From Schwartzia succinivorans DSM 10502 (GTDB taxonomy: Bacteria; Bacillota; Negativicutes; Selenomonadales; Selenomonadaceae), in NCBI RefSeq assembly GCF_900129225.1, contig NZ_FQUG01000002.1, forward strand, positions 124,001-188,000: 64,000 bases of DNA, read 5' to 3'. Numbering within the stretch: position 1 is the first letter of the stretch; each line of letters opens with the position of its first letter. Made by a program: the position numbers and the translations under genes. Below are positions 1 to 64,000 of this stretch, one piece after another. A model generated the notes under the pieces. That model made no database searches. It saw nothing but the letters and a program-made list of their open reading frames with translations, and was not told the origin of the DNA.

Positions 1-2
1 TC

Positions 3-284
3 CGTATCACTGCAGGGGATAGTTCAGAGGCTGAGAATACGGTCATGAGTTTCCTGAAGGATGTGAACCTCGCGGCAACAGACCGTGGTATTCTGCCGGA
101 CCCTATACGCGGCTCCGTCGGTGTTATGGAGGGCTCACAGTTCTTTGATGTTGTGCAGGCGCTTGTGCCGATATCCGGTGATATTATTTTGAGCGCGTAT
201 GCCCGTGATGATACGGATGCTCTCGGCCCACTGCGGCTTAATATAAAGCTGGAGTCCGGCTTTACTTCTGATTCTTCAAACTAA
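3..284 (+). CDS. 3' end of an unidentified protein (partial)
   Basis: The frame is open from the first bases of the window to the stop at 282-284, so this is the C-terminal ~93 residues of a longer protein; the internal ATG at 45 is probably not the start. The tail is acidic and serine-rich at its end and shows no signal peptide or catalytic motif. It lies 18 bases before a YqgF-like nuclease gene, which has its own good ribosome binding site. A DUF3084-type protein often sits next to such nuclease genes and would fit, but that is from memory and is a weak assignment. Confidence 0.5.
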   Translation, partial: RITAGDSSEAENTVMSFLKDVNLAATDRGILPDPIRGSVGVMEGSQFFDVVQALVPISGDIILSAYARDDTDALGPLRLNIKLESGFTSDSSN

Positions 285-302
285 GTACAAAGGAGCCCTG
301 AA

Positions 303-698
303 ATGATAATAGCCGTTGATCCCGGAAGAGAAAAATGCGGGATAGCTGTTCTGAGAGAAAACGGAGAGGTTAAGGAGCATTCCGTCATTGCCACCGTCTG
401 GCTTACGGAGGAACTGAAGGAGCGTGTTGAGCGTTATAAACCCTCGCTTCTGGTCATAGGCAACGGAACCTCAAGCAAAAGCGCACAGGCGGCTATACGG
501 GAGGAGTTTCCGGAGCTTTCTGTCCATGAGGCGGACGAGTACCGTACAACGGATGATGCGAAGCGGGCCTATTGGGAGGAAAATCCTCCTACAGGCTGGA
601 GACGATTTTTCCCGACAAGCATGCAGGTTCCGCCGGTTCCGATAGATGATTATGCAGCCATTATTTTGGGACAGCGTTATTTAATCAATCGAAGATGA
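303..698 (+). CDS. YqgF/RuvC-like RNase H-fold nuclease (putative pre-16S rRNA nuclease or resolvase)
   Basis: This 131-residue protein starts MIIAVDPGREKCGIAVL, the first strand of the RNase H fold with its catalytic Asp-6, as in YqgF and RuvC proteins. A second strand (LLVIGNGTSS) and an acidic C-terminal motif (IDDYAA) supply the other expected positions. YqgF proteins act in 16S rRNA 5'-end maturation and related proteins resolve DNA junctions; which applies here cannot be told from sequence. The start has an AAGGAG box 8 bases upstream. It is co-directional with the genes on both sides. It is not the canonical RuvX, which normally lies next to alaS, so it is probably the second, shorter paralogue found in several Negativicutes. 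Confidence 0.7.
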   Translation: MIIAVDPGREKCGIAVLRENGEVKEHSVIATVWLTEELKERVERYKPSLLVIGNGTSSKSAQAAIREEFPELSVHEADEYRTTDDAKRAYWEENPPTGWRRFFPTSMQVPPVPIDDYAAIILGQRYLINRR

Positions 699-740
699 GT
701 CCCACGACGCCTGGGGGATTTTTAAAGGAGTGAAAAATAC

Positions 741-1202
741 ATGCCGGAAAAAAAGGAGCGTCCTGAGTGGACAGAGTATTTTCTCGACATAGCGGCGGCG
801 GTGGGACGCCGTTCTACGTGTCTGAGAAGACAGTACGGTGCGATTATAGTAAAGGATAGAATTATCATCAGTACAGGTTACAATGGCGCACCGCGCGGCG
901 AAGCAAACTGCATTGATACCGGTATCTGTGAGCGTGAGCGCCTGCATGTTCCTAAAGGGCAGAACTATGAGCTTTGTGTAGCTGTTCATGCTGAACAAAA
1001 TGCTATAATTAATGCGGACCCTGTAAAAATGCAGGGAGCTACTATATATATCGTGGGCTTTAATTCTGACGGAACGCTGGCATCGGGTAAACCGTGTCTT
1101 TTGTGCCGGCGCATGCTCCGCAACGCGATGATAAAGGAAGCTGTCTATAAGGAGACAGATGGCAGTGTGGTCTGTATAGCTCCTAAGGATATTAAGGACT
1201 GA
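741..1202 (+). CDS. dCMP/cytidine deaminase family protein (ComEB-like)
   Basis: This zinc-dependent deaminase of 153 residues carries the H-A-E motif (HAEQNAI, His-83, catalytic Glu-85) and the second zinc-binding pair PCLLC (Cys-119 and Cys-122). The length and the N-terminal motif RSTCLRRQYGAIIV match dCMP deaminases such as ComEB, which convert dCMP to dUMP for thymidylate synthesis. The start has AAAGGAG upstream. A strong hairpin terminator follows directly, so it is probably the last gene of the transcript that includes the YqgF-like gene. Substrate specificity (dCMP rather than cytidine) is inferred from length and motif spacing. Confidence 0.85.
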   Translation: MPEKKERPEWTEYFLDIAAAVGRRSTCLRRQYGAIIVKDRIIISTGYNGAPRGEANCIDTGICERERLHVPKGQNYELCVAVHAEQNAIINADPVKMQGATIYIVGFNSDGTLASGKPCLLCRRMLRNAMIKEAVYKETDGSVVCIAPKDIKD

Positions 1203-1204
1203 TG

Positions 1205-1244
1205 AAAAGACTGTGCCGAAAATTTACGGCATGGTCTTTTCTGT
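1205..1244 (+). terminator. Intrinsic terminator after the deaminase gene
   Basis: A 14-bp stem (1205-1218 paired with 1227-1240, two G-U pairs) with an 8-base loop begins two bases after the stop codon. The stem's own 3' arm ends in TTTT, giving a modest U tract. It separates the deaminase gene from the following ABC transporter gene. Confidence 0.75.
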
Positions 1245-1274
1245 TGCAAAAAAGCAGAAAAGAAAGGTGAATTT

Positions 1275-3008
1275 ATGAAAAAGGCGCATTTCCTGCGTGG
1301 CTTCTGGAATCTTTTCCATGGCTATTGGCATTCAGAAGAAAAATGGAAGGCCTGCGGACTTCTTGGCGTTGTTATTTCCTTGAATTTTGCTATGGTCTAT
1401 CTCGTAGTACTTATAAATGAATGGTACAAGGATTTTTACGACGCGCTTCAGGCTTATAACTACGAACTTTTTTGGCCGCTTCTCGGACAATTTACAGCGC
1501 TTGCGCTGCTTCATATTGTGATTGCAGTCTACGCAATCTATCTCCAGCAGCTTTTGCAGATACGATGGAGAACATGGATGACGAAGCGGTATGTCAGTGC
1601 ATGGCTCAACGGACAGTCCTATTACAGGCTGCAGGTAGTGGGGAGCGACATGGACAACCCTGACCAGCGTATTCAGGATGACATCAACCAGTTTGTTAGT
1701 TTGACCCTCGGCCTTCTGGTGAACATTTTGAAGCAGCTCACCACATTGGCTGCATTTGCGGTTGTATTGTGGAATCTTTCGGGTGTTATTGAGGTCCCTG
1801 TAGGGAGCTGGAATTTTCAGATTTATGGATATATGCTTTGGTTTTCGCTTCTGTATTCGGGACTCGGAACATGGTTTGCCCATCTTGTGGGGCGTAAGCT
1901 CATCCGACTGAACTATGACCAGCAGCGGTATGAGGCTGATTTCCGTTTTTCCATGACACGTGTGCGTGAAAACAGTGAAAGCATTGCTTTTTATCGAGGC
2001 GAGGATGCTGAACGTGTGGGCTTTAGGGAGCGTTTCGGAAATGTCATAAATAATTTCCGTGCGCTAATGAGGCAGACTAAGTTTTTGAATTTCTATTCAA
2101 ATTTTTATGCACAGCTTGCCATAATCGCGCCTCTTGTGCTGGCAGCACCCAGATATTTCGGAGGGGCTATGCAGCTGGGTGGTCTTATGCAGACGGTCAG
2201 CGCCTTCGGCCGCGTACAGGATGCGCTTTCATATTTTGTAACAGTTTATGACACAATCGCTCAGCTTATTGCTGTTATATACCGACTCAACGGCTTTACT
2301 GAACATCTTGATGAGGTAGAAGCGCTAAAGCCTGCGGTTTCACGAATTGACGGAGACAGAGAAGAGCTTGTGCTTGCGGAGGTTGCTGTTGCGCTTCCTG
2401 ACGGAAGGCAGCTCGTGACACCCTGCTCACTGGCTTTCCCACGGGGAAGTCGACTTCTTGTTACAGGTGCTTCAGGCTGCGGAAAAAGCACGCTTCTTCG
2501 CACACTTGCAGGAATATGGCCCTTCGGGAAAGGTGCAATGTACGTCAAAAATGATGATAAGGTATTGTTCCTGCCGCAGCGTCCGTATCTTCCGCTCGGT
2601 ACACTGCGGCGTGCGTTGTGTTATCCTATGCCGGATGACGGAAGTATAACTGACGACAGCCTTAAGGATGTTCTTAAGCGTGTGGATTTGGCTCATTTTG
2701 TTGATAAGCTTGATACGGTTGATGACTGGAGCCGGATTCTTTCTCTCGGTGAGCAGCAGAGAATTGCTTTCGCCCGTATTCTCATCACGCGGCCTGACTG
2801 GGTATTCCTTGACGAGGCGACCAGTGCCCTTGATGAACCGAGAGAGCAGAGGCTGTATGAGCTTTTGCGGGAGGAGCTTCCCAATACAGGTATTTTAAGT
2901 GTTGGACACAGGGGCACGCTTTTCAGTCAGCATGAGCAGGAGCTTCATCTTGAGGAAGGTGTTTGGAGCTTACGCAGCATTAAAAAGGAGCCGCAGCCTG
3001 CGGTGTGA
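1275..3008 (+). CDS. SbmA/BacA/YddA-type ABC transporter, fused membrane and ATPase domains
   Basis: This 577-residue half-transporter has an N-terminal membrane domain of about six segments (residues ~25-350) and a C-terminal ATPase. The motif NPDQRIQDD near residue 135 is diagnostic of the ABC_membrane_2 / SbmA-BacA-ABCD family. The ATPase has Walker A GASGCGKST (near residue 397), a signature region LSLGEQQR in place of LSGGQ, and Walker B VFLDEATSALDE. It probably works as a homodimer in the inner membrane. Relatives import peptides, bleomycin or cobalamin (Rv1819c), or are of unknown substrate (YddA). Nothing nearby fixes the substrate; the corrinoid genes start 7.5 kb away on a different transcript. 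Confidence 0.85.
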   Translation: MKKAHFLRGFWNLFHGYWHSEEKWKACGLLGVVISLNFAMVYLVVLINEWYKDFYDALQAYNYELFWPLLGQFTALALLHIVIAVYAIYLQQLLQIRWRTWMTKRYVSAWLNGQSYYRLQVVGSDMDNPDQRIQDDINQFVSLTLGLLVNILKQLTTLAAFAVVLWNLSGVIEVPVGSWNFQIYGYMLWFSLLYSGLGTWFAHLVGRKLIRLNYDQQRYEADFRFSMTRVRENSESIAFYRGEDAERVGFRERFGNVINNFRALMRQTKFLNFYSNFYAQLAIIAPLVLAAPRYFGGAMQLGGLMQTVSAFGRVQDALSYFVTVYDTIAQLIAVIYRLNGFTEHLDEVEALKPAVSRIDGDREELVLAEVAVALPDGRQLVTPCSLAFPRGSRLLVTGASGCGKSTLLRTLAGIWPFGKGAMYVKNDDKVLFLPQRPYLPLGTLRRALCYPMPDDGSITDDSLKDVLKRVDLAHFVDKLDTVDDWSRILSLGEQQRIAFARILITRPDWVFLDEATSALDEPREQRLYELLREELPNTGILSVGHRGTLFSQHEQELHLEEGVWSLRSIKKEPQPAV

Positions 3009-3023
3009 AACATATTAATCCAT

Positions 3024-3065
3024 GTATAGAGGTATACTTTAATGTATACCTCTATACGTATTTTT
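3024..3065 (+). terminator. Perfect 14-bp palindromic terminator after the ABC transporter gene
   Basis: GTATAGAGGTATAC (3024-3037) pairs perfectly with 3044-3057 across a 6-base loop and is followed closely by five T residues (3061-3065). Confidence 0.8.
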
Positions 3066-3084
3066 GAGAAATATTTTCAAAAAC

Positions 3085-3113
3085 TTGCATTTCCTTTCGG
3101 TTTGTACTATAAT
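3085..3113 (+). promoter_or_regulatory. Sigma-A promoter of the SLH porin gene
   Basis: TTGCAT (3085-3090) and a perfect TATAAT (3108-3113) are separated by exactly 17 bases. Transcription would start near 3120, leaving a ~130-base leader. That leader contains a 10-bp hairpin (3197-3206 with 3215-3224) and an AGGAGG box next to the start at 3251, the arrangement expected of a highly expressed, stable mRNA. Confidence 0.8.
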
Positions 3114-3250
3114 AACACTTGGATTTCTTTTTCTGTCGGACGGACGGCGTCATGTGAGGAAACATGGAAACTCGTAAAGGGGCCTCCTGAAGCGGAGAAA
3201 TGAATTCCACGCCAAATTCATTTCTATATATTTTTAGGAGGTTTTTCGTA

Positions 3251-4558
3251 ATGAAAAAATCACTCGTATCTGCACTGACGACTGCACTCGTAGTCGGCGC
3301 TGCATCCACAACTTTTGCAGCAGCTAATCCGTTCGAGGATGTTGCTGCAGACCATTGGGCTTATGATGCTGTTGCTCAGCTCGCTGCTGACGGCGTCATC
3401 GAAGGCTATGGCGACGGCACATACCGTGGCGACCAGGAAATCACTCGTTATGAGATGGCTCAGATGGTTGCACGCGCTATGGCAAAGAGCGGCGTTTCCG
3501 CAGCTGACAAAGCTATGATCGACAAGCTGGCTGCTGAGTTCGCTGATGAACTCAATGCTCTTGGCGTTCGCGTTGCTGCTCTCGAGAAGAAGGTCGACAA
3601 CGTTAAATGGAACGGCACGGTTCGTTATCGTTATATAAATTCCCGTAAAGAGAACGACCCGGATCATACGAACACGAACCAGGTTATCCTCCGTCTTGAG
3701 CCGTCCATGACAATCAACAACCACTGGACAGGTCATGCACGTATCGACTACGGCACAGATGATGAAAAGAATAACATGGATACGGGTAAGAACAATACAA
3801 CTGTTCAGGTTGAGCGTGTATGGGTTGAAGGCCAGTATGGCAACACAACTATCAACCTTGGTAAGCTTCCAATGTACTCCATGGTTGATGACGGTATGAT
3901 TTTCGATGACAATATCGCAGGCGGCCAGGTAGTCTTCGGCAAAAACCTGAAGGTTGCTCTCTCAGTTGGTCGTGCTCGTTATGATGATTTTGGTTATGTT
4001 CGTGGAGCGGACGATGAAATCGATTCCATTACAGCAAGCTACCAGAGCATTGAGGTATACAACGACCGCGATGCTAAATTCACATACGGTGTTGGCTTCC
4101 ATCACTTCGCTAACAAGGAGATTGCAGTTGGCGACAAGGGCGAAAACCATGACCTTAACATCTGGACTCTTGGTCTCGGCTACAAGTTCACGGACAATGT
4201 TGCATTGAAGGGTGCTTATGCTTGGAACACGGCTGCTTCCAACACACAGAAAGACGATGAGTTAACGTATAAAAATGCAAAACGTGCTTGGACTGTTGAG
4301 CTCGACTACAAGGGCGCAGATCCGTCCAAGAAGGGCTCCTTCGGTATCTTCGCTGCATATCGTAAGCTCGGCATGGCTTCTGTATGGCTCCCAACATACG
4401 ATGCAATTCAGCGCAACCAAAAGGGCTGGGAGTTCGGCGTTGACTATGTCTTTGACAAGAATATCCAGGGTACTGTCAAGTACTTCACAGGCAAGGAAAT
4501 GGATGAGAACAACACGAAGGCTCACAGACTCTTCACAGAGCTGAACTTCTTCTTCTGA
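3251..4558 (+). CDS. SLH-domain outer-membrane porin (OmpM-like)
   Basis: This 435-residue exported protein begins with a signal peptide ending in TTFAAA around residue 24. Next is one S-layer-homology domain (residues ~25-80, with DHWAYDAV and ITRYEMAQ), a short coiled-coil segment (~85-115) and a beta-barrel of alternating strands ending in a terminal phenylalanine run. In Negativicutes such OmpM proteins tether the outer membrane to polyaminated peptidoglycan through the SLH domain and form general porins. The start at 3251 is preferred over the upstream in-frame codon at 3200 because it follows AGGAGG and begins a proper signal peptide. Codon use is strongly biased, as in highly expressed genes. 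It is monocistronic, with its own promoter and terminator. Confidence 0.92.
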   Translation: MKKSLVSALTTALVVGAASTTFAAANPFEDVAADHWAYDAVAQLAADGVIEGYGDGTYRGDQEITRYEMAQMVARAMAKSGVSAADKAMIDKLAAEFADELNALGVRVAALEKKVDNVKWNGTVRYRYINSRKENDPDHTNTNQVILRLEPSMTINNHWTGHARIDYGTDDEKNNMDTGKNNTTVQVERVWVEGQYGNTTINLGKLPMYSMVDDGMIFDDNIAGGQVVFGKNLKVALSVGRARYDDFGYVRGADDEIDSITASYQSIEVYNDRDAKFTYGVGFHHFANKEIAVGDKGENHDLNIWTLGLGYKFTDNVALKGAYAWNTAASNTQKDDELTYKNAKRAWTVELDYKGADPSKKGSFGIFAAYRKLGMASVWLPTYDAIQRNQKGWEFGVDYVFDKNIQGTVKYFTGKEMDENNTKAHRLFTELNFFF

Positions 4559-4581
4559 TAACTGAATCGAAAATAATAAAG

Positions 4582-4606
4582 GACCGCGCTTCGGCGCGGT
4601 CTTTTT
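4582..4606 (+). terminator. Terminator of the SLH porin gene
   Basis: GACCGCGC (4582-4589), a stable TTCG tetraloop and GCGCGGTC (4594-4601) are followed by TTTTT. Confidence 0.93.
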
Positions 4607-4615
4607 GTGTACAGA

Positions 4616-4672
4616 AAAACAGACATTAAAAGGGGGCGGGGATTTTTCACGCTCCCTTTTAATGTCTGTTTT
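4616..4672 (-). terminator. Long-stem terminator of the YezD-like gene
   Basis: A perfect 19-bp inverted repeat (4616-4634 with 4654-4672) begins directly after the minus-strand stop codon at 4675-4673. Read on the minus strand it ends in a run of five T. It probably also blocks read-through from the porin gene. Confidence 0.8.
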
Positions 4673-5020
4673 CTAGATGCCTTCACCGTCCATTCCGGTG
4701 AAACGGCTTCTTATAGTGCGGTCCATCTGTTTTACCTTTCCATCCTTTATGACGATTACAAGCTGCCCGTAATCGAGATTTTTAAATGAGGCTCTTATCT
4801 TCTCCTCAAGGAAGGAAAGCTCTTTTTCCTCAAAGGCTTTTCTCTGACATGAGGGAGCATTCTGCTGAATGCGGATTTTTTCGTTCCGTTCTATCTGTAT
4901 GAGCCGTGAATCCTGCGCCACAAGTATCAGCTCACCGAAACAGATTTCCGAGAGAGCCTGACGAATGTATTTCATAGCCTGAGGATTTATGCTTTCCAAG
5001 GCTTTCTTTTCTGCTGCCAT
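4673..5020 (-). CDS. YezD family (DUF2292) protein with two tandem repeats
   Basis: This is a 115-residue cytoplasmic protein of unknown function. It contains two copies of the ~38-residue DUF2292 motif: residues ~18-50 (FGELILVAQDSRLIQIERNE) and ~75-108 (YGQLVIVIKDGKVKQMDRT). YezD proteins usually have a single copy (about 55 residues), so this looks like an internal duplication. The linker contains one Cys. It has its own promoter (TTGACA, 17 bases, TATTCT on the minus strand) and a long-stem terminator, so it is monocistronic. In some bacteria DUF2292 genes lie with sulfur-assimilation genes, but no such link exists here. Confidence 0.8.
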   Translation of the reverse strand: MAAEKKALESINPQAMKYIRQALSEICFGELILVAQDSRLIQIERNEKIRIQQNAPSCQRKAFEEKELSFLEEKIRASFKNLDYGQLVIVIKDGKVKQMDRTIRSRFTGMDGEGI

Positions 5021-5060
5021 ATATACCCACCTTTCATAGCTGTGAACTATGATTTATAAA

Positions 5061-5089
5061 AGAATACCATACCGTATCCCGTATGTCAA
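5061..5089 (-). promoter_or_regulatory. Sigma-A promoter of the YezD-like gene
   Basis: On the minus strand TTGACA (5089-5084) and TATTCT (5066-5061) are 17 bases apart, about 40 bases upstream of the start codon. Confidence 0.75.
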
Positions 5090-5154
5090 CGAAAGTGTGA
5101 ATTTTTGGAGATTTCGACTCATGGTTGTTTGGTCTGACGAAGATGTGAAATAAA

Positions 5155-5178
5155 AAAGCCCTCTCAGGGGAGGGCTTT
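5155..5178 (-). terminator. Terminator of the YbhGFSR-type efflux operon
   Basis: AAAGCCCTC (5155-5163) pairs with GAGGGCTTT (5170-5178). On the minus strand the stem is followed by a T-rich tail, and it lies just past the stop at 5190. Confidence 0.85.
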
Positions 5179-5189
5179 GTAATACATTA

Positions 5190-6308
5190 TCAGGTTGTCT
5201 TATTCCTGAACAGCCAGCCTGCGAATGGCAGGGTTATGGCTGCAACGCAGAGCATGGGGATGAAGTCGTGGTAAATGTTTTTAAGACCTGCCCCCTCAAG
5301 ATATATGCGGCGAAGAGCATCAGTGGCAAAGCGGAGCGGATCTGCGTAGGTGAAAATCTGCAGTGCCTCAGGCATGTTATGGATGGGAGTCGCAATTCCG
5401 GAAAGAAGTGACAGAGGAAGCAGAAGTACAAAGACGTAAACGAGAACCTGCTGCATGCTGTTTGATATTGCGGAGATGGTAAGCCCGATGCCTGTGGAAC
5501 TCAGCACGAAAATAAATAGTGTGAGATAAAGCAGGAGAACAGAGCCCGAAAACGGAATTTCGAACCAGAACAGCGCCAGCAGAAAAAGAACAGTGCTCTG
5601 AAACATTCCTATGAGCATAGGCGGAAGTGCCTTGCCAACGAGTATTTCAAGCTGTGAAAAGGGCGCGACAAGGAGCTGGTCAAAGGTTCCCTGTTCTTTT
5701 TCTTTTGCTATTGAAAGCCCTGCAAGCATGATGACCTGTGTGAAGCTTATCATGCCAATGAGTCCAGGAAGGAACGCCCATCTTGTTGTCTGGTTTGGAT
5801 TGAACCAGGTGCGGGTTATAAGCTCAATTGGCGGAGTGCCGATGTTTTCTGCGTTCCAGGCTGCAGTTATTCGCCCAATGTAGGAGGCAACAAGTCCTGC
5901 TGTCATGGTATTGCATCCATCGGTGATGAGCTGGACAGGGGCCTGCTCGTTATGGGCAAGCTTTGATTCGAAATCCGACGGTATAACGATTACAACCATG
6001 ACGTCTTCGCTGTCCATGGCTCCCGCAATCTCATTGGTAGAATACAGCGTTTTTACGCGGGAGAAGGCTGTTGTTCCGTCAATGTGTGCTATCAGGGAGG
6101 TGCTTTCCTTTGTATGGCTCATGTCAAGAACCGCAAAGGGAACCTGATCAAGGTTGTAAGTAGCGCCATATCCGAAAAGAAGTCCTTGGAGCAAAACGGG
6201 AGCAAGGAGCAGCTGACGGGCGGTTTTATCCTTGAAGGTTGCAAGAAGCTCCTTTTCGCAGATAAAACGCAGGTGTATGAAAAATGCACGAAGGGACTCG
6301 AAATTCAT
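5190..6308 (-). CDS. ABC-2 type permease (YbhR-like), efflux system
   Basis: This 372-residue integral membrane protein has one N-terminal membrane segment, a large extracytoplasmic domain (residues ~50-170) and five C-terminal membrane segments, the usual ABC2_membrane_3 layout. The cytoplasmic coupling motif AKEKEQGTFDQLLVAP is typical of the family. It is the last gene of a four-gene minus-strand operon and overlaps the preceding permease gene by four bases. With that paralogue it would form the heterodimeric channel driven by the double ATPase at 7417-9195. Substrate is unknown; YbhFSR exports drugs and cations in E. coli. Confidence 0.9.
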   Translation of the reverse strand: MNFESLRAFFIHLRFICEKELLATFKDKTARQLLLAPVLLQGLLFGYGATYNLDQVPFAVLDMSHTKESTSLIAHIDGTTAFSRVKTLYSTNEIAGAMDSEDVMVVIVIPSDFESKLAHNEQAPVQLITDGCNTMTAGLVASYIGRITAAWNAENIGTPPIELITRTWFNPNQTTRWAFLPGLIGMISFTQVIMLAGLSIAKEKEQGTFDQLLVAPFSQLEILVGKALPPMLIGMFQSTVLFLLALFWFEIPFSGSVLLLYLTLFIFVLSSTGIGLTISAISNSMQQVLVYVFVLLLPLSLLSGIATPIHNMPEALQIFTYADPLRFATDALRRIYLEGAGLKNIYHDFIPMLCVAAITLPFAGWLFRNKTT

Positions 6309-7420
6309 TCCTCTACCCTCTTTCTTGTTATGTGAAAGGCAAGGCCTAAGAATAAGACGGCATAAACTACCAATATCAGAGAATTTTTTATGATAAGAGG
6401 AAAATTGTTGCCTGAAAGGAACAGGGATTTCAGCAGTATTAAGTAATATGTTGTCGGGAAAAGCTGTCCTACTGCCTGAATAACTATAGGCTGTGAATGC
6501 ATGTCGAAAAGAAATCCCGAAATCATTACAGATGGCATGAATGTAACAAGCAGTGCCAGCTGGCAGGCGTTAAACTGATTTTTTGTAAGTGCTGAAATAA
6601 CCAGACCGATTCCGAGAGCAACAATAAGGAAGAGCATGGAAACGGCAAGAATTAAAATGATTGAGCCTCGCAGCGGTACTCCGTAAAGATAATGGCCTGC
6701 AACAAGACACAGAAGCATTCCTGCCATGGCAACGCAGAAATAAGGAATCATTTTTGCGAGAATCAGCTCTGCTGCTTGCACGGGTGTTACAAAAAGGGAT
6801 TCAAAGGTGCCGCGTTCCCATTCACGCGCCATGACAACGGCAGTCAGGAATACGCCTACAATTGTCATTATGAGCATTATGAGGCCCGGGACGAAAAACC
6901 AGGAGCTTGTATTAGCATCATTGAACCACATGCGGGTTACTATGACAGCACCGTGAGTACTTCCCTGTCTTGCTTCAAGCCACGATGCAAGGCCCGTTTC
7001 GAGATAGCCCTGTACAGTCATGGAGGTGGTAGTCTCGACTCCGTATAGAATCGCCTGTATTTTTGCTTCGCCGTGCTCAAGCTTTTCAGTAAAGTCCGGC
7101 GGTATGCGGAGAATAACATCTGCCTTGCGCTGTTCCATGAGTATTTCTGCTTCCTTCATGGAGGTGACGTAGCGCGGGTTGAAATAATCTGAACCTGTGA
7201 GGAAGCTCACACTGTCCTGGGCTGTTGGAGAGGGGTCCTCCAGCACTACGGCGGTGGGGACATTTTTTACATCCAGTGATATGCCGTAGCCGATGAGGAG
7301 TATAAGCACAAGGGGCAGAGCTATGCCGAGAAGAAGGCTGCTGTTGTCCCTGATGAGCTGCAGAAATTCTTTGTAAACGAGCGCCCGCAGACGGCGGGAA
7401 AAGCCTGAGAAATCGTTCAC
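6305..7420 (-). CDS. ABC-2 type permease (YbhS-like), efflux system
   Basis: This 371-residue paralogue of the downstream permease has the same topology: an N-terminal segment (LALPLVLILLIGYGI region, residues ~28-45), an external domain, and membrane segments from residue ~170 on. The family motif AREWERGTFESLFVTPV lies before the third segment. It overlaps the ATPase gene at its start and the next permease gene at its end by four bases each, which suggests translational coupling and fixed stoichiometry. It is the second half of the presumed permease heterodimer. Confidence 0.9.
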   Translation of the reverse strand: MNDFSGFSRRLRALVYKEFLQLIRDNSSLLLGIALPLVLILLIGYGISLDVKNVPTAVVLEDPSPTAQDSVSFLTGSDYFNPRYVTSMKEAEILMEQRKADVILRIPPDFTEKLEHGEAKIQAILYGVETTTSMTVQGYLETGLASWLEARQGSTHGAVIVTRMWFNDANTSSWFFVPGLIMLIMTIVGVFLTAVVMAREWERGTFESLFVTPVQAAELILAKMIPYFCVAMAGMLLCLVAGHYLYGVPLRGSIILILAVSMLFLIVALGIGLVISALTKNQFNACQLALLVTFMPSVMISGFLFDMHSQPIVIQAVGQLFPTTYYLILLKSLFLSGNNFPLIIKNSLILVVYAVLFLGLAFHITRKRVEE

Positions 7421-9195
7421 TTGTGCTCCTCCTTTCTGCCGTTTTCAACTATTGTGATGAACACCTCATTCATGGGCGCATGCTTCAGCCCAAGCTCATC
7501 ACGAATCCCTTCAGGGCTTCCGATGGCAAAAAGTCTTCCCTGATCCTGTATCATGATTCGGTCGCAGTATTCGGCCTCCTCCATGAAGTGGGTTGTGATT
7601 ATGATGGTTGTTCCGTGGGCGGAGAGATCAGTAATCTGCCGCCAGAACTGACGCCGTGCGAGGGGGTCTATTCCGCTTGTAGGTTCGTCAAGAAACAGAA
7701 TTTTCGGCTTGTGCATGAGGGCAGCTGCCATGGAAAGACGCTGTTTGTAGCCGCCCGGAAGAGATTCCGCGGCATCGTTCTCCCTGCCGTGCAGGGAAAA
7801 TTCATCAATGACCTCATTGATGCGTTTTTTCAGTGTCTCTCCGCTGAGGCCGTAGGCACCGCCGAAAAAGCGCAGGTTTTCAAGCACGCTCAGATTTCCG
7901 TAAAGAGAAAATTTCTGCGCCACGTAGCCTAATTTTTCACGGGCCTTTGTACGGGAAACGGAAAGGTCAACCCCTGCGACATTGAGATAGCCGCTGGTTG
8001 CAGGGAGAAGTCCGCAGAGCATGCGGAAGGTCGTGGTTTTGCCTGCGCCGTTAGGACCTAATAGGCCGAATATTTCTCCCTGATGAACGGAAAATGAGGT
8101 ATTTGCAACGGCGGTAAAATCACCAAATTTGCGAACGAGATTCTTGACCTCTATATCGACAGGAAGTCCTGCGTCAGAGGTAATGCGTTTCTGTTCCTTG
8201 AGGATTTTATCGTCGCGGCTTTGGACGGCAGGAGCGGAGAGGTCGGGATTTTCCTTAAGGTCCTTGTGCATTAGCAGCATAAAGCCGTCTTCAAGACGCT
8301 CGGGAACAGCCTCTGCAGTAAGTGAAAAATTATCAAGGACGGGACTTTGCTCCGCCCCGCGCGTGATGAAATGAACGCGTCCTCCATCGGGAACAGCATC
8401 GATTATATGCTCCGAGTCATCCAGCAGAAGGCTTTGCAGAACACGGGTGGGAACAGTTTCGGGAGGCTCAACGGAAAAGCAGAGATTCTTCGCCAGAGCG
8501 CGTATATCGGCAGGTGTGCCCTCCATCAAAACGCGCCCCCTGTTCATGACAAAAACATCGGCGCACATTTCTGCTTCGTCCATGTAGGAGGTGTTAACAA
8601 AAATGGAAATAGGGTCGCTTGCCACAAGACTTTTGAGAATTTCCCAAAGCTCACGCCGCGAAAGCGGATCTACTCCGACAGTTGGCTCGTCCAAAAGCAG
8701 CAGAGACGGGGAGCGAACCAGCGTACAGGCAAGCCCGAGCTTCTGCTTCATGCCGCCTGAGAGCTTTCCGGCAAGCCGTTTTGTAAAAGGAGAAAGCCCT
8801 GTCATGTTCAAAAGCCGCTCAAAGCGTTCCGGACGTATATCCTGAGGGATACCGTGGAGGTCGGCATAGAGATTCATGTTTTCCTCTACGGAGAGATCTT
8901 CATAAAGACCGAATTTCTGTGGCATGTAGCTGAGTTCGTTCTGCACTGCCTGTGGCTCTTCGGCAACATTTTTGCCGAGAACAGTAAGGCGCCCCTCAGT
9001 CGGAAGCATAAGCCCTGCCATAAGGCGCATGAGCGTCGTTTTTCCAGAGCCGTCAGGGCCTATAAGAGCAGAGAGCACCCCTTTCTTTACTTCAATGTTA
9101 AGGGGCGCAAGTGCTGTGACGGAGGTTCCGTCCTTTTGCGGAAAGACCTTCGTAAGATTTTCAGTTTTTACAATGTAATCAGTTTGTGCGTTCAT
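7417..9195 (-). CDS. Tandem ABC ATPase (YbhF-like), efflux system
   Basis: This 592-residue protein holds two complete ABC ATPase domains. The first has Walker A GPDGSGKTT (near residue 43), signature LSGGMKQK and Walker B LLLLDEPTVGVDP. The second has GPNGAGKTT (near residue 375), a signature degraded to LPGGYKQR, and ILFLDEPTSGIDP. One polypeptide therefore supplies both ATP sites for the two permeases. Its start overlaps the stop of the HlyD gene by one base (TGATG). This fused architecture is characteristic of the YbhF/RbbA-like drug exporters rather than of single-ATPase ABC-2 systems. Confidence 0.93.
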   Translation of the reverse strand: MNAQTDYIVKTENLTKVFPQKDGTSVTALAPLNIEVKKGVLSALIGPDGSGKTTLMRLMAGLMLPTEGRLTVLGKNVAEEPQAVQNELSYMPQKFGLYEDLSVEENMNLYADLHGIPQDIRPERFERLLNMTGLSPFTKRLAGKLSGGMKQKLGLACTLVRSPSLLLLDEPTVGVDPLSRRELWEILKSLVASDPISIFVNTSYMDEAEMCADVFVMNRGRVLMEGTPADIRALAKNLCFSVEPPETVPTRVLQSLLLDDSEHIIDAVPDGGRVHFITRGAEQSPVLDNFSLTAEAVPERLEDGFMLLMHKDLKENPDLSAPAVQSRDDKILKEQKRITSDAGLPVDIEVKNLVRKFGDFTAVANTSFSVHQGEIFGLLGPNGAGKTTTFRMLCGLLPATSGYLNVAGVDLSVSRTKAREKLGYVAQKFSLYGNLSVLENLRFFGGAYGLSGETLKKRINEVIDEFSLHGRENDAAESLPGGYKQRLSMAAALMHKPKILFLDEPTSGIDPLARRQFWRQITDLSAHGTTIIITTHFMEEAEYCDRIMIQDQGRLFAIGSPEGIRDELGLKHAPMNEVFITIVENGRKEEHK

Positions 9196-10190
9196 CAGAG
9201 ATCCACCCGGACTGTTGCAGGCATACCAAGGCGCAGAATGTTTTCGGGATCATCGAGGTAAACGCGTACCTCATAGAGAAGAGAGGTACGAAGCTCATCG
9301 GTCTGAACCGTTTTCGGAGTAAATTCCGCCGTGGAGGAAATATATCCGATCTGCCCCTTGATGGATTTATCCTTAAAGCTGTCAATCGTTACTGACGCGC
9401 TTTGTCCTTCATGGATACGTCCGAGATCGCTTTCCTTTACATAGACACGCACCCATTTTTTATCGAGGATGGAAAGCTTATAGATGGCTGAGGACGGGGA
9501 AACCATATCGCCGGGTTCGTGCATGCGTGAGCGTATTACGCCGTCAGCCGGGGCCTTGAGCACCGCTTCTGAAAGCAGAAATTCGATATGTGCCTGCTGC
9601 TGCTTCAGCGCATCAAGCTGTGCTTCACCGGCAGCAATATCCTCGGCGCGCGGTCCTGTCAGTGCTTCCTCATAGGCACGGCGTGCAGCTTCAGTCTGGG
9701 CCTGGGCAGCGTTTGCCGCTGAAATGGCGCTGTCAAGCTCCTGCTCACTGATGCCCTGTACGTCATCATAAACCTTCTGTTTGCGGGCGAGTACGCTCTG
9801 AGCCAGCTCAGAGGAGGCCTCTGCCTGACGGACTCTTTCGGCTGCCTGCTCCAGCTCTTCATAGCGTGTTCCGTTATGGAGCTTGGCAACCTCGCTCTCC
9901 TGTGCCTTTACCTGTGCTTTTACCTGTGCCAGCTGTATGGAAAGACTACGTGTTTCGAGGCGTCCGAGAACCTGTTCCTTTTTTACATTGTCGCCTTCCT
10001 CCGCAAGAAGCTCTTCAATGCGGTCATTGGAGCGAAAAGCAAGAGTCACCTCGCGCACGTCAACATTTCCTGATAATACAAGATGCTTCGACGCCTCGCG
10101 CTGGGCGGCGCTTTCGTGCATATACCAGATGATTCCTCCGACCAAAACAATTCCGGCAAAAATTAACAACCAGGTCTTTTTATTCTGCAT
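9195..10190 (-). CDS. HlyD-type membrane-fusion protein (YbhG-like)
   Basis: This 331-residue periplasmic adaptor begins with a membrane anchor (residues ~6-24). A lipoyl/barrel-sandwich half follows, then a long alpha-helical hairpin rich in Gln, Ala and Glu (residues ~75-190), the second lipoyl half with APADGVIRSRMHEPGD, and a beta-barrel domain. It would connect the permeases to an outer-membrane channel, consistent with a diderm host; no TolC gene is present in the window. Longer in-frame starts exist at 10196, 10223 and 10343. I chose 10190 because GAGG stands 8 bases before it and the anchor helix then begins properly. Confidence 0.88.
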   Translation of the reverse strand: MQNKKTWLLIFAGIVLVGGIIWYMHESAAQREASKHLVLSGNVDVREVTLAFRSNDRIEELLAEEGDNVKKEQVLGRLETRSLSIQLAQVKAQVKAQESEVAKLHNGTRYEELEQAAERVRQAEASSELAQSVLARKQKVYDDVQGISEQELDSAISAANAAQAQTEAARRAYEEALTGPRAEDIAAGEAQLDALKQQQAHIEFLLSEAVLKAPADGVIRSRMHEPGDMVSPSSAIYKLSILDKKWVRVYVKESDLGRIHEGQSASVTIDSFKDKSIKGQIGYISSTAEFTPKTVQTDELRTSLLYEVRVYLDDPENILRLGMPATVRVDL

Positions 10191-10361
10191 ATCCATCGCC
10201 TCGATTTCTGAATATTCATTCATGCTTTCAGTATACCATAAACTGATTGATTTTTGAGTCTGTTTGGGAAAAAATATTGAGCTCTGTAAGCAGGAATAAC
10301 ACGGACGAATAAGTTTTTGTGAAGACACTATGGATTTGTTCAAAAAATTTTCAAAAAGGTA

Positions 10362-10390
10362 TTGACACAGTTACACATGTGCAGTATAGT
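10362..10390 (+). promoter_or_regulatory. Sigma-A promoter of methyltransferase unit 1
   Basis: A perfect TTGACA (10362-10367) and TATAGT (10385-10390) are separated by exactly 17 bases. Transcription would start near 10397, just before the structured leader. The 342 bases between 10190 and 10533 hold only this promoter, the leader RNA and, presumably, the upstream signals of the divergent efflux operon. Confidence 0.85.
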
Positions 10391-10400
10391 ATTCCAAAAG

Positions 10401-10497
10401 ATATATAACATAGCAATTAGCTATGAAATGGCTGACTGGAAAACCGGAGGCTTCAACAGAACCGTAAGAGCGGACTGTTGAAGCCTCCTTTCTTTTT
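10401..10497 (+). promoter_or_regulatory. Leader RNA copy 1: candidate riboswitch/attenuator of unit 1
   Basis: This element occurs three times in the island, each time directly after a sigma-A promoter. Copy 1 has hairpin P1 CATAGC (10409-10414) with GCTATG (10420-10425). A conserved single-stranded CTGA follows, then hairpin P2 CTGG (10436-10439), loop AAAA, CCGG (10444-10447). Last is a perfect 14-bp terminator stem (10446-10459 with 10475-10488) and a T-rich tail. The 3' GG of P2 is also the first GG of the terminator stem. It shows no cobalamin B12 box, SAM-box or T-box features. It probably controls read-through into the methyltransferase genes; the ligand or factor is unknown. Confidence 0.75.
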
Positions 10498-10532
10498 CAA
10501 AAGCAATCCAAAGTATCTTGGGAGATGATGGA

Positions 10533-11546
10533 ATGAATGGAAAAGAACGGCTGCTGGCAGCATTACGCGGCGGGGCGACGGACCGAATGCCTGTGCTCTC
10601 CGTTTGTCAGTACGCTACCTATGAGTTGATGGAAAAAACTGGAGCCTGTTGGCCTGAGGCTCATTATGACGGTGAGAAAATGGCGGCGCTTGCGGCAGGC
10701 GGAGCAACAGTGCTTCATCTTGACGCGGTGCGCGTGCCATACTGTCAGACGGTTGAGGCGGAAATATACGGCTCAAAGATTAAGGATGGAGGAAAGAAGC
10801 AGATTCCCAGTATTGAAAAGCCTGCCCTGAGTGTGGACGATGTTCCGGTCATCCCGGAGAATTTCACGGAAAAGGGAAGGATTCCTGCGGTACTCGATGC
10901 CATTCGTCGGTTGAAGCAGGATGTTGGCGGTGAAACTGCTGTAATGGGAAGTATTGTAGGCCCGTTCAGTGTGGCGGCGAATATCATCGGTGTTTCGGCA
11001 CTTCTGAAGGCAAGCCTCAGAAAGCCGGAAAAGCTTGCTCCTTTTTTCGAGGCGGCAGAGAAAACCGCTGAGCAGTATGCGGAGGCAGTCATCAATGCAG
11101 GTGCTGACGCAATCGTCATTGAAGACATGATGGCGTCACTGGATATGATTAGCCCGAAGGCGTACAGGGAGCTTGCGGCACCCTACGAAAAACAGCTGAT
11201 TTCCTTCATTAACAAAAGGGTTCCTGTTATCATCCATATCTGCGGCAAGCTGGATCAGGTAATTCTTGATGTGGCTGCGACAGGGGCGGACGCGATAAGC
11301 GTTGAGTCCGCTGTGGATGTCAGGGAAGCCAAAAGGAAGTTTAAGGAAAATGGTATTTCGACGCCGGTATTCGGTGCGGTTCATCCCATAAGCGCTCTCT
11401 TGGAGGGCACGGAGGAGGATGTCGCCCAGGGCGTGAAAAAATCCATCGCCGACGGCGTTGACGCAGTCTCCCCGGACTGCGCGGTTGCGCCGGATACGCC
11501 GATTAAAAATATCATAGCAATGGTTAAAACAGTTGAAGGACTGTAA
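10533..11546 (+). CDS. UroD/MtaA-family methylcobamide methyltransferase, copy 1
   Basis: This 337-residue protein has the uroporphyrinogen-decarboxylase fold used by MtaA/MtbA/CmuA methyltransferases, which move a methyl group from a methyl-corrinoid protein to a thiol. It keeps the zinc motif His-X-Cys...Cys: HICGKLDQ near residue 232 and SPDCAVAPDTP near the C terminus. In methanogens the acceptor is coenzyme M; bacteria lack it, so the acceptor here is unknown (homocysteine or a pterin are candidates). The ATG at 10533 is preferred to the TTG at 10518 because GGGAG precedes it at good spacing. It is first in the operon with the corrinoid protein and the MtmB homologue. Confidence 0.88.
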   Translation: MNGKERLLAALRGGATDRMPVLSVCQYATYELMEKTGACWPEAHYDGEKMAALAAGGATVLHLDAVRVPYCQTVEAEIYGSKIKDGGKKQIPSIEKPALSVDDVPVIPENFTEKGRIPAVLDAIRRLKQDVGGETAVMGSIVGPFSVAANIIGVSALLKASLRKPEKLAPFFEAAEKTAEQYAEAVINAGADAIVIEDMMASLDMISPKAYRELAAPYEKQLISFINKRVPVIIHICGKLDQVILDVAATGADAISVESAVDVREAKRKFKENGISTPVFGAVHPISALLEGTEEDVAQGVKKSIADGVDAVSPDCAVAPDTPIKNIIAMVKTVEGL

Positions 11547-11571
11547 AGAGAAAAGAAAGAAGGAATAAATC

Positions 11572-12219
11572 ATGGCAGAAAATATTTTGGAAAAACTCAA
11601 GCAGACAATTCTTGACTTCGATGAGGACGCGGCACTTGATGCGGCAAATGAAGCACTGGCAGCAGGCGTTGACCCGGTAGAGGCTGTAGGCGCTCTTGCT
11701 GACGGACTCAACGAGCTGGGTGATAAATTTGAGCGTATGGAGGTATTCCTCCCGGAAATCATGCTGGCCTCGGATGCCTTCAAAAATGCGCTGAGTGTTC
11801 TGGAGCCTGAGATAAAGAAAAGAAACACTGAAGGGCAGAAGGCTATCCCGGTAGTTATCGGCACCGTGCAGGGTGACGTACATCAGGTGGGCAAGGACAT
11901 GGTAGCTACATTCCTGACGACTGCAGGCTTTGATGTGCATGACTTGGGTGTTGATGTCGCCCCGTCCCGTTTTCTTGAGGAAGCAAAGAAGCTTGACGCG
12001 AAAATCATTGCGGCTGCATCTCTTATGTCAACCACACGCCCCGTACAGAAGGACCTTATTGATTTCCTTGAGGCAAAGGGCGTTCGCGACAATTTCATCG
12101 TTCTTGTTGGCGGCGGTGTCGTAACGCAGGAGTGGGCCGACCAGATTAAGGCAGACGGCTACGGGCAGGATGCGATCGCAACTGTTGAGATTGCAAAGAA
12201 GCTGCTTCACGTAGCATAA
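11572..12219 (+). CDS. Methyltransferase corrinoid protein (MtmC/MttC-like), copy 1
   Basis: This 215-residue protein has an N-terminal helical cap domain (residues ~1-90, pattern VGALADGLNELGDKFE) and a C-terminal Rossmann-type B12-binding domain. The motif GDVHQVGKD near residue 105 is the DXHXXG signature whose histidine ligates cobalt from below, and the glycine-rich VLVGGGVV completes the site. It would carry the methyl group as methyl-Co(III) between the MtmB homologue encoded next to it and a UroD-type methyltransferase. The second corrinoid protein (20859-21530) is a clear paralogue but belongs to a different unit. Confidence 0.93.
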   Translation: MAENILEKLKQTILDFDEDAALDAANEALAAGVDPVEAVGALADGLNELGDKFERMEVFLPEIMLASDAFKNALSVLEPEIKKRNTEGQKAIPVVIGTVQGDVHQVGKDMVATFLTTAGFDVHDLGVDVAPSRFLEEAKKLDAKIIAAASLMSTTRPVQKDLIDFLEAKGVRDNFIVLVGGGVVTQEWADQIKADGYGQDAIATVEIAKKLLHVA

Positions 12220-12274
12220 GAATACAAGCTTTTATATGAAATAAATTGAATGGATATAGTTGGAGGGAATTGTT

Positions 12275-13687
12275 ATGAGTCATGGATCCAAAGGAAAATT
12301 TATCGAATACTGGGGCCGCGGTGAAACAGGCCCGATTACATTTCAGAAGGAATTTGATACTAAGGTTTACTGGCCTCGCCTGAAGGAGCTCACGAAGAAA
12401 TACGGCATTGAGTACGCGCCCGGAAAGGTTGTCCCGACTGACGATGATGAGCTTGATGCTATTTGGAATGCAGGCAAGGAACTGCTCTTGGATGTCGGTA
12501 TTCTGAACGTATCGACAGAACGCCGTATAACCTTCAGCGAGGAAGAGGTTGATGCAGCACTTGAGAACCTGCCGACTCAGGTAACTCTGGGTGAGGGACA
12601 GGATGCTATTACCATTCCGCACCGCGGCTTTGAGGATTATGACAGCGGAAAAACCCCTGTTGGCACAATGGGACGTATTCTCGGGCCTATTTCCGATGAT
12701 TTGTATGAAAAGGTTGCGCTGTCATACGCTCAGGAGCCTCTTATTGATTATGTTCACTTCCAGGGTGTCAAGACGGAAATCAACGGTATTCCTGTAAAAC
12801 CTGGCTCTCCGTTTGAAATGATGGCTGAACAGCAGCACGTCGCCATCGTAAATGATGTAAAACGCCGCGTCGGACGTCCTGGGCTTCCCGACGGCGGTTC
12901 AACTCCGGTTAATCTTCAGGCTGAAATGGCTGCGGCAAATCCGTACTGGGGCGTTAAAAAGGGTGACGTGCGCCATGTCTACATCATGCCGCAGCTTAAA
13001 ACAGACTACGATCAGATGAGCCGCGCGTACTTCTGGCACTCTTACGGCGCAAACATCTGGGGTATTCTGCAGTCCTACATCGGCGGCGCCGCAGGCGGCC
13101 CTGCGACCTCCGCGGTAAACGGCGTTGCTGACCTTCTTGCATACGTAATGCTGTATGAACCTACGATTCTCGGCACATGGCCGACAGATGCCCTTTACTT
13201 CAGCAACTCCAGCAAATACGCTCTTTATGTGGCGGACTATGGCGGCGCGGCCTTCAGCAAGCATACTCATTTCCCGTCCCTCGTCGGTGCTTCCTGGCAG
13301 CAGACTGCAGGCATCAACAGTGAGGAATACTTCTGGGAGACCGCAGCCGGCGCAATCGGCAGCGCAACTCTCGGCTTTCTTGTCGCAGGCGGCACAGGCC
13401 ATCAGAGCGCAGGCCTCGACCACGCATGCGGACTTGGCGCGCGCTTTGCTGCAGAGGTCGGCAGGGCAGTCGGCAAGGCCCGCCTTACCCGCGTACAGGC
13501 AAACGAGCTTGTCAATAAGATTCTGCCGAAATATCAGCCGCTCATCGACAACCGCACGCTGCATACAGTCGGCGGAGACTTCCGCACGGCATACGACCTT
13601 ACGACAGTTCAGCCGAAGCCTGAGTTCCTTGCAAAATACAACAAGGTCAAGGCAGAGCTTCGTGAGCTCGGTCTGCCAATCGTTTAA
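12275..13687 (+). CDS. MtmB-family methyltransferase homologue lacking pyrrolysine
   Basis: This 470-residue protein resembles archaeal monomethylamine methyltransferase MtmB (about 458 residues) along its length. Examples are the N-terminal ELTKKYGIEY and PTDDDELDAIWNAGKELLLDVGI, the central GPISDDLYEKVALSYA, and a C-terminal pattern around YDLTTVQPKPEFLAKYNK. The residue matching pyrrolysine-202 of MtmB falls in GRPGLPDGG and is Asp-206 (codon GAC at 12890-12892); there is no in-frame TAG. Pyrrolysine is needed for methylamine chemistry, so the substrate is probably not monomethylamine, by analogy with the non-Pyl MttB homologues that demethylate quaternary amines. The start at 12275 follows GGAGGG; an upstream TTG at 12260 is unlikely. 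A terminator follows. The alignment is from memory. Confidence 0.85.
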   Translation: MSHGSKGKFIEYWGRGETGPITFQKEFDTKVYWPRLKELTKKYGIEYAPGKVVPTDDDELDAIWNAGKELLLDVGILNVSTERRITFSEEEVDAALENLPTQVTLGEGQDAITIPHRGFEDYDSGKTPVGTMGRILGPISDDLYEKVALSYAQEPLIDYVHFQGVKTEINGIPVKPGSPFEMMAEQQHVAIVNDVKRRVGRPGLPDGGSTPVNLQAEMAAANPYWGVKKGDVRHVYIMPQLKTDYDQMSRAYFWHSYGANIWGILQSYIGGAAGGPATSAVNGVADLLAYVMLYEPTILGTWPTDALYFSNSSKYALYVADYGGAAFSKHTHFPSLVGASWQQTAGINSEEYFWETAAGAIGSATLGFLVAGGTGHQSAGLDHACGLGARFAAEVGRAVGKARLTRVQANELVNKILPKYQPLIDNRTLHTVGGDFRTAYDLTTVQPKPEFLAKYNKVKAELRELGLPIV

Positions 13688-13752
13688 AGAGCTTCCCATT
13701 AAGCTTCCTTTCAAGGGGGCTTTCCCATAACTCTTCGGAGACTCTGTCTCCG

Positions 13753-13786
13753 GGCCGTTCACAATTTTTGTGGACGGTCTTTTTTT
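13753..13786 (+). terminator. Terminator of methyltransferase unit 1
   Basis: GGCCGTTCAC (13753-13762) pairs with GTGGACGGTC (13770-13779) and is followed by seven T. A second small hairpin (GGAGAC-TCT-GTCTCC) lies directly before it. Confidence 0.88.
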
Positions 13787-13890
13787 GTAAAAATAAAGTT
13801 TCACCAATGCTGCTCTAATGTAGTAAAATGATAGTAGGTTATTAGAAATTGCATTACATAATTGCTTAAACGGAGAGGGGTAAGCTGAAA

Positions 13891-14826
13891 ATGAAAATCA
13901 GAAAAGCAATCTTTACGGCTGCAATAGCTGCTTCACTTACTGCTTCACTTACTGCTGTATCGCCGTCGTTTATTCCTGCGCCTGTATTCGGCGCGGCGGT
14001 GTGCGAGGCGATGGTTCCGTATCAGAACGACGGGATGACGCTGCTTGTACCGGGTTATTATGACAGTCTGCTCCGTACGAAGGTGCTTAAGGATGACAAG
14101 GACGGCAGACTCTTCTCAATCACCGAGGCGAAATCGGTGACGGCGGCATGGCTGCAGAATGAGCGAAGAAATGGCCCAGGCTGGATCTGTACAATCCGCC
14201 GCGTCAGTGAAAAAAAGCTTCATAAAATGCTCTGCAGTGATATGTCGGGAGCGGAGGTCTTTGCAAAGGATGCAAAGGGGAACCATTATATCCTTGAGCA
14301 TCCGACGGATGTACGCCTGTTCCGCAAAAATAACGAGGATATGCGCCGTGACGGTGAAATATGGAGCAGTCTGAACAAGTGGGCAGGAACGGAGCTTCCG
14401 GGCGAGTTTATACAGGCCAACAAGGGACTTGTACGTGAAGCCTATGACAACAGCAGCGTGGCTATGTATCTAGCCCGCACCGCCTATGGGCCAAGAGTAA
14501 ACTACACAATCGGCATGTCAAGGCAGGGGGCATTTTTTTCGGATGAGGTAAAAGCTGATAAATACGTGGAGCAGCTCATAAGGAACGCAAGGTATGAAAT
14601 GATTGATTCGAAGGATGTGCCTGCCGGAGAATGTGTGACGCTCAGCTTCCCTGATGAAAAAATACGGTTTGACTTCTTTTTGCAGGATGGCAGGGAAAAC
14701 TATGTCCGCGAGGTTCACGTGGACGGTTTTGTAATTCTTTACAGGGCAGCCTTTGATGACGGGGTAACAAAGGCAGGCACTGTTATGAAGCAATGGTACA
14801 GGGAGCTTTCCAACCACAGAATTTAA
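13891..14826 (+). CDS. Exported protein of unknown function
   Basis: This 311-residue protein starts with a signal peptide (positive MKIRK, then an Ala/Leu/Thr-rich core with a direct repeat of TASLT, cleaved near GAA at residue ~32). The mature part shows no catalytic motif that I recognise; it has scattered charged strands and two cysteines (in WICTIRR and MLCSDM). It sits between unit 1 and unit 2 of the methyltransferase island and lies 31 bases before an exported methyltransferase-like gene, so the two are probably co-transcribed. Secretion is clear; function is not. GAGAGGGG precedes the start. Confidence 0.75.
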   Translation: MKIRKAIFTAAIAASLTASLTAVSPSFIPAPVFGAAVCEAMVPYQNDGMTLLVPGYYDSLLRTKVLKDDKDGRLFSITEAKSVTAAWLQNERRNGPGWICTIRRVSEKKLHKMLCSDMSGAEVFAKDAKGNHYILEHPTDVRLFRKNNEDMRRDGEIWSSLNKWAGTELPGEFIQANKGLVREAYDNSSVAMYLARTAYGPRVNYTIGMSRQGAFFSDEVKADKYVEQLIRNARYEMIDSKDVPAGECVTLSFPDEKIRFDFFLQDGRENYVREVHVDGFVILYRAAFDDGVTKAGTVMKQWYRELSNHRI

Positions 14827-14857
14827 GATTGCTTTCAATCAATAGGAGAGATTATTT

Positions 14858-15820
14858 ATGTCTCATGAAACAAAAAGATATTTTATCGGCAGGCTGTTGA
14901 TTTTTGCGCTGCTTCTGTGCGCAGTCTGCGGAAACGTTTATGCGGAAGATTCCATGCGGCCGGTTTCCTATACGGCGTACACTTCTCTTTATTGGCTGAG
15001 GGAGGCAGGCGTTCCGGAGGCGGCAGAATTTTCCAATGCTATCGGAGATAATAAGGTGAGTCTGGCGAAGAATGCGATTCCCAATTATGATGAGCTGGCT
15101 CCTGTAAATAAGCTCTACATTGAAATGCGCTATGCGGCGCTTAATGAATATATCACAGGGAATAACTATCAAAACAATTTTGACATAGCCTGCGGTTTTG
15201 CCCCGCGCAGCATAGCTATGGCACGCCAGGGACGGAATTTTGTGGGCACGGATTTTAAGCAGTCAATAACAGAAGTGAGCAGTATTGTGTCTGAGTGTGT
15301 ACCTGTAAAACAGCAGAAGCGTATTTCCTATATCGTTGCTGATGCAACGGACGGGGCAGGCATGATGCGTGCGGCTGATAAGCTTGACGGACGTATCTGC
15401 ATAACTATGGACGGACTGATGATGTACCTCAGCAGACAGGAGCAGGCAGCTGTGCTGCAGAGCATTAGGGAAATTTTGAAAAAGCATGGCGGCGCGTACG
15501 TCACTTCCGATTTTTCGGCACGTGAATTTGTAAAGGCGTCTGCGATGGTGGTTTATGATGACACAGATGCCCAGCGTATTTACAGAAATTCTGCCGAGAT
15601 GTACGAAAAAACTGCTTCAGCAGATTTTGACAAGGCATTTTTCAGCAATGCAGAGGAGGCTGTTCAGTTTATTGAAGCTCAGGGGCTTAAGGTAAAGAGA
15701 ATTCCCCTTTTCCAAAGTCCTGTTTCGATATACAGTGCCAAAGCCTTTGACCTCGAGCAGTACCAAAAACTGAACGGCTTGAAAAATGAATTGTTCCTTT
15801 GGGAAATTACTATTGATTAA
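14858..15820 (+). CDS. Exported LCM-type SAM methyltransferase-fold protein
   Basis: This 320-residue protein combines an N-terminal signal sequence (RLLIFALLLCAVCG core, cleavage near VYA-ED at residue ~30) with a class I methyltransferase domain of the leucine-carboxyl-methyltransferase (Ppm1/TIGR00027-like) type. The motif I region is FDIACGFAPRSIAMA near residue 110, the acidic strand-2 end is VGTDF, and the strand-4 region reads ITMDGLMMYLSRQE. SAM is not expected outside the cytoplasm, so either the hydrophobic N terminus is only a membrane anchor facing inward or the fold has another role. The cytoplasmic relative at 22586-23488 lacks this N-terminal segment. It follows the unknown secreted protein gene by 31 bases. 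Confidence 0.7.
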   Translation: MSHETKRYFIGRLLIFALLLCAVCGNVYAEDSMRPVSYTAYTSLYWLREAGVPEAAEFSNAIGDNKVSLAKNAIPNYDELAPVNKLYIEMRYAALNEYITGNNYQNNFDIACGFAPRSIAMARQGRNFVGTDFKQSITEVSSIVSECVPVKQQKRISYIVADATDGAGMMRAADKLDGRICITMDGLMMYLSRQEQAAVLQSIREILKKHGGAYVTSDFSAREFVKASAMVVYDDTDAQRIYRNSAEMYEKTASADFDKAFFSNAEEAVQFIEAQGLKVKRIPLFQSPVSIYSAKAFDLEQYQKLNGLKNELFLWEITID

Positions 15821-15870
15821 TGAGGATATTTATACGAAGGAGATAAATTAGCAATGTTTTACGGTTTTGC

Positions 15871-15899
15871 TTGACATCATGCGGCTATTGCGGTATAGT
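15871..15899 (+). promoter_or_regulatory. Sigma-A promoter of methyltransferase unit 2
   Basis: A perfect TTGACA (15871-15876) and TATAGT (15894-15899) are separated by 17 bases, identical in both boxes and spacing to the unit 1 promoter. Confidence 0.85.
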
Positions 15900-15910
15900 A
15901 GTTAAAAATA

Positions 15911-16004
15911 TAAAACATAGCATATAAGTATGAATAAACAAAACTGACTGGAAAACCAGAGGCTTTGGATGGAGCAGAGTGCTCTGTCCACAGCCTCTTT
16001 TTTG
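15911..16004 (+). promoter_or_regulatory. Leader RNA copy 2: candidate riboswitch/attenuator of unit 2
   Basis: This is the second copy of the conserved leader. P1 is CATA (15916-15919) with TATG (15929-15932), and GCA follows the 5' arm as in the other copies. P2 is CTGG (15948-15951), loop AAAA, CCAG (15956-15959). Relative to copy 1 the second arm changes from CCGG to CCAG so that a G-U pair becomes A-U, which keeps the helix. The terminator begins with GAGGCT (15959-15964) paired with AGCCTC (15992-15997), has an inner GGAGCA/TGCTCT helix, and ends in six T. Beyond the conserved blocks the sequence differs freely from copies 1 and 3. Confidence 0.75.
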
Positions 16005-16022
16005 TTGAAGGGAGAATGGAAG

Positions 16023-17957
16023 ATGGCAGAGGCGTACACGATAGTTTTTCAGCCCTCGGGACGGCGCGGGGAAGTGCCGGCAGGGAAGACTGTACTGGCA
16101 GCGGCGCAGGAGCTGGGCGTTGGTATAGAGGCGTCATGCGGCGGAAAGGGTGTCTGCGGAAAGTGCCGTATTATTGTAGAGGAAGGACGTTTTGAAAAGC
16201 TTGGGCTTGTTTCGGGCGCGTCCCATGTATCTGAACGCGGCGAGACAGAGGAGAAATTTTTTACAGAGGATGAACTCAGCCGAGGCTATCGTCTGGCATG
16301 TCTTACGCAGATTACAGGAGATCTGGTGGTGACAGTACCTGAGGAGAGCCGAAGCGTAAAACAGGTCATCCTTGAAAAGGGAAAGAAAAGGACTTTTACT
16401 ATAAATCCTGCAGTGAAGCAGTATACGATAAAGCTTCCTGCACCAACTCTTGAGGATGCCCGCGACGACCGCCGCCGTCTTTTGGATGTTCTGGAGGAAA
16501 AGGAGGGGCTTTCTGGACTCACCGTGGATTATCCTGTGCTTCGCACGCTTCCCCGTACACTTCGCGAAAATGACTGGCTTGTCACTGTATCTGTATGGCA
16601 GGGCAAGGAGGTTATACGTGTGGAGTCGGGGGAGGCTCCGCATAGCCTTGGAATTGCCATTGATATAGGAACGACAACCCTGGCGGCATTTTTGTGCGAC
16701 CTTGTGACAGGGGAGCTTTTGTCAAAGGCTTCACGGATGAATCCTGAAATCGGCTACGGCGAGGATGTGCTGGCGCGTATTTCCTATGCTATGGCAAACG
16801 AGGACGGCGGAGAAAAGCTACAGCGTGCAATGCAGGACGCGGTGAGTGAGCTTGCCGCGCAGATGACAGGTGAAATCGGCCGCACACCTTCAGAGGTTGA
16901 TGAAATGGTGCTGGTGTACAACACTGCAATGCATCATTTCACACTTGGACTTGATTCCAGGTATGTGGGCCGTTCTCCCTTTGCACCTGCAGCCAGTGAT
17001 GCCCTTGACATCAAGGCGCGTGACCTCGGAATACTTATAAATCCCTCCGCAAATATTCATTCCCTTCCCATCGAAGCAGGTTTTGTAGGCGCGGACAACG
17101 TGGCGGTGCTTTTGGCAGAGGAGCCGTATAACAGCGAGTCTGTAAAGCTTATCATTGATATAGGTACAAACGGAGAGATTGACCTTGGAAATAAGGAAAG
17201 ACTTCTTTCCACCTCCTGCGCAACAGGCCCTGCTCTTGAGGGAGCGCAGATTGCCTTCGGAATGCGCGCCGCACCGGGTGCTATCGAGCGTATTGAAATA
17301 AACCCCGAAACCTATGAGCCGCGTTACAAGGTTATCGGAAAGGACGAGTGGTTCCCTGATATTTCCTTCACAGGGGCACAGGGCATCTGCGGCTCCGGAA
17401 TAATTGATGTTGTGGCCGAGCTTTACCGTGCGGGAATAATCTCAAAGGCAGGCCGCATAAATACGAAGCTTGATACGCCGCGTGTAAGAAAGGATGACAA
17501 GGGGAAGGCCGAATATGTTCTGGCGTGGGCGCCTGAGACGGCAGTCCACAAGGATATTGTAATCACGCAGGGAGACATACGTGCGGTGCAGCTTGCAAAG
17601 GGGGCTATCTACGTCGGCGCGAAATATCTCATGGAAAAATATGGAATTGACCATGTAGATGAAGTCATTCTTGCAGGTGCCTTCGGAAGCTACATTAATA
17701 AAAAGAGTGCTATGGCTCTTGGTATGTTCCCCGACTGTGCTTTGGAAAAGGTTCAGGCGGTTGGAAATGCAGCCGGTGACGGTGCCCGTATCGCTCTGTT
17801 AAATGTAGAAAAAAGAAAAGAAGCGGCAAAGGTAGCGCGTGAGGTTGAGTTTATTGAGACGGCAGTTGAGCCTGATTTCCAGACACGTTTTATGGAAGCC
17901 CTTGCCATCCCTCACGCAAAGGACGAGTTCCCACATCTGAAGGAAGGGGACGCCTGA
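16023..17957 (+). CDS. Corrinoid-protein reductive activase (ferredoxin plus ASKHA/DUF4445; RACo/RamA-like)
   Basis: This 644-residue protein has an N-terminal plant-type 2Fe-2S ferredoxin domain (Cys-39, Cys-45, Cys-48 and Cys-93), a linker, and an ASKHA ATPase region. Its phosphate-binding strands read AIDIGTTTLAAF (near residue 208) and IIDIGTNGEIDL (near residue 378), and GAFGSYINKKSA lies near the C terminus. Such proteins use ATP to drive reduction of inactive Co(II) corrinoid to Co(I), restarting methyltransferase systems. It is the obvious activator for the two corrinoid proteins of the island. I chose the ATG at 16023 because AAGGGAG precedes it; an upstream ATG at 15969 lies inside the terminator. 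It overlaps the next gene by one base. Confidence 0.92.
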   Translation: MAEAYTIVFQPSGRRGEVPAGKTVLAAAQELGVGIEASCGGKGVCGKCRIIVEEGRFEKLGLVSGASHVSERGETEEKFFTEDELSRGYRLACLTQITGDLVVTVPEESRSVKQVILEKGKKRTFTINPAVKQYTIKLPAPTLEDARDDRRRLLDVLEEKEGLSGLTVDYPVLRTLPRTLRENDWLVTVSVWQGKEVIRVESGEAPHSLGIAIDIGTTTLAAFLCDLVTGELLSKASRMNPEIGYGEDVLARISYAMANEDGGEKLQRAMQDAVSELAAQMTGEIGRTPSEVDEMVLVYNTAMHHFTLGLDSRYVGRSPFAPAASDALDIKARDLGILINPSANIHSLPIEAGFVGADNVAVLLAEEPYNSESVKLIIDIGTNGEIDLGNKERLLSTSCATGPALEGAQIAFGMRAAPGAIERIEINPETYEPRYKVIGKDEWFPDISFTGAQGICGSGIIDVVAELYRAGIISKAGRINTKLDTPRVRKDDKGKAEYVLAWAPETAVHKDIVITQGDIRAVQLAKGAIYVGAKYLMEKYGIDHVDEVILAGAFGSYINKKSAMALGMFPDCALEKVQAVGNAAGDGARIALLNVEKRKEAAKVAREVEFIETAVEPDFQTRFMEALAIPHAKDEFPHLKEGDA

Positions 17958-18862
17958 TGGCAGAGGAAACAGAGAAGCTTCACATAGCCCGTGAGTGTGC
18001 CAGCGATCCCGACGCGCCGCCTCCAACATGTATTATATCCGAGGATATCTGTGAGGCGGCAGGAATCCGTTACGAGGATGCTTTTTTCGATGGTGAGGCA
18101 ATGGCGAGGGCAGCGCTTGCTCTCAGCTGCCGTGACCACGATCCTCTTTGCCGGCTGCCGTTTTCGGTCTCCGTGGAGGCTGAGCAGTACGGAGCAAAGC
18201 TTACACTAAATGAAAAGACGAGAATCCCTGCTGTCAAAAATTTTCCTTATAAGCGTCTTCAGGATATGCCTGCGCTTCAGCCGCTGGATTTTACGAAGGG
18301 GCAGATTTCTGCGGTGCTTGAAGCCGTCAAATGGCTAAAGCATCATGGTGAGACTGTCCTTTTGGAGCTTGAAGGAGTGTTCAGCGTACTAAGCCTTCTT
18401 GTATCCTCACGGGAGGTATACAAGGCCGTCTATCGGAATCCTGAGGAAATAAAGCAAAGGGGCGCAGAGCTTGCAGGGAGAATCTCTGAATATGCGGGAG
18501 AGGCAGTGCGCTGCGGTGCGGGTATTCTTTCATACAGCGACGCAACGATTTCCTTTGAGCTTGTTTCTCCTGAGCTTTACCGGGATGTCTGCGGAGAGGT
18601 TACCGTGGATGCGGTACGACGTGTCAGAAGAGCAGCGCCGCATACGATGCTTCAGCTTTGCAGCGCGACTTCGGTTGGGCTTGAGAGAGCAGACCGTGCT
18701 GTCGCGGAAAAGGTTCCTGTAACTCCGGGGCTTCTGTATGGCGAGGCACTGAAGCTTGTGGGACTGAACCGAAAAGACTGCAGGCTTGTGGGGCACGGCT
18801 GCCAGGTTCGTTCGCCGCTGAGAATGCAGGAGCCGTACATTTACAAACTGACTCTCAGATAA
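17957..18862 (+). CDS. Short UroD-fold protein, copy A (altered zinc motif)
   Basis: This 301-residue protein has the UroD/MtaA fold pattern (PFSVSVEAEQYGAK, ELEGVFSVLSLLV, SPELYRDVCGEV) but is about 40 residues shorter than the two MtaA-like proteins of the island. At the position of the His-X-Cys zinc motif it has LQLC, so the histidine is replaced by glutamine, while a later GHGC is kept. It is about as long as, and clearly related to, the protein at 19062-19934, which retains HLC. It is translationally coupled to the activase gene (TGATG overlap). It may bind a corrinoid or modulate methyl transfer; whether it is catalytically active is doubtful. Confidence 0.75.
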   Translation: MAEETEKLHIARECASDPDAPPPTCIISEDICEAAGIRYEDAFFDGEAMARAALALSCRDHDPLCRLPFSVSVEAEQYGAKLTLNEKTRIPAVKNFPYKRLQDMPALQPLDFTKGQISAVLEAVKWLKHHGETVLLELEGVFSVLSLLVSSREVYKAVYRNPEEIKQRGAELAGRISEYAGEAVRCGAGILSYSDATISFELVSPELYRDVCGEVTVDAVRRVRRAAPHTMLQLCSATSVGLERADRAVAEKVPVTPGLLYGEALKLVGLNRKDCRLVGHGCQVRSPLRMQEPYIYKLTLR

Positions 18863-18895
18863 GCAGTAAAAATCATGAAATGTTATGTTTTTCTC

Positions 18896-18924
18896 TTGAC
18901 AAGATAAACTCAGTGGGGTAATAT
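18896..18924 (+). promoter_or_regulatory. Sigma-A promoter of methyltransferase unit 3
   Basis: A perfect TTGACA (18896-18901) is followed after 17 bases by TAATAT (18919-18924). A consensus TATAAT lies three bases further on (18922-18927) but at a 20-base spacing. Confidence 0.75.
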
Positions 18925-18930
18925 AATGTC

Positions 18931-19036
18931 TATAAAACATAGCAAGTATATATGAAAAGAAAACGGACTGACCGGAAACACCGGAGGTTCTGTGACAGGC
19001 TTATTTAGTCTGCCGCAGAGCCTCCTTTTGTTTTTT
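18931..19036 (+). promoter_or_regulatory. Leader RNA copy 3: candidate riboswitch/attenuator of unit 3
   Basis: This is the third copy of the conserved leader. P1 is CATA (18938-18941) with TATG (18951-18954), again with GCA after the 5' arm. The conserved ACTGA block precedes P2 CCGG (18972-18975), loop AAACA, CCGG (18981-18984). Here the first arm changed from CTGG to CCGG, giving full Watson-Crick pairing, so across the three copies the helix varies in both arms while staying paired. The terminator is a 10-bp stem with one G-U pair (18983-18992 with 19016-19025) followed by TTTTG and six more T. Confidence 0.75.
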
Positions 19037-19061
19037 GGCGAATTGGAAAGGGGGCGGCAGT

Positions 19062-19934
19062 ATGGATGATGAACTGAGCTTTGAATGTCTCGGGGAACCT
19101 GACAGACCTATCACCGAGGAGCTTTGCTCCAACGCGGGCGCACGGTATGCTGCGGTATTCGGACAGGCTGAGGACATGATAAAGGCAGCGCTTGAGGTAA
19201 AGCGGCTGAATCATGATGAATGGGTAAAGCTGCCGTTCTGCGTGACGATAGAGGCGGAAGGCTTCGGAGCTGAGGTCGAGCTCAGTCCTCTCTACGGAGT
19301 CCCGGCTGTGACTCATTTCAGATACGAGACTATTGATGAAATAGATACGCTTCCACAGCTTGATTTTACCAGCGGACGGGTGAAGGAGGTGCTGAGGGCG
19401 GCATCAATTCTTCACGGGCAGGGCGAAAAAATAATGCTGAACATCGAGGGGCCGTTCACGGTGCTCGGGCAGCTGGTTCCTTCCAAACAGATATACAAAG
19501 GTCTCTACAGAAAGAAGGAGAGGCTGAGGGAACTGAGTGAAATCATCGGAAATGAACTCGCGCGGTACGCAAGGGAAGCGGAGGCGCACGGAGTTGACCT
19601 TCTCTCCTACGCAGATCCGACGGTTGCCAGCGATCTGATTTCTCCGAAGATATATCAGGAGCTTTGTGGAGAGATATCCTACGAGGTACTGAAAAAAATC
19701 GAGGCGGCAACAGAGCACATTGTGATTCATTTGTGCAACAAAACCTCGGTGGGCTTTGAAAAAGCAGGCTTTTGTACCTCAGAAAAGATTTTGCTGCCGA
19801 GGGAGCTTAACTACGGGGAAGCCCTGCAAAAGGTCATGCAGGAGAATGATATCCGCTTCATCGGACACGGATGCATACAGCGTTCCTACTGTCCGTTATG
19901 CAACGGCGGCGTATATAAGCTGACACTGAAGTGA
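19062..19934 (+). CDS. Short UroD-fold methyltransferase-like protein, copy B
   Basis: This 290-residue paralogue of the protein at 17957-18862 has the same UroD-fold landmarks (PFCVTIEAEGFGAE, NIEGPFTVLGQLV, SPKIYQELCGEI). Unlike copy A it keeps His-Leu-Cys at the zinc position (IVIHLCNK) and GHGC near the end, and it has extra C-terminal cysteines (YCPLC). It could therefore be a zinc-dependent methyl acceptor enzyme, while copy A may not be. The ATG at 19062 follows AAAGGGGGCGG; the upstream TTG at 19035 lies within the terminator tail. It is first in the seven-gene unit 3. Confidence 0.77.
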   Translation: MDDELSFECLGEPDRPITEELCSNAGARYAAVFGQAEDMIKAALEVKRLNHDEWVKLPFCVTIEAEGFGAEVELSPLYGVPAVTHFRYETIDEIDTLPQLDFTSGRVKEVLRAASILHGQGEKIMLNIEGPFTVLGQLVPSKQIYKGLYRKKERLRELSEIIGNELARYAREAEAHGVDLLSYADPTVASDLISPKIYQELCGEISYEVLKKIEAATEHIVIHLCNKTSVGFEKAGFCTSEKILLPRELNYGEALQKVMQENDIRFIGHGCIQRSYCPLCNGGVYKLTLK

Positions 19935-19973
19935 AAACAGATTACAGAGAGTATATGGAATGGGGAATGAGCA

Positions 19974-20822
19974 ATGGCATCAGAAAAAGCAAGACTAAAG
20001 GACAAAATCGTAAGAAAGGCGAAGGCGCTGGATATAAATTTAATCGGTGTAGCGCCGGTAAAGCGCTGGCAGGAGCAGCATCTGAATGATGAGGAATTTT
20101 GGCCGCAGAATATATGGCCCTGGGCTAAAAATGTTATAGTTCTCGCTATGCAGATTTTCCCGGGTATGATTGAGACGACTCCTTCGGTTGTGTATTCGGA
20201 GCTTTATAACACTACAAACCGCCTTTTGGATGATGTTTCATACCGTATAGCGAATTTTTTGAATGAGGAAGGCTATAGGGCACATTTCTTCCCGCGGGAC
20301 TGCTACGGAGATATTTCAGCGCTGGTTAAGCGGCCTGAGGCAGCCTTCTCACATGTAATAGCAGGATATTACGCAGGACTGGGTACTATAGGTCTTAATC
20401 ATACGCTTATAACAAAAAAGTACGGACCGCGTATCCGCCTCGTCTCAATAATCACGGACGCGGAGCTTCCTGCCAGCCGCATGCTGAAGGAGGATGTGTG
20501 CATCCGCTGTCAGGCGTGTATCAGGGCGTGTCCGATGCAGGCCTTCACATGGAAGAAGGGGGAGCCTGTGGCGAACATGGACAAACACAAATGTGCTCTT
20601 TACCACCAGCAGCTGAAGCAGGAATTTCATTATCCCTGCGGACGGTGCGCGGCGGCCTGCCCGGTAGGCCTTGATAAGAAGCGCTACGGAGCAAATGCTA
20701 TAAGCGCAGAGGGTATTCTGCACTGCCGCGATTTCGGAGCGGCAGATGCCGGAGAGATAAAAAAACAGAAGGGCAGCGTGGTAAGAATAGCCGGGCGTGC
20801 CGCAAAGAAGAATTTTGGCTGA
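19974..20822 (+). CDS. 4Fe-4S epoxyqueuosine reductase-like (QueG-type) protein
   Basis: This 282-residue cytoplasmic protein resembles the C-terminal half of QueG and the iron-sulfur domain of reductive dehalogenases. It has two ferredoxin-type cluster motifs: CIRCQACIRACP (near residue 175) and a second site built from HKC and CGRCAAACP (near residue 220). QueG and its relatives use a corrinoid with two 4Fe-4S clusters, so a protein of this type in a corrinoid island may reduce a corrinoid protein or act as electron donor to it. It is not likely to be the tRNA queuosine enzyme, given the context. It sits between a UroD-fold gene and the second corrinoid protein gene. Confidence 0.72.
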   Translation: MASEKARLKDKIVRKAKALDINLIGVAPVKRWQEQHLNDEEFWPQNIWPWAKNVIVLAMQIFPGMIETTPSVVYSELYNTTNRLLDDVSYRIANFLNEEGYRAHFFPRDCYGDISALVKRPEAAFSHVIAGYYAGLGTIGLNHTLITKKYGPRIRLVSIITDAELPASRMLKEDVCIRCQACIRACPMQAFTWKKGEPVANMDKHKCALYHQQLKQEFHYPCGRCAAACPVGLDKKRYGANAISAEGILHCRDFGAADAGEIKKQKGSVVRIAGRAAKKNFG

Positions 20823-20858
20823 TAAATATGTGAAGCTGATGAAAGAGGAGGAATTTAT

Positions 20859-21530
20859 ATGGCAACGGAACAGGAACTGCACCAGGGACTTTATGACGCG
20901 GTTGTAGATATGGATGAAGAGCAGTCGGCGGAGCTCGCGTCGGAGGTTGTAAAGGCCGGCTATGATGCCTACGCTGCGATAGAGCAGGGACTCTCAAAGG
21001 GAATGGACAAGGTGGGCGAGCTTTATGAGCAGGAGGAATATTTCATTCCTGAGCTCCTTCTGTGCTCGGATGCGATGTATGCGGGAATTGATATTCTGAA
21101 GCCGCATATCGTCCGCGAGGAAACGAGGGTGCAGCATAAGGTGGTTATAGGTGTCGTTGAGGGAGATACCCACGACATAGGAAAGAACCTTGTGAAAATC
21201 ATGCTGGAAAGCGCAGGCTTTGAGGTTATAGACCTTGGGCGCGACATCAAGGCTCAGGCTTTTATAGATGCTGCCGAGGAAAACGGCGCTGAGATTATCG
21301 CGCTCTCAACACTTATGACAACGGCAATGCCATCCATGCAGGAGGTTGTTGAGCTTCTCGAAAAACAGGATAAGCGTGATAAATACAAGGTGCTGATTGG
21401 CGGAGGCCCTATTTCCCCGAATTTCGCAAAGAAAATACGGGCAGACGCATACGCTTCTACGGCAGCGGAAGCAGCCCGCATCGCCAAGGATTTTGCAGCG
21501 GCGGAGGAAGCCGCCCTGCAGAGCGCGTGA
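20859..21530 (+). CDS. Methyltransferase corrinoid protein, copy 2
   Basis: This 223-residue paralogue of the unit 1 corrinoid protein has a helical cap (residues ~1-90, including SKGMDKVGELYEQEEYFIPE) and a B12-binding domain with GDTHDIGKN near residue 105, which holds the cobalt-ligating histidine. IGGGPIS forms the later glycine-rich loop. AGGAGG precedes the start. It is followed after 10 bases by an MtaA-like gene, so the two are a likely pair. No second MtmB or MttB gene is encoded in this unit; either it shares the MtmB homologue of unit 1 or its methyl donor enzyme is one of the UroD-fold proteins. Confidence 0.92.
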   Translation: MATEQELHQGLYDAVVDMDEEQSAELASEVVKAGYDAYAAIEQGLSKGMDKVGELYEQEEYFIPELLLCSDAMYAGIDILKPHIVREETRVQHKVVIGVVEGDTHDIGKNLVKIMLESAGFEVIDLGRDIKAQAFIDAAEENGAEIIALSTLMTTAMPSMQEVVELLEKQDKRDKYKVLIGGGPISPNFAKKIRADAYASTAAEAARIAKDFAAAEEAALQSA

Positions 21531-21540
21531 GGTGAAGGCA

Positions 21541-22566
21541 ATGAATGATATTTCCCCTAAGGAACGTCTTTTCCGCGTGCTTGAAAAGAAAACTGTAGAC
21601 CGTCCGCCTGTTATATGCCCGGGAGGAATGATGAACAGTGCAACTGTGGATGTCATGAAGGAATGCGGCGCGTCCTTCCCTACAGTGCACCACAGTGCTG
21701 AGGCTATGGAGCGGCTCTCCTCTTCGGTGCAGACGAGGACAGGCTTTGAAAATTTCGGCATCCCCTACTGTATGACGGTTGAGGCTGAGGTGCTGGGAAG
21801 CGAGATTGATTTTGGAAACGAGGAATGCGAGCCGAAAATTGCCAAGGAGCGTTATGAGTTTTCGAGGGATGTTCCGATTCATGACGTGAAAAAGCTGGTC
21901 AAAGAGGGCCGCATAGAGGCTATTGCCAAGGCAGGCTATGAAATCGGCAGAAAAAATCCGGATATTCCTGTAATCGGAAGTCTTACAGGCCCTGTGTCCA
22001 CGGCGGCTTCGATTGTAGACCCGATGACCTTTTTGAAGGAGCTTCGGAGGGATAAGGAAAACGCGAACCGCGTTCTGGACTATGTGGCGGATTTCCTCAT
22101 AGAGTACGCCAAGGTCCTTGTAGAAAGCGGGTTCCCTGTAATAACAATCGCAGACCCCACGGCGACGGGCGAAATTTTGGGACCGAAGATGTTCGGTGAC
22201 TACGCTGTGCCGTATCTCAACAAGCTGGTGGACGGGATTCATGCTTTGGATACTCCTGTAATTGTGCATATATGCGGACGGCTTGAGTCGGTAGAAAAGC
22301 ATCTCGCAGGAATCCACGCTGATGCCATAAGCACAGACGCGATGGTTAATCTGAAAAATATCAAGGCAGCCTGTGGAGTGGGCACGGTAATGGGAAATCT
22401 CAGTACCTTTGCGCTGCAGCTGCAGACGCCTGATGTCATCCAAAGGGCAACAGAAAAGCTTTTGAGCGACAAAATCGACATAATAAGTCCTGCCTGCGGT
22501 CTTTCTACGACGACTCCGGCGGATAACATAAGAGTTATGACGGAAACCGTAAAGCAGTCGGGTTAA
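21541..22566 (+). CDS. UroD/MtaA-family methylcobamide methyltransferase, copy 2
   Basis: This 341-residue protein has the MtaA fold and an intact zinc motif: HICGRLES near residue 241 and SPACGLSTTTP near residue 318. It is similar to copy 1 at 10533-11546, for example in the N-terminal block KERLFRVLEKKTVDRPPV and in PYCMTVEAEVLGSEI. It would take the methyl group from the corrinoid protein encoded just upstream. The start at 21541 follows GAGGTGA; an in-frame extension to 21397 would overlap the corrinoid gene and is rejected. Two corrinoid/MtaA pairs in separate units suggest two methyl routes, or two partners with one donor. Confidence 0.88.
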   Translation: MNDISPKERLFRVLEKKTVDRPPVICPGGMMNSATVDVMKECGASFPTVHHSAEAMERLSSSVQTRTGFENFGIPYCMTVEAEVLGSEIDFGNEECEPKIAKERYEFSRDVPIHDVKKLVKEGRIEAIAKAGYEIGRKNPDIPVIGSLTGPVSTAASIVDPMTFLKELRRDKENANRVLDYVADFLIEYAKVLVESGFPVITIADPTATGEILGPKMFGDYAVPYLNKLVDGIHALDTPVIVHICGRLESVEKHLAGIHADAISTDAMVNLKNIKAACGVGTVMGNLSTFALQLQTPDVIQRATEKLLSDKIDIISPACGLSTTTPADNIRVMTETVKQSG

Positions 22567-22585
22567 TGGGAAAGGAAGAAGAAAT

Positions 22586-23488
22586 ATGATAGCCGAACAG
22601 GAAAGTATGACAGCGAAGCTTTGCTCCTTCGCACGCGCATACCATTCGACAATGGGAAAAAATAAAATATTTGATGATTATCTTGCTTACGACATCATCG
22701 GAAAGGACGAATACGACCGAATAGGCCGTCTGCTCCAGAGTGATTACGCGGCAGAACCCTACGAGCCGCGCTATGGCTTTGAAAGTGTATGGGTATTTGA
22801 TGAAATGGACCGTTATTTTTCACCGATTACACTTTCGCGTATAGCCTTTGCAGAGCGTGCACTGCGCCGTTTTGCAGAGAGCCGTTCGGAAAGCCAGTAT
22901 GTAGTGCTGGGGGCTGGAATGGATACCTTTGCCTTCCGCAACACAGATGAAACCATACAGATTTACGAGCTTGACCATCCTGACACACAGGCGTACAAGC
23001 TGCAGCGAATCCACAAGCTGCGCTGGACGATACCCGAAAATGTCCACTATGCTCCTGTGGATTTTGAAAAGGAAGAGTTCGGACGCGCACTTCTCAGAGC
23101 AGGCTTCTGTCAGGCAGGTGCATCCTTCTTCTCGCTTTTGGGTGTTGCGTATTATCTTACGCCTGAGAGCTTCAGACGCATCGTGCGCGGTATAGGCGAG
23201 CTCGCCTCCTCGGGAAGTCAGTTCGTGTTTGACTTCCCTGATGAGACAACCTTTGCGGAAAAGCGTCCGAGACGCGTCCGCGAGCTTACGGAAATCACCA
23301 GCAAGCTGGGTGAGCCTATGCTCCACGGATTCTCAGTTGATGAGATTCACACAATCCTCAACGAGGAAGGCTTCAATATCCGCCGTCATGAAGGCCCGAG
23401 AGATATTCAGCGTCACTTCTTTGATGACCGTATGGACAATCAGAGGGCTATGGAAAACATTCATTTCATCCTGGCGGAGAAAAAATAA
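22586..23488 (+). CDS. LCM-type class I SAM-dependent methyltransferase
   Basis: This 300-residue cytoplasmic protein belongs to the leucine-carboxyl-methyltransferase / TIGR00027-like group. It has YVVLGAGMDTFAFR near residue 110 as motif I, the acidic IYELDHPDTQ at the end of strand 2, and LGVAYYLTPESF in the post-catalytic region. Proteins of this group O-methylate small molecules or carboxylates in secondary metabolism. Its place in a corrinoid operon, followed by two sulfur amino-acid genes, recalls the B. subtilis arrangement of a SAM methyltransferase (yrrT) with mccA and mccB, but it is not obviously orthologous to YrrT. Substrate unknown. Confidence 0.8.
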   Translation: MIAEQESMTAKLCSFARAYHSTMGKNKIFDDYLAYDIIGKDEYDRIGRLLQSDYAAEPYEPRYGFESVWVFDEMDRYFSPITLSRIAFAERALRRFAESRSESQYVVLGAGMDTFAFRNTDETIQIYELDHPDTQAYKLQRIHKLRWTIPENVHYAPVDFEKEEFGRALLRAGFCQAGASFFSLLGVAYYLTPESFRRIVRGIGELASSGSQFVFDFPDETTFAEKRPRRVRELTEITSKLGEPMLHGFSVDEIHTILNEEGFNIRRHEGPRDIQRHFFDDRMDNQRAMENIHFILAEKK

Positions 23489-23515
23489 AAAAGATAAATA
23501 ACGGAGATGGGAAAA

Positions 23516-24670
23516 ATGGGAAGCTATGAGAAGATTGAGAGTGCCCTGATTCATGCAGGGTACGAAAATGACAAACAGACAGGCGCGGTTAATGTGCCAA
23601 TCTATCAGACATCCACATATCAGCAGGACGGTATCGGGGAAATGCGCGGGGGCTGGGAATACTCGCGCACGGGAAATCCTACCCGTCAGGCTCTTGAGAA
23701 GCTGATTGCGGAGCTTGAGAAGGGCACCGCAGGCTTTGCCTTCGGCTCAGGTATGGCTGCGCTTACAGCTGTGCTCAGTCTTTTTAAGACCGGGGATAAG
23801 ATTCTCCTGTCGAGCAACGTGTATGGCGGAACCTTCCGCGTGCTGGACAAGGTGTTCAACCATTTCGGCATCACATACTCCCTTGAGGATATGACCGATG
23901 TTGAGGCCTTCGAAAAGAAGCTGACGCCTGATGTAAAGGCGGTACTTATCGAAAGCCCTGCAAATCCGCTGCTCACAATCACGGACCTGGCGGCTGTGGC
24001 TGCGGCGGCAAAGAGACACGGCGCTTTGACAATAGTTGACAACACCTTTATGAGTCCGTACCTCCAGCGTCCGCTTGAGCTTGGCGCGGATATCGTCGTA
24101 CACAGCGCGACAAAATATCTTGGCGGACACAGCGACGTTGTTGCAGGTCTTGCCGTCGTGAAGGACGCAAAGCTTGCAGAGCAGATTGCGTTTATTCAGA
24201 ACTCCACGGGAGGTGTTTTGGGGCCATTTGACTCCTTCCTGCTTATCCGCGGAATAAAGACTCTTGCGGTGCGCCTTGACCGTCACACGGAAAACGCGCA
24301 GGCGATTGCGGAATGGCTGGCGGAAAATCCTGAGGTCAGCAGAGTTTATTATCCGGGGCTTACAACGCATCCGGGATACGATATTAACGCCCGTCAGGCG
24401 AAAAACGGCGGCGCCATGATATCCTTTGAGCTTACTGAAAAACATGACATCCGTAAATTTTACAAATCCCTGAAGCTTATTGCACTGGCGGAAAGCCTCG
24501 GCGGTGTTGAGAGCCTCGTCTGCCATCCGGCAACCATGACTCACGCTGCGATTCCAAAGGAAACACGGGAAAAGGTCGGCATCACGGACAATCTCATTCG
24601 TTTTTCCGTCGGAATTGAGGCAAAGGAAGACTTGATTGCGGATTTGACACAGGCAATTCAGAACAGCTGA
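23516..24670 (+). CDS. PLP-dependent Cys/Met metabolism enzyme (cystathionine gamma-lyase/synthase, MccB-like)
   Basis: This 384-residue enzyme of the MetB/MetC/MccB family has its PLP lysine in HSATKYLGGHSDVVAG (near residue 197). The phosphate-binding FGSGMAALTAVLS lies near residue 80 and YPGL lies near residue 280. Family members make or cleave cystathionine, or cleave methionine. Pairing with a cysteine/cystathionine synthase gene 13 bases downstream suggests reverse transsulfuration, homocysteine to cysteine, as in mccAB. The ATG at 23516 has GGAG nine bases before it; the one at 23507 is too close. Gamma-lyase versus gamma-synthase cannot be separated here. Confidence 0.87.
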   Translation: MGSYEKIESALIHAGYENDKQTGAVNVPIYQTSTYQQDGIGEMRGGWEYSRTGNPTRQALEKLIAELEKGTAGFAFGSGMAALTAVLSLFKTGDKILLSSNVYGGTFRVLDKVFNHFGITYSLEDMTDVEAFEKKLTPDVKAVLIESPANPLLTITDLAAVAAAAKRHGALTIVDNTFMSPYLQRPLELGADIVVHSATKYLGGHSDVVAGLAVVKDAKLAEQIAFIQNSTGGVLGPFDSFLLIRGIKTLAVRLDRHTENAQAIAEWLAENPEVSRVYYPGLTTHPGYDINARQAKNGGAMISFELTEKHDIRKFYKSLKLIALAESLGGVESLVCHPATMTHAAIPKETREKVGITDNLIRFSVGIEAKEDLIADLTQAIQNS

Positions 24671-24683
24671 GGGGGAAAATATC

Positions 24684-25595
24684 ATGAAATATTATAAATC
24701 AATGCAGGAGCTCATCGGGCATACGCCGCTCGTTGAGCTGACACATTTCGACCTTCCGGAGGGCGTACGGATTTTTGCAAAGCTGGAGCTTTGGAACCCG
24801 GGCGGCAGCGCAAAGGACCGCGTGGGACGCTCCATGATTGAGGAGGCAGAAAAAAGCGGAAGACTTAAACCCGGCGGTACAATCATCGAGGGAACTGCAG
24901 GAAATACGGGACTGGGTATTGCCTTTGCGGCACTGAACAAGGGTTATCGTGTTATTTTCTGCGTGCCTGAAAAATTCTCCGCGGAAAAGCAGACACTTAT
25001 GAAGGCCATGGGGGCAGAGATTGTATCGACGCCGCGTTCCGAGGGAATGCTGGGGGCAGAGGCGAAGGCAGCAGAGCTTCGTGATTCCATCCCGGGCGCT
25101 GTCACAATGAACCAGTTCAAAAATCAGGCGAATCCGAAGGCTCATTACGATACGACGGGCCCGGAGATTTTTGAGGACCTTGACGGGGAAATAGATTACC
25201 TCGTATCAGGGGCAGGCACCGGCGGAACTTTTTCAGGCATCACAAAGTATCTGAAGGAGAAAAATCCTGCTATACAGGGAATTCTTGCGGACCCTGTCGG
25301 TTCTGTCATCGGCGGAGGCGAGCACGGGGATTATGAGATAGAGGGTATCGGAAATGATTTTATCGCTGAGACTATGGATACGAGTCTCGTTGATAAGGTG
25401 TACAAGATTTCTGATGATGAAGCCTTCGGCGAGGTTAAGGAACTGGCAAAAAGAGAGGGGCTTTTTGTCGGTTCATCCGCAGGAGCGGCAATGTCCGCAG
25501 CACTGAAGCTTGTCAGGGACGGCGCGAAGGGAAACATCGTCGTGGTGTTTGTTGACCGCGCAGAAAGATATTTCAGCAAACATATTTTGGATTAA
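24684..25595 (+). CDS. PLP-dependent cysteine synthase / cystathionine beta-synthase (CysK/MccA-like)
   Basis: This 303-residue fold-type II PLP enzyme has its Schiff-base lysine in GGSAKDRVG (near residue 42), the substrate loop GTAGNTGLG (near residue 71) and the phosphate cup GAGTGGTFSG (near residue 175). It is the length of CysK and MccA and lacks CBS regulatory domains. Together with the upstream MccB-like enzyme it most simply converts homocysteine and serine (or O-acetylserine) to cystathionine and on to cysteine. It is the last gene of unit 3 and is followed by a terminator. OAS-thiol-lyase activity cannot be excluded. Confidence 0.87.
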   Translation: MKYYKSMQELIGHTPLVELTHFDLPEGVRIFAKLELWNPGGSAKDRVGRSMIEEAEKSGRLKPGGTIIEGTAGNTGLGIAFAALNKGYRVIFCVPEKFSAEKQTLMKAMGAEIVSTPRSEGMLGAEAKAAELRDSIPGAVTMNQFKNQANPKAHYDTTGPEIFEDLDGEIDYLVSGAGTGGTFSGITKYLKEKNPAIQGILADPVGSVIGGGEHGDYEIEGIGNDFIAETMDTSLVDKVYKISDDEAFGEVKELAKREGLFVGSSAGAAMSAALKLVRDGAKGNIVVVFVDRAERYFSKHILD

Positions 25596-25602
25596 AATTT
25601 TT

Positions 25603-25630
25603 GTCGGGCGCTTTTTGCGCTCGGCTTTTT
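25603..25630 (+). terminator. Terminator of methyltransferase unit 3
   Basis: GTCGGGCGC (25603-25611), loop TTTTT, and GCGCTCGGC (25617-25625) form a 9-bp stem followed by TTTTT and a further T run. Confidence 0.88.
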
Positions 25631-25649
25631 CTTTTTCCCCACGCTATTG

Positions 25650-25660
25650 TATGGTATAAT
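25650..25660 (+). promoter_or_regulatory. Probable extended -10 promoter of the yaaR-rsmI operon
   Basis: TATAAT at 25655-25660 is preceded by TGG (25652-25654), the extended -10 pattern. No good -35 box stands 17 bases upstream. It lies about 75 bases before the first gene of the operon. Confidence 0.55.
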
Positions 25661-25734
25661 AATACATTGAGAATGGGGCGGTATTTCTTTTTTGCCGCCT
25701 GCGGCTAACAACCTCCGAAATGAAGGTGAAGAAT

Positions 25735-26190
25735 ATGAAGATTGATGCGCTTTCGACACAGCGTCAGCAGTCCATGACCCGTGAAACAGGCTCAGGGGCA
25801 AGGGCGCATGTGGCAGACACTAATACCGAATTTTCCACGGAGCTCGAAGATCAGCAGAGCAGCATGTCCCGCGAGCAGCTTGAGGAGCTTTTGAAAAAAA
25901 TCGACGAGCAGGGTGCGCGTCTTACCAACACGCCGACCTATGACGAGCTGAAGGAATATCGCTCACTTGTCAAGGAATTTGTCGGTGAGGCGGTGTCGCG
26001 TATGTATTCGCTGCATACCTCGGCAGGCTGGGACCGCATGGGAAGACAGAAGGTCTATACCACCGTCAGGAAAATTGACCGTGAGCTTGAGAATATGGCA
26101 GAGGATATACGCCTCGGACAGGCAGACGCGCTCTCCATTGTGGCCAGTCAGGACGCAATCCGCGGAATGCTTGTAGACCTTTACAGCTGA
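25735..26190 (+). CDS. YaaR family (DUF327) protein
   Basis: This 151-residue helical protein has the DUF327 core (residues ~40-150; FVGEAVSRMYSL, HTSAGWDRMGRQKVYTTV, IDRELENMAEDIR) after a disordered, polar N-terminal tail. The function is unknown; it is nearly always found before holB in Firmicutes, as here. I chose 25735 (MKIDAL) rather than 25720 because AAGGTGAAG stands at proper distance before it. Its stop overlaps the start of holB by one base (TGATGG), indicating coupled translation. Confidence 0.85.
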   Translation: MKIDALSTQRQQSMTRETGSGARAHVADTNTEFSTELEDQQSSMSREQLEELLKKIDEQGARLTNTPTYDELKEYRSLVKEFVGEAVSRMYSLHTSAGWDRMGRQKVYTTVRKIDRELENMAEDIRLGQADALSIVASQDAIRGMLVDLYS

Positions 26191-27191
26191 TGGAAACGTC
26201 ATGGGAGGGAATCCTCGGACAGGAAGAAGCGGTCGGAAGACTGCGGCGTATGCTGCAGGAAAAAAGGCTTCCCCATGCGCTGCTGTTTTACGGCCCTGAG
26301 GGCGTGGGAAAAAGAAGAGCGGCACAGGCACTGGCTGCGCCGCTTCTATGTGAAAATCCTGTGAATGGAACGGCATGCGGCCACTGTGCAGGCTGCCGTG
26401 CCCTGAGGGATGACACGCACCCGGATTTTTACCTTGTGGAGCCTGAAAGCAGCGGACGTTCCGCGAAAAGTATAAAAATCGAGCAGATTCGTGAGCTTGA
26501 AAGAGAAATAGGGCGTGTTCCAAAGCTTGCAAAGCGCCGTGTCGTTCTTATGGAAGCAGCGGAACGTATGAATGAAGCTGCTGAAAACAGCCTGTTAAAG
26601 ACCTTGGAGGAGCCGTCCGGGGATGTTGTATTCATTTTGGTGACGAGTGCGCGGCAGGCACTGCTGGACACCATTGTGTCCCGGTGTCTGCTGCTTCCGT
26701 TTGCTCCGCTGGATGATACAGTTATCCTGAGGCTTATGAAGGAGAAAGGCATTTCGGATAGCGAAGCGCAGGGGATTGCGCCTCTCGCGTCCGGGAGTAT
26801 AGGAAGGGCGTTGAGACTCGCGGGGGAAGGAGCACTTTCCCTCAGGAGGGACGCTCTTGATATGCTGAAACGCCTGCCTTCAATGCCTGCCTCAGAGGTG
26901 TGGACAGAGGGCGAGCGCCTGGGAAAGCTGCCGGCAGAGGAGCTTTTGGACTGGGTCAGGTATATGCGGCTCCTTCTTCGCGATATGCTGGCGCTGTACA
27001 GCGGCGCGGCTGTGAGCCAGAAGGACCTTGCGGAGGAGCTGGGAGGGCTGCTTTCCGGATTTTCCGAGGAACGGATTTTTTATATTATGGATTTGGCAAA
27101 GGAGCTGGAGAAAAGGCTTACAGGCTCCAATGCAAATGCAAGACTGCAGGCAGAAGCGTTTCTGCTGCGTGCAAATAATCAGAATCGGTAA
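26190..27191 (+). CDS. holB: DNA polymerase III delta' subunit
   Basis: This 333-residue clamp-loader subunit has the AAA+ P-loop region GPEGVGKRR (near residue 35), where the usual Ser/Thr after Lys is Arg, as expected for the non-hydrolysing delta' subunit. The zinc module has four cysteines (Cys-54, 63, 66, 69). NSLLKTLEEP and SRCLLLPF are classic delta' blocks, the latter from the SRC motif that supplies the arginine finger to gamma/tau. It works in the replisome in loading the beta clamp. The gene order with yaaR, ricT, trmN6 and rsmI matches that of Bacillus. Confidence 0.93.
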   Translation: METSWEGILGQEEAVGRLRRMLQEKRLPHALLFYGPEGVGKRRAAQALAAPLLCENPVNGTACGHCAGCRALRDDTHPDFYLVEPESSGRSAKSIKIEQIRELEREIGRVPKLAKRRVVLMEAAERMNEAAENSLLKTLEEPSGDVVFILVTSARQALLDTIVSRCLLLPFAPLDDTVILRLMKEKGISDSEAQGIAPLASGSIGRALRLAGEGALSLRRDALDMLKRLPSMPASEVWTEGERLGKLPAEELLDWVRYMRLLLRDMLALYSGAAVSQKDLAEELGGLLSGFSEERIFYIMDLAKELEKRLTGSNANARLQAEAFLLRANNQNR

Positions 27192-27229
27192 TTCTTCCAA
27201 GATGAAGAGTTACGGCAGGAGGGAATACA

Positions 27230-28351
27230 TTGCAGACGATTGTTGGCGTCCGTTTCAAAAAAGCGGGCAAAATATATTATTTCGGGATAGGGCCGCTTGA
27301 AATCAAGACGGGCGACGATGTTATCGTGGAAACTGCCCGTGGGGTAGAGTTCGGACATGTCGTTCTCGGGCCGCGTCAGGTTGATGACGCTGAGGTAACG
27401 CTTCCATTGAAGGCGGTACAGCGCAAGGCAACGGATGAAGACCGTGAGCGCGTAAAGAGCAATCATGAGCAGGAGAAGGAAGCAATGCGCATCTGCGAAG
27501 AAAAGATTGCGGCAAGAAATCTTCCCATGAAGCTTGTAGATGTTGAATACACCTTTGATATAAATAAAATTGTTTTCTATTTTACCGCCGACGGACGTGT
27601 TGACTTCCGCGAGCTGGTAAAGGACCTGGCGGCAGTTTTCCGTACACGTATCGAGCTTCGTCAGATTGGTGTGCGTGATGAGGCGAAAATGCTTGGCGGT
27701 ATCGGCTGCTGCGGCCGTCCTCTCTGCTGCGCAACCTTCCTTGGTGAGTTTGCGCCGGTATCAATACGCATGGCGAAGGAGCAGAATCTTTCCCTGAACC
27801 CGACAAAGATTTCGGGAATCTGCGGAAGACTCATGTGCTGCCTCAAATACGAGAGTGAATGCTACTGCGACCAGTGTCCTGTCCAGAAGAAGGTACAGCC
27901 ACCGGCACAGGGGAGCCGCGTTGTCAGCATCGAGGGCGAGGGCCGTGTAATTTCGCTGAACCAGCAGCGCCGCACGGCGACAATTCTTCTTGATGACGGT
28001 AAAACAATCGTGGCATCCTGGGAGGACGTTGTCGAGAAGGAGCCTGAGGAAGAGGATCTCGCAAATGTAGCGGCACTTGCTGCTATTGCCGCAATTCAGG
28101 CTGAGGCTGCGGAAAACGGAATGGGTGACCGCCCACGCGGACGCAGACGCCGTTCACGAGGAGACGGAGAGCACCGCAGGGACAAAGGCAGCAAGGAAGG
28201 ATACGGAAATGAGGGACACGGTCACGGAAAACGTGACTTCGGAGACAGACCTCACCGTGACAAAGGACAGCGCGACCATAAGGACCGCCGTCCGCGCCGC
28301 GAACGCCGCGATAACCATGAAAACCCGGGAACCAACGAGGCGAATGAGTAA
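27230..28351 (+). CDS. ricT: PSP1-domain regulatory iron-sulfur protein
   Basis: This 373-residue protein is homologous to B. subtilis RicT (YaaT). It starts with QTIVGVRFKKAGKIYYFG, and the PSP1 domain carries the cysteine-rich blocks GIGCCGRPLCC (near residue 162), GICGRLMCC (near residue 200) and SECYCDQCP (near residue 212), known in Bacillus to hold Fe-S clusters with RicA and RicF and to affect RNase Y. The last ~90 residues are a low-complexity tail rich in Arg, Asp, His and Gly (from about residue 295), not found in the Bacillus protein and perhaps RNA-binding. Translation begins at TTG (27230) with AGGAGGG six bases before it. It overlaps trmN6 by 8 bases. Confidence 0.92.
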   Translation: MQTIVGVRFKKAGKIYYFGIGPLEIKTGDDVIVETARGVEFGHVVLGPRQVDDAEVTLPLKAVQRKATDEDRERVKSNHEQEKEAMRICEEKIAARNLPMKLVDVEYTFDINKIVFYFTADGRVDFRELVKDLAAVFRTRIELRQIGVRDEAKMLGGIGCCGRPLCCATFLGEFAPVSIRMAKEQNLSLNPTKISGICGRLMCCLKYESECYCDQCPVQKKVQPPAQGSRVVSIEGEGRVISLNQQRRTATILLDDGKTIVASWEDVVEKEPEEEDLANVAALAAIAAIQAEAAENGMGDRPRGRRRRSRGDGEHRRDKGSKEGYGNEGHGHGKRDFGDRPHRDKGQRDHKDRRPRRERRDNHENPGTNEANE

Positions 28352-29093
28352 AATAGTTCTTCATGAAAATGAACGCCTCGACGACCTGAATCATCTCGGA
28401 CGTCAGATTATACAGCGTACGGATGCCTTCTGCTTTGGTATGGACGCGGTGCTTCTGGCACATTTTCCAAAATATGGGGCAAGATGCCGTGTGCTTGACC
28501 TTGGAACAGGAACGGGTGTAATTCCTCTTCTGATGGCAGAGGAAGCGGATACTGTTGATGCTCTGGAGCTGGATGCTGAAATGGCTGAGCGTGCGGCCCG
28601 GAGCGTGGAGTACAACGGACTGGAAGAAAAAATCCGTGTGAAGCAGGGAGATTATCGGGAAATAAAGGAACTGTATCCTGCTGAGAGCTTTGATGTTGTA
28701 CTGGCAAATCCACCGTATTTTCCTGTAAAAAGCGGACTTGCCGCGGCTGTTCCCGAAAAGGCAAAGGCACGTCATGAGCTGACAGCTACGCTTTCTGATG
28801 TTATCCGTGCCGCGAGGTACGTGCTTAAATATCACGGGCGGTTTGCTATGGTGCATATTCCCGAACGGTTGGATGAGATTTTCGTGGCGCTTTCGGCAAA
28901 TCAGATGGCGCCTAAACGGGTGCAGCTTATAGAACCCCGTGAAGGAAAACCGGCGAATCTTGTGCTTGTAGAAGCAATGGTGGGAGGACAGGCAGGAAGC
29001 ATCCGCTGGCTGCCCACACTTCGGGTTTATGATAAAGAAGGAAAATATACGGCTGAGGCTTTGAAGTATTACGGGAAGGAATCTATGGAATGA
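28344..29093 (+). CDS. tRNA1(Val) (adenine(37)-N6)-methyltransferase (TrmN6/YabB)
   Basis: This 249-residue class I methyltransferase has SAM motif I DLGTGTGVIPLL (near residue 53) and the N6-adenine catalytic motif NPPYF (near residue 121). The N-terminal DAFCFGMDAVLLAHF is typical of the YabB/TrmN6 group, which modifies A37 of tRNA1(Val) in E. coli. The true start is at 28344 (MSKIVLHEN), overlapping the end of ricT and preceded by GAGG; a longer in-frame version from 28077 lies inside ricT. It overlaps rsmI by four bases. tRNA specificity is inferred from the family. Confidence 0.88.
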   Translation: MSKIVLHENERLDDLNHLGRQIIQRTDAFCFGMDAVLLAHFPKYGARCRVLDLGTGTGVIPLLMAEEADTVDALELDAEMAERAARSVEYNGLEEKIRVKQGDYREIKELYPAESFDVVLANPPYFPVKSGLAAAVPEKAKARHELTATLSDVIRAARYVLKYHGRFAMVHIPERLDEIFVALSANQMAPKRVQLIEPREGKPANLVLVEAMVGGQAGSIRWLPTLRVYDKEGKYTAEALKYYGKESME

Positions 29094-29974
29094 GCAAGCA
29101 GGAAGAAAAGCGGGAGGACGTTCGGACGCAGAAGGCGCCCGGCGTCCTTTATTTGTGCGCAACTCCTATAGGAAATCTGGAGGATATGACGTACCGCGCC
29201 GTGCGCATATTGGGGGAAGTTCCCATGATTGCGGCAGAGGATACGAGACATACGCGGCAGCTTCTGACACATTTTGATATTCATACGAAGCTCACAAGCT
29301 ATCATGAGCACAACAAAATGGAAAAAGGGCAGGAGCTTATAGACTGGATGCTGGAGGGCAATGACCTTGCCTGTGTCAGTGACGCGGGACTTCCGGGGAT
29401 TGCAGACCCGGGAAGCATGCTGGCACAGCAGGCAATAGAAGCCGGCATACGTGTTATCCCGCTTCCCGGAGCAAATGCGGCGCTGTCTGCACTCATCTCT
29501 TCGGGACTTGATACAACGCGCTTCTCCTTCGTGGGTTTTTTGCCGAAAACTAAGCAGAAGCGGAAGGAAAGACTTGATGAAGTAAAAAATCATCGTGAAA
29601 CGCTTCTTTTTTATGAAGCACCGCATCATCTGAAGGCGACAATGGATGAACTTTTCGATGCGCTTGGCGACCGTCCGGCTGTTCTTGCAAGAGAGCTTAC
29701 AAAAAAATTCGAGGAATTTTCAAGAGGAACTCTCGGAACTCTGCGTCCGTCAGTCAGCGGGATAGAACCCCGCGGCGAATACGTCATTGTGGTTTCGGGA
29801 AAGACAGAGGAGAACGAAGAAACACAGACGGCTAAGGCCTCACCTGCGGAGCTTGTTGAAAAATATATAGAAGCAGGCCAGAGCAAAAAAGAGGCAATGC
29901 GCAGCGCGGCGCAGGAGCTTGGCATATCAAGACGTGATGTGTATCAGACACTTTTGGAGCAGGAAAATGGTTAA
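29090..29974 (+). CDS. rsmI: 16S rRNA 2'-O-ribose C1402 methyltransferase
   Basis: This 294-residue tetrapyrrole-methylase-fold enzyme shows LYLCATPIGNLEDMTYRA near residue 20, AAEDTRHTRQLL, VSDAGLPGIADPG and PLPGANAALSAL, all RsmI hallmarks. It methylates the ribose of C1402 in 16S rRNA using SAM. The C-terminal ~50 residues form a helix-turn-helix-like segment ending in SRRDVYQTLLEQENG. It is the last gene of the yaaR-holB-ricT-trmN6-rsmI operon, coupled to trmN6 by an ATGA overlap. It is named for a conserved activity rather than shown here. Confidence 0.94.
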   Translation: MSKQEEKREDVRTQKAPGVLYLCATPIGNLEDMTYRAVRILGEVPMIAAEDTRHTRQLLTHFDIHTKLTSYHEHNKMEKGQELIDWMLEGNDLACVSDAGLPGIADPGSMLAQQAIEAGIRVIPLPGANAALSALISSGLDTTRFSFVGFLPKTKQKRKERLDEVKNHRETLLFYEAPHHLKATMDELFDALGDRPAVLARELTKKFEEFSRGTLGTLRPSVSGIEPRGEYVIVVSGKTEENEETQTAKASPAELVEKYIEAGQSKKEAMRSAAQELGISRRDVYQTLLEQENG

Positions 29975-29988
29975 TATTCAAAAATTCT

Positions 29989-30018
29989 TTGATAAAAACC
30001 GAAATATTGTATTATCAT
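29989..30018 (+). promoter_or_regulatory. Probable sigma-A promoter of the gmd-fcl-manC operon
   Basis: TTGATA (29989-29994) and TATCAT (30013-30018) are separated by 18 bases in an AT-rich stretch 46 bases before the gmd start. Confidence 0.6.
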
Positions 30019-30063
30019 ATATATTAAACTGATTTTTAATTTAGTGTTCGGAGGAAACAGCAC

Positions 30064-31095
30064 ATGAAAAAGGCATTGCTCACAGGCATTACAGGGCAGG
30101 ACGGCGCATATCTTACGGAATTTCTTTTGGACAGGGACTACGAGGTGCACGGTATCGTGCGCAGGCACAGTACCCCATGCACCGACCGCATCGACCATAT
30201 TCTGAATAACCCGGAGCTTAAGGACAGAGTTATTCTTCATTACGGAGACCTTACCGATGCCAGCAGTCTGAGTAATATCGTTGGCAGGGTACGCCCTGAC
30301 GAGGTCTATAATCTCGCGGCACAGTCTCATGTAGGCGTTTCCTTCGAGGTTCCTGAGTACACGGCGCTGGCTACCGGCGTAGGCGGAATCCGTCTCCTTG
30401 AGGCGATTCGTCAGAACGAGGTTCCCTGCAGATATTATCAGGCATCGACCTCGGAGCTTTTTGGCGGACTTCCGGGAACTGCTCCCCAAAGCGAAAAGAC
30501 ACCCTTCTACCCGAAAAGCCCTTACGGAGCAGCGAAGCTCTACGCTTACTGGGTTACGGTCAACTACCGTGAGGCATATGGAATGTTTGCGGCCAACGGT
30601 ATACTGTTCAACCACGAATCTCCGCGGCGCGGCGAAACCTTTGTAACGCGTAAGATTACCATTGCCGTTGCGAAAATACTCGCAGGCCTTCAGGACCATC
30701 TTTCCCTTGGAAACCTTGACGCGAAACGCGACTGGGGCTTTGCAGGCGATTATGTTGAAGGTATGTGGCTGATTCTTCAGCAGGATAAGCCGCAGGATTA
30801 TGTCCTCGCGACCAATGAGACACATACCGTCCGTGAATTCTGTGAGCTTGCCTTTGCTGCGGCAGGGATGAAGCTCCGCTGGGAAGGCAGCGGCGTAGAT
30901 GAAAAGGGCTATGACGCGGAGACAGGAAAGCTCCTTGTGGACGTTGATCCGAAATTCTTCCGCCCTGCTGAGGTAGAGCTTCTCTGGGGCGACTCAACAA
31001 AGGCAGAGAAGGAGCTGGGCTGGAAACGAAAGGTTGATTTCCCTTCCCTTGTCAAAATGATGGTAGATGCAGACAGAAAAACCTATGGAAAATAA
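30064..31095 (+). CDS. gmd: GDP-mannose 4,6-dehydratase
   Basis: This 343-residue short-chain dehydrogenase starts with [19 protein letters not shown], the NADP-binding glycine motif of Gmd. The catalytic set lies at Thr/Ser (ASTSELFGG) and the YXXXK motif [10 protein letters not shown] (near residue 156). It converts GDP-mannose to GDP-4-keto-6-deoxymannose. It is first in an operon with the reductase (fcl) and the mannose-1-phosphate guanylyltransferase (manC), which supply the next and previous steps. GGAGG precedes the start. GDP-fucose could feed surface polysaccharide or the glycosyltransferases further on. Confidence 0.95.
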
Positions 31096-31113
31096 TTATT
31101 GAGGCGTATTGAG

Positions 31114-32049
31114 ATGGAAAAAAACGCAAAAATATACGTAGCAGGCCATCGCGGGATGGTGGGCTCTGCTATAGTCCGTGAGCTTGAAAGACAGGGCTAT
31201 ACGAACATAATAACGCGGACACACAGGGAGCTTGACCTTTGCAGACAGGAAGAAGTCGAAAAATTCTTCGAAGAAGAAAAGCCCGAGTATGTCTTCCTTG
31301 CCGCGGCAAAGGTTGGCGGCATCATGGCAAATTCGGGAGCGCTGGCGGATTTCATGTATGACAACATGATTCTTGAAATGAATGTCATACACGCCGCATG
31401 GAAAAACGGAGTAAAGAAACTGGAATTTCTCGGTTCATCCTGCATATATCCGCGCATGGCACCTCAGCCCATGAAGGAAGACTGTCTTTTGACCTCTGAG
31501 CTTGAAAAAACAAACGAAGCATACGCACTGGCGAAAATATCGGGACTGAAATACTGCGAATACCTGAACCGTCAGTACAGTACAGACTTCATATCAGTCA
31601 TGCCGACGAACCTCTACGGCCCGAATGACAACTATCACCCTGAGCACAGCCATGTACTGCCCGCGCTTATCAGGCGCTTCCATGAGGCAAAGGAAAAGGG
31701 ACTCACTGAGGTCACCTGCTGGGGAGACGGCTCTCCGCTCCGCGAGTTCATGTATGTGGATGACCTGGCAAACCTCTGTGTATTTCTCATGAATAACTAC
31801 AGCGGAAACGAAACAGTGAATGCCGGGACGGGAAAAGAGCTTACCATCAAAGAGCTGACATCTCTTGTTGCAAAGGTAGTAGGCTATACAGGAAAAATCC
31901 TGTGGGATACATCAAAACCAAATGGAACGCCGAGAAAGCTTCTTGACGTCTCAAAAGCAGAAAAGCTTGGCTGGAAGTATAAAACAGAGCTTGAGGACGG
32001 AATCAGAATGACCTATGAAGACTTCCTCAACAATCCCATGAGGGCGTAG
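31114..32049 (+). CDS. fcl: GDP-L-fucose synthase (3,5-epimerase/4-reductase)
   Basis: This 311-residue SDR enzyme has the N-terminal nucleotide motif [13 protein letters not shown]. The catalytic serine lies in [14 protein letters not shown], and [13 protein letters not shown] is the YXXXK pair. It completes GDP-fucose synthesis from the Gmd product using NADPH. The ATG at 31114 is chosen over the TTG at 31099. It lies 18 bases after gmd and two bases before manC, so all three are co-expressed. Confidence 0.94.
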
Positions 32050-32051
32050 AG

Positions 32052-33362
32052 ATGAATATAGTCTTATTGTCAGGCGGCTCCGGCAAACGCCTGTGGCCGC
32101 TTTCGAACGACATACGTTCAAAGCAGTTCATAAAAATCTTTCCTTCAGAGAATGGCGGACGCATATCAATGGTGCAGCGTGTCTATGGGCAGATAAGAAA
32201 CGCTCTTGGCGATGTTTCTGTTACCGTAGCAACATCACGCTCCCAGGCATCAATTCTCTCATCGCAGCTTTCAGAGGACGTTGACCTTTCAATAGAGCCA
32301 TGCCGCAGGGATACATTTCCTGCAATGGCGCTTGTGGCGGCATACCTTCATGATGTGAAGCATGTGGATGAAAATGAGACGGTTGTCGTTTGTCCCATTG
32401 ATCCTTATGTGGAAGAAAGCTATTTTTCTGCGCTTAAGGCTTTGGCTGAAATCGCGGAAAAGGGACAGGTAAATCTGGCACTCATGGGTATAGAGCCCAC
32501 ATATCCGAGTGAAAAATACGGATACATCCTGCCAAAATCAAAGGCACAGATTGCAGAGGTTGCTTCCTTTAAGGAGAAGCCTGATGTAAAAACAGCGCAG
32601 AAATATATAGATGAAGGCGCTCTTTGGAATGGCGGAGTCTTCGCCTTCAAACTCGGATATCTGCTTGGAAAAGCGCAGGAAAATATCGGCTTTTCAAGCT
32701 ACGAGGAGCTTTTTTCCAAGTACGATACACTGGAAAAAATCAGCTTTGACTATGCAGTTGTAGAAAAAGAACCGAGCATAGCTGTAATGCGCTACGGTGG
32801 GAAATGGAAGGACCTCGGAACCTGGAACACTCTCACGGAAGCAATGCAGGTATCCTCCATAGGAAAGGCTGTCCTTGCCGATACATGTGAGGATGTGCAT
32901 GTTATAAACGAGCTTGACGTGCCTATACTTTGCCTCGGACTAAAGAATATGGTAATAGCGGCAAGCCCCGAAGGAATCCTTGTAACGGACAAGAACCAGT
33001 CAAGCTACATAAAACCCTTCGTGGAAGCGTTTCATCAGCCGATAATGTACGCGGAAAAGGCATGGGGCAGCTACAAGGTCGTGGATATAGGAGAGGACAG
33101 CCTCACTATCAAGGTCACGCTCCTTGCAGGACACAAAATGAACTACCACAGCCACGAACGGCGTGATGAGGTATGGACAATCCTTTCAGGAACGGGAAAA
33201 GCTGTTCTCGACGGGAAGGAACAATCCGTAAGCCCCGGCGGCATAATAAAGATTCCAACAGGCTGCAAGCACACCATATACGCGGAAGAAGACCTGCAGC
33301 TGATCGAAATCCAGCGCGGAAAAGATATCGACGTAAACGACAAGAAAAAATGGGAACTGTAA
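32052..33362 (+). CDS. manC: Mannose-1-phosphate guanylyltransferase (ManC-like, with cupin isomerase domain)
   Basis: This 436-residue bifunctional-type protein has the nucleotidyltransferase signature LLSGGSGKRLWPLS at the N terminus and the family block FKEKPD near residue 175. The C-terminal cupin domain (MNYHSHERRDEVW, near residue 360) is that of the type II phosphomannose isomerases. It makes GDP-mannose for Gmd. It is somewhat shorter than the usual 460-480 residues, with a compact linker. The C-terminal metal-binding histidines are present, so isomerase activity is plausible but not certain. A hairpin terminator follows the stop. Confidence 0.9.
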   Translation: MNIVLLSGGSGKRLWPLSNDIRSKQFIKIFPSENGGRISMVQRVYGQIRNALGDVSVTVATSRSQASILSSQLSEDVDLSIEPCRRDTFPAMALVAAYLHDVKHVDENETVVVCPIDPYVEESYFSALKALAEIAEKGQVNLALMGIEPTYPSEKYGYILPKSKAQIAEVASFKEKPDVKTAQKYIDEGALWNGGVFAFKLGYLLGKAQENIGFSSYEELFSKYDTLEKISFDYAVVEKEPSIAVMRYGGKWKDLGTWNTLTEAMQVSSIGKAVLADTCEDVHVINELDVPILCLGLKNMVIAASPEGILVTDKNQSSYIKPFVEAFHQPIMYAEKAWGSYKVVDIGEDSLTIKVTLLAGHKMNYHSHERRDEVWTILSGTGKAVLDGKEQSVSPGGIIKIPTGCKHTIYAEEDLQLIEIQRGKDIDVNDKKKWEL

Positions 33363-33369
33363 TCACAGG

Positions 33370-33398
33370 CGGACATGGCTGGGAGCTATGTCCGTTTT
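33370..33398 (+). terminator. Terminator of the gmd-fcl-manC operon
   Basis: CGGACATGGC (33370-33379) pairs with GCTATGTCCG (33385-33394) including one G-U pair, followed by TTTT. Confidence 0.75.
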
Positions 33399-33500
33399 AG
33401 TTGTTTGCGGCGGATGTCTTCATTGATGAAGGATAGTATTTTTGATATACTTGTTGAAGATTTCATTTAATATAGTAGAGAAACGAACGGAGAATGAGGA

Positions 33501-34871
33501 ATGAGAAAACGGCGCGGAGGGAAACGTCATATTTACACGCGTGCGATTTATTTTGTTGTGGTTGCGGTTGTGGCATTTGCGGCAGGGTTTGTCGGATGGA
33601 AGCTCCTTGGCGGTGAGCATAAGGCGGTTAAGATTGATGAGCCGAAGGCTCTTCGCTCGGAAATGACGAAGGAAATTATGGTTATGGGCATTGACCCGCG
33701 CAAGGATGATGCAGGTAGAAGCGATACGCTGATGCTGGTCACGATGAACGCCGAAAAGAAGAAGGCATCGGTGCTGTCCATACCCCGTGATACCCGTACC
33801 GTCATTGAAAATAACGGTTATGACAAAATCAATCACGCCTACGCGTACGGCGGTCACGAGTATACACAGAAGGCTGTGGAGAAGCTTCTTAATGTTAATG
33901 TGGATTATTACGTTATGATTGATGTTCATGCCTTCGAGCGTATCATTGATGCCATTGACGGAATAGATCTGGATGTTGAAAAGCGTATGTATTATGAAGA
34001 TCCGTGGGATGACGACGGTGGGCTTGTAATAGACCTTTATCCGGGTATGCAGCATCTTGATGGCGAACGTGCTATGGAGTATGTGCGTTTCCGTGACGAG
34101 GAAGGAGATATCGGCCGTATCAAGAGGCAGCAGAAGTTTTTGAGTGCCCTTTTGACCAAGGCTGTTTCAACGGATACGCTTCCGAGAATCCCAAAGATTC
34201 TGGAGGAGCTTCGTTCTGTACTTAAAACGAATATGCCGATATCCGAGATGGCGGCTATGGCAAAGCATCTTCCTGAGATTCGCAGCAACGGCGTAGAGAC
34301 GACGATGCTTCCGGGACAGCCTGCATGGTGGAACGATACCAGCTACTGGCTTCCTGATATCATTGGGGCCAGAGCGCTTCTGGCAGAGCAGATGGGCGTT
34401 GAGATGACGCAGGAAATGAAGGACGATGCAGAGAAGGATACAGAGGTGTATAACAGAAATCTCCCTGACGGGCTTACGGAGGTAAATGGCACGCTGGTGC
34501 TTCGCGGAGATGGTTCTGAGCCGGATGAGGGCTCTGTAAAAAATAAAAAAGAGGTAAAGAATAAAAAGGAAGAGGACAAGGAAACACGCAGTGATAAACG
34601 CAAGGATTTAAAGCCTGAGGATATTACAATCCGCGTCCTGAACGAAAGCGGAATAAACGGAGCCGGAGCAGAGACTGCAGAAATATTGAAAGGCAAGGGC
34701 TTTAAGATTTCGGATGTGGGCAATGGTGAAACGCAGACCAGGGAGAAAACGGTCTTTGTCGTGCCTGAAAGTGCTGCCGACCTCTTCTACGGAATGCCTT
34801 TTGACTGTGTGATTACTCTGAATGATGAGAGTACGCAGGCGGTGCTCCGTATTGGAAAGGATTACAGATGA
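33501..34871 (+). CDS. LytR-CpsA-Psr (LCP) family protein with LytR_C domain
   Basis: This 456-residue membrane-anchored protein has a short basic N terminus, one membrane segment (residues ~12-32) and an extracytoplasmic LCP domain (~55-230). The latter includes the Asp/Arg motifs RSDTLMLVT and SIPRDTRT that bind pyrophosphate lipid. A charged low-complexity linker (~330-370, Lys/Glu-rich) leads to a LytR_C domain (ITIRVLNESGINGAGAETA, ~375-456). LCP enzymes transfer glycopolymers from lipid carriers to peptidoglycan. In a diderm without teichoic acid the substrate may be a capsule-like polymer. Its stop overlaps the next gene by four bases. Confidence 0.88.
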   Translation: MRKRRGGKRHIYTRAIYFVVVAVVAFAAGFVGWKLLGGEHKAVKIDEPKALRSEMTKEIMVMGIDPRKDDAGRSDTLMLVTMNAEKKKASVLSIPRDTRTVIENNGYDKINHAYAYGGHEYTQKAVEKLLNVNVDYYVMIDVHAFERIIDAIDGIDLDVEKRMYYEDPWDDDGGLVIDLYPGMQHLDGERAMEYVRFRDEEGDIGRIKRQQKFLSALLTKAVSTDTLPRIPKILEELRSVLKTNMPISEMAAMAKHLPEIRSNGVETTMLPGQPAWWNDTSYWLPDIIGARALLAEQMGVEMTQEMKDDAEKDTEVYNRNLPDGLTEVNGTLVLRGDGSEPDEGSVKNKKEVKNKKEEDKETRSDKRKDLKPEDITIRVLNESGINGAGAETAEILKGKGFKISDVGNGETQTREKTVFVVPESAADLFYGMPFDCVITLNDESTQAVLRIGKDYR

Positions 34872-36799
34872 GTTTACTTGAGGTTCACGGTCTGAAAAAG
34901 GCCTTTGGCATCGTGGAGCTTTTTCATGATGTTGATTTTCGTGTTGAAAAGGGTGACCGTGTGGGCTTTTTAGGTGCCAATGGTGCCGGAAAGACTACGC
35001 TTATGCGCTGCCTTTTGGGGCAGATGGAATATGACGGCGGAAATGTGCGTATTGATTCTGCCGCATCGGTCGGATATGTGGAGCAGCAGGCTTCTCTCGG
35101 AACGGGAACGCTGTATGAGGAGTTTCGCGGAGCCTTCAGTGATATTGAAGCTCTTGCCGATAAAAAAAGAAGGCTTGAGGAGGCTATCGCAAAGGGCGCG
35201 GATGATGAGACGATGGCGGAGTACAGCCGCGTCGTTGAGCGCTTTGAGCACATGGAGGGCTACGATTACGAAAGCCGCATACGCCGTATTGCCTTCGGAT
35301 TAGGCTTTAATGACGAGGATTTAAAACGCAGTATTGAGCATCTTTCGGGTGGACAGAAAACCCGCGTGTGTCTGGCAAAGGCGCTTCTTCGTGAACCGGA
35401 GCTTTTGTTCCTGGACGAGCCTACAAACCATCTGGATATAGGCATGATAGAGTGGCTTGAGGGTTTTCTTGCTTCATATCCCGGCGGTGTTCTGATGATT
35501 TCTCATGACCGCTTCTTTCTGGACCGTGTAGCGACTAAGGTAATTGAGCTTGAGGGAGAAACTGTCACGACCTATGACGGCAATTACAGCTACTACATGA
35601 AGGTAAAGGAAGCACGGAGGGCAGCCCTTGAAAGCGCGTATGAAAAGCAACAGGAGCATATACGTGAAACAGAGGAATATATCCGTCGGTATAAGGCAGG
35701 AATAAAATCGAAGCAGGCCAGGGGCCGTCAGAGTCAGCTGAATCGTCTTGAACGGATTGTGCTGCCGCCGGAAAAGGCGAGGTTTAATTATTTTGCCTTT
35801 AATCCGCCTGCGGAATGTGCAGAACGGGTGGCTGAGCTTGAAGAGGTGTCGGCTGTTTTCGGAGAGAATACGGTGTTTTCAAAGCTTTCTCTGTTGGTAC
35901 GCCGTGGCGACGGTGTTGCTGTTGTCGGACCGAATGGAGCAGGAAAGACGACACTTTTGAGGATTCTGTTGGGTGAGCTGGAGTCCCCGACAGGCCGCGT
36001 GAAAATCGGAAATCGTGTAAAAATCGGATATTTTTCCCAGCAGCATGAAGGTCTTAATATGGACCGTACGGTGCTGGAGGAAATTGAGTATGATTTCGAT
36101 ATGGACGAGGAGCAGGCGCGGCGGTATCTCGGTGCGTTTTTGTTCCGCGGGGATGAGGCCCTTCGGATAATCGGAGAGCTTTCGGGCGGCGAGCAGGCAC
36201 GTCTGGCATTTCTTAAGCTGATGCTGACAGGCGCAAATTTCCTTGTTCTTGACGAGCCGACAAACCATCTTGACATTCCTGCAAAGGAAGCCGTTGAGGA
36301 AGCGCTTATGGCATTTCCCGGGACGTTTATTGTGGTTTCCCATGACCGCTATTTTCTTGACAAGGTCTCGAATTTTACTGTGGAGCTGGAAAACGGAAAG
36401 CTCACGGAGTATGGTGGAAACTACAGCTATTACAGGGAGAAAAAGGAAGAGCTTTTGAAGGAAGCAGAGGAGCTTTTGGCAGAGGAAGCTTCAAGGAAGG
36501 ATAAAAAAGCAGTTCCTGAAAAGGAGAAAAAGGGAGTCCCTGTAAGGGAAAAGAGTTCTTCCGCAAAATCCAAGTATGCAGGGCTCAGTGAAGATAAACG
36601 GGCAGACCTTCTTCTGCGGGCTGAGGCTGAGATTGCAATGGCAGAGGCAGAGCTTAAAATGCTGGAGCATGAGATGAATGACCCTGCGGTGCAGTCAGAC
36701 CCTGAGAGGTCGGCTAGGATTGCAGAGGAATACGCGGAAAAAGAAAAAGAAATTGAAAGAAGATATGAGGATTGGGGCGAGCTTTCGGGTGAAGCCTGA
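34868..36799 (+). CDS. ABC-F family ATPase (ribosome-associated type)
   Basis: This 643-residue soluble protein has two ABC ATPase domains without membrane segments. Walker A motifs are GANGAGKTT (near residue 37) and GPNGAGKTT (near residue 355), the signatures are LSGGQKTR and LSGGEQAR, and both Walker B regions read LDEPTNHLD. The basic P-site-tRNA-interacting linker (residues ~245-310, with RRYKAGIKSKQARGRQSQ) and a C-terminal coiled coil (~540-643) mark it as an ABC-F protein, which act on ribosomes. It is coupled to the LCP gene (ATGA overlap), an unusual partner. A resistance role cannot be judged from sequence. Confidence 0.92.
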   Translation: MSLLEVHGLKKAFGIVELFHDVDFRVEKGDRVGFLGANGAGKTTLMRCLLGQMEYDGGNVRIDSAASVGYVEQQASLGTGTLYEEFRGAFSDIEALADKKRRLEEAIAKGADDETMAEYSRVVERFEHMEGYDYESRIRRIAFGLGFNDEDLKRSIEHLSGGQKTRVCLAKALLREPELLFLDEPTNHLDIGMIEWLEGFLASYPGGVLMISHDRFFLDRVATKVIELEGETVTTYDGNYSYYMKVKEARRAALESAYEKQQEHIRETEEYIRRYKAGIKSKQARGRQSQLNRLERIVLPPEKARFNYFAFNPPAECAERVAELEEVSAVFGENTVFSKLSLLVRRGDGVAVVGPNGAGKTTLLRILLGELESPTGRVKIGNRVKIGYFSQQHEGLNMDRTVLEEIEYDFDMDEEQARRYLGAFLFRGDEALRIIGELSGGEQARLAFLKLMLTGANFLVLDEPTNHLDIPAKEAVEEALMAFPGTFIVVSHDRYFLDKVSNFTVELENGKLTEYGGNYSYYREKKEELLKEAEELLAEEASRKDKKAVPEKEKKGVPVREKSSSAKSKYAGLSEDKRADLLLRAEAEIAMAEAELKMLEHEMNDPAVQSDPERSARIAEEYAEKEKEIERRYEDWGELSGEA

Positions 36800-36823
36800 A
36801 ATACGGGAAAGAAGAGGCGGAGC

Positions 36824-38995
36824 ATGGAAAAACTGACAGGAACCGTGGAAACGATTGTTTTTGCGAGTGATGACGGACGTTTTTCTGTGTTCCGCCTTCG
36901 TGTTGACGGACAGAGAGGAATGGCCGCAGCGACAGTGAATGCTGAACCTCCGCTGGTGGGACAGCAGGTCACTCTGTCTGGTGAGTGGGTTCGGCATCCG
37001 CGTTTCGGTGAGCAGTTCAAGGCTGTGAGTCTCACGGTGGCGGCGCCTACAAGTGCCGAGGGGATAGAGAAGTTTCTTTCTTCGGGCGCTGTGGAGGGAG
37101 TAGGTCCTGCTGTTGCACACCGTCTTGTGGAAAAATTCGGACAGGATACGCTGGATATAATCGAAAATGCGCCCCACAGATTACGGGAAATTCCGGGAAT
37201 CGGAGAGAAGACTGCGGAAAAAATTCACCGCTCCTATCAGGAAAAGGTGGAGCTGAAGGACATTATGCTATGGCTGGAGGCACACGGGGTATCAGGGGCG
37301 TATGCCGCGCGGATATACCAGCAGTTCGGTTCGTTTTCTCTCGGAGTAATGCAGGAGGATCCGTACCGTCTTGCGCAGGAGGTGCAGGGAATCGGGTTTA
37401 CTACGGCGGACGCGATTGCCCGCTCTGCGGATGTACCGGCGGATGACCCGTCGCGGCTTCTTGCAGGTCTTGATTATACTTTGAGCTCCGTATCCTCCGC
37501 AGGACACTGCTGCGTGCCTGCTGAGTTCCTTATTGAACGTGCTGCGCGGCTTCTGGAGGTGCCAAGGGAAGCCGTGAGCGATGCGGTGCGCAGCGCTCTG
37601 CGCATGTGCAGGCTTTATGCTGAGCGTTTGGGAAGCGAGACTCTCATATACCCGCAGCAGCTTTATATGGCGGAAAAAGAGGTTTCAGATACGCTTCTTT
37701 ATTTGAAAAAAGCTGCGGCGGTTTTTCCTGTCGAGGATTCTTCGCTGCTTATAGACGAGTGGGAGACCACCGACAGGCTGGATTTGGCGGACGGGCAGCG
37801 TGAGGCTGTGGCAGGCGCGCTGCAGTATGGAATTTTCGTTCTCACAGGAGGCCCGGGAACGGGAAAAACAACTGTCGTGCGCGGTATGATTGCTGTACTG
37901 GAAAAGCTTGGACTTACAGTGCTTTTGGGTGCGCCGACAGGACGCGCGGCAAAGCGGCTGGCTGAATCAACCGGAAGGCGTGCCATGACGGTTCACCGTA
38001 TGCTGGAGGCGCAGGGGGTGTCGGAGGACGACGGCTCCATGTTTGCCAAGGATGAGGATGAACCGTTGGAGGCAGATGTCATCATTTTGGACGAGGTTTC
38101 AATGATGGATATCCTTCTTATGCAGCATTTTCTTGCTGCAGTTCCGTCGGGCTGTCATGTGATTCTCGTCGGTGATGTGGATCAGCTTCCTGCAGTAGGG
38201 CCGGGAGCTGTTCTCCGTGAAATTCTTCGTTCGGGAGTTATTCCAAGTGTGCGCCTCACTGAGGTATTCAGACAGGCTGAGGAAAGCATTATTGTACGAA
38301 ACGCTCACGCGATAAACAGGGGAAGGATGCCTGAGTGTGAACCCGGAACAGCCTTTGAGTTTCGCGAAACCCATTCTGCCGAGGAGGCTTCGGAGGTTAT
38401 CGTGCAGCTTTGTGCTGACGAGCTTGCGCGGGAGGGTATTGACCCCATGCGCGATGTGCAGGTGCTGTCTCCTATGCACAGGCAGGAGTGCGGTGTTGAT
38501 GTGCTGAACAAACGTCTTCAGGAGGCGCTTAATCCAAAGCGCCCCGGACGGGACGAGCGTCCTGCGGGCTGGTTTACCTACCGCGTAGGTGACAAGGTTA
38601 TGCAGATAAAGAACAATTACCAGAAAAATGTGTTTAACGGTGATGTCGGCTTTATTACTGAAATCACACCGGAGCTTGTGACAGTAAGATTCGGTGATGA
38701 GCTTGAGACAGACTATGAGAAAAGCGAAATGCAGGAGCTGGCACCTGCCTATGCGGTGAGTGTACATAAGAGCCAGGGCAGCGAGTATCCTGTAATTATC
38801 CTGCCGCTGGTGCCGGGACATCATATCATGCTGCAGAGAAACCTTCTGTATACTGCGGTGACAAGAGCCAAGGAACGCGTTGTTCTTGTGGGAAGCCGTG
38901 CGGCGCTTCGGACTGCTGTGGAAAATGACCGCACACGCAGACGCTACACGCTGCTTGCGGAGCGGCTGGCGCAGGTGCCGGAGGATGCAAAATGA
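36824..38995 (+). CDS. recD2: RecD2-type ATP-dependent DNA helicase
   Basis: This 723-residue superfamily 1B helicase has an N-terminal OB-like and helix-hairpin-helix region (residues ~1-200; EIPGIGEKTAEKI, QGIGFTTADAI). Helicase motifs follow: motif I GGPGTGKTT (near residue 343), motif II LDEVSMMD, motif III GDVDQLPAVGPG and a C-terminal UvrD-like part with VHKSQGSEYPV and YTAVTRAKE. It is RecB-independent RecD2, unwinding 5'-3' in repair and replication stress. The ComF-like gene overlaps its end by four bases. Confidence 0.94.
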   Translation: MEKLTGTVETIVFASDDGRFSVFRLRVDGQRGMAAATVNAEPPLVGQQVTLSGEWVRHPRFGEQFKAVSLTVAAPTSAEGIEKFLSSGAVEGVGPAVAHRLVEKFGQDTLDIIENAPHRLREIPGIGEKTAEKIHRSYQEKVELKDIMLWLEAHGVSGAYAARIYQQFGSFSLGVMQEDPYRLAQEVQGIGFTTADAIARSADVPADDPSRLLAGLDYTLSSVSSAGHCCVPAEFLIERAARLLEVPREAVSDAVRSALRMCRLYAERLGSETLIYPQQLYMAEKEVSDTLLYLKKAAAVFPVEDSSLLIDEWETTDRLDLADGQREAVAGALQYGIFVLTGGPGTGKTTVVRGMIAVLEKLGLTVLLGAPTGRAAKRLAESTGRRAMTVHRMLEAQGVSEDDGSMFAKDEDEPLEADVIILDEVSMMDILLMQHFLAAVPSGCHVILVGDVDQLPAVGPGAVLREILRSGVIPSVRLTEVFRQAEESIIVRNAHAINRGRMPECEPGTAFEFRETHSAEEASEVIVQLCADELAREGIDPMRDVQVLSPMHRQECGVDVLNKRLQEALNPKRPGRDERPAGWFTYRVGDKVMQIKNNYQKNVFNGDVGFITEITPELVTVRFGDELETDYEKSEMQELAPAYAVSVHKSQGSEYPVIILPLVPGHHIMLQRNLLYTAVTRAKERVVLVGSRAALRTAVENDRTRRRYTLLAERLAQVPEDAK

Positions 38996-39651
38996 ATCTG
39001 TTGTCAGGAGTTCTTGATTTTCTTTTCCCGCCAAGGTGCCCGATATGTTCGGCGTATGTCAGCGAAAGGGGAGGCTGGTGCAAGGAGTGCCTGAGAAGTG
39101 CTTCCGATACAAGAAGACTCCCGATGGATGTGGAAACTATTTCCGTGCTTGATGAGGTGTGGGCGCTGGGGAAATATCATGATGGACTTCGGCCTCTTTT
39201 GGTTCCGTTGAAATTTCACGGCAAGCGTGACCGACTGCCGTATCTGCACACGTTTCTTGAGTCAACGGGGAACAGAAACGTGAATATCTTGATGCAGGTG
39301 TCAACGGCTGTGCCTGTTCCACTCCATGAGGAACGCGAGAAAGCAAGAGGCTTTAACCAGACGGAGCTTATTTTCAGGGAATGGGCGCTTTCTAAGGGGA
39401 TGTCCTGGCAGCGTGCATTGGTAAGGTCGAGAAGTACTACTCCGCAGTTTGGCCTTGGCGCAGATGAGCGTATAAAAAATCTTTCGGGAGCTTTTTGCTT
39501 GTCGGAGTGCGCTGATGTGCGGGGGAAATGTCTGCTGCTGGTTGATGATATATGTACCACGGGAACAACTCTTCGGGAATGCGCAAAGGTGCTTCGCAAG
39601 GGGGGAGCGGAAAAAATTTTCGGACTTGTCCTGTCAAGTGACAGGTCGTGA
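38992..39651 (+). CDS. comF: ComF family phosphoribosyltransferase-like protein
   Basis: This 219-residue protein has an N-terminal zinc finger (CPICSAYVSERGGWCKEC) and a C-terminal phosphoribosyltransferase fold with LLLVDDICTTGTTLRE as the PRPP loop. ComF proteins are required for DNA uptake steps after entry, in partnership with helicases; adjacency to RecD2 is fairly common. In Firmicutes comF commonly lies just before yvyF and flgM, as here. An ATGA overlap couples it to recD2. Confidence 0.9.
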   Translation: MNLLSGVLDFLFPPRCPICSAYVSERGGWCKECLRSASDTRRLPMDVETISVLDEVWALGKYHDGLRPLLVPLKFHGKRDRLPYLHTFLESTGNRNVNILMQVSTAVPVPLHEEREKARGFNQTELIFREWALSKGMSWQRALVRSRSTTPQFGLGADERIKNLSGAFCLSECADVRGKCLLLVDDICTTGTTLRECAKVLRKGGAEKIFGLVLSSDRS

Positions 39652-39700
39652 ATCTCTTCTTGCCGTGCTCATGAAAAAAATATATAACTCGGCAAAAGAT

Positions 39701-39803
39701 GTCCCCCACTTCTGTAAGTGGGGGCTGGGACAAATAACAGGCGGCGAGCATATCTCTCGCCTCGTTGAAACGCTGACAGAGGAAGTTTTGCCCTTGGCAA
39801 AAC
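39701..39803 (+). other. Three consecutive perfect hairpins between comF and the flagellar genes
   Basis: The 221 bases between comF and the flagellar operon contain three perfect inverted repeats in a row: CCCCCACTT/AAGTGGGGG (39703-39711 with 39716-39724), GGCGAG/CTCGCC (39743-39748 with 39756-39761) and GTTTTGCC/GGCAAAAC (39785-39792 with 39796-39803). None has a proper U tract. The last overlaps the -35 box of the promoter at 39794 and could be an operator. The first resembles hairpins at ends of IS200/IS605 elements. Function unknown. Confidence 0.6.
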
Positions 39804-39823
39804 TGTATCAAAGGCGTTATAAT
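39794..39823 (+). promoter_or_regulatory. Promoter of the yvyF-like gene
   Basis: TTGGCA (39794-39799) and TATAAT (39818-39823) are separated by 18 bases. The -10 region reads CGTTATAATA, shared with other promoters of the flagellar region. The -35 box lies inside a perfect 8-bp inverted repeat. Confidence 0.7.
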
Positions 39824-39872
39824 ATATGATATATGACGCTGAAAATGAAATTTATACACAGGAGTGATAGAT

Positions 39873-40295
39873 ATGGCAAATCAATTGAAGAACTGTTCAG
39901 AATGCGGACGCATTTTTGTTGATACCGGAATCGGTGTCTGCCGTGACTGCTATGAGAAGCAGCAGGATCAGATGCAGGAGATTTCTTCCTACGTGCGTGA
40001 CAACCCGCACTCTACGGTCAAACAGATCTGCGAGGCACTGAAGGTAAAAGAGAAGCTTGTAATGCGTATGATTCGTGAGGGACGTTTTGTTACGGACGGA
40101 ATTTCTATTGAATATCCATGCGAGTCCTGCGGCACACCTATTACCAGCGGACGTTTCTGCGATAAATGCAACGATGACCTTGCAAAGCAGATGCAGCAGA
40201 CACAGCAGAAGATGACTGCAAAGGTTGCAGCTGCTGCTCCGCAGAAAAAAGGCTCGGGTATGTATTCAAGGGATATGGGTAAGAAACTCAGCTGA
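39873..40295 (+). CDS. YvyF-like flagellar operon protein (TIGR03826 type)
   Basis: This 140-residue protein has an N-terminal zinc ribbon (CSECGRIF...CRDC), a small helix-turn-helix-like centre (residues ~45-80, TVKQICEALKVKEKLVMRMI) and a second zinc ribbon (CESCGTPI...CDKC). This matches YvyF/TIGR03826, a flagellar-cluster protein of unknown role, always near flgM. The ATG at 39873 follows AGGAG at good distance; a GTG at 39864 is less likely. A terminator between it and flgM suggests partly separate control. Confidence 0.85.
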   Translation: MANQLKNCSECGRIFVDTGIGVCRDCYEKQQDQMQEISSYVRDNPHSTVKQICEALKVKEKLVMRMIREGRFVTDGISIEYPCESCGTPITSGRFCDKCNDDLAKQMQQTQQKMTAKVAAAAPQKKGSGMYSRDMGKKLS

Positions 40296-40380
40296 TTTTT
40301 CAAAAGGCATCTTTTGGCAAAAAAGAGAGCATTTGAGAGCTATAGCGAGATAATCTTAATTAAACAGGTGAAAATCACGA

Positions 40381-40412
40381 AAAGCGGGAGTTAAGAATCC
40401 CGCTTTTTTTTT
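40381..40412 (+). terminator. Terminator after the yvyF-like gene
   Basis: AAAGCGGGA (40381-40389) pairs with TCCCGCTTT (40398-40406) and is followed by a continuous T run to 40412. Confidence 0.88.
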
Positions 40413-40473
40413 CGATTAATGAGCAGAAAGAAAAACGAGGGGAAAATACCCTTTAGCAAGGATGGTGGAAACC

Positions 40474-40755
40474 ATGTTTATCAACAATCACATTCAATCG
40501 CTGGCAAGTGTATACGGCGCACAGAGTGTAAGCGGAACAAGCACAAGAAAACCGGTTACAAAGGCTGTTGAGTCCAGCTCTGTTCAGCTTTCGACGCAGG
40601 CACAGGATTTCAGCGCTATTCTTCAGAAGATCCGTTCCAAGAAGGACGACGTCCGTATGGATAAGGTAACTGAGCTCGAAAGCCAGATTTCAAATGGCAC
40701 TTATAAGATTGATGAGAATGCAATCGCAGCCAGCATGCTGAACATGCGTTATTGA
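40474..40755 (+). CDS. flgM: Anti-sigma-28 factor FlgM
   Basis: This 93-residue protein has a flexible N-terminal half and the conserved C-terminal helices that bind sigma-28 (DKVTELESQISNGTYKIDEN, then IAASMLNMRY). It holds FliA inactive until hook completion and is then exported. I chose the ATG at 40474, with GGTGG six bases upstream, because FlgM proteins start near the motif NNHIQSLASVYG; the ATG at 40462 is possible. It lies 19 bases before flgN. A sigma-28-type promoter for flagellin is present downstream (49533-49562). Confidence 0.88.
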   Translation: MFINNHIQSLASVYGAQSVSGTSTRKPVTKAVESSSVQLSTQAQDFSAILQKIRSKKDDVRMDKVTELESQISNGTYKIDENAIAASMLNMRY

Positions 40756-40774
40756 TTGAAACGGGGCCGGTTAT

Positions 40775-41257
40775 ATGTGGAAGGAACTTGTGAGGGTGCT
40801 GGATGCACTTACGGAAGCCTACAGTCAGCTTTTGAAGATTGCCAGCGCGAAGCGCGGCGTACTTGTTACAGTGCAGCTTGAAAAGCTGGAGAAGCTGCTG
40901 GAGGTTGAAAAAACGGTTATTGACCGTATCCATAAGCTCGAGGATGAGCGCAGGAGTGTGCTTCTGCAGTTATGTAAGTCGGAGAAATCTCTGCTTCCGG
41001 AAATGAGCATGAAGGAAGTCACGGAACATAGTCCTACGCCATACAAGGTAAAGCTCGCGGAGCTTCATGAAAAGCTTGGTGAGCTTGTAAAGGAAGCCGG
41101 CCAGAAAAGCGAGGAAAATGAATTCCTCATTAAAAGTGCCCTTGGTGCCGTTCATTATCATCTTAACCGTATCGGAAATTCTACGGTGGAGCCTGCGTAC
41201 GGGCAGAAGGGGCAGGAAATTGTAACCCGGCATAAGAATTTTGATTTCGAGGCATGA
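40775..41257 (+). CDS. flgN: Flagellar export chaperone FlgN
   Basis: This 160-residue all-helical protein has the FlgN pattern: an N-terminal helix starting MWKELVRVLDALTEAYSQLL, long coiled-coil helices, and a C-terminal stretch with NRIGNSTVEPAYGQKG before the end, the part that holds FlgK and FlgL. It lies between flgM and a second FlgN-like gene, then flgK and flgL, its expected clients. It is similar in length and plan to the next gene but diverged in sequence. Confidence 0.85.
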   Translation: MWKELVRVLDALTEAYSQLLKIASAKRGVLVTVQLEKLEKLLEVEKTVIDRIHKLEDERRSVLLQLCKSEKSLLPEMSMKEVTEHSPTPYKVKLAELHEKLGELVKEAGQKSEENEFLIKSALGAVHYHLNRIGNSTVEPAYGQKGQEIVTRHKNFDFEA

Positions 41258-41266
41258 GGTCACGGA

Positions 41267-41737
41267 ATGGATGAAATTATACGAATCCTGCGCGCAGAGC
41301 TTGCGCTTTGTATGAAACTTGAGGCAGCGGCGCAGGCACAGAGGGAAGCACTCAAAGCAAATCTCGACGGCCGGCGTGTCACGGAGACAACGCAGACCGT
41401 CGATGGACTTTTACGGCAGATTTCGGTCTTTGAAAAGCAGAAGGAGGAGCTTCTGCAAAAGGCAGGATGCGAGTCAATGCTGGAGCTCTTGAAGCATCAG
41501 CCGTATTCAAAGGAAAAAATGGAAGCAAAGGAATATATGAACCGTATGACGGAACTTTTCCAAAGAATTCGAAATATCGGTTCGGCCAATAAGCTTCTTT
41601 TGAAGAATGATATGGAGTATCTGACGTTCAGTCTCAATGTGATGACACAGTCGCAGGCAGGACCGGGATATGATGATACGGAGTCGCCTGACAAGGCGGC
41701 AATTCAGGGAAAGAAATTGTTCGACCGGTCGGTCTAG
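41267..41737 (+). CDS. Second FlgN-like flagellar chaperone
   Basis: This 156-residue helical protein is 10 bases after flgN and 15 before flgK. It has the same size, an N-terminal helix (IIRILRAELALCMKLEAAAQAQ), and a FlgN-like helical layout, ending QGKKLFDRSV. Two chaperone genes before flgK and flgL could be specialised, one for each client. Its sequence similarity to flgN is weak by eye, so assignment rests on position, size and helical pattern. Confidence 0.65.
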   Translation: MDEIIRILRAELALCMKLEAAAQAQREALKANLDGRRVTETTQTVDGLLRQISVFEKQKEELLQKAGCESMLELLKHQPYSKEKMEAKEYMNRMTELFQRIRNIGSANKLLLKNDMEYLTFSLNVMTQSQAGPGYDDTESPDKAAIQGKKLFDRSV

Positions 41738-41752
41738 AAAGGGTGAAATACA

Positions 41753-43498
41753 ATGGCAGTACGTTCCACATTTGCGGGACTTAATACAATGTACCGCGGT
41801 ATCAGTACAAACCGTCTGGCACTTGATACGGTCGGACATAATATGTCGAATGCAGGCGCGGTTGGGTATTCCCGACAGAGCGTTAACCAGGCGGCTGTTA
41901 TGCCGGACAAGATTTACGCCAACGGCACTCAGCAGTATGTAGGCTCGGGCGTTGATTCGCTCTCCATCACGCGTGCCCGTGATGTATATGCCGATAAAAA
42001 ATACTGGGCAGAAAACGGCACACAGAAGTATTTGACAACCCGTGAAAATAACTACGGCAAGGTTGAAGAAATATTCAATGATTCACAGGATACAGGCGTG
42101 AAGAATGCTGTAACAGAGTTCTACAAGGCACTCTCCGACTGGTCTACGAATAATAGCGATGTCAGCGAGCGTGTGGCAGTGCTTGAAAAAGCAAGCATTT
42201 TGTCAGAACGTATCAACCGCAGCGGTGAACAGCTCCAGTCACAGATTACTTCACTGTATAATGATATCACCGCGAATGTTGCAAAGGTGAATGAAATCAC
42301 AGACAACATCGTATCTCTTAACAGAAGCATCATGGCTCTGGAGGCTGCCGGGGGTTCAGCGAATGATCTCCGCGATGCCAGGGATAATCTTGCTGATGAA
42401 CTCTCGGGATATATGAGCGTTTCGATATCCGAGGAAAAGGATACCAGCATGTACACCATCGTGTGCAATGGTGCAACAATCGTAAACGGTATCACTAAAA
42501 TCGACCTCAAAATGGGGCCGCGTGATGATGACGGAAATGTTATCGGCATGCACAACAAGGATTACGGCCTCACAGATTACAATATTGAGCTGGGTGACAC
42601 AGGAGTTGTGTTTGACCCGCTGAATGGAACCCTGGCTGCTGAGGTTGATGCCATTGCCGAGGACAAGAAATATATCGACAAGCTGGCAGATATGGCATCC
42701 TTCCTTTTGGTACAGTTCAACGGACAGCATCAGCAGGGTGCCGGTATGGACGCCAATAATACCACAGGAACGAACTTCTTCGGTGATAATAAGACAATCT
42801 ATACGTGGGAAGCGGATGCCAACGGAAATTACCGCACAGTAGCAACGGCGTATGCAGATGGTCTTACCGCGACGAAATATCTCAAAAAGGATGCCGACGG
42901 GAATTACATCAAAAATGCCGATGGAAACTTCGAGGTCGGCATTACGGTGGCAGGCAGCGGCACGGCAACGGCGGAGGAGCTGAAAGGCATCCTCGCCATC
43001 AAGGCACTGGCTGTCAACCCGATTCTCAATGAGGTGGACGGAGAAAAGAAGCTGGCAGGTCAGGCTTGGGTTATGCCGCCGTCGATTACTGATCCGACGA
43101 AGCCTGAGAGCGAAACTGATATGACACTGGTTGTCGCAAACGGAACTGCCGACGGCACAAACGGTGTACTTATGAGCACCTTGTTTAATCTTGGAAATAC
43201 GTCGCTTAATTCGACAACCTGCTCGATTGGAACAAATTCCTTCGAGAGCTACTACAACTCAATTATGACAGCCATGGGTGTTGATTCCGCGGCATGTAAA
43301 GCAAATCTTCAGGCTCAGGAGGATTTGGTTGAGGAAGTTGAAAAATGGCGTTCGGCAACATCGGGTGTTAACTGGGATGAAGAGCTCACGAACATGATTA
43401 CGTTCCAGCAGGGCTACAGCGCATGCAGCCGCTGCCTCACGACCATGGACGAAATGCTCGACAGACTTATTAACAGTACCGGTATGGTAGGAAGGTAA
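41753..43498 (+). CDS. flgK: Flagellar hook-associated protein FlgK
   Basis: This 581-residue hook-filament junction protein has the conserved N-terminal D0 region (STFAGLNTMYRGISTNRLAL followed by VGHNMSNAGAVGYSRQ), a variable middle that includes glycine- and threonine-rich segments, and the C-terminal D0 helix (ITFQQGYSACSRCLTTMDEMLD). Two cysteines in that C-terminal helix are unusual for an axial flagellar protein. It follows the FlgN-type chaperone genes and precedes flgL by 11 bases. Confidence 0.94.
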   Translation: MAVRSTFAGLNTMYRGISTNRLALDTVGHNMSNAGAVGYSRQSVNQAAVMPDKIYANGTQQYVGSGVDSLSITRARDVYADKKYWAENGTQKYLTTRENNYGKVEEIFNDSQDTGVKNAVTEFYKALSDWSTNNSDVSERVAVLEKASILSERINRSGEQLQSQITSLYNDITANVAKVNEITDNIVSLNRSIMALEAAGGSANDLRDARDNLADELSGYMSVSISEEKDTSMYTIVCNGATIVNGITKIDLKMGPRDDDGNVIGMHNKDYGLTDYNIELGDTGVVFDPLNGTLAAEVDAIAEDKKYIDKLADMASFLLVQFNGQHQQGAGMDANNTTGTNFFGDNKTIYTWEADANGNYRTVATAYADGLTATKYLKKDADGNYIKNADGNFEVGITVAGSGTATAEELKGILAIKALAVNPILNEVDGEKKLAGQAWVMPPSITDPTKPESETDMTLVVANGTADGTNGVLMSTLFNLGNTSLNSTTCSIGTNSFESYYNSIMTAMGVDSAACKANLQAQEDLVEEVEKWRSATSGVNWDEELTNMITFQQGYSACSRCLTTMDEMLDRLINSTGMVGR

Positions 43499-43509
43499 GG
43501 TGAACTGAA

Positions 43510-44838
43510 ATGCGCGTAGCAAGCATGATGATGACAAATCGTTATCTCAAACAGCTGAACCGTACATATGAAGCTCAGACAAAGCTCATGGAGCAGAGTG
43601 ACGGCGACAAGCTGCACCGTGCCTCCGATGATGCAATCGGATATTCGAAATATCTCCGTTACGGGGATTCCTATGCGGAGAACAATCAGTATCAGACGAA
43701 TGTAAAATCCGCGATATCATGGATGAAAAACAGCGATGCTGCTGTTCAGGACATAAGTGACGCGCTGAAAACCATTGTTGAAAAATCCAATGCAGCGCAG
43801 GATACAAATACAACCACAGATATGCAGGCAATTGCGAAAGAGATGCTTGTAAAAGTCCAGCAGGTGGTTGCCGATGGAAATATGCAGGTCAACGGCAGAT
43901 ATCTTTTCTCGGGACAGTCGGATTTGAAGCAGCCTTATTCCATGTCCAATGATAAATTCCAGAGAGGGCTCACAAAGAACCTTGATGATAAGCAGACAGC
44001 GTTCTTTAATCAGGGAACTGCTCCGTCGAAAACGGCAAGCTCCGGAAATCTTTCACAGATGCTTACACTGAAAGGTTCTGATGGCAATGAGTACTACCTG
44101 AATACAATGGATGGCAATGTCTATTCCAAGGATTTTATGGACAACGGCTACAAGGACAAGATGGCAGCCGGACAGGCAACGGTGAAGGCCGGCGATGAGG
44201 CAGGAACAGTAAGCGGATGGGGCGGCTCAACTGAAGTGCACAATTATTTTGACGCCAATGGCGTGATTAACACAGATGGGGAAAGCTTCAGTTCGGATAT
44301 CACCGTTGGCGGGGAAACTGTAACGTTGAAATTTTCTACGATTGAGCAGTATATCATCACATATTCCGGGGACAATAATCACTTCTCAATGGTCAAGGAG
44401 AATGGAGCTACACAGCCGGCTACGGATACCGTGAATATGAATGGCATAGATTTGGCAGGAACCAGCATTTTCGATGATGCGAACTCCGGAAACAGATCAT
44501 CGGGCGCTGCAGCATTCAACGATGTGCTTACCGTCGTCGCAATGACGGATATGGGAAATGCGGCGTGGATGTCTTCGGACGGCAAGACACTGGCAAACAA
44601 CTCCTTTGAGATTGTAAATACTTCCCAGTCCAAGCTTGCGGCGCGTCAGCAGGTGTACACTGACTGCCAGAATATGCTGACCACACAGAATGAATCTATC
44701 CTGACGGACATTACTGAGGTTCATTCGACAGATGTTGCGAAGCTGGCGACGAAGCTTATGGAAGCACAGACAATTTATCAGCTTTCGCTCTCGGTCGGCT
44801 CGAGAATCCTGCCGCCGACACTGGCTGATTACTTGTAA
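43510..44838 (+). CDS. flgL: Flagellar hook-associated protein FlgL
   Basis: This 442-residue protein has a FlgL N terminus (RVASMMMTNRYLKQLNRTYE, then KLHRASDDAIGYSKYL, the D0/D1 region shared with flagellin) and a C-terminal coiled coil (AKLATKLMEAQTIYQLSLSV). The middle (residues ~150-340) is a variable outer domain. It completes the hook-filament junction with FlgK. It is at the end of the flgM-flgL run; a gap of 205 bases with its own promoter follows. Confidence 0.93.
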   Translation: MRVASMMMTNRYLKQLNRTYEAQTKLMEQSDGDKLHRASDDAIGYSKYLRYGDSYAENNQYQTNVKSAISWMKNSDAAVQDISDALKTIVEKSNAAQDTNTTTDMQAIAKEMLVKVQQVVADGNMQVNGRYLFSGQSDLKQPYSMSNDKFQRGLTKNLDDKQTAFFNQGTAPSKTASSGNLSQMLTLKGSDGNEYYLNTMDGNVYSKDFMDNGYKDKMAAGQATVKAGDEAGTVSGWGGSTEVHNYFDANGVINTDGESFSSDITVGGETVTLKFSTIEQYIITYSGDNNHFSMVKENGATQPATDTVNMNGIDLAGTSIFDDANSGNRSSGAAAFNDVLTVVAMTDMGNAAWMSSDGKTLANNSFEIVNTSQSKLAARQQVYTDCQNMLTTQNESILTDITEVHSTDVAKLATKLMEAQTIYQLSLSVGSRILPPTLADYL

Positions 44839-44922
44839 GAATGACGAATGCTTTCACTCAAAAATAAAGGCATTGAGCTGTTAAAATGAATGAAAGTTTT
44901 TTTATGGAAAAACATTTATTTT

Positions 44923-44937
44923 AGCGCTATAATATAA
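44923..44937 (+). promoter_or_regulatory. Possible promoter -10 region before the DUF6470 gene
   Basis: AGCGCTATAATATA contains TATAAT at 44931-44936 without a recognisable -35 box. It shares CGNTATAATA with the other flagellar-region promoters. The 205-base gap also contains an imperfect GGGATGCAT/ATGCGTCCC hairpin (near 44969-44987). Confidence 0.45.
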
Positions 44938-45043
44938 ATGAGGAATAGTATTCTTTGACACCTGATCGGGATGCATGATGCGTCCCGCTCTTGTGCCATT
45001 CAGAAGATGGAACGCTTAAAGCCCAGGGAAAGGGGGGAAGCCT

Positions 45044-45622
45044 ATGCTCTATCTGAACATCCGGCATACCCTGCCGCGAATAGGTATTGATATGCATATC
45101 TCGACACTGTCGAGCCGCATAAAAAAACCTCAGCCGCAGGGGGATTATGAGGCACCGCAGTCGAAGCTCGGCTACAGTCAGCCAAGCATGGAAGTCGATT
45201 CGTATCCCAGCCGTCACTCGTATGGTCATTCGACAATGAAGGATTTTACGAAGCAGTGCGGAGATCAGGGAAAGAGCGATGTCAGACAGTCTACGTCAAA
45301 GCATGCACAGGACACCTGGTCCATAATTGATAACGCTGCCCGGAAGGGACGCGATATCTTTGATGAACAGGCAGATGGCAGGCTTTCCGCGGAAGTCAGC
45401 AAGCAGCGCTATATCGAGGCACGGGCGATTCCGGATCCAATAGTTACAATGCACCCGTCGGAGCTGCACGGTACTACGGAGCCGGGGCATCATTCGGTAA
45501 AGATTGAGACCTCCTCAACAGCGGATGTTAAGTATAATCCAGGGAAATTTGAAGTCTACCTGCAAGACCGGGGTTCGATTCGAATGTGGACAACAGAAGG
45601 TCATTATGATATTTACGCATAA
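45044..45622 (+). CDS. DUF6470 family flagellar-cluster protein (YviE-like)
   Basis: This 192-residue protein of unknown function is found between flgL and fliW in many Firmicutes. It has the family N terminus (LNIRHTLPRIGIDMHI), a polar centre rich in Ser, Gln and Lys, and a C-terminal strand-rich part (KYNPGKFEVYLQDRGSIRMW). It has no signal peptide or membrane segment. AAAGGGGGG precedes the start. It lies 15 bases before fliW. Confidence 0.82.
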   Translation: MLYLNIRHTLPRIGIDMHISTLSSRIKKPQPQGDYEAPQSKLGYSQPSMEVDSYPSRHSYGHSTMKDFTKQCGDQGKSDVRQSTSKHAQDTWSIIDNAARKGRDIFDEQADGRLSAEVSKQRYIEARAIPDPIVTMHPSELHGTTEPGHHSVKIETSSTADVKYNPGKFEVYLQDRGSIRMWTTEGHYDIYA

Positions 45623-45637
45623 TGGAGGAAAAGCTAT

Positions 45638-46081
45638 ATGAGAAAAGTCAGTACGGTACGGTTTGGTGAGATTGAGGTTGCGGAGGATAAAATCGTCCGC
45701 TTTGAAGAAGGTATGCCGGCTTTTGAAAAGGAGCACGAATTTGTGGTGATTCCTTATGATGAAAAAAGCCCCTATTATTTCATGCAGTCGCTTACAACGC
45801 CGGATTTGGCGTTTTTGATGACAGTACCGTACATCTTCTTCCCGGACTATGAGTTCCAGCTTGAGGATGATGTGACAGAAAAATTGGGAATCCGAGACCC
45901 GGAGGATATCATTCTGTACACGCTTCTGACTATACCAAACGGTGAGATTGCAGATATGACAACGAACCTTATGGCTCCGATTGTTATTAACAACCGTACG
46001 CTTGATGCGAAGCAGGTTGTGCTCGAAAAGAGCCGTTATACGACAAAGCATCCTCTGTTTCAGAAAAAGGAGGAGAAGTAA
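45638..46081 (+). CDS. fliW: Flagellar assembly factor FliW
   Basis: This 147-residue protein has the FliW core (VRFGEIEVAEDKIVRFEEGM at the start, then PALMGL-equivalent PAFEKEHEFV and NLMAPIVINNRT near the end). FliW binds flagellin and, when free, binds CsrA and relieves repression of flagellin translation. Its stop overlaps the csrA start by one base (TAATG), the classic translationally coupled pair. The regulated target is probably the flagellin mRNA at 49563-51032, whose leader carries a CsrA site. Confidence 0.94.
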   Translation: MRKVSTVRFGEIEVAEDKIVRFEEGMPAFEKEHEFVVIPYDEKSPYYFMQSLTTPDLAFLMTVPYIFFPDYEFQLEDDVTEKLGIRDPEDIILYTLLTIPNGEIADMTTNLMAPIVINNRTLDAKQVVLEKSRYTTKHPLFQKKEEK

Positions 46082-46299
46082 TGCTCGTATTGACAAGAAA
46101 ACCGCGGCAGCAGATTATGATCGGCGACAGTATCGTCGTGAATGTCGTTGAAGTGCAGGGCGACAACGTCCGCATCGCGATAGAGGCACCGCGGGATGTA
46201 AAAATATATCGCGGAGAGATTTACCGGGCAATCCAGGAGGAGAACCGGAAGGCAGCGATGCCGGCAGACCTCGATTTGAGCAGCCTGCCGAAGATTTAA
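46081..46299 (+). CDS. csrA: Carbon storage regulator / translational repressor CsrA
   Basis: This 72-residue RNA-binding dimer shows MLVLTRKPRQQIMIGD at the N terminus, VRIAIEAPRDVKIYRGEI in the middle and a C-terminal tail of the extended type that FliW contacts in Bacillus. It binds GGA motifs in hairpin loops. The flagellin leader in this window contains an ideal site (hexaloop AGGGAU at 49664-49669) and a second overlapping the ribosome binding site. Encoded directly after fliW. Confidence 0.96.
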   Translation: MLVLTRKPRQQIMIGDSIVVNVVEVQGDNVRIAIEAPRDVKIYRGEIYRAIQEENRKAAMPADLDLSSLPKI

Positions 46300-46365
46300 T
46301 TGTTAAGCCAAATACCCGTGTGGGTTCAGGGAAAGATAAAGCATGTATCTATGGAGGGATAAAAG

Positions 46366-46827
46366 ATGATTGGAAAAGTTCAGGATGTCATGTCGGCTGC
46401 TATAGTAGTCGGCGCTGCCACAGGTTCAAATTCAGCCGGTACTTCTACCGGCGATACGCAAACGTTGGCGCAGAATAACGCTCAGCAGGCCCCGGCTCTT
46501 GCACCTCAGGCTGCTGAAGGCGCAAATGAAGCCATAAATGCCAGCGCTGCAGAACGTCAGCAGAAGGCTGCTGAGAAAAAAGCAGAGCAGGAAAAACCGA
46601 TGGACGAAGAGGCCGTCACGCTTATGACGCAGGAGCTCAATGAGCTCATGAGCAAAATCAACTGCAACCTTCAGTTCAAATACAACAAGGAAGTTGATAT
46701 GATGACTGTCAAGATGATTGACAAGCAGACAAAGGAAGTCCTGAAGGAATTCCCACCGGAAGAAATGATCAAGAATATGATCAAGGCCAAGGATTGGCTC
46801 GGTGCTTTCCTGGACAAGAACGCGTAA
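46366..46827 (+). CDS. flaG: FlaG family protein
   Basis: This 153-residue protein has a low-complexity N-terminal half (Ala/Gln/Thr-rich, then EKKAEQEKP) and a conserved FlaG C terminus (TQELNELMSKINCNLQFKYN, KQTKEVLKEFPPEEMIKNM). FlaG affects filament length and lies before fliD in many species, as here (12 bases). A signal peptide is absent, as expected. Confidence 0.88.
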   Translation: MIGKVQDVMSAAIVVGAATGSNSAGTSTGDTQTLAQNNAQQAPALAPQAAEGANEAINASAAERQQKAAEKKAEQEKPMDEEAVTLMTQELNELMSKINCNLQFKYNKEVDMMTVKMIDKQTKEVLKEFPPEEMIKNMIKAKDWLGAFLDKNA

Positions 46828-46839
46828 GGAGGGAGTACC

Positions 46840-48738
46840 ATGGGTGTTAACGGAATATACGGACTCAGCGGCTCCGGTCTTGACGTGGAATCCCTCGTCA
46901 AGGTTGGAATGATGTCCAAGCAGTCCGAGTATGATAAGCTTTACCAGAAAACAGTTAAACAGCAGTGGACGAAAGAGGCTCTGGCGGATATTTATTCCGA
47001 TCTTACAACCTTCAAGTACACAACGCTGTCAGGCTTTAAATCCCAGTCCAAGCTGAACGCTATGGCTGCGACAACAACAGACTCGACGGCAGTTACGGCA
47101 ACGGCTAACGGTGCCGCTATTGCCATGAACCATAAAGTAGAGGTCACCAGCCTCAGCTCCAATGCGTACTGGCTGACGGATGGCACTATCACCCGTGAGG
47201 GTAAAGCAGACAGTATCAAACTGTCGGACAATCTGTTCAAAGATATCCAGTATGACGCTGAGGCATCGAAGAAGGCATCGGAAGAGGAACAAAGAGAAGT
47301 TGAAATCTATACATATACGACCAGCGAGCCGGAGATGGAAGACGATGGGAATGGCGGACAAAAGGTAAAAACGGATGAAGAAGGCAACACCATATACAAG
47401 AAGGTTCAGGTAAGGGGCGATGATATTGCTATCAAATTTACGGTATCAGATTCGGATGCGGTTCTTTCGCCCGAGGATAAAACGAAGGACTCGCAGACTG
47501 TTCTGACCGATGATGAGAAAAAGAAGCAGACCATAACATATACCTTCAAAGACTTGGCGAATGGAAAGACCTATAATGATATTGCTGCCGATGTCAATGC
47601 TATGGGTACGAATGTTAAGGCATCGTATGATTCCGTGACTGATTCCTTTACCTTCTACAACAGTGTCAGTGGAAAAGAGTCGGGTATCAAACTGTTGCTT
47701 GCAGACAAGGATACGACTACGGAGCATAACGGCGGTACATTTGCAGCCAAGCTTCTGAATAACCTCAATCTTAAGAAATCAGTGCCTGGCGAGGATGGCG
47801 CTCCGGAGCTTGAAGAACTGGGTAAGTTTGTGGCTGGGGATGCTCTTGATTCTTACGGCAATACGGGCTCGGTTAAAATCGATGGTAAGGAATATACTAA
47901 TGTTCAGGACAATCGTATTACGGTTTCCGGCGTTACATACAATCTGCTGAACGCCGAGGTCGGCAAGACAACTACGATTTCAGTTTCACAGGATACAAGC
48001 GCTATTATTGACACGGTCAAGAGTTTTGTGGAAGAATATAATAAGGTTCTGGACAAACTGCAGGAGAAATATTCCACAAAGACCTGGTCTACTGATGACC
48101 TTGACAACGACTATGAGCCGTTGACCAAGACACAGCAGGCAGGCATGACCGCGGATCAGATTGAGTCCTGGAATGAAAAGGCAAAATCGGGTCTGCTCTA
48201 TCACAACAGCATGATAAGAGACCTTATCAATAATATGCGTGATGCGATATCCACACGTGTTACCAGTGTTAACAGTGAGTATAATTCCGCTTCTGCGATT
48301 GGTATAACGTCCTCGGATAACAAGGGCCATCTTACATTGAATGAGGATAAGCTCAAGAAAGCCTTGGCAGCTGATCCGGACTGCGTATATCAGATTTTCG
48401 CAAACGATCAGGATAACTACACGGATCTTGATCCGAATAAACGGTATGATTACATCAAGTCGGAAGACTACAATGCCCGCGGTATTGTAAACCGTTTGTA
48501 CTACGATGCAGTTACGGATGGAATGAACACGTTGGCGTCGTATTCCGGAACGTCGGCTGATGTAAACGATGAGACCACGTTGGGCAAAGCAATCGTTTCC
48601 CTGCAGAACCGTCTTGATACCCTTAAGACACGTCTGAGCGATTATCAGACAATGCTCTTCAAAAAATATGACGCTATGGAACGGGCGATTGCAAATCAGA
48701 ACGCGCTCTTTGGAGCTATCTTCGGAGGCAACAGCTGA
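46840..48738 (+). CDS. fliD: Flagellar filament cap protein FliD
   Basis: This 632-residue protein has the FliD N terminus (GLSGSGLDVESLVKVGMMSK, coiled coil to ~residue 60) and the C-terminal domain (RLDTLKTRLSDYQTMLFKKY, then the DAMERAIANQNALFGAIFG tail). The variable middle is large and acidic, containing KKQTITYTFKD and EEEQREVEIYTYTT. It caps the filament and helps flagellin fold. It follows flaG and precedes fliS, the standard order. Confidence 0.94.
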   Translation: MGVNGIYGLSGSGLDVESLVKVGMMSKQSEYDKLYQKTVKQQWTKEALADIYSDLTTFKYTTLSGFKSQSKLNAMAATTTDSTAVTATANGAAIAMNHKVEVTSLSSNAYWLTDGTITREGKADSIKLSDNLFKDIQYDAEASKKASEEEQREVEIYTYTTSEPEMEDDGNGGQKVKTDEEGNTIYKKVQVRGDDIAIKFTVSDSDAVLSPEDKTKDSQTVLTDDEKKKQTITYTFKDLANGKTYNDIAADVNAMGTNVKASYDSVTDSFTFYNSVSGKESGIKLLLADKDTTTEHNGGTFAAKLLNNLNLKKSVPGEDGAPELEELGKFVAGDALDSYGNTGSVKIDGKEYTNVQDNRITVSGVTYNLLNAEVGKTTTISVSQDTSAIIDTVKSFVEEYNKVLDKLQEKYSTKTWSTDDLDNDYEPLTKTQQAGMTADQIESWNEKAKSGLLYHNSMIRDLINNMRDAISTRVTSVNSEYNSASAIGITSSDNKGHLTLNEDKLKKALAADPDCVYQIFANDQDNYTDLDPNKRYDYIKSEDYNARGIVNRLYYDAVTDGMNTLASYSGTSADVNDETTLGKAIVSLQNRLDTLKTRLSDYQTMLFKKYDAMERAIANQNALFGAIFGGNS

Positions 48739-48764
48739 TTTTCAAAAACTAAGGGGGAACAAAA

Positions 48765-49163
48765 ATGGTAAATAATGCAGCGGAGGCGTATAAACGGCAG
48801 CAGGTGCTGACGGCTACGCCGGAGGCTTTGACCTTGATGCTGTACAACGGCGCGCTGCGCTTTATGACCGAGGGCCGTGAGGCTATCGAGAAAAATAACT
48901 TTGAGGAAGCCAACACGGCTCTGCAGAAAGCGCAGAGAATTATTACAGAATTCCGTGTTACCCTGAAAATGGAATATGAAATATCCCATCAACTGTTACC
49001 TCTTTATAACTACGTCTATGACCGTTTGGTCGAGGCTAACCTGAAAAGCGATGTAACCAAGGTTGACGAGGCTAAGGCCATTATAACGGAGCTTCGTGAT
49101 GCGTGGGCTCAGGCAATGGTTAAGGCACGCAAGGAAAAGGGGCAGCAGGCAAATGGAGCATGA
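48765..49163 (+). CDS. fliS: Flagellin export chaperone FliS
   Basis: This 132-residue helical protein begins VNNAAEAYKRQQVLTATPEA and continues with LTLMLYNGALRFMTEGREAI, both FliS hallmarks, and has a final helix rich in Lys. It binds the C terminus of flagellin to prevent premature polymerisation. The next gene starts 11 bases before its stop, so the two are translationally coupled. Confidence 0.94.
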   Translation: MVNNAAEAYKRQQVLTATPEALTLMLYNGALRFMTEGREAIEKNNFEEANTALQKAQRIITEFRVTLKMEYEISHQLLPLYNYVYDRLVEANLKSDVTKVDEAKAIITELRDAWAQAMVKARKEKGQQANGA

Positions 49164-49488
49164 TGCTAAAACGCTTTGGGGCAAATTCTCGGTACTGACC
49201 GAGGAAATGCGCAGATTCCTGACAAAGGAAGATATTGACCAGTATCTTGAGCTTGAGCACCAGAGGGAAACTGTTTATGACCTTATTAAGGCTTTGGATA
49301 AGGATGATTTCCGCACCTCGGAAGAGGGACAGGAAATGCTTGCCCGGCTGAAGCCCATCGAGGAAGGCATGATTCGCGACGCTCAAATCTGGCTGAACAA
49401 GTCACGTTCCCACAATAATCGTGTCCAGGGATACGGCAATATCGGGGGCTTCAGGCCCCAGGGAAACATTTTTAACAAGGGCTTTTGA
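49153..49488 (+). CDS. FliT-like flagellar chaperone
   Basis: This 111-residue helical protein is encoded directly after fliS and overlaps it by 11 bases. Its size, high charge and helical pattern (LTEEMRRFLTKEDIDQYLEL, KDDFRTSEEGQEML) fit FliT-type chaperones, which hold FliD. Sequence motifs of FliT are weak, so it is assigned by position and fold pattern. The ATG at 49153 is preferred over an in-frame start at 49096 deep inside fliS. The C-terminal tail is Gly/Asn-rich. Confidence 0.7.
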   Translation: MEHDAKTLWGKFSVLTEEMRRFLTKEDIDQYLELEHQRETVYDLIKALDKDDFRTSEEGQEMLARLKPIEEGMIRDAQIWLNKSRSHNNRVQGYGNIGGFRPQGNIFNKGF

Positions 49489-49532
49489 GTAAAGATGGGA
49501 GTTAAATCCTACGGTTTTTTACAAAAAAGGAC

Positions 49533-49562
49533 TTAACAAAAATGGTTTTACAACGATATAAT
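49533..49562 (+). promoter_or_regulatory. Sigma-28-type promoter of flagellin
   Basis: TTAA (49533-49536), 15 bases, then AACGATAT (49552-49559) matches the Firmicute sigma-28 pattern TAAA-N15-GCCGATAT in spacing and core. A TATAAT-like overlap is present, so weak sigma-A use is possible. Transcription would start near 49568, leaving a ~140-base leader. Confidence 0.72.
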
Positions 49563-49582
49563 AGATGACAGAGAGATAATAT

Positions 49583-49702
49583 GTGAGCGGTCCGTTGTAA
49601 TCCGGACGGAACGCTAGCACCAGAGGGAAACAAAGGCGCTCACTATTATATTTTAGAGCGGGCAGGGATGCCCGAAAACAACAACATATAAACCAGGGAG
49701 GA
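49583..49702 (+). promoter_or_regulatory. Flagellin leader with predicted CsrA-binding hairpin
   Basis: The leader has an outer stem GTGAGCG/CGCTCAC (49583-49589 with 49637-49643) enclosing a GTCCG/CGGAC hairpin. A separate hairpin follows with a 5-bp stem (49659-49663 with 49670-49674) and the hexaloop AGGGAT (49664-49669), an ideal CsrA target (GGA in a loop). The ribosome binding site AGGGAGG (49695-49701) contains the second GGA. This matches the two-site arrangement of the B. subtilis hag leader. Confidence 0.8.
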
Positions 49703-49709
49703 ATTTATC

Positions 49710-51032
49710 ATGGCAATGGTAGTAAAAAACAACATGTCGGCAGTCAACACGCTGAACACTCTGAACAAGAACTCGAGTGCACTTTCGAAGAGCCTGCAGA
49801 AGGTATCTTCGGGTATGCGTATCAACAGCGCAGCAGATGATGCTTCCGGCTATGCAATTTCCGAGCGTATGCGCGTTCAGATCCGTTCCTTGGATCAGGA
49901 CAACAAGAACACTCAGAACGGCAACAGCATGATGAAGGTTGCTGAAGGCGCAGTCTCCAGCACAGTTGAGATTCTTAAGACTCTCAAAGAGAAAGTCATC
50001 AATGCAGCCAACGATACGAATACAGATGCAGACCGTCAGACAATCCAGAAAGAACTGGATCAGTCCATCGACCAGATTGATGACAACGCAAACGTAACGT
50101 ACAACGGCAAATATCTTGTTGATGGTTCCCACAACAGCAAGACGACAGCTACGACGACGGCTTTGACGAACCAGAGTCTCTCCACGGATACGGTTCAGGG
50201 ATCTAAGATTACAGAGCTTAAGAACCGCAGCGGCGAGAGTCTCTACATCCATTCTACTGATAACGTTACGATTTCCTACGTTAAGCAGGGTCAGACCTAC
50301 ACGACGACCTTCTCCGTTGGAACACAGACATTCGCGCAAATTCTTGCAAGAACGGCATACAACGGAACATCGACTATTGCTGGGCAGCTTACGCTTAACG
50401 CGTCTAAGACTGATGTCATCGGAACTGACGGCTCCGGCAACACTGTTTACACGGCAGACCGCGGCTGCGCTATGACGCTGACGGCAAAATCCTCCGGTAC
50501 AGACGGACAGATTGCAGGCTTCACCATCAGCATCACGGACAACACAGGCAAGATTAACAAGAATGCAAATGCAGTTCTTGATAACTTCAACGAGTCCATC
50601 CGTGCACAGAACGCATCTGCAGACAACAGCCTTGTTCTCCAGACGGGCACGAAAGCGAACCAGGCTATCAAAGTCAGCATGACAGATATGCGCTCCGTTG
50701 CTCTCGGACTTAAGGGTACAGACGGCACAACGCTGAACGTTTCCACGCAGGCTAAAGCGAACGCAGCAATCAATGTTCTCGACAACGCTCTCCAGAAAGC
50801 ACTGGATCAGCAGACGACAATCGGTTCTATTGAGAGCCGTCTCGAGTACACATCTGCAAACCTGACAACAGCTTCCGAGAACGTCCAGGCTTCCGAGTCC
50901 ACGATTCGCGATGCCGACATGGCAAAGGAAATGACGGAATACACGAAGAACAACGTTCTTCTGCAGGCCGCACAGTCCATGCTTGCACAGGCAAATCAGA
51001 ACAGCTCCTCTGTTCTCAGCCTGCTCCAGTAA
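49710..51032 (+). CDS. Flagellin
   Basis: This 440-residue filament protein has the flagellin D0/D1 N terminus (SLQKVSSGMRINSAADDASG near residue 30) and C terminus (the STIRDADMAKEMTEYTKNNV helix, ending QNSSSVLSLLQ). Between them is a variable middle (~150-350) rich in Thr, Ser and Asn, ample sites for O-glycosylation. Codon use is strongly biased, as in the porin gene, indicating high expression. It has a sigma-28-type promoter, a CsrA-type leader and its own terminator. The glycosyltransferase genes directly downstream are likely to modify it. Confidence 0.96.
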   Translation: MAMVVKNNMSAVNTLNTLNKNSSALSKSLQKVSSGMRINSAADDASGYAISERMRVQIRSLDQDNKNTQNGNSMMKVAEGAVSSTVEILKTLKEKVINAANDTNTDADRQTIQKELDQSIDQIDDNANVTYNGKYLVDGSHNSKTTATTTALTNQSLSTDTVQGSKITELKNRSGESLYIHSTDNVTISYVKQGQTYTTTFSVGTQTFAQILARTAYNGTSTIAGQLTLNASKTDVIGTDGSGNTVYTADRGCAMTLTAKSSGTDGQIAGFTISITDNTGKINKNANAVLDNFNESIRAQNASADNSLVLQTGTKANQAIKVSMTDMRSVALGLKGTDGTTLNVSTQAKANAAINVLDNALQKALDQQTTIGSIESRLEYTSANLTTASENVQASESTIRDADMAKEMTEYTKNNVLLQAAQSMLAQANQNSSSVLSLLQ

Positions 51033-51053
51033 GCTGCACTACCAAACAAACTC

Positions 51054-51083
51054 AAAGGCAGTCACTTCGGTGGCTGCCTTTTT
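51054..51083 (+). terminator. Terminator of the flagellin gene
   Basis: AAAGGCAGTCAC (51054-51065), tetraloop TTCG and GTGGCTGCCTTT (51070-51081, one G-U pair) with a T run. Confidence 0.93.
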
Positions 51084-51128
51084 CTGTGCAGTAAATTTTC
51101 CGATTGTAAAGGAAATTTACCCAAATTA

Positions 51129-51140
51129 GCGTATAATATA
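51129..51140 (+). promoter_or_regulatory. Possible promoter -10 region of the glycosyltransferase operon
   Basis: GCGTATAATATA contains TATAAT at 51132-51137, about 60 bases before the first gene. No clear -35 box is visible. It resembles the other flagellar-region -10 sequences. Confidence 0.45.
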
Positions 51141-51195
51141 TATTAAGTAAATTATGTGATTTTTGAAATATGGAAAGACATGGGAGCACACTGAC

Positions 51196-52359
51196 ATGAA
51201 AATATCCGCCTGCTATATCGTGAAAAACGAAGAAAAGAATCTGCCAGCATCTATAGAAAGTCTGCAGTCTGCAGTGGACGAAATTATTGTTGTTGATACA
51301 GGTTCAACTGATGGTACTGTTGAAATAGCAAAAAAATACGGCGCACAGGTATTTCATTTCGACTGGTGTGATGATTTTTCGGCACCGAGAAATTTTGCAC
51401 TTGAAAAAGCAGCAGGGGATTGGATTATTTTTCCTGACGCAGACGAATCCTTTCGCTATCCTGAGATGGTTAGGGAAGCAGTAGAAGAATTTGCGGCGGA
51501 TGATGATACTGAAGCTGTTATGGTACACATATACAATCAGACAGGAACTGATGAAAATGATGATGCTGCAGCGCCTATATGGATTTGCCGCATTTTCAGA
51601 AATAGGTCAGATTTGCGCTATAGAGGACGCATACATGAAAATATTTCAAAGAACGGAAAGCTGCCGAAGTTTGCATACGCAGATGAAAGATTGAGTATTT
51701 TTCACACCGGTTACAGGAGAGAGATTTCTGAGGAAAAGGCGAAAAGGAATCTTGCACTTTTGGAGAGGGAAGTCAGGGAGAACGGAGAGCAGCTGGGCCT
51801 CTGGCTGTATTTTGTACCCTGCTATTTTGATTTAAAGCAGTATGATGAGGCACTCAGATACGCAAGACTGGCTTTGGATTCCCAGGCACAGGCAATAACA
51901 GGACGGACAGAGATGTATCATATGGCTATTGAATCACTGCGGCAGATGAACGGTTCTCTTGAGGAAATGCTGCAGCTTGCTGATGCTGCAGTATCTGAAT
52001 TTCCTGATATTCCCGAGTTTCACGGAGAGCGAGGGATGATTCTTTGCGGAATGGGAAGGCTTTCCGAAGCTGAGGAAGCACTTTTGAAGTCTATTTACTA
52101 CTTTGAGAATCCTGTGGAAGATATACATGTAGACAGATACTTTACAAAGAAAACAGCTGCTATTGTCTATTCAAGGCTTGGAGAGCTTTTTATGATGGAA
52201 AATAATATGGAGGAGGCTGCGGCATACTTTGATAAGGCTCTTTTCTGTGATGACAAGAACCAAAGTATTCTGGAGGCGCGAAATCGTTTTCTGCATCAGG
52301 CCGTCGAACAGCTTATGAAGGAATCGGGAACGGATGCACATGGAGGTGCGGGAAAGTGA
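51196..52359 (+). CDS. GT2 glycosyltransferase with TPR-like tail
   Basis: This 387-residue cytoplasmic protein starts with a GT-A domain (residues ~1-110: MKISACYIVKNEEKNLPASI, VVDTGSTDGT, the DXD-type motif DADESF) followed by helical TPR-like repeats (~210-380). It belongs to the group of TPR-linked GT2 enzymes often near flagellin genes. The ATG at 51196 follows GGGAG and begins the conserved first strand; an upstream in-frame ATG at 51163 is less likely. It overlaps the next gene by four bases. Donor and acceptor are unknown; flagellin is the likely target by position. Confidence 0.85.
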   Translation: MKISACYIVKNEEKNLPASIESLQSAVDEIIVVDTGSTDGTVEIAKKYGAQVFHFDWCDDFSAPRNFALEKAAGDWIIFPDADESFRYPEMVREAVEEFAADDDTEAVMVHIYNQTGTDENDDAAAPIWICRIFRNRSDLRYRGRIHENISKNGKLPKFAYADERLSIFHTGYRREISEEKAKRNLALLEREVRENGEQLGLWLYFVPCYFDLKQYDEALRYARLALDSQAQAITGRTEMYHMAIESLRQMNGSLEEMLQLADAAVSEFPDIPEFHGERGMILCGMGRLSEAEEALLKSIYYFENPVEDIHVDRYFTKKTAAIVYSRLGELFMMENNMEEAAAYFDKALFCDDKNQSILEARNRFLHQAVEQLMKESGTDAHGGAGK

Positions 52360-55205
52360 CTAAAGACAGCCGGATTAAAATCTCTCTGTGTTATATTGTG
52401 AAAAATGAAGCTGCCGTCCTGGAACGGTCTCTTTTGAGTGCGGAAAAATCGGCAGATGAGATAGTTGTAGTCGATACAGGTTCTACTGATGATACCGTAA
52501 ATATTGCCCGGGCGTATGGCGCACGGGTCTTTTCGTATACATGGAAGGAGCATTTTGCCGACGCACGAAATTTCGCGCTGGAAAAAGTGACCGGAGATTG
52601 GGTTGTATTTCTTGATGCCGACGAATACTTTACTGACGAGACAAAGGCAAATATACGGACAGTCGTAGAGAATGCCGACAAAAACGGAATGCTCCTTTTG
52701 GCACTGCAGTGGAAAAACTATGATTCTGACACAGGGGCCCATCTGGTAGATGTGTATACGCCGCGTATTTTCAAAAATCTTTCGTCCCTTCGTTATGTGG
52801 GACGTATTCATGAGCAGCTTATGGAAAACGGAGAGATAATTGAGCGGGTGGCATTTGTTCCTGAGGAAGAGCTTTGTCTTATTCATACAGGCTATTCCGC
52901 ACATTTATCAAAGGAAAAGGCAGAGAGAAATCTGAGGCTTTTGCTGATGGATTTAAAAGAGGCAAAGCATCCTGAGCAGCTCTACATGGCACTGGCAGAG
53001 GCCTATGAAGGAGTCGGTGATACAGAAAATGCGGTTAAGTACGCGGAGATGGATATCGCGCGGGGAAGGCAGGCGCAGACCTATGCCAGCCGCTCTTACC
53101 GTGTTTTGATAAATCTTCTCAGGGGATATCATGAAAGGCAGCTTCGCGTTCTGGAGAAGGCGGTAAAGGATTTTTCTGAGCTTCCGGAATTTCATGCGGA
53201 GCTTGCGGAAGCATATGCTGCGGAAAGAAAATTTGATGAGGCCGTTCGTGCTGCAGAGCAGGGACTATACGCATATGAGAATTATCATAGCATTGAGCCT
53301 ATGCAGTTTGACGAGTCCATGAAAAAAGTGCTTGAAGGAAGACTTGCGCTATGGCAGGAAAAGCTTTCCTGTGGCGAGGTGAAAATTTCTGCATGTGTCA
53401 TAGTGAAGAATGAGGAAAAGGATCTTCCTGCTTGGCTGGAAAACTCAAGGCGGTATGCCGACGAGCGCATCGTTATAGACACAGGCTCTACGGATAAAAC
53501 AAAGGAAATTGCATTAAAGGCAGGGGTTTCTGTTTATGAAGTGCCGTGGAACAATGATTTTTCCGAGGCAAAAAACTCGGCAATAAAAAAAGCTTCGGGA
53601 GACTGGATCGCGTTTCTTGATGCAGACGAGACCTTTTATGAGCCCGAGCTTGTGCGGACAGAGCTTAGTGAAATTTTGAAGAGGAATCCCGCTGCAGATG
53701 CCGTCCGTGTGGCGATTGTAAACGTGGATGAGGATGACAGGGAAAGGGAGATTCAAAGATTCCGCACGGTAAGAATTTTTAGGAATAAGGAAAATATACG
53801 CTATCAAAATGCTGTGCATGAGGCGATTACGAAAACAGACGGCAGTGAGCTTATAACTGTAGACTCAGAAAAGCTTGTCGTCAGGCATACGGGATATTCT
53901 GCAGGAAGAATTTTGGAAAAGCACAGGAGAAATCTTGCGCTGCTGCAAAAGGACATAGAAGAAAACGGGGAGAGCCCTAAGCACTACCGTTACCTTGCAG
54001 CAAGCTTTTTAGGGCTTGGGTTCTTTGAGGAAGCGCTTCATTATGCGAAAAAAGCAATTGAGTCTCCCATGAAGTCCTCGGATTCGGAAAGCGAGCTTTA
54101 CCGCATAGCGCTTCGTTCTATGGAGGTTTTAAGACGTCCGTTGGAAGAAAGGATTTCCTGGGCTAAAAAGGCTGCGGAAGAATTTCCAAAGCTTCCGGAC
54201 TTTCATATTGTTCTGGGTAAGCTGCGACTGAAGGAAAAACGCATTGATGAGGCGGAAAAAGAATTCCGTGATGCTGAAGCTCTGGCAGGGCAGAAGCAAA
54301 GAGAAGCAACAGGCTTTTCGGATATGGAGGATGAGCTTTATCGCGGGCTTGCGGAGGTTGCAAAAGAAAAGGGGGAGCTTGGCATGGCAGAGAAAGAGCT
54401 TAAAAGAGCGCTTGATATAGAACCCCATAATGAAGAGGCACTGGAGATCTTTGCGGAAATGCAGACCGGTGCTGCTGAGGAAACTGCAGGGAAAATGGCA
54501 GCCATTGCAGGAGATACGGATGAAGAGCTGCGGTTTTTGTCGCGCTGGGCAGAGCATCATGGGAGAATTGATTTGTACCGTATTTTTGCCGAAAGGATAA
54601 AGACAAAAACAGGCAGGGAGCTTCCACGCATTGCGCTTTATGACGATGTCGAAAAGATATCATTGGAAGAACTTAGGAACCGCATTGTGGGAGGTCTGGC
54701 AGAAAACTTTTCAAAGCTTCTTCTTGTACTTATACGTTTGGAAAAGGTTGATACCCCGTCTGCTTCGGTTATGCGTATGACGGCAGAAAGACTGCTGCCT
54801 CCCACGGCGCTGGGCGTATGGCTTGCATATACAGGTCGTGCAGAGGCATTTGATGATGAGGGCTTTGCACCTATGCTGCCATGGTTTATAGAGTATGCGG
54901 ATGATGAGCAGCTTGCACGTTTTGCATCACTTGGGCTGGGAATCTCAGAGGAATGTCTTTATGACGCGGCAAAACAGGTGATGGATGCTGAGCGCTGGAA
55001 GCCCGCCTTTGAGCTGTTTGCGCAGCTTCCGGGCGATTCAGCACTCATATCGGCAGAGTTTTGGAAGAATGTTGGCATAAACCTTTATCATATCGGGGAC
55101 GCTGAGGCGGCAGCCGAAAGCCTTGAGAAAGCTATGGCCATGGGAGATACATCAGGCGAGCTGAAGGCCTATCTTAAATGGGCGAAGGAGGCGGCAGGAA
55201 AATGA
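52356..55205 (+). CDS. Double GT2 glycosyltransferase with TPR repeats
   Basis: This 949-residue protein has two GT2 domains, at residues ~5-115 (VVDTGSTDDT, FLDADEYF) and ~345-455 (VIDTGSTDKT, FLDADETF). Each is followed by a TPR-like helical region (~200-340 and ~530-700). The last ~250 residues are helical without recognised motifs. Both GT2 domains keep the Asp residues that bind nucleotide and metal, so both may be active, perhaps adding two sugars in order. Overlaps on both sides (ATGA) tie it into the glycosyltransferase operon. Confidence 0.84.
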   Translation: MTKDSRIKISLCYIVKNEAAVLERSLLSAEKSADEIVVVDTGSTDDTVNIARAYGARVFSYTWKEHFADARNFALEKVTGDWVVFLDADEYFTDETKANIRTVVENADKNGMLLLALQWKNYDSDTGAHLVDVYTPRIFKNLSSLRYVGRIHEQLMENGEIIERVAFVPEEELCLIHTGYSAHLSKEKAERNLRLLLMDLKEAKHPEQLYMALAEAYEGVGDTENAVKYAEMDIARGRQAQTYASRSYRVLINLLRGYHERQLRVLEKAVKDFSELPEFHAELAEAYAAERKFDEAVRAAEQGLYAYENYHSIEPMQFDESMKKVLEGRLALWQEKLSCGEVKISACVIVKNEEKDLPAWLENSRRYADERIVIDTGSTDKTKEIALKAGVSVYEVPWNNDFSEAKNSAIKKASGDWIAFLDADETFYEPELVRTELSEILKRNPAADAVRVAIVNVDEDDREREIQRFRTVRIFRNKENIRYQNAVHEAITKTDGSELITVDSEKLVVRHTGYSAGRILEKHRRNLALLQKDIEENGESPKHYRYLAASFLGLGFFEEALHYAKKAIESPMKSSDSESELYRIALRSMEVLRRPLEERISWAKKAAEEFPKLPDFHIVLGKLRLKEKRIDEAEKEFRDAEALAGQKQREATGFSDMEDELYRGLAEVAKEKGELGMAEKELKRALDIEPHNEEALEIFAEMQTGAAEETAGKMAAIAGDTDEELRFLSRWAEHHGRIDLYRIFAERIKTKTGRELPRIALYDDVEKISLEELRNRIVGGLAENFSKLLLVLIRLEKVDTPSASVMRMTAERLLPPTALGVWLAYTGRAEAFDDEGFAPMLPWFIEYADDEQLARFASLGLGISEECLYDAAKQVMDAERWKPAFELFAQLPGDSALISAEFWKNVGINLYHIGDAEAAAESLEKAMAMGDTSGELKAYLKWAKEAAGK

Positions 55206-56659
55206 AAATTACGGCGTGTGTAATCGTAAAAAATGAAGAAAAAAATCTGCCCCGCTGGCTGGACTGCATGAAAAAGCTCACCAGGGATATGGTAGTTGTG
55301 GATACGGGCTCAGAGGATAACACAGTTGAGATTGCGGAAAAGGGCGGCGCAAAGGTTTTCCATTTCCCCTGGGTTGGCGATTTTGCCAAGGCAAAGAACT
55401 TTGCCATTGACCATGCCAAGGGCGACTGGATTTTATTTCTCGACGCTGACGAATATTTTACGGATGAAGGCTGCCGTACGGTTCTTGAGCTTTTAAGAAA
55501 ATATGACAGCGTGCGTGAGGTTATCGGTCTTATGACGCTGTGGGTTAACCTTGATGCAGACCGTGGCTATCGCTACATCAACACAGGCTATCAGATACGA
55601 ATCTTTCGAAATAAGCCCTTTTTGCGTTATCATGGGGCTGTTCATGAGGTGCTTAAGAGCGGGGCGCCTTATCCCACGCGTATGCAGTTTGTAAAGGAGC
55701 TTTCCATTTATCATACGGGATATTCTGAACACATCATTCATCAAAAGCTTCAGAGAAATCTTGAAATCCTTTTGGCGGAGCAGAAGCGCCGCGGTCACCA
55801 GCCGTCAGATGATTATTATCTGGCGGAGTGCTATTACGATATGAAGGACTATAAAAGGACCGTGGAATACATCAGAAAGGCGATTGATGAGGAGCTTGTT
55901 CCTGTAGGACGTGAAAACCGTCCCTACAGTATTTTGATTCAATCGCTTATCCTTTTGGACGCGCCTCGGGAAGAAATTGAAAAGGCAGTGCAGATGGGCC
56001 TTGCAAAGTATCCAGGCACGGCAGAGTTCCGGCTTCTTTCAGCCTTTGGGGCTTGGCGCGGCAAAGATTATTTGCGGGCGGAGGCTGAGCTTAATGAAGG
56101 CATAGCCATGAGCGGTAAGAAAAAGCCGGAAACAGCGGTTTCGCTTATGGTGGATGAAACGAAAAATTTAATCCCTACGGCATATTGGTATCTTGGACAG
56201 CTTGCGGCTTGGAAAAAGGACAGACAGGCAGCTGTGGAGCTTTACGTGAAGGCACTGCAGATGAATAAACACAGGAGCGAGATTTTGCAGTCGCTTATGC
56301 GGCTTCTCAAAGGTGTTGACGCGCTTGATGTTATCGAGATGCTTGACGCACTATACGATAAGAAGGCTGACGCGGTATTTCTTGTTCCGGTGCTGATGCA
56401 GACAGGACATTCCAAGGAAGCGTTTTATTACGAGCGGCTGACGGATGGAATGATGACAGATTTTACGCGCTTCTTCCTTGCAGGACGCTATGAAGCAGCA
56501 GGTGCCCTTGCTGTTGACGAGGGAATGGCTCTCTCCGGCCTGGGCTATTGGCTTACTGAGACGAAAAATGTTCCGCCTGCTGAGCTTTCAATGCTTCTTC
56601 CGTCAAAGGGTGAGGACGAAGAAAAAAGGCAGAAGAATCTTAGGAGGTTATTCTCATGA
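55202..56659 (+). CDS. GT2 glycosyltransferase with TPR-like tail
   Basis: This 485-residue protein has an N-terminal GT2 domain (KITACVIVKNEEKNLPRWLD, VVDTGSEDNT, FLDADEYF) and a TPR-like C-terminal part (residues ~210-400) with a final helical extension. Close in sequence to the GT2 heads of the neighbouring genes, it probably arose by duplication. The ATG at 55202 overlaps the preceding stop (ATGA); it is preferred to 55178. It overlaps the next gene by four bases. Confidence 0.84.
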   Translation: MKITACVIVKNEEKNLPRWLDCMKKLTRDMVVVDTGSEDNTVEIAEKGGAKVFHFPWVGDFAKAKNFAIDHAKGDWILFLDADEYFTDEGCRTVLELLRKYDSVREVIGLMTLWVNLDADRGYRYINTGYQIRIFRNKPFLRYHGAVHEVLKSGAPYPTRMQFVKELSIYHTGYSEHIIHQKLQRNLEILLAEQKRRGHQPSDDYYLAECYYDMKDYKRTVEYIRKAIDEELVPVGRENRPYSILIQSLILLDAPREEIEKAVQMGLAKYPGTAEFRLLSAFGAWRGKDYLRAEAELNEGIAMSGKKKPETAVSLMVDETKNLIPTAYWYLGQLAAWKKDRQAAVELYVKALQMNKHRSEILQSLMRLLKGVDALDVIEMLDALYDKKADAVFLVPVLMQTGHSKEAFYYERLTDGMMTDFTRFFLAGRYEAAGALAVDEGMALSGLGYWLTETKNVPPAELSMLLPSKGEDEEKRQKNLRRLFS

Positions 56660-59600
56660 AGGTGACGGCGTGTGTCATCGTAAAAAATGAGGAAAAGAAT
56701 ATAGGCTTATGGCTTGAATCGGCCCGTCGCCTTTCTGATGAAATGGTGGTTGTGGATACAGGCTCGGAGGACAGGACAAAGGAGCTTGCGGCGGCAGGCG
56801 GAGCAAGAGTTCTTGATTTTCCATGGTGTAACGATTTCTCTGCAGCAAAAAATTTCGCGCTGGATAATGCTGAAGGGGACTGGATTGTTTTTCTTGATGC
56901 CGATGAGACAATCCGTGAAAATGACGCTCCAAGAGTGAGACAGGCTATGGAGCGTTATCTTGGGGACACAAGGGTAATGGGATTTGTATGCCGTCTTGTG
57001 GATTATGATCCTAAGGCGCTTGAGGTGGAAAAGGGAGACTGCTATCAGATACGCATTTTCCGATGCAGCCGTTCTATCCGCTACGAAGGAAGAATCCATG
57101 AGCATCTTGTTGACGCGGCGCGTTCAGGCAGGACGGCGCAGCTCATTCCTGATGTGACCATCTGGCACAGCGGCTACGCGGAGGCTGTGCGTCCCGAAAA
57201 ATTCAAGCGTAATCTTCAAATCCTTTTGGAGGAACAGGAAAAGGGTAATGCACAGCCAATGGATGCCTATTATCTTGCGGACTGCTATTTTGGGCTTGGG
57301 GATTATATGAATGCGGCAAAGTACGCCGTGGACGCTATAGGGACAGGGCTTATGCCAATGGGACTTTCAAACCGCCCGGATGAAGTGCTTCTTGTTTCAC
57401 TTTTGCGATTAGGGCGGCCCAGAGAGGAAATTGATGCTGCATTGGCTGTTTCGCTGGAGCGCCATCCGAAGCTTCCTGTTTTTCATTTCTTTGCAGGGGA
57501 TTTTGCATGGGAGCGGAAGGATTATGATACGGCAGAACATGAGTGGAAGAAAGGACTGGAGCTTCTTTCGGCTAGTGAGCGAGGGGAAAATGTTGATGTT
57601 TTTGCATCCCGGGATATGGAACAGGTAGACAAGATAAAGGAGCATTTGGCAGAGATAGAAAAAATGAAAGAATCAGAAAAGCCAATGGCGTACCGCGAGG
57701 TGAGGGAAGAAGCGCAAAAAATGCGCGGATTTGCAGCCAAAGGCGATACGGCACGGGCGTTGGAGACGGCTGCGAAAATTTTGAAGGCAAAGCCTGAAAA
57801 CCGTGAGCTTATGGAAGAGGTCTGTGTGCTCTTTTTGGATGCGGAAGATGCTGAAAAAGCAGCTGAGGCGGCAGAGTGTTTAAAGGTTGCAGAAAAACCT
57901 TACGGATATGGCTGCTTCCTTTTGGCATCTGTAAGGTTTCTGCAAAAGAATATGAAAGAGGCGCAGAGCTTCGCGGAGCGTGCGCTTTCCTTTGGCGGCC
58001 TTTTGGAGTGGCAGAAGGGAGCTGTTCATCATCTCCTGGCTGAGCTTGCAAAGGCACGGGGGGACAGAAAAACCGCAGCGGAGGAATATCTTCTGTCCAG
58101 CGGCTTTAAGGAGATTGGAAACGGAAAGCTGGCGGATTACAGTAATTATCTCCTGAACCTGTCGTTTTTTGAAAACAGCGATGACAAGCTTTTGCAGGCG
58201 GCAAAGGAATACGAAAAGCTACTTGGTACTGTGCCGCAGCATAAGCATGATGAAAAGCATCATCGGCATGATAAGCTTCGCATAGGCTATATATCCCCGG
58301 ATTTCAGACGTCATATAGTTGCGTGCTTCAGCCGTGCCTTTTTCCGCTCCGCAGACAGAGCGTGCTTTGAGGTGTACGGCTATTCGCTGTGCGATGAAAA
58401 CGATGTCAGCCGTATTTTTGCAGCTGAGGCAGACGGTTTCAGGTATATAAAGGGGTTAAGTGCAAAAGATTCCGCTGCCATTATTTATAAAGACGAAATA
58501 GACATCCTCGTTGACCTTTCAGGACATACGGGGGACAACGCGCTGCCGATCCTTGCATATAAGCCTGCGCCTGTGCAGATATCCGGGGTTGGCTGGTTTC
58601 GTACAACAGGCCTTGTTGCGGTGGATTATTTCCTGGCAGATGAGGCATCCGCACCCACGGGAGAAGAAGCACAGTTTACCGAAAAGCTCATTCGTCTGCC
58701 TCACTCGCATCTTTGTTTTACACCGATTTTGAAAGCGAAGTCTTATCCTGCGCCCTGTAGAAAGGCAGGCCATGTGACCTTTGGCTGCTTTAACCAGTTT
58801 GATAAGGTAACGGATGAAATGCTTTCTGTCTGGGCTGAAATTTTGAGGCTTGTTCCGGGTTCGAAGCTTTTCCTTAAGGGCAGTGTCTTTGACCGCAGGG
58901 AAAGAACGGACGAAATTGCAAAAAGACTGACAGAAGCAGGAATATCTATGGAGTCTGTGGAGCTTGAGGGTTACACGGACAAATATCTTGATGCCTACGG
59001 CAGGGTAGATATTGCCCTGGATACATATCCGTATCCGGGTGGCGGGACTACCTGTGATGCTTTGTATATGGGTGTACCTGTTGTTACTCTGTCAGGAAGT
59101 CATCATCATACACGATTCGGAACCAGTCTCTTGAAAAATATCGGCCTTGATAAGCTCTGCGCAGATTCACGTGAGAAATATGTTGAGGCTGCCGTCAGCT
59201 TGGCAGAGAATCAGAAAGAGTTGTCACATCTTCATCAGACTATAAGAAGGCGGATGAAGGAAACGTCCGTGATGAATGAAAAACAGTACATGACAGAGCT
59301 TGAGGAAGCGTATGCGTCAGTGTGGCATGAATGGGAAAAGGTTCATTCGCCCCATAACTGTGCAAAGAACGACAGTAAAACCAATCGCCTGCTGAATGAA
59401 GCGGAAGCAAAAAAAGACTGGAAAAAAGCAGTACGTATTGTCAGCCGCATGGAAGCGGCGGGAGTGGCAGGAGATCCTGAATGTTATCTCGCTGCTAAGG
59501 CATATTATAATATGCAGGATTATGAGCATGCTCTCTATTGGGCGTCAGGGATTAAGGAAAGAACTCTATGGGCGCATGACATTCACTGCATGGAAATCTG

Positions 59601-61032
59601 GTCACTGAAATCTCTCGGACGATTCCGCGAGGCCTATGAGGTTTGTAAAGCTGAGCTTGCTTCTGAAATTAAAAACGAGGCGGAAAGCGGAATGAGGGAC
59701 TGGACTCTTGGAATAGCCGGCTGGCTTGCCTACAGCATGGGGCTTTCGGATGCTCCTGAGCAGTATTTGAGAGCTTCTAAGGAATCCAAGTCCTTTGTGC
59801 GTAAAGTGGAGATGTACAGCTCGTATCTTTTGGCGCAGAATGCTGTGGATACAAATGAGCAGGAGCTTTTTGAGGCACATCTCCGATATGGGGATTTTTT
59901 CAGGGATGTTAGGCAGTACACGCATAAAAAACATGTGGAGCATAAAAAGCTTCGTATCGGATATATTTCCTCGGATTTTCGTCAGCATGTCATGGTGCAT
60001 TTTGCATGGCCGTTTCTTACGGCATACGATCGCAGCCGTTTTGAGGTTCATGTCTACAGCCTTACGGGGCAGGAGGATAGATACAGCGAAGCGTTGCGCA
60101 AAAGTGCTGACGCATGGACGAATCTTGCAGGGCAGCCCTGGGAGAAAGTCGCAAGAAGAATATACGATGATGAAATAGATATTCTTGTGGACCTTGCAGG
60201 TCATTCGACGGGAAGCGGCCTTCCTGTGCTTGCACATAAGCCTGCGCCTGTACAAGTTTCGGGGCTTGGGTATATGGCAACGACTGGACTTTCTACGGTA
60301 GATTATTACCTGACGGACGGCTTTGTTGACACCGAAGGAGCTCATGAGCAACTGTTTACCGAAAAGCTTTTGCGGCTCACAAGTCAGTTTTGCTATGCGC
60401 CGCTGGGGACATTCCCTGCATCAAATGGAGCGCCATCGAAGGAAAGAGGATGGGTACTCTTTGGCGTGTTCAATCATTTTCGGAAAGTAACCGGTGAAAT
60501 GCTTTCGGCTTGGAAAAGAATCCTTGAAGCAGTTCCAAATTCCAAGCTTCTTATGAAGTCGCAGATTTTTTTCAGCCCGCAGAACGTGGATGATGCCTTT
60601 GAACGCATGGAGGCTGCAGGCCTTGATATGGACCGCGTAATTTTTGAGCCGGCTACCATGGACTACATGGAGCGGTATCTTGATGTGGATATTGCCCTTG
60701 ATACATACCCCTATCCCGGAGGAGGAACAACGGCAGATGCTCTCTACATGGGAGTGCCTGTCATCACCATGTACAGTGACCGTCGAAGCTCCCGTTTTGC
60801 CTATGGGATGATGGCGGCTGTGGGGCTGGAAGGTCTTACTGTCGAAACAACAGAGGATTATGTGGCGCGTGCTGTGGGACTTGCTTCGGATGTTGAGCTT
60901 TTGGATATTCTGCATAAAAGACTCAGGTCAATGATGGAAGCATCCCCACTGATGAACGCAGGGCAGTATATGGCTGAGGTAGAGGCAGCATACGAAAGAA
61001 TATGGAAGGAGCGGAGAGTGCATGAAGGATAA
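56656..61032 (+). CDS. Giant GT2 - TPR - GT41 - TPR - GT41 glycosyltransferase
   Basis: This 1458-residue protein carries a GT2 head (residues ~1-110, FLDADETI), TPR repeats (~210-510), a GT41 (O-GlcNAc transferase/SPINDLY-like) module (~538-888), more TPR-like helices (~908-1085) and a second GT41 module (~1097-1455). Both GT41 modules keep the catalytic-region histidine (GYISPDFRRH; GYISSDFRQH), the lysine after FN (FNQFDK; FNHFRK, matching Lys-842 of human OGT) and the nucleotide-binding DTYPYPGGGTT. It therefore has three predicted active sites. Next to flagellin, it probably builds a Ser/Thr-linked glycan. It overlaps the next gene by 11 bases. Confidence 0.88.
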   Translation: MKVTACVIVKNEEKNIGLWLESARRLSDEMVVVDTGSEDRTKELAAAGGARVLDFPWCNDFSAAKNFALDNAEGDWIVFLDADETIRENDAPRVRQAMERYLGDTRVMGFVCRLVDYDPKALEVEKGDCYQIRIFRCSRSIRYEGRIHEHLVDAARSGRTAQLIPDVTIWHSGYAEAVRPEKFKRNLQILLEEQEKGNAQPMDAYYLADCYFGLGDYMNAAKYAVDAIGTGLMPMGLSNRPDEVLLVSLLRLGRPREEIDAALAVSLERHPKLPVFHFFAGDFAWERKDYDTAEHEWKKGLELLSASERGENVDVFASRDMEQVDKIKEHLAEIEKMKESEKPMAYREVREEAQKMRGFAAKGDTARALETAAKILKAKPENRELMEEVCVLFLDAEDAEKAAEAAECLKVAEKPYGYGCFLLASVRFLQKNMKEAQSFAERALSFGGLLEWQKGAVHHLLAELAKARGDRKTAAEEYLLSSGFKEIGNGKLADYSNYLLNLSFFENSDDKLLQAAKEYEKLLGTVPQHKHDEKHHRHDKLRIGYISPDFRRHIVACFSRAFFRSADRACFEVYGYSLCDENDVSRIFAAEADGFRYIKGLSAKDSAAIIYKDEIDILVDLSGHTGDNALPILAYKPAPVQISGVGWFRTTGLVAVDYFLADEASAPTGEEAQFTEKLIRLPHSHLCFTPILKAKSYPAPCRKAGHVTFGCFNQFDKVTDEMLSVWAEILRLVPGSKLFLKGSVFDRRERTDEIAKRLTEAGISMESVELEGYTDKYLDAYGRVDIALDTYPYPGGGTTCDALYMGVPVVTLSGSHHHTRFGTSLLKNIGLDKLCADSREKYVEAAVSLAENQKELSHLHQTIRRRMKETSVMNEKQYMTELEEAYASVWHEWEKVHSPHNCAKNDSKTNRLLNEAEAKKDWKKAVRIVSRMEAAGVAGDPECYLAAKAYYNMQDYEHALYWASGIKERTLWAHDIHCMEIWSLKSLGRFREAYEVCKAELASEIKNEAESGMRDWTLGIAGWLAYSMGLSDAPEQYLRASKESKSFVRKVEMYSSYLLAQNAVDTNEQELFEAHLRYGDFFRDVRQYTHKKHVEHKKLRIGYISSDFRQHVMVHFAWPFLTAYDRSRFEVHVYSLTGQEDRYSEALRKSADAWTNLAGQPWEKVARRIYDDEIDILVDLAGHSTGSGLPVLAHKPAPVQVSGLGYMATTGLSTVDYYLTDGFVDTEGAHEQLFTEKLLRLTSQFCYAPLGTFPASNGAPSKERGWVLFGVFNHFRKVTGEMLSAWKRILEAVPNSKLLMKSQIFFSPQNVDDAFERMEAAGLDMDRVIFEPATMDYMERYLDVDIALDTYPYPGGGTTADALYMGVPVITMYSDRRSSRFAYGMMAAVGLEGLTVETTEDYVARAVGLASDVELLDILHKRLRSMMEASPLMNAGQYMAEVEAAYERIWKERRVHEG

Positions 61033-63526
61033 AATTCGGGTTGGCTATATTTCGGATGAATTTTGCCAGGTTCCGATGCTTCCACTCCTGGTCTCATTTT
61101 TCGGAATGCATGATTCGGATGAATTTGAGGTCATATGCTATATGACGGGAACAGCGGACACGCTTACTGAAAGTTTTCGTGAGGCTTCTGACGAGTGGAG
61201 AGATATTTCAAAATGCGGTGATGAAACGGCGGCAGATGTTATCCGTCGTGATGCATTGGATATACTGGTAGATATATCAGAAAACGGAGTGGCAGAGAAA
61301 ATTTTCGAGAGACGCCCTGCGCAGTGCTGTCTTTCCATATCAGATATGGCGGAAAAGCTTGGCGGAATACCTTACGGAATGGCAGTGCTTCCTGGAATGC
61401 CTATCGCAAATTTACTTCCGCCATTCAGAAGCCGCGGAGGTGTTACCTTAGGAATTTTTTGTTCGCCAAAGAATATGACAAGAGAAGAAGTTTCCTGCCT
61501 GAAAACAATTCTTAAGCATGTCCCAAGCGCAAAACTTCGGGTTTCTGTGTCAGTGCCGGATGCATCTATGGCGGAGCCGCTTCTTTCCGCAGGGATTTCT
61601 GCAGGCGCTATTGAGCTTGCGGTAGAGGATGGGATGAATTGGGAAAGCCTTTCTGATGTTGATGTGCTGCTTGGCTTTGGAGAGCTTCGCACCTGGGAGC
61701 TTTATATGTCCCTTTACGCAGGCGTACCGACACTGCTTTCGCCGTCCTCACCTTTATGGATGCATCATTTTCTGGCAGACAATGGATTTGAGACATGGGC
61801 CGCGGCTTCCTTTGAGACGCAGGCGGAAGCTGCAATACGTCTGGCACGCGGGAAGGAAATGCTGGCAAAAGAACGTGCTTCGTTAAGGGCGAAGCTGCAA
61901 AAAACGGCCGTTATGGACGTTCGTCGTTTTATGAACGAATGGGAAGCTGCATTGGAAAAGCTGGCCCGTGGAGATGAAAGCAGTGAAGAGAGGCTTGCTT
62001 TCTGCAGGAAAAATGCAAAGAAACGTTTTCAAAATGGAAATTTTCGCTCGGCACTTCGCTTTTTAGAAGAAGCGTATGCTATTGAGAAAAGTGAAGAAAT
62101 GGCATATATCCGCGGCGTTTCTCTATGGAAAAATGAGCGACTGCAGGATGCCCTGGATATTGCAGCAGAATGGCTGGATGATTCTAAGCTCAGAGAAACC
62201 TTAACCAAGGAGCAGCTTTACGCGTGGTGTGACCTTAGGGCACTCACTGCAGGACATGCAGACCATGAAAATACGGAAAAATATCTTCTTGAGCGCATTG
62301 AAGCATCAAAGCCTTTGGCTTTGGAAACACAGACAGGAGCTTATGGCCAGTGGCTGTTGTCCTTCAACGCAAAGGATGTAAATGAAAAGGAGCTTTTTCA
62401 AAAGCACTGTGGATATCAGAAGCTTTTTGATGGTATAACGCCTTTAAAGCCGAAGAACCGTAATCACGGTAAGCTGCGCATAGGTTATTTGTCGCCGAAC
62501 CTTAATCATCACGTCATGGAGTATTTTGTCTGGCCATTTTTTGAGTGCTGCGACCGTGAAAAATTTGAAATTTACGGGTATAACACCGGGAAAATTGATG
62601 ACAGGACAGAGACGCTCAAGAGCTTTGCGAAGGGCTGGCATAATCTTGAAGGAAAAACGGCATGGGAAATTGCTGAAACAGTCCGCAGGGATGAAATAGA
62701 TGTTTTGGTTGAGCTTGGGGGACATACCTCAAAGAGCGGGCTTGCGGCATTTGCATACAAGCCTGCGCCTGTACAGATATCGGGGCTTGGATATATGGCG
62801 ACCACGGGACTCACTGAGACAGATTATTTCATAACCGACGGATTTATTGACCCGCTCGGGATGAATGATGAATATTTTACTGAAAAGCTTTTGAGGTTGA
62901 CAAGTCAGTTCTGCTATCGTCCAAGACCGAATCTGCCGGAGAGCAAAGGTGTGCCGTGCAAGGCTAACGGTTATGTAACCTTTGGGGTATTCAATAATTA
63001 TCTTAAAATTACAGATGAAATGCTCTGCGTGTGGAAAAAAATAATGGATATAGTTCCAAATTCCATAATGCTTTTCAAGAGTGAAAGCTATTCTGTGCCG
63101 GAAATGGTGTTGAAGTCGCTGGATCGTATGGAAAAGTTGGGAATGGATATAGGAAGAATTATATTGGAGGGTGCAAGCCCTGACTATATGGAGAGGTATC
63201 TCAACGTGGATATTGCCCTTGATACATATCCGTATCCGGGTGGAGCAACTACCTGTGACGCTCTTTGGATGGGCGTACCTGTTGTCACGAAATACGGTAC
63301 TCGTCACAGCAGCCGTTTTGCTTATGGGATTTTATCCGAGGTGGGGCTTTCTGAGCTGGCTTCCAAGGATGATGAGGGCTATGTTGAGCGTGCTGTTGGC
63401 CTGGCTAACGATGTGGAGCTTTTGGATGCGCTACACAAAAACATACGCGGAATGATGCAGAATTCAAATCTTATGAATGAGAAAACATATATGAAGGAGG
63501 TGGAAAAGCTGTATGAAGAAGTTTGA
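61022..63526 (+). CDS. GT41-like protein with degenerate first module and intact second module
   Basis: This 834-residue protein has a first GT41-like half (residues ~1-310) that aligns with GT41 in the opening strand (IRVGYISDEF) but has Val-Pro instead of the conserved His and lacks the DTYPYPGGGTT loop. TPR-like helices (~315-470) and an intact GT41 module (~480-834) follow, with the histidine in GYLSPNLNHH, the lysine in FNNYLK and the DTYPYPGGATT loop. The first half is probably catalytically dead and may serve for structure or binding. It overlaps both neighbours. Confidence 0.85.
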   Translation: MKDKIRVGYISDEFCQVPMLPLLVSFFGMHDSDEFEVICYMTGTADTLTESFREASDEWRDISKCGDETAADVIRRDALDILVDISENGVAEKIFERRPAQCCLSISDMAEKLGGIPYGMAVLPGMPIANLLPPFRSRGGVTLGIFCSPKNMTREEVSCLKTILKHVPSAKLRVSVSVPDASMAEPLLSAGISAGAIELAVEDGMNWESLSDVDVLLGFGELRTWELYMSLYAGVPTLLSPSSPLWMHHFLADNGFETWAAASFETQAEAAIRLARGKEMLAKERASLRAKLQKTAVMDVRRFMNEWEAALEKLARGDESSEERLAFCRKNAKKRFQNGNFRSALRFLEEAYAIEKSEEMAYIRGVSLWKNERLQDALDIAAEWLDDSKLRETLTKEQLYAWCDLRALTAGHADHENTEKYLLERIEASKPLALETQTGAYGQWLLSFNAKDVNEKELFQKHCGYQKLFDGITPLKPKNRNHGKLRIGYLSPNLNHHVMEYFVWPFFECCDREKFEIYGYNTGKIDDRTETLKSFAKGWHNLEGKTAWEIAETVRRDEIDVLVELGGHTSKSGLAAFAYKPAPVQISGLGYMATTGLTETDYFITDGFIDPLGMNDEYFTEKLLRLTSQFCYRPRPNLPESKGVPCKANGYVTFGVFNNYLKITDEMLCVWKKIMDIVPNSIMLFKSESYSVPEMVLKSLDRMEKLGMDIGRIILEGASPDYMERYLNVDIALDTYPYPGGATTCDALWMGVPVVTKYGTRHSSRFAYGILSEVGLSELASKDDEGYVERAVGLANDVELLDALHKNIRGMMQNSNLMNEKTYMKEVEKLYEEV

Positions 63527-64000
63527 TAAAGATGACGTGGAGAAAATCTATGCAAAGGCGAAGAAACTTCATGACGAAGGCAAATATGAAGAGGCTTTGG
63601 CGATCTTGCATGATATGCAAATAGATAACCTTCCGATGGAAAAACGTTGGGCGTTTTATGAAGCGAAAGGTATGTGCCAGATTGGCATAGATAAAATCCG
63701 TGAAGGAGTAGAAAATCTTAGAAATGCGTTGTTTTCACCTGAAGGCATGCCGCTTCTTTCCCAGCGCAGGATAGCCAGCAACTACTTTATTAATCTTCAT
63801 TACATCGATGGAATATCAGATAAGGATATGTTTGATGCCCATACTTTATACAATCAGATGTTTTTGAAAAATATAGCTTTTCCACACAAAAAGCAGGCAA
63901 AAATGAAGCTTCGGATAGGATATCTTTCTCCAAATCTAATGACACATATTGTGTTGAATTTTGCCATCCAGCTTTTTTCAGCTTATGACAGGGAACGCTT
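63513..64000 (+). CDS. TPR - GT41 glycosyltransferase (partial, 5' end only)
   Basis: This gene starts at 63513, inside the end of the previous gene, and is open to the window edge. Its first ~130 residues are TPR-like helices (DEGKYEEALAILHDMQ), followed by the opening of a GT41 module (MKLRIGYLSPNLMTHIVLNF) that retains the conserved histidine. AGGAGG lies upstream with a rather long spacer of about 12 bases. It lacks the GT2 head of some neighbours. It continues the duplicated glycosyltransferase array. Confidence 0.8.
   Translation, partial: MKKFDKDDVEKIYAKAKKLHDEGKYEEALAILHDMQIDNLPMEKRWAFYEAKGMCQIGIDKIREGVENLRNALFSPEGMPLLSQRRIASNYFINLHYIDGISDKDMFDAHTLYNQMFLKNIAFPHKKQAKMKLRIGYLSPNLMTHIVLNFAIQLFSAYDRER

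Follow-up and report, generated by a model that had tools for sequence, protein, structure and literature searches.

A conserved hairpin of antiterminator anatomy in the leaders of sulfur operons and its association with DUF2292/YezD proteins

What controls the three corrinoid methyltransferase units in the 64,000-nt window, i.e. the whole stretch of DNA analyzed here? Each unit is introduced on the plus strand by a promoter, a leader and a terminator (10362-10491, 15871-16001 and 18896-19028). A first-pass annotation had proposed that the three leaders belong to one RNA family, with TTGACA-type promoters at the start and intrinsic terminators at the end; their coordinates and both of these features turned out to be right. 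The promoters have TTGACA followed by a 17-bp spacer and then TATAGT in unit 1 (10362-10390; TTGACA at 10362-10367, TATAGT at 10385-10390), TATAGT in unit 2 (15871-15899) and TAATAT in unit 3 (18896-18924). The terminators are strong and occupy 10446-10491 (a 14-bp stem with a U run), 15959-16001 and 18983-19028. Compared with shuffled sequences the fold energies of the three leaders have z-scores of -7.9, -4.2 and -5.8, and these strong values are mainly due to the terminator. The window has exactly three matches to the core CTGAYYGGAAA(N0-2)CCRGAGG, and 100 shuffles gave none; the longer pattern CATA-N9-TATG...CTGANYGG is confined to three places in the 2.66-Mb genome and is absent from the reversed control.

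The leaders do not resemble a known class. The covariance models of Rfam 15 (cobalamin, SAM, T-box, THF, PyrR etc.) gave no match above the gathering cut-off in the window, as the annotation had suggested, and at E<=10 they returned only chance miRNA and snoRNA scores. No Rfam family covered the hairpin in those loci of relatives that were scanned, and a search of the literature outside subscription journals found no description of this leader RNA.

The conserved RNA is a single hairpin. Its outer helix A is separated by an internal loop (UGA on one side, AG on the other) from helix B, which has 4 bp and is capped by an A-rich loop, mostly 4-5 nt long. In leader 1 (10430-10452) it reads GGC, UGA (10433-10435), CUGG-AAAA-CCGG, AG (10448-10449) and GCU. 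The second copy (15942-15964) has UGA at 15945-15947, CUGG-AAAA-CCAG at 15948-15959 and AG at 15960-15961; the third (18965-18990) has UGA at 18969-18971, CCGG-AAACA-CCGG at 18972-18984 and AG at 18985-18986. Helix A in the window leaders is GGC/GCT or GGAC/GTTC, with one A.C mismatch in leader 2. This helix had been missed before. The element had been described as a hairpin P1, a free single-stranded CTGA and a hairpin P2, while the UGA is in fact one side of the internal loop in a longer hairpin.

A covariance model of the three copies including P1 (R1), the route suggested in the first-pass annotation, did recover relatives, clustered in groups of 3-5 per genome, within the window's family, but its matches were weak and patchy and P1 did not align. 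A second model (R2) describes the hairpin alone; its training set came from no other family than that of the window, and of the terminator it takes in just the first arm. On the genome of the window R2 found the same three leaders and no others (10426-10459, 38.1 bits; 15938-15971, 40.3 bits; 18962-18996, 39.2 bits). In a sample of 300 genomes from the class it matched in 95 at E<=0.1 and in 83 at E<=0.002. A single genome can hold as many as 15 copies, and one locus (L088, 9572-9799) carries three hairpins in tandem. Across the phylum 34 of 398 genomes had matches at E<=0.002, and these were in scattered families. Inspection showed the matches in family f15 (G336, G376 and G342) and in two further genomes (G409, G436) to be coding or repeat sequence, and they were discarded. 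The hairpin is an undescribed RNA family that is widespread in the class, where roughly 80 of the 300 genomes have it, and the idea of one leader family holds.

The two helices vary between genomes and stay paired. Relatives have AAC/GUU, AGC/GCU, GAAC/GUUC or GGGC/GCUC in helix A and CUGG/CCAG, CCAA/UUGG, CUAG/CUAG, UUGG/CCAA, CCGU/ACGG, ACAG/CUGU or UCAG/CUGA in helix B. An earlier alignment of 33 sequences had shown two-sided changes at nearly every pair; with 71 sequences from across the phylum such changes are present at all 9 pairs, and the unpaired UGA, the AG and the A-rich loop are conserved. The larger alignment contains 170 double-change cells compared with 64 in shuffles, and none of 500 shuffles reached 170. 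The paired cells amount to 88.9% (98% in helix B) against at most 47% when the strands are slid, but structure-aware tools had a part in choosing some of the sequences, which biases this percentage upward. The stronger evidence comes from the two controls (shuffles and slides) and from the terminator overlap. The covariation of P2, which had been claimed from three copies, is therefore real in the 71 sequences, although three copies alone did not prove it.

The 3' strand of the hairpin, starting at AG-G, is at the same time the 5' arm of the terminator (GAGGNNN); in leader 1 the two structures have GGAGGCU in common. Of 88 matches, 76 are followed by a terminator that overlaps the hairpin, where about 9.6 would be expected from shuffled flanks, so that the sharing of bases between P2 and terminator noted earlier is a general property. 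A strict finder that demands the structure plus the terminator gave 60 matches and only one in the reversed control. In folds of the growing transcript of the three window leaders this hairpin forms first and gives way to the terminator at full length. Because its 3' strand doubles as the 5' arm of the terminator, the conserved hairpin is, by its anatomy, an antiterminator. Two features that are general to protein-dependent antiterminators are found here, namely an alternative hairpin that shares bases with an intrinsic terminator and pairing with compensatory changes.

The 5' element P1 (CATA-N9-TATGAA; 10409-10427, 15916-15934 and 18938-18956) could be an RNA hairpin or a DNA operator. It is common to the three window copies but is altered or missing in relatives, and in many genomes the leader consists of promoter, hairpin and terminator only. 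P1 was dropped from the RNA family for this reason and on account of the R1 results. In genus g21 the P1-type hairpins (CGYC-AAAAA-GRCG) vary, are absent in some cases and lie next to a common promoter module; because of this P1 may be a DNA operator. In the window's genome the 5' element has only 5 occurrences. One of them (CATAGTTCACAGCTATGAA, 5033-5051, minus strand) is located in the 5' UTR of a gene for a DUF2292/YezD protein.

Which genes does the hairpin control? Unit 1 (10533-13687) encodes a MtaA-type methyltransferase (10533-11546), a corrinoid protein (11572-12219) and a MtmB homolog without pyrrolysine (12275-13687). Unit 2 contains a RACo/AcsV-type corrinoid reductive activase, with a longest reading frame of 15969-17957 and a true start that is probably 3' of terminator 2, and a URO-D family methyltransferase of 301 aa (17957-18862). 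Unit 3 (19062-25595) has a URO-D-family methyltransferase, a Fer4 protein, a corrinoid protein and a MtaA-type methyltransferase together with a LCM methyltransferase and enzymes of the cystathionine lyase/synthase and the cysteine/cystathionine-beta-synthase families; all of these genes are on the plus strand. In other genomes the genes 3' of the hairpin include orthologs of all three units. They also include O-acetylhomoserine sulfhydrylase (metY), methionine gamma-lyase/cystathionine enzymes and cysteine synthase (cysK), transporters for methionine (NlpA, MetN) and of the SsuA (ssu) and YeiH types, APS reductase, ferredoxin sulfite/nitrite reductase, cysH, sat and metK, as well as a MtnW-like enzyme and NifB and NifH-like proteins. 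Judged by these genes, the predicted regulon across the phylum is mostly one of sulfur acquisition and Met/Cys metabolism, and the window's corrinoid methyltransferase units belong to it. Because the methyltransferases sit beside cystathionine and cysteine enzymes, methylated sulfur compounds would be their likeliest substrates.

The DUF2292 gene of the window (4673-5020, minus strand) has its own promoter (TTGACA 5084-5089, TATTCT 5061-5066) and encodes a protein of 115 aa with two tandem domains, in which two stretches match DUF2292 (PF10055) with 73 bits at a cut-off of 22. In genus g21 the DUF2292 genes have the leader promoter of that genus, which is a different one. An AlphaFold2 model of the window protein shows two alpha-beta-beta units (pLDDT 72.6, pTM 0.63). 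A Foldseek comparison of this model with the PDB gave nothing significant (best E 0.3) and no solved RNA-binding protein that is alike; a sequence search for a solved DUF2292 structure also found none. The literature searched, again without subscription journals, contained no account of the function of DUF2292/YezD.

The distribution of this protein follows that of the hairpin. In the class sample DUF2292 is present in 77 of the 83 genomes with the hairpin (R2, E<=0.002) and in 28 of the 217 others (Fisher p = 5e-40). Among the six genomes with a match but without DUF2292 at least three have coding or repeat false matches, and several genomes counted as having DUF2292 alone do contain genuine hairpins with lower scores. 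The phylum sample gave DUF2292 in 30 of 34 hairpin genomes; in a further one, G744, the copy is divergent. There are exceptions on both sides: two drafts that are 91-95% complete (G012, G017) have convincing leaders and no DUF2292 was found in them, while some genomes have DUF2292 without the hairpin, e.g. genus g11, where the domain matches are weak, and family f57.

The association extends to the position of the genes. In Bacillaceae 56 of 63 R2 matches (80 named loci) lie 0-160 nt 3' of the yezD stop codon on the same strand. This adjacency was obtained although the training of R2 was confined to the window's family. The stop codon is located 0-20 nt before the hairpin or touches it, and the gene after the hairpin is CysH-like wherever the next gene could be read. 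A SAM riboswitch (RF00162) precedes yezD in most of the Bacillaceae loci scanned. A transcriptome study of B. methanolicus lists (SAM)-cysH, and we found no mention there of yezD or of a second attenuator (PMC4342826). In Clostridia-type genomes the order is cobalamin riboswitch, DUF2292-like gene (with a product that ends in RVEE(V/I)KKSIKL) and hairpin (L269, L270); L273 and L274 have weaker hairpins in the same arrangement. Across unrelated families, and behind riboswitches of two kinds, the gene that recurs next to the hairpin is DUF2292.

Since the hairpin has a small protein family as its constant partner, antitermination that is mediated by a protein suggests itself. The best explanation, to which we assign a probability of about 0.7, is a transcription attenuator in which read-through results from binding of DUF2292/YezD proteins to the hairpin. 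Left to itself, the leader would fold into the strong terminator hairpin and transcription would end before the operon. The weaker antiterminator would form first, with the RNA polymerase still inside the leader; if it were held in place, the 5' arm of the terminator would be occupied and the terminator could not form. The protein would recognize both loops, the UGA/AG one and the A-rich one, at a constant distance of 4 bp; it would do so as a dimer of single alpha-beta-beta units or, like the window protein, with two units fused. Read-through would occur when sulfur is short, perhaps signaled by a ligand of the protein; stabilization of the hairpin is expected under sulfur limitation since in sulfur excess it would be the wrong response. 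The window's own protein would work in trans, on the three operons for corrinoid methyltransferases and cysteine/methionine enzymes. In Bacillaceae and some Clostridia-type genomes the SAM or cobalamin riboswitch would set the level of the protein, which then would open the operon. Against this explanation stand the genomes in which leader or DUF2292 occurs alone, the mismatch in helix A of leader 2 and the lack of resemblance between the protein model and solved RNA-binding proteins.

A minimal riboswitch, in which the hairpin itself binds a sulfur metabolite and DUF2292 is just a frequent member of the regulon, is unlikely. It would agree with a regulon that is uniformly sulfur metabolism and with UGA, AG and A-rich loop being conserved like a ligand pocket. 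However, with about 9 bp and ten unpaired bases the conserved part would make a very small aptamer, and the genome-level co-occurrence with DUF2292 is very tight. Moreover, the hairpin in cobalamin-riboswitch operons follows DUF2292-like genes, so what these loci have in common with the others is the protein family and not the metabolite. Of the early guess that the leaders sense a methyl substrate, a corrinoid state or a sulfur amino acid, the regulon bears out the link to sulfur amino acids, while a riboswitch for the methyl substrate or corrinoid is no longer the first choice in view of the constant partner DUF2292.

It is even more doubtful that a known antitermination protein of the ANTAR or the BglG/LicT (CAT_RBD) family binds the hairpin. 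The architecture is alike in kind, a small hairpin overlapping a terminator, and the window genome encodes one ANTAR protein. CAT_RBD (PF03123), however, is absent from this genome and from most of the hairpin-bearing genomes tested. ANTAR occurs in genomes with and without the hairpin alike and is missing from G640, which has the hairpin and yezD before cysH. Both were rejected as binders on this distribution; the single hairpin with its A-rich loop of 4-5 nt also differs from paired hexaloops. We consider it just as improbable that translation reads the hairpin, with ribosomes that finish yezD or a leader reading frame choosing the structure. The close position of the yezD stop codon in Bacillaceae would suit this idea, but no upstream leader reading frame is evident in the window leaders or in the class leaders inspected, and the UGA is out of frame with yezD where this was checked. 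Co-occurrence and adjacency are correlative, and the binding protein might be another factor that is co-distributed with DUF2292; that DUF2292 repeatedly abuts the hairpin in unrelated families and two riboswitch contexts makes this a slim chance. DUF2292 could also be a co-regulated sulfur protein instead of an RNA binder.

If DUF2292/YezD proteins are the antiterminators, a very common family acquires a testable function. It is reasonably likely that they represent a new superfamily of minimal RNA-binding antiterminators with a hairpin family of their own, which serve sulfur regulons in trans in the window's class and a relay of riboswitch, antiterminator protein and attenuator in Bacillaceae and Clostridia-type genomes. 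Many Bacillota would then have a sulfur-starvation switch in a role that is elsewhere filled by CymR or S-box regulation, and riboswitches would apparently be used to regulate the very protein that opens their operon by antitermination. With pyrrolysine-free corrinoid methyltransferases of the MtmB type placed in a regulon for sulfur scavenging, their likely substrates would be narrowed to methylated sulfur compounds.

A protein-stabilized antiterminator is of a known kind. Like the RAT of LicT/SacY/BglG, the present RNA would be a small, protein-stabilized hairpin that has an asymmetric internal loop and shares bases with the terminator's 5' arm, and a dimeric RNA-binding unit of about 55 aa would suffice; the sequence and loops are unrelated, CAT_RBD is missing from the window genome, and the system deals with sulfur instead of sugars and has DUF2292 as partner. 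The target RNA of ANTAR proteins consists of two hairpins with hexanucleotide loops. The window leader with P1 and P2 has this two-hairpin look, and antitermination is common to both, but P1 is not conserved, hexaloops are absent and the distribution of ANTAR does not track the hairpin. PyrR, HutP and TRAP are also small proteins that govern metabolic genes through leader terminators, and their own genes are often part of the operon in question; they belong to unrelated protein families, and the present leaders have no Rfam match. The SAM riboswitch (RF00162) serves the same sulfate-assimilation cysH operon in Bacillaceae, where it is located upstream of yezD and the hairpin downstream, in series, whereas in the window's class the scanned loci have the hairpin and no SAM riboswitch. 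Against this background, novelty appears to lie in the RNA family and the protein family proposed for it, in the role in sulfur metabolism and in the series arrangement with riboswitches.

In the window, the element CATA-N9-TATGAA recurs at the 5' ends of four transcripts: the three leaders and the mRNA for DUF2292. It lies at 5033-5051 on the minus strand for the DUF2292 (YezD) gene and at 10409-10427, 15916-15934 and 18938-18956 on the plus strand for the leaders. This element could act as an RNA hairpin or else as a DNA operator immediately downstream of the promoter. In unit 2, at 15969-16030, the longest-ORF start of the RACo-type activase falls within terminator 2; translation probably begins at an ATG farther 3'.

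The leaders of g21, a genus with its own leader promoter, share the promoter module TTACACC..TTGACATGATAGGTGTAATAGTGTAACAT with loci L315, L316, L320 and L040 (16750-16830). Its -35 box is flanked by inverted TTACACC/GGTGTAA, which suggests that a transcription factor also acts on the hairpin-controlled regulon.

Cobalamin riboswitches occur near genes for small DUF2292-like proteins in L269, L270 and L272-L274. These proteins end in RVEE(V/I)KKSIKL or similar (RVEEIKKSVKL in L272), and the antiterminator hairpin family follows the gene in all of these loci except L272. In L185 (G749:C14, 1347-2156) a DUF2292 gene and its hairpin are duplicated together in tandem. L088 (9572-9799) has three tandem antiterminator hairpins upstream of a corrinoid methyltransferase operon.

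The MtmB (monomethylamine methyltransferase) homolog of unit 1 (12275-13687, plus strand) has no in-frame amber codon in its ORF; at the pyrrolysine position of 1L2Q, the alignment gives a gap or Asp. Because the gene sits within a sulfur regulon, methylamine is probably not its substrate.
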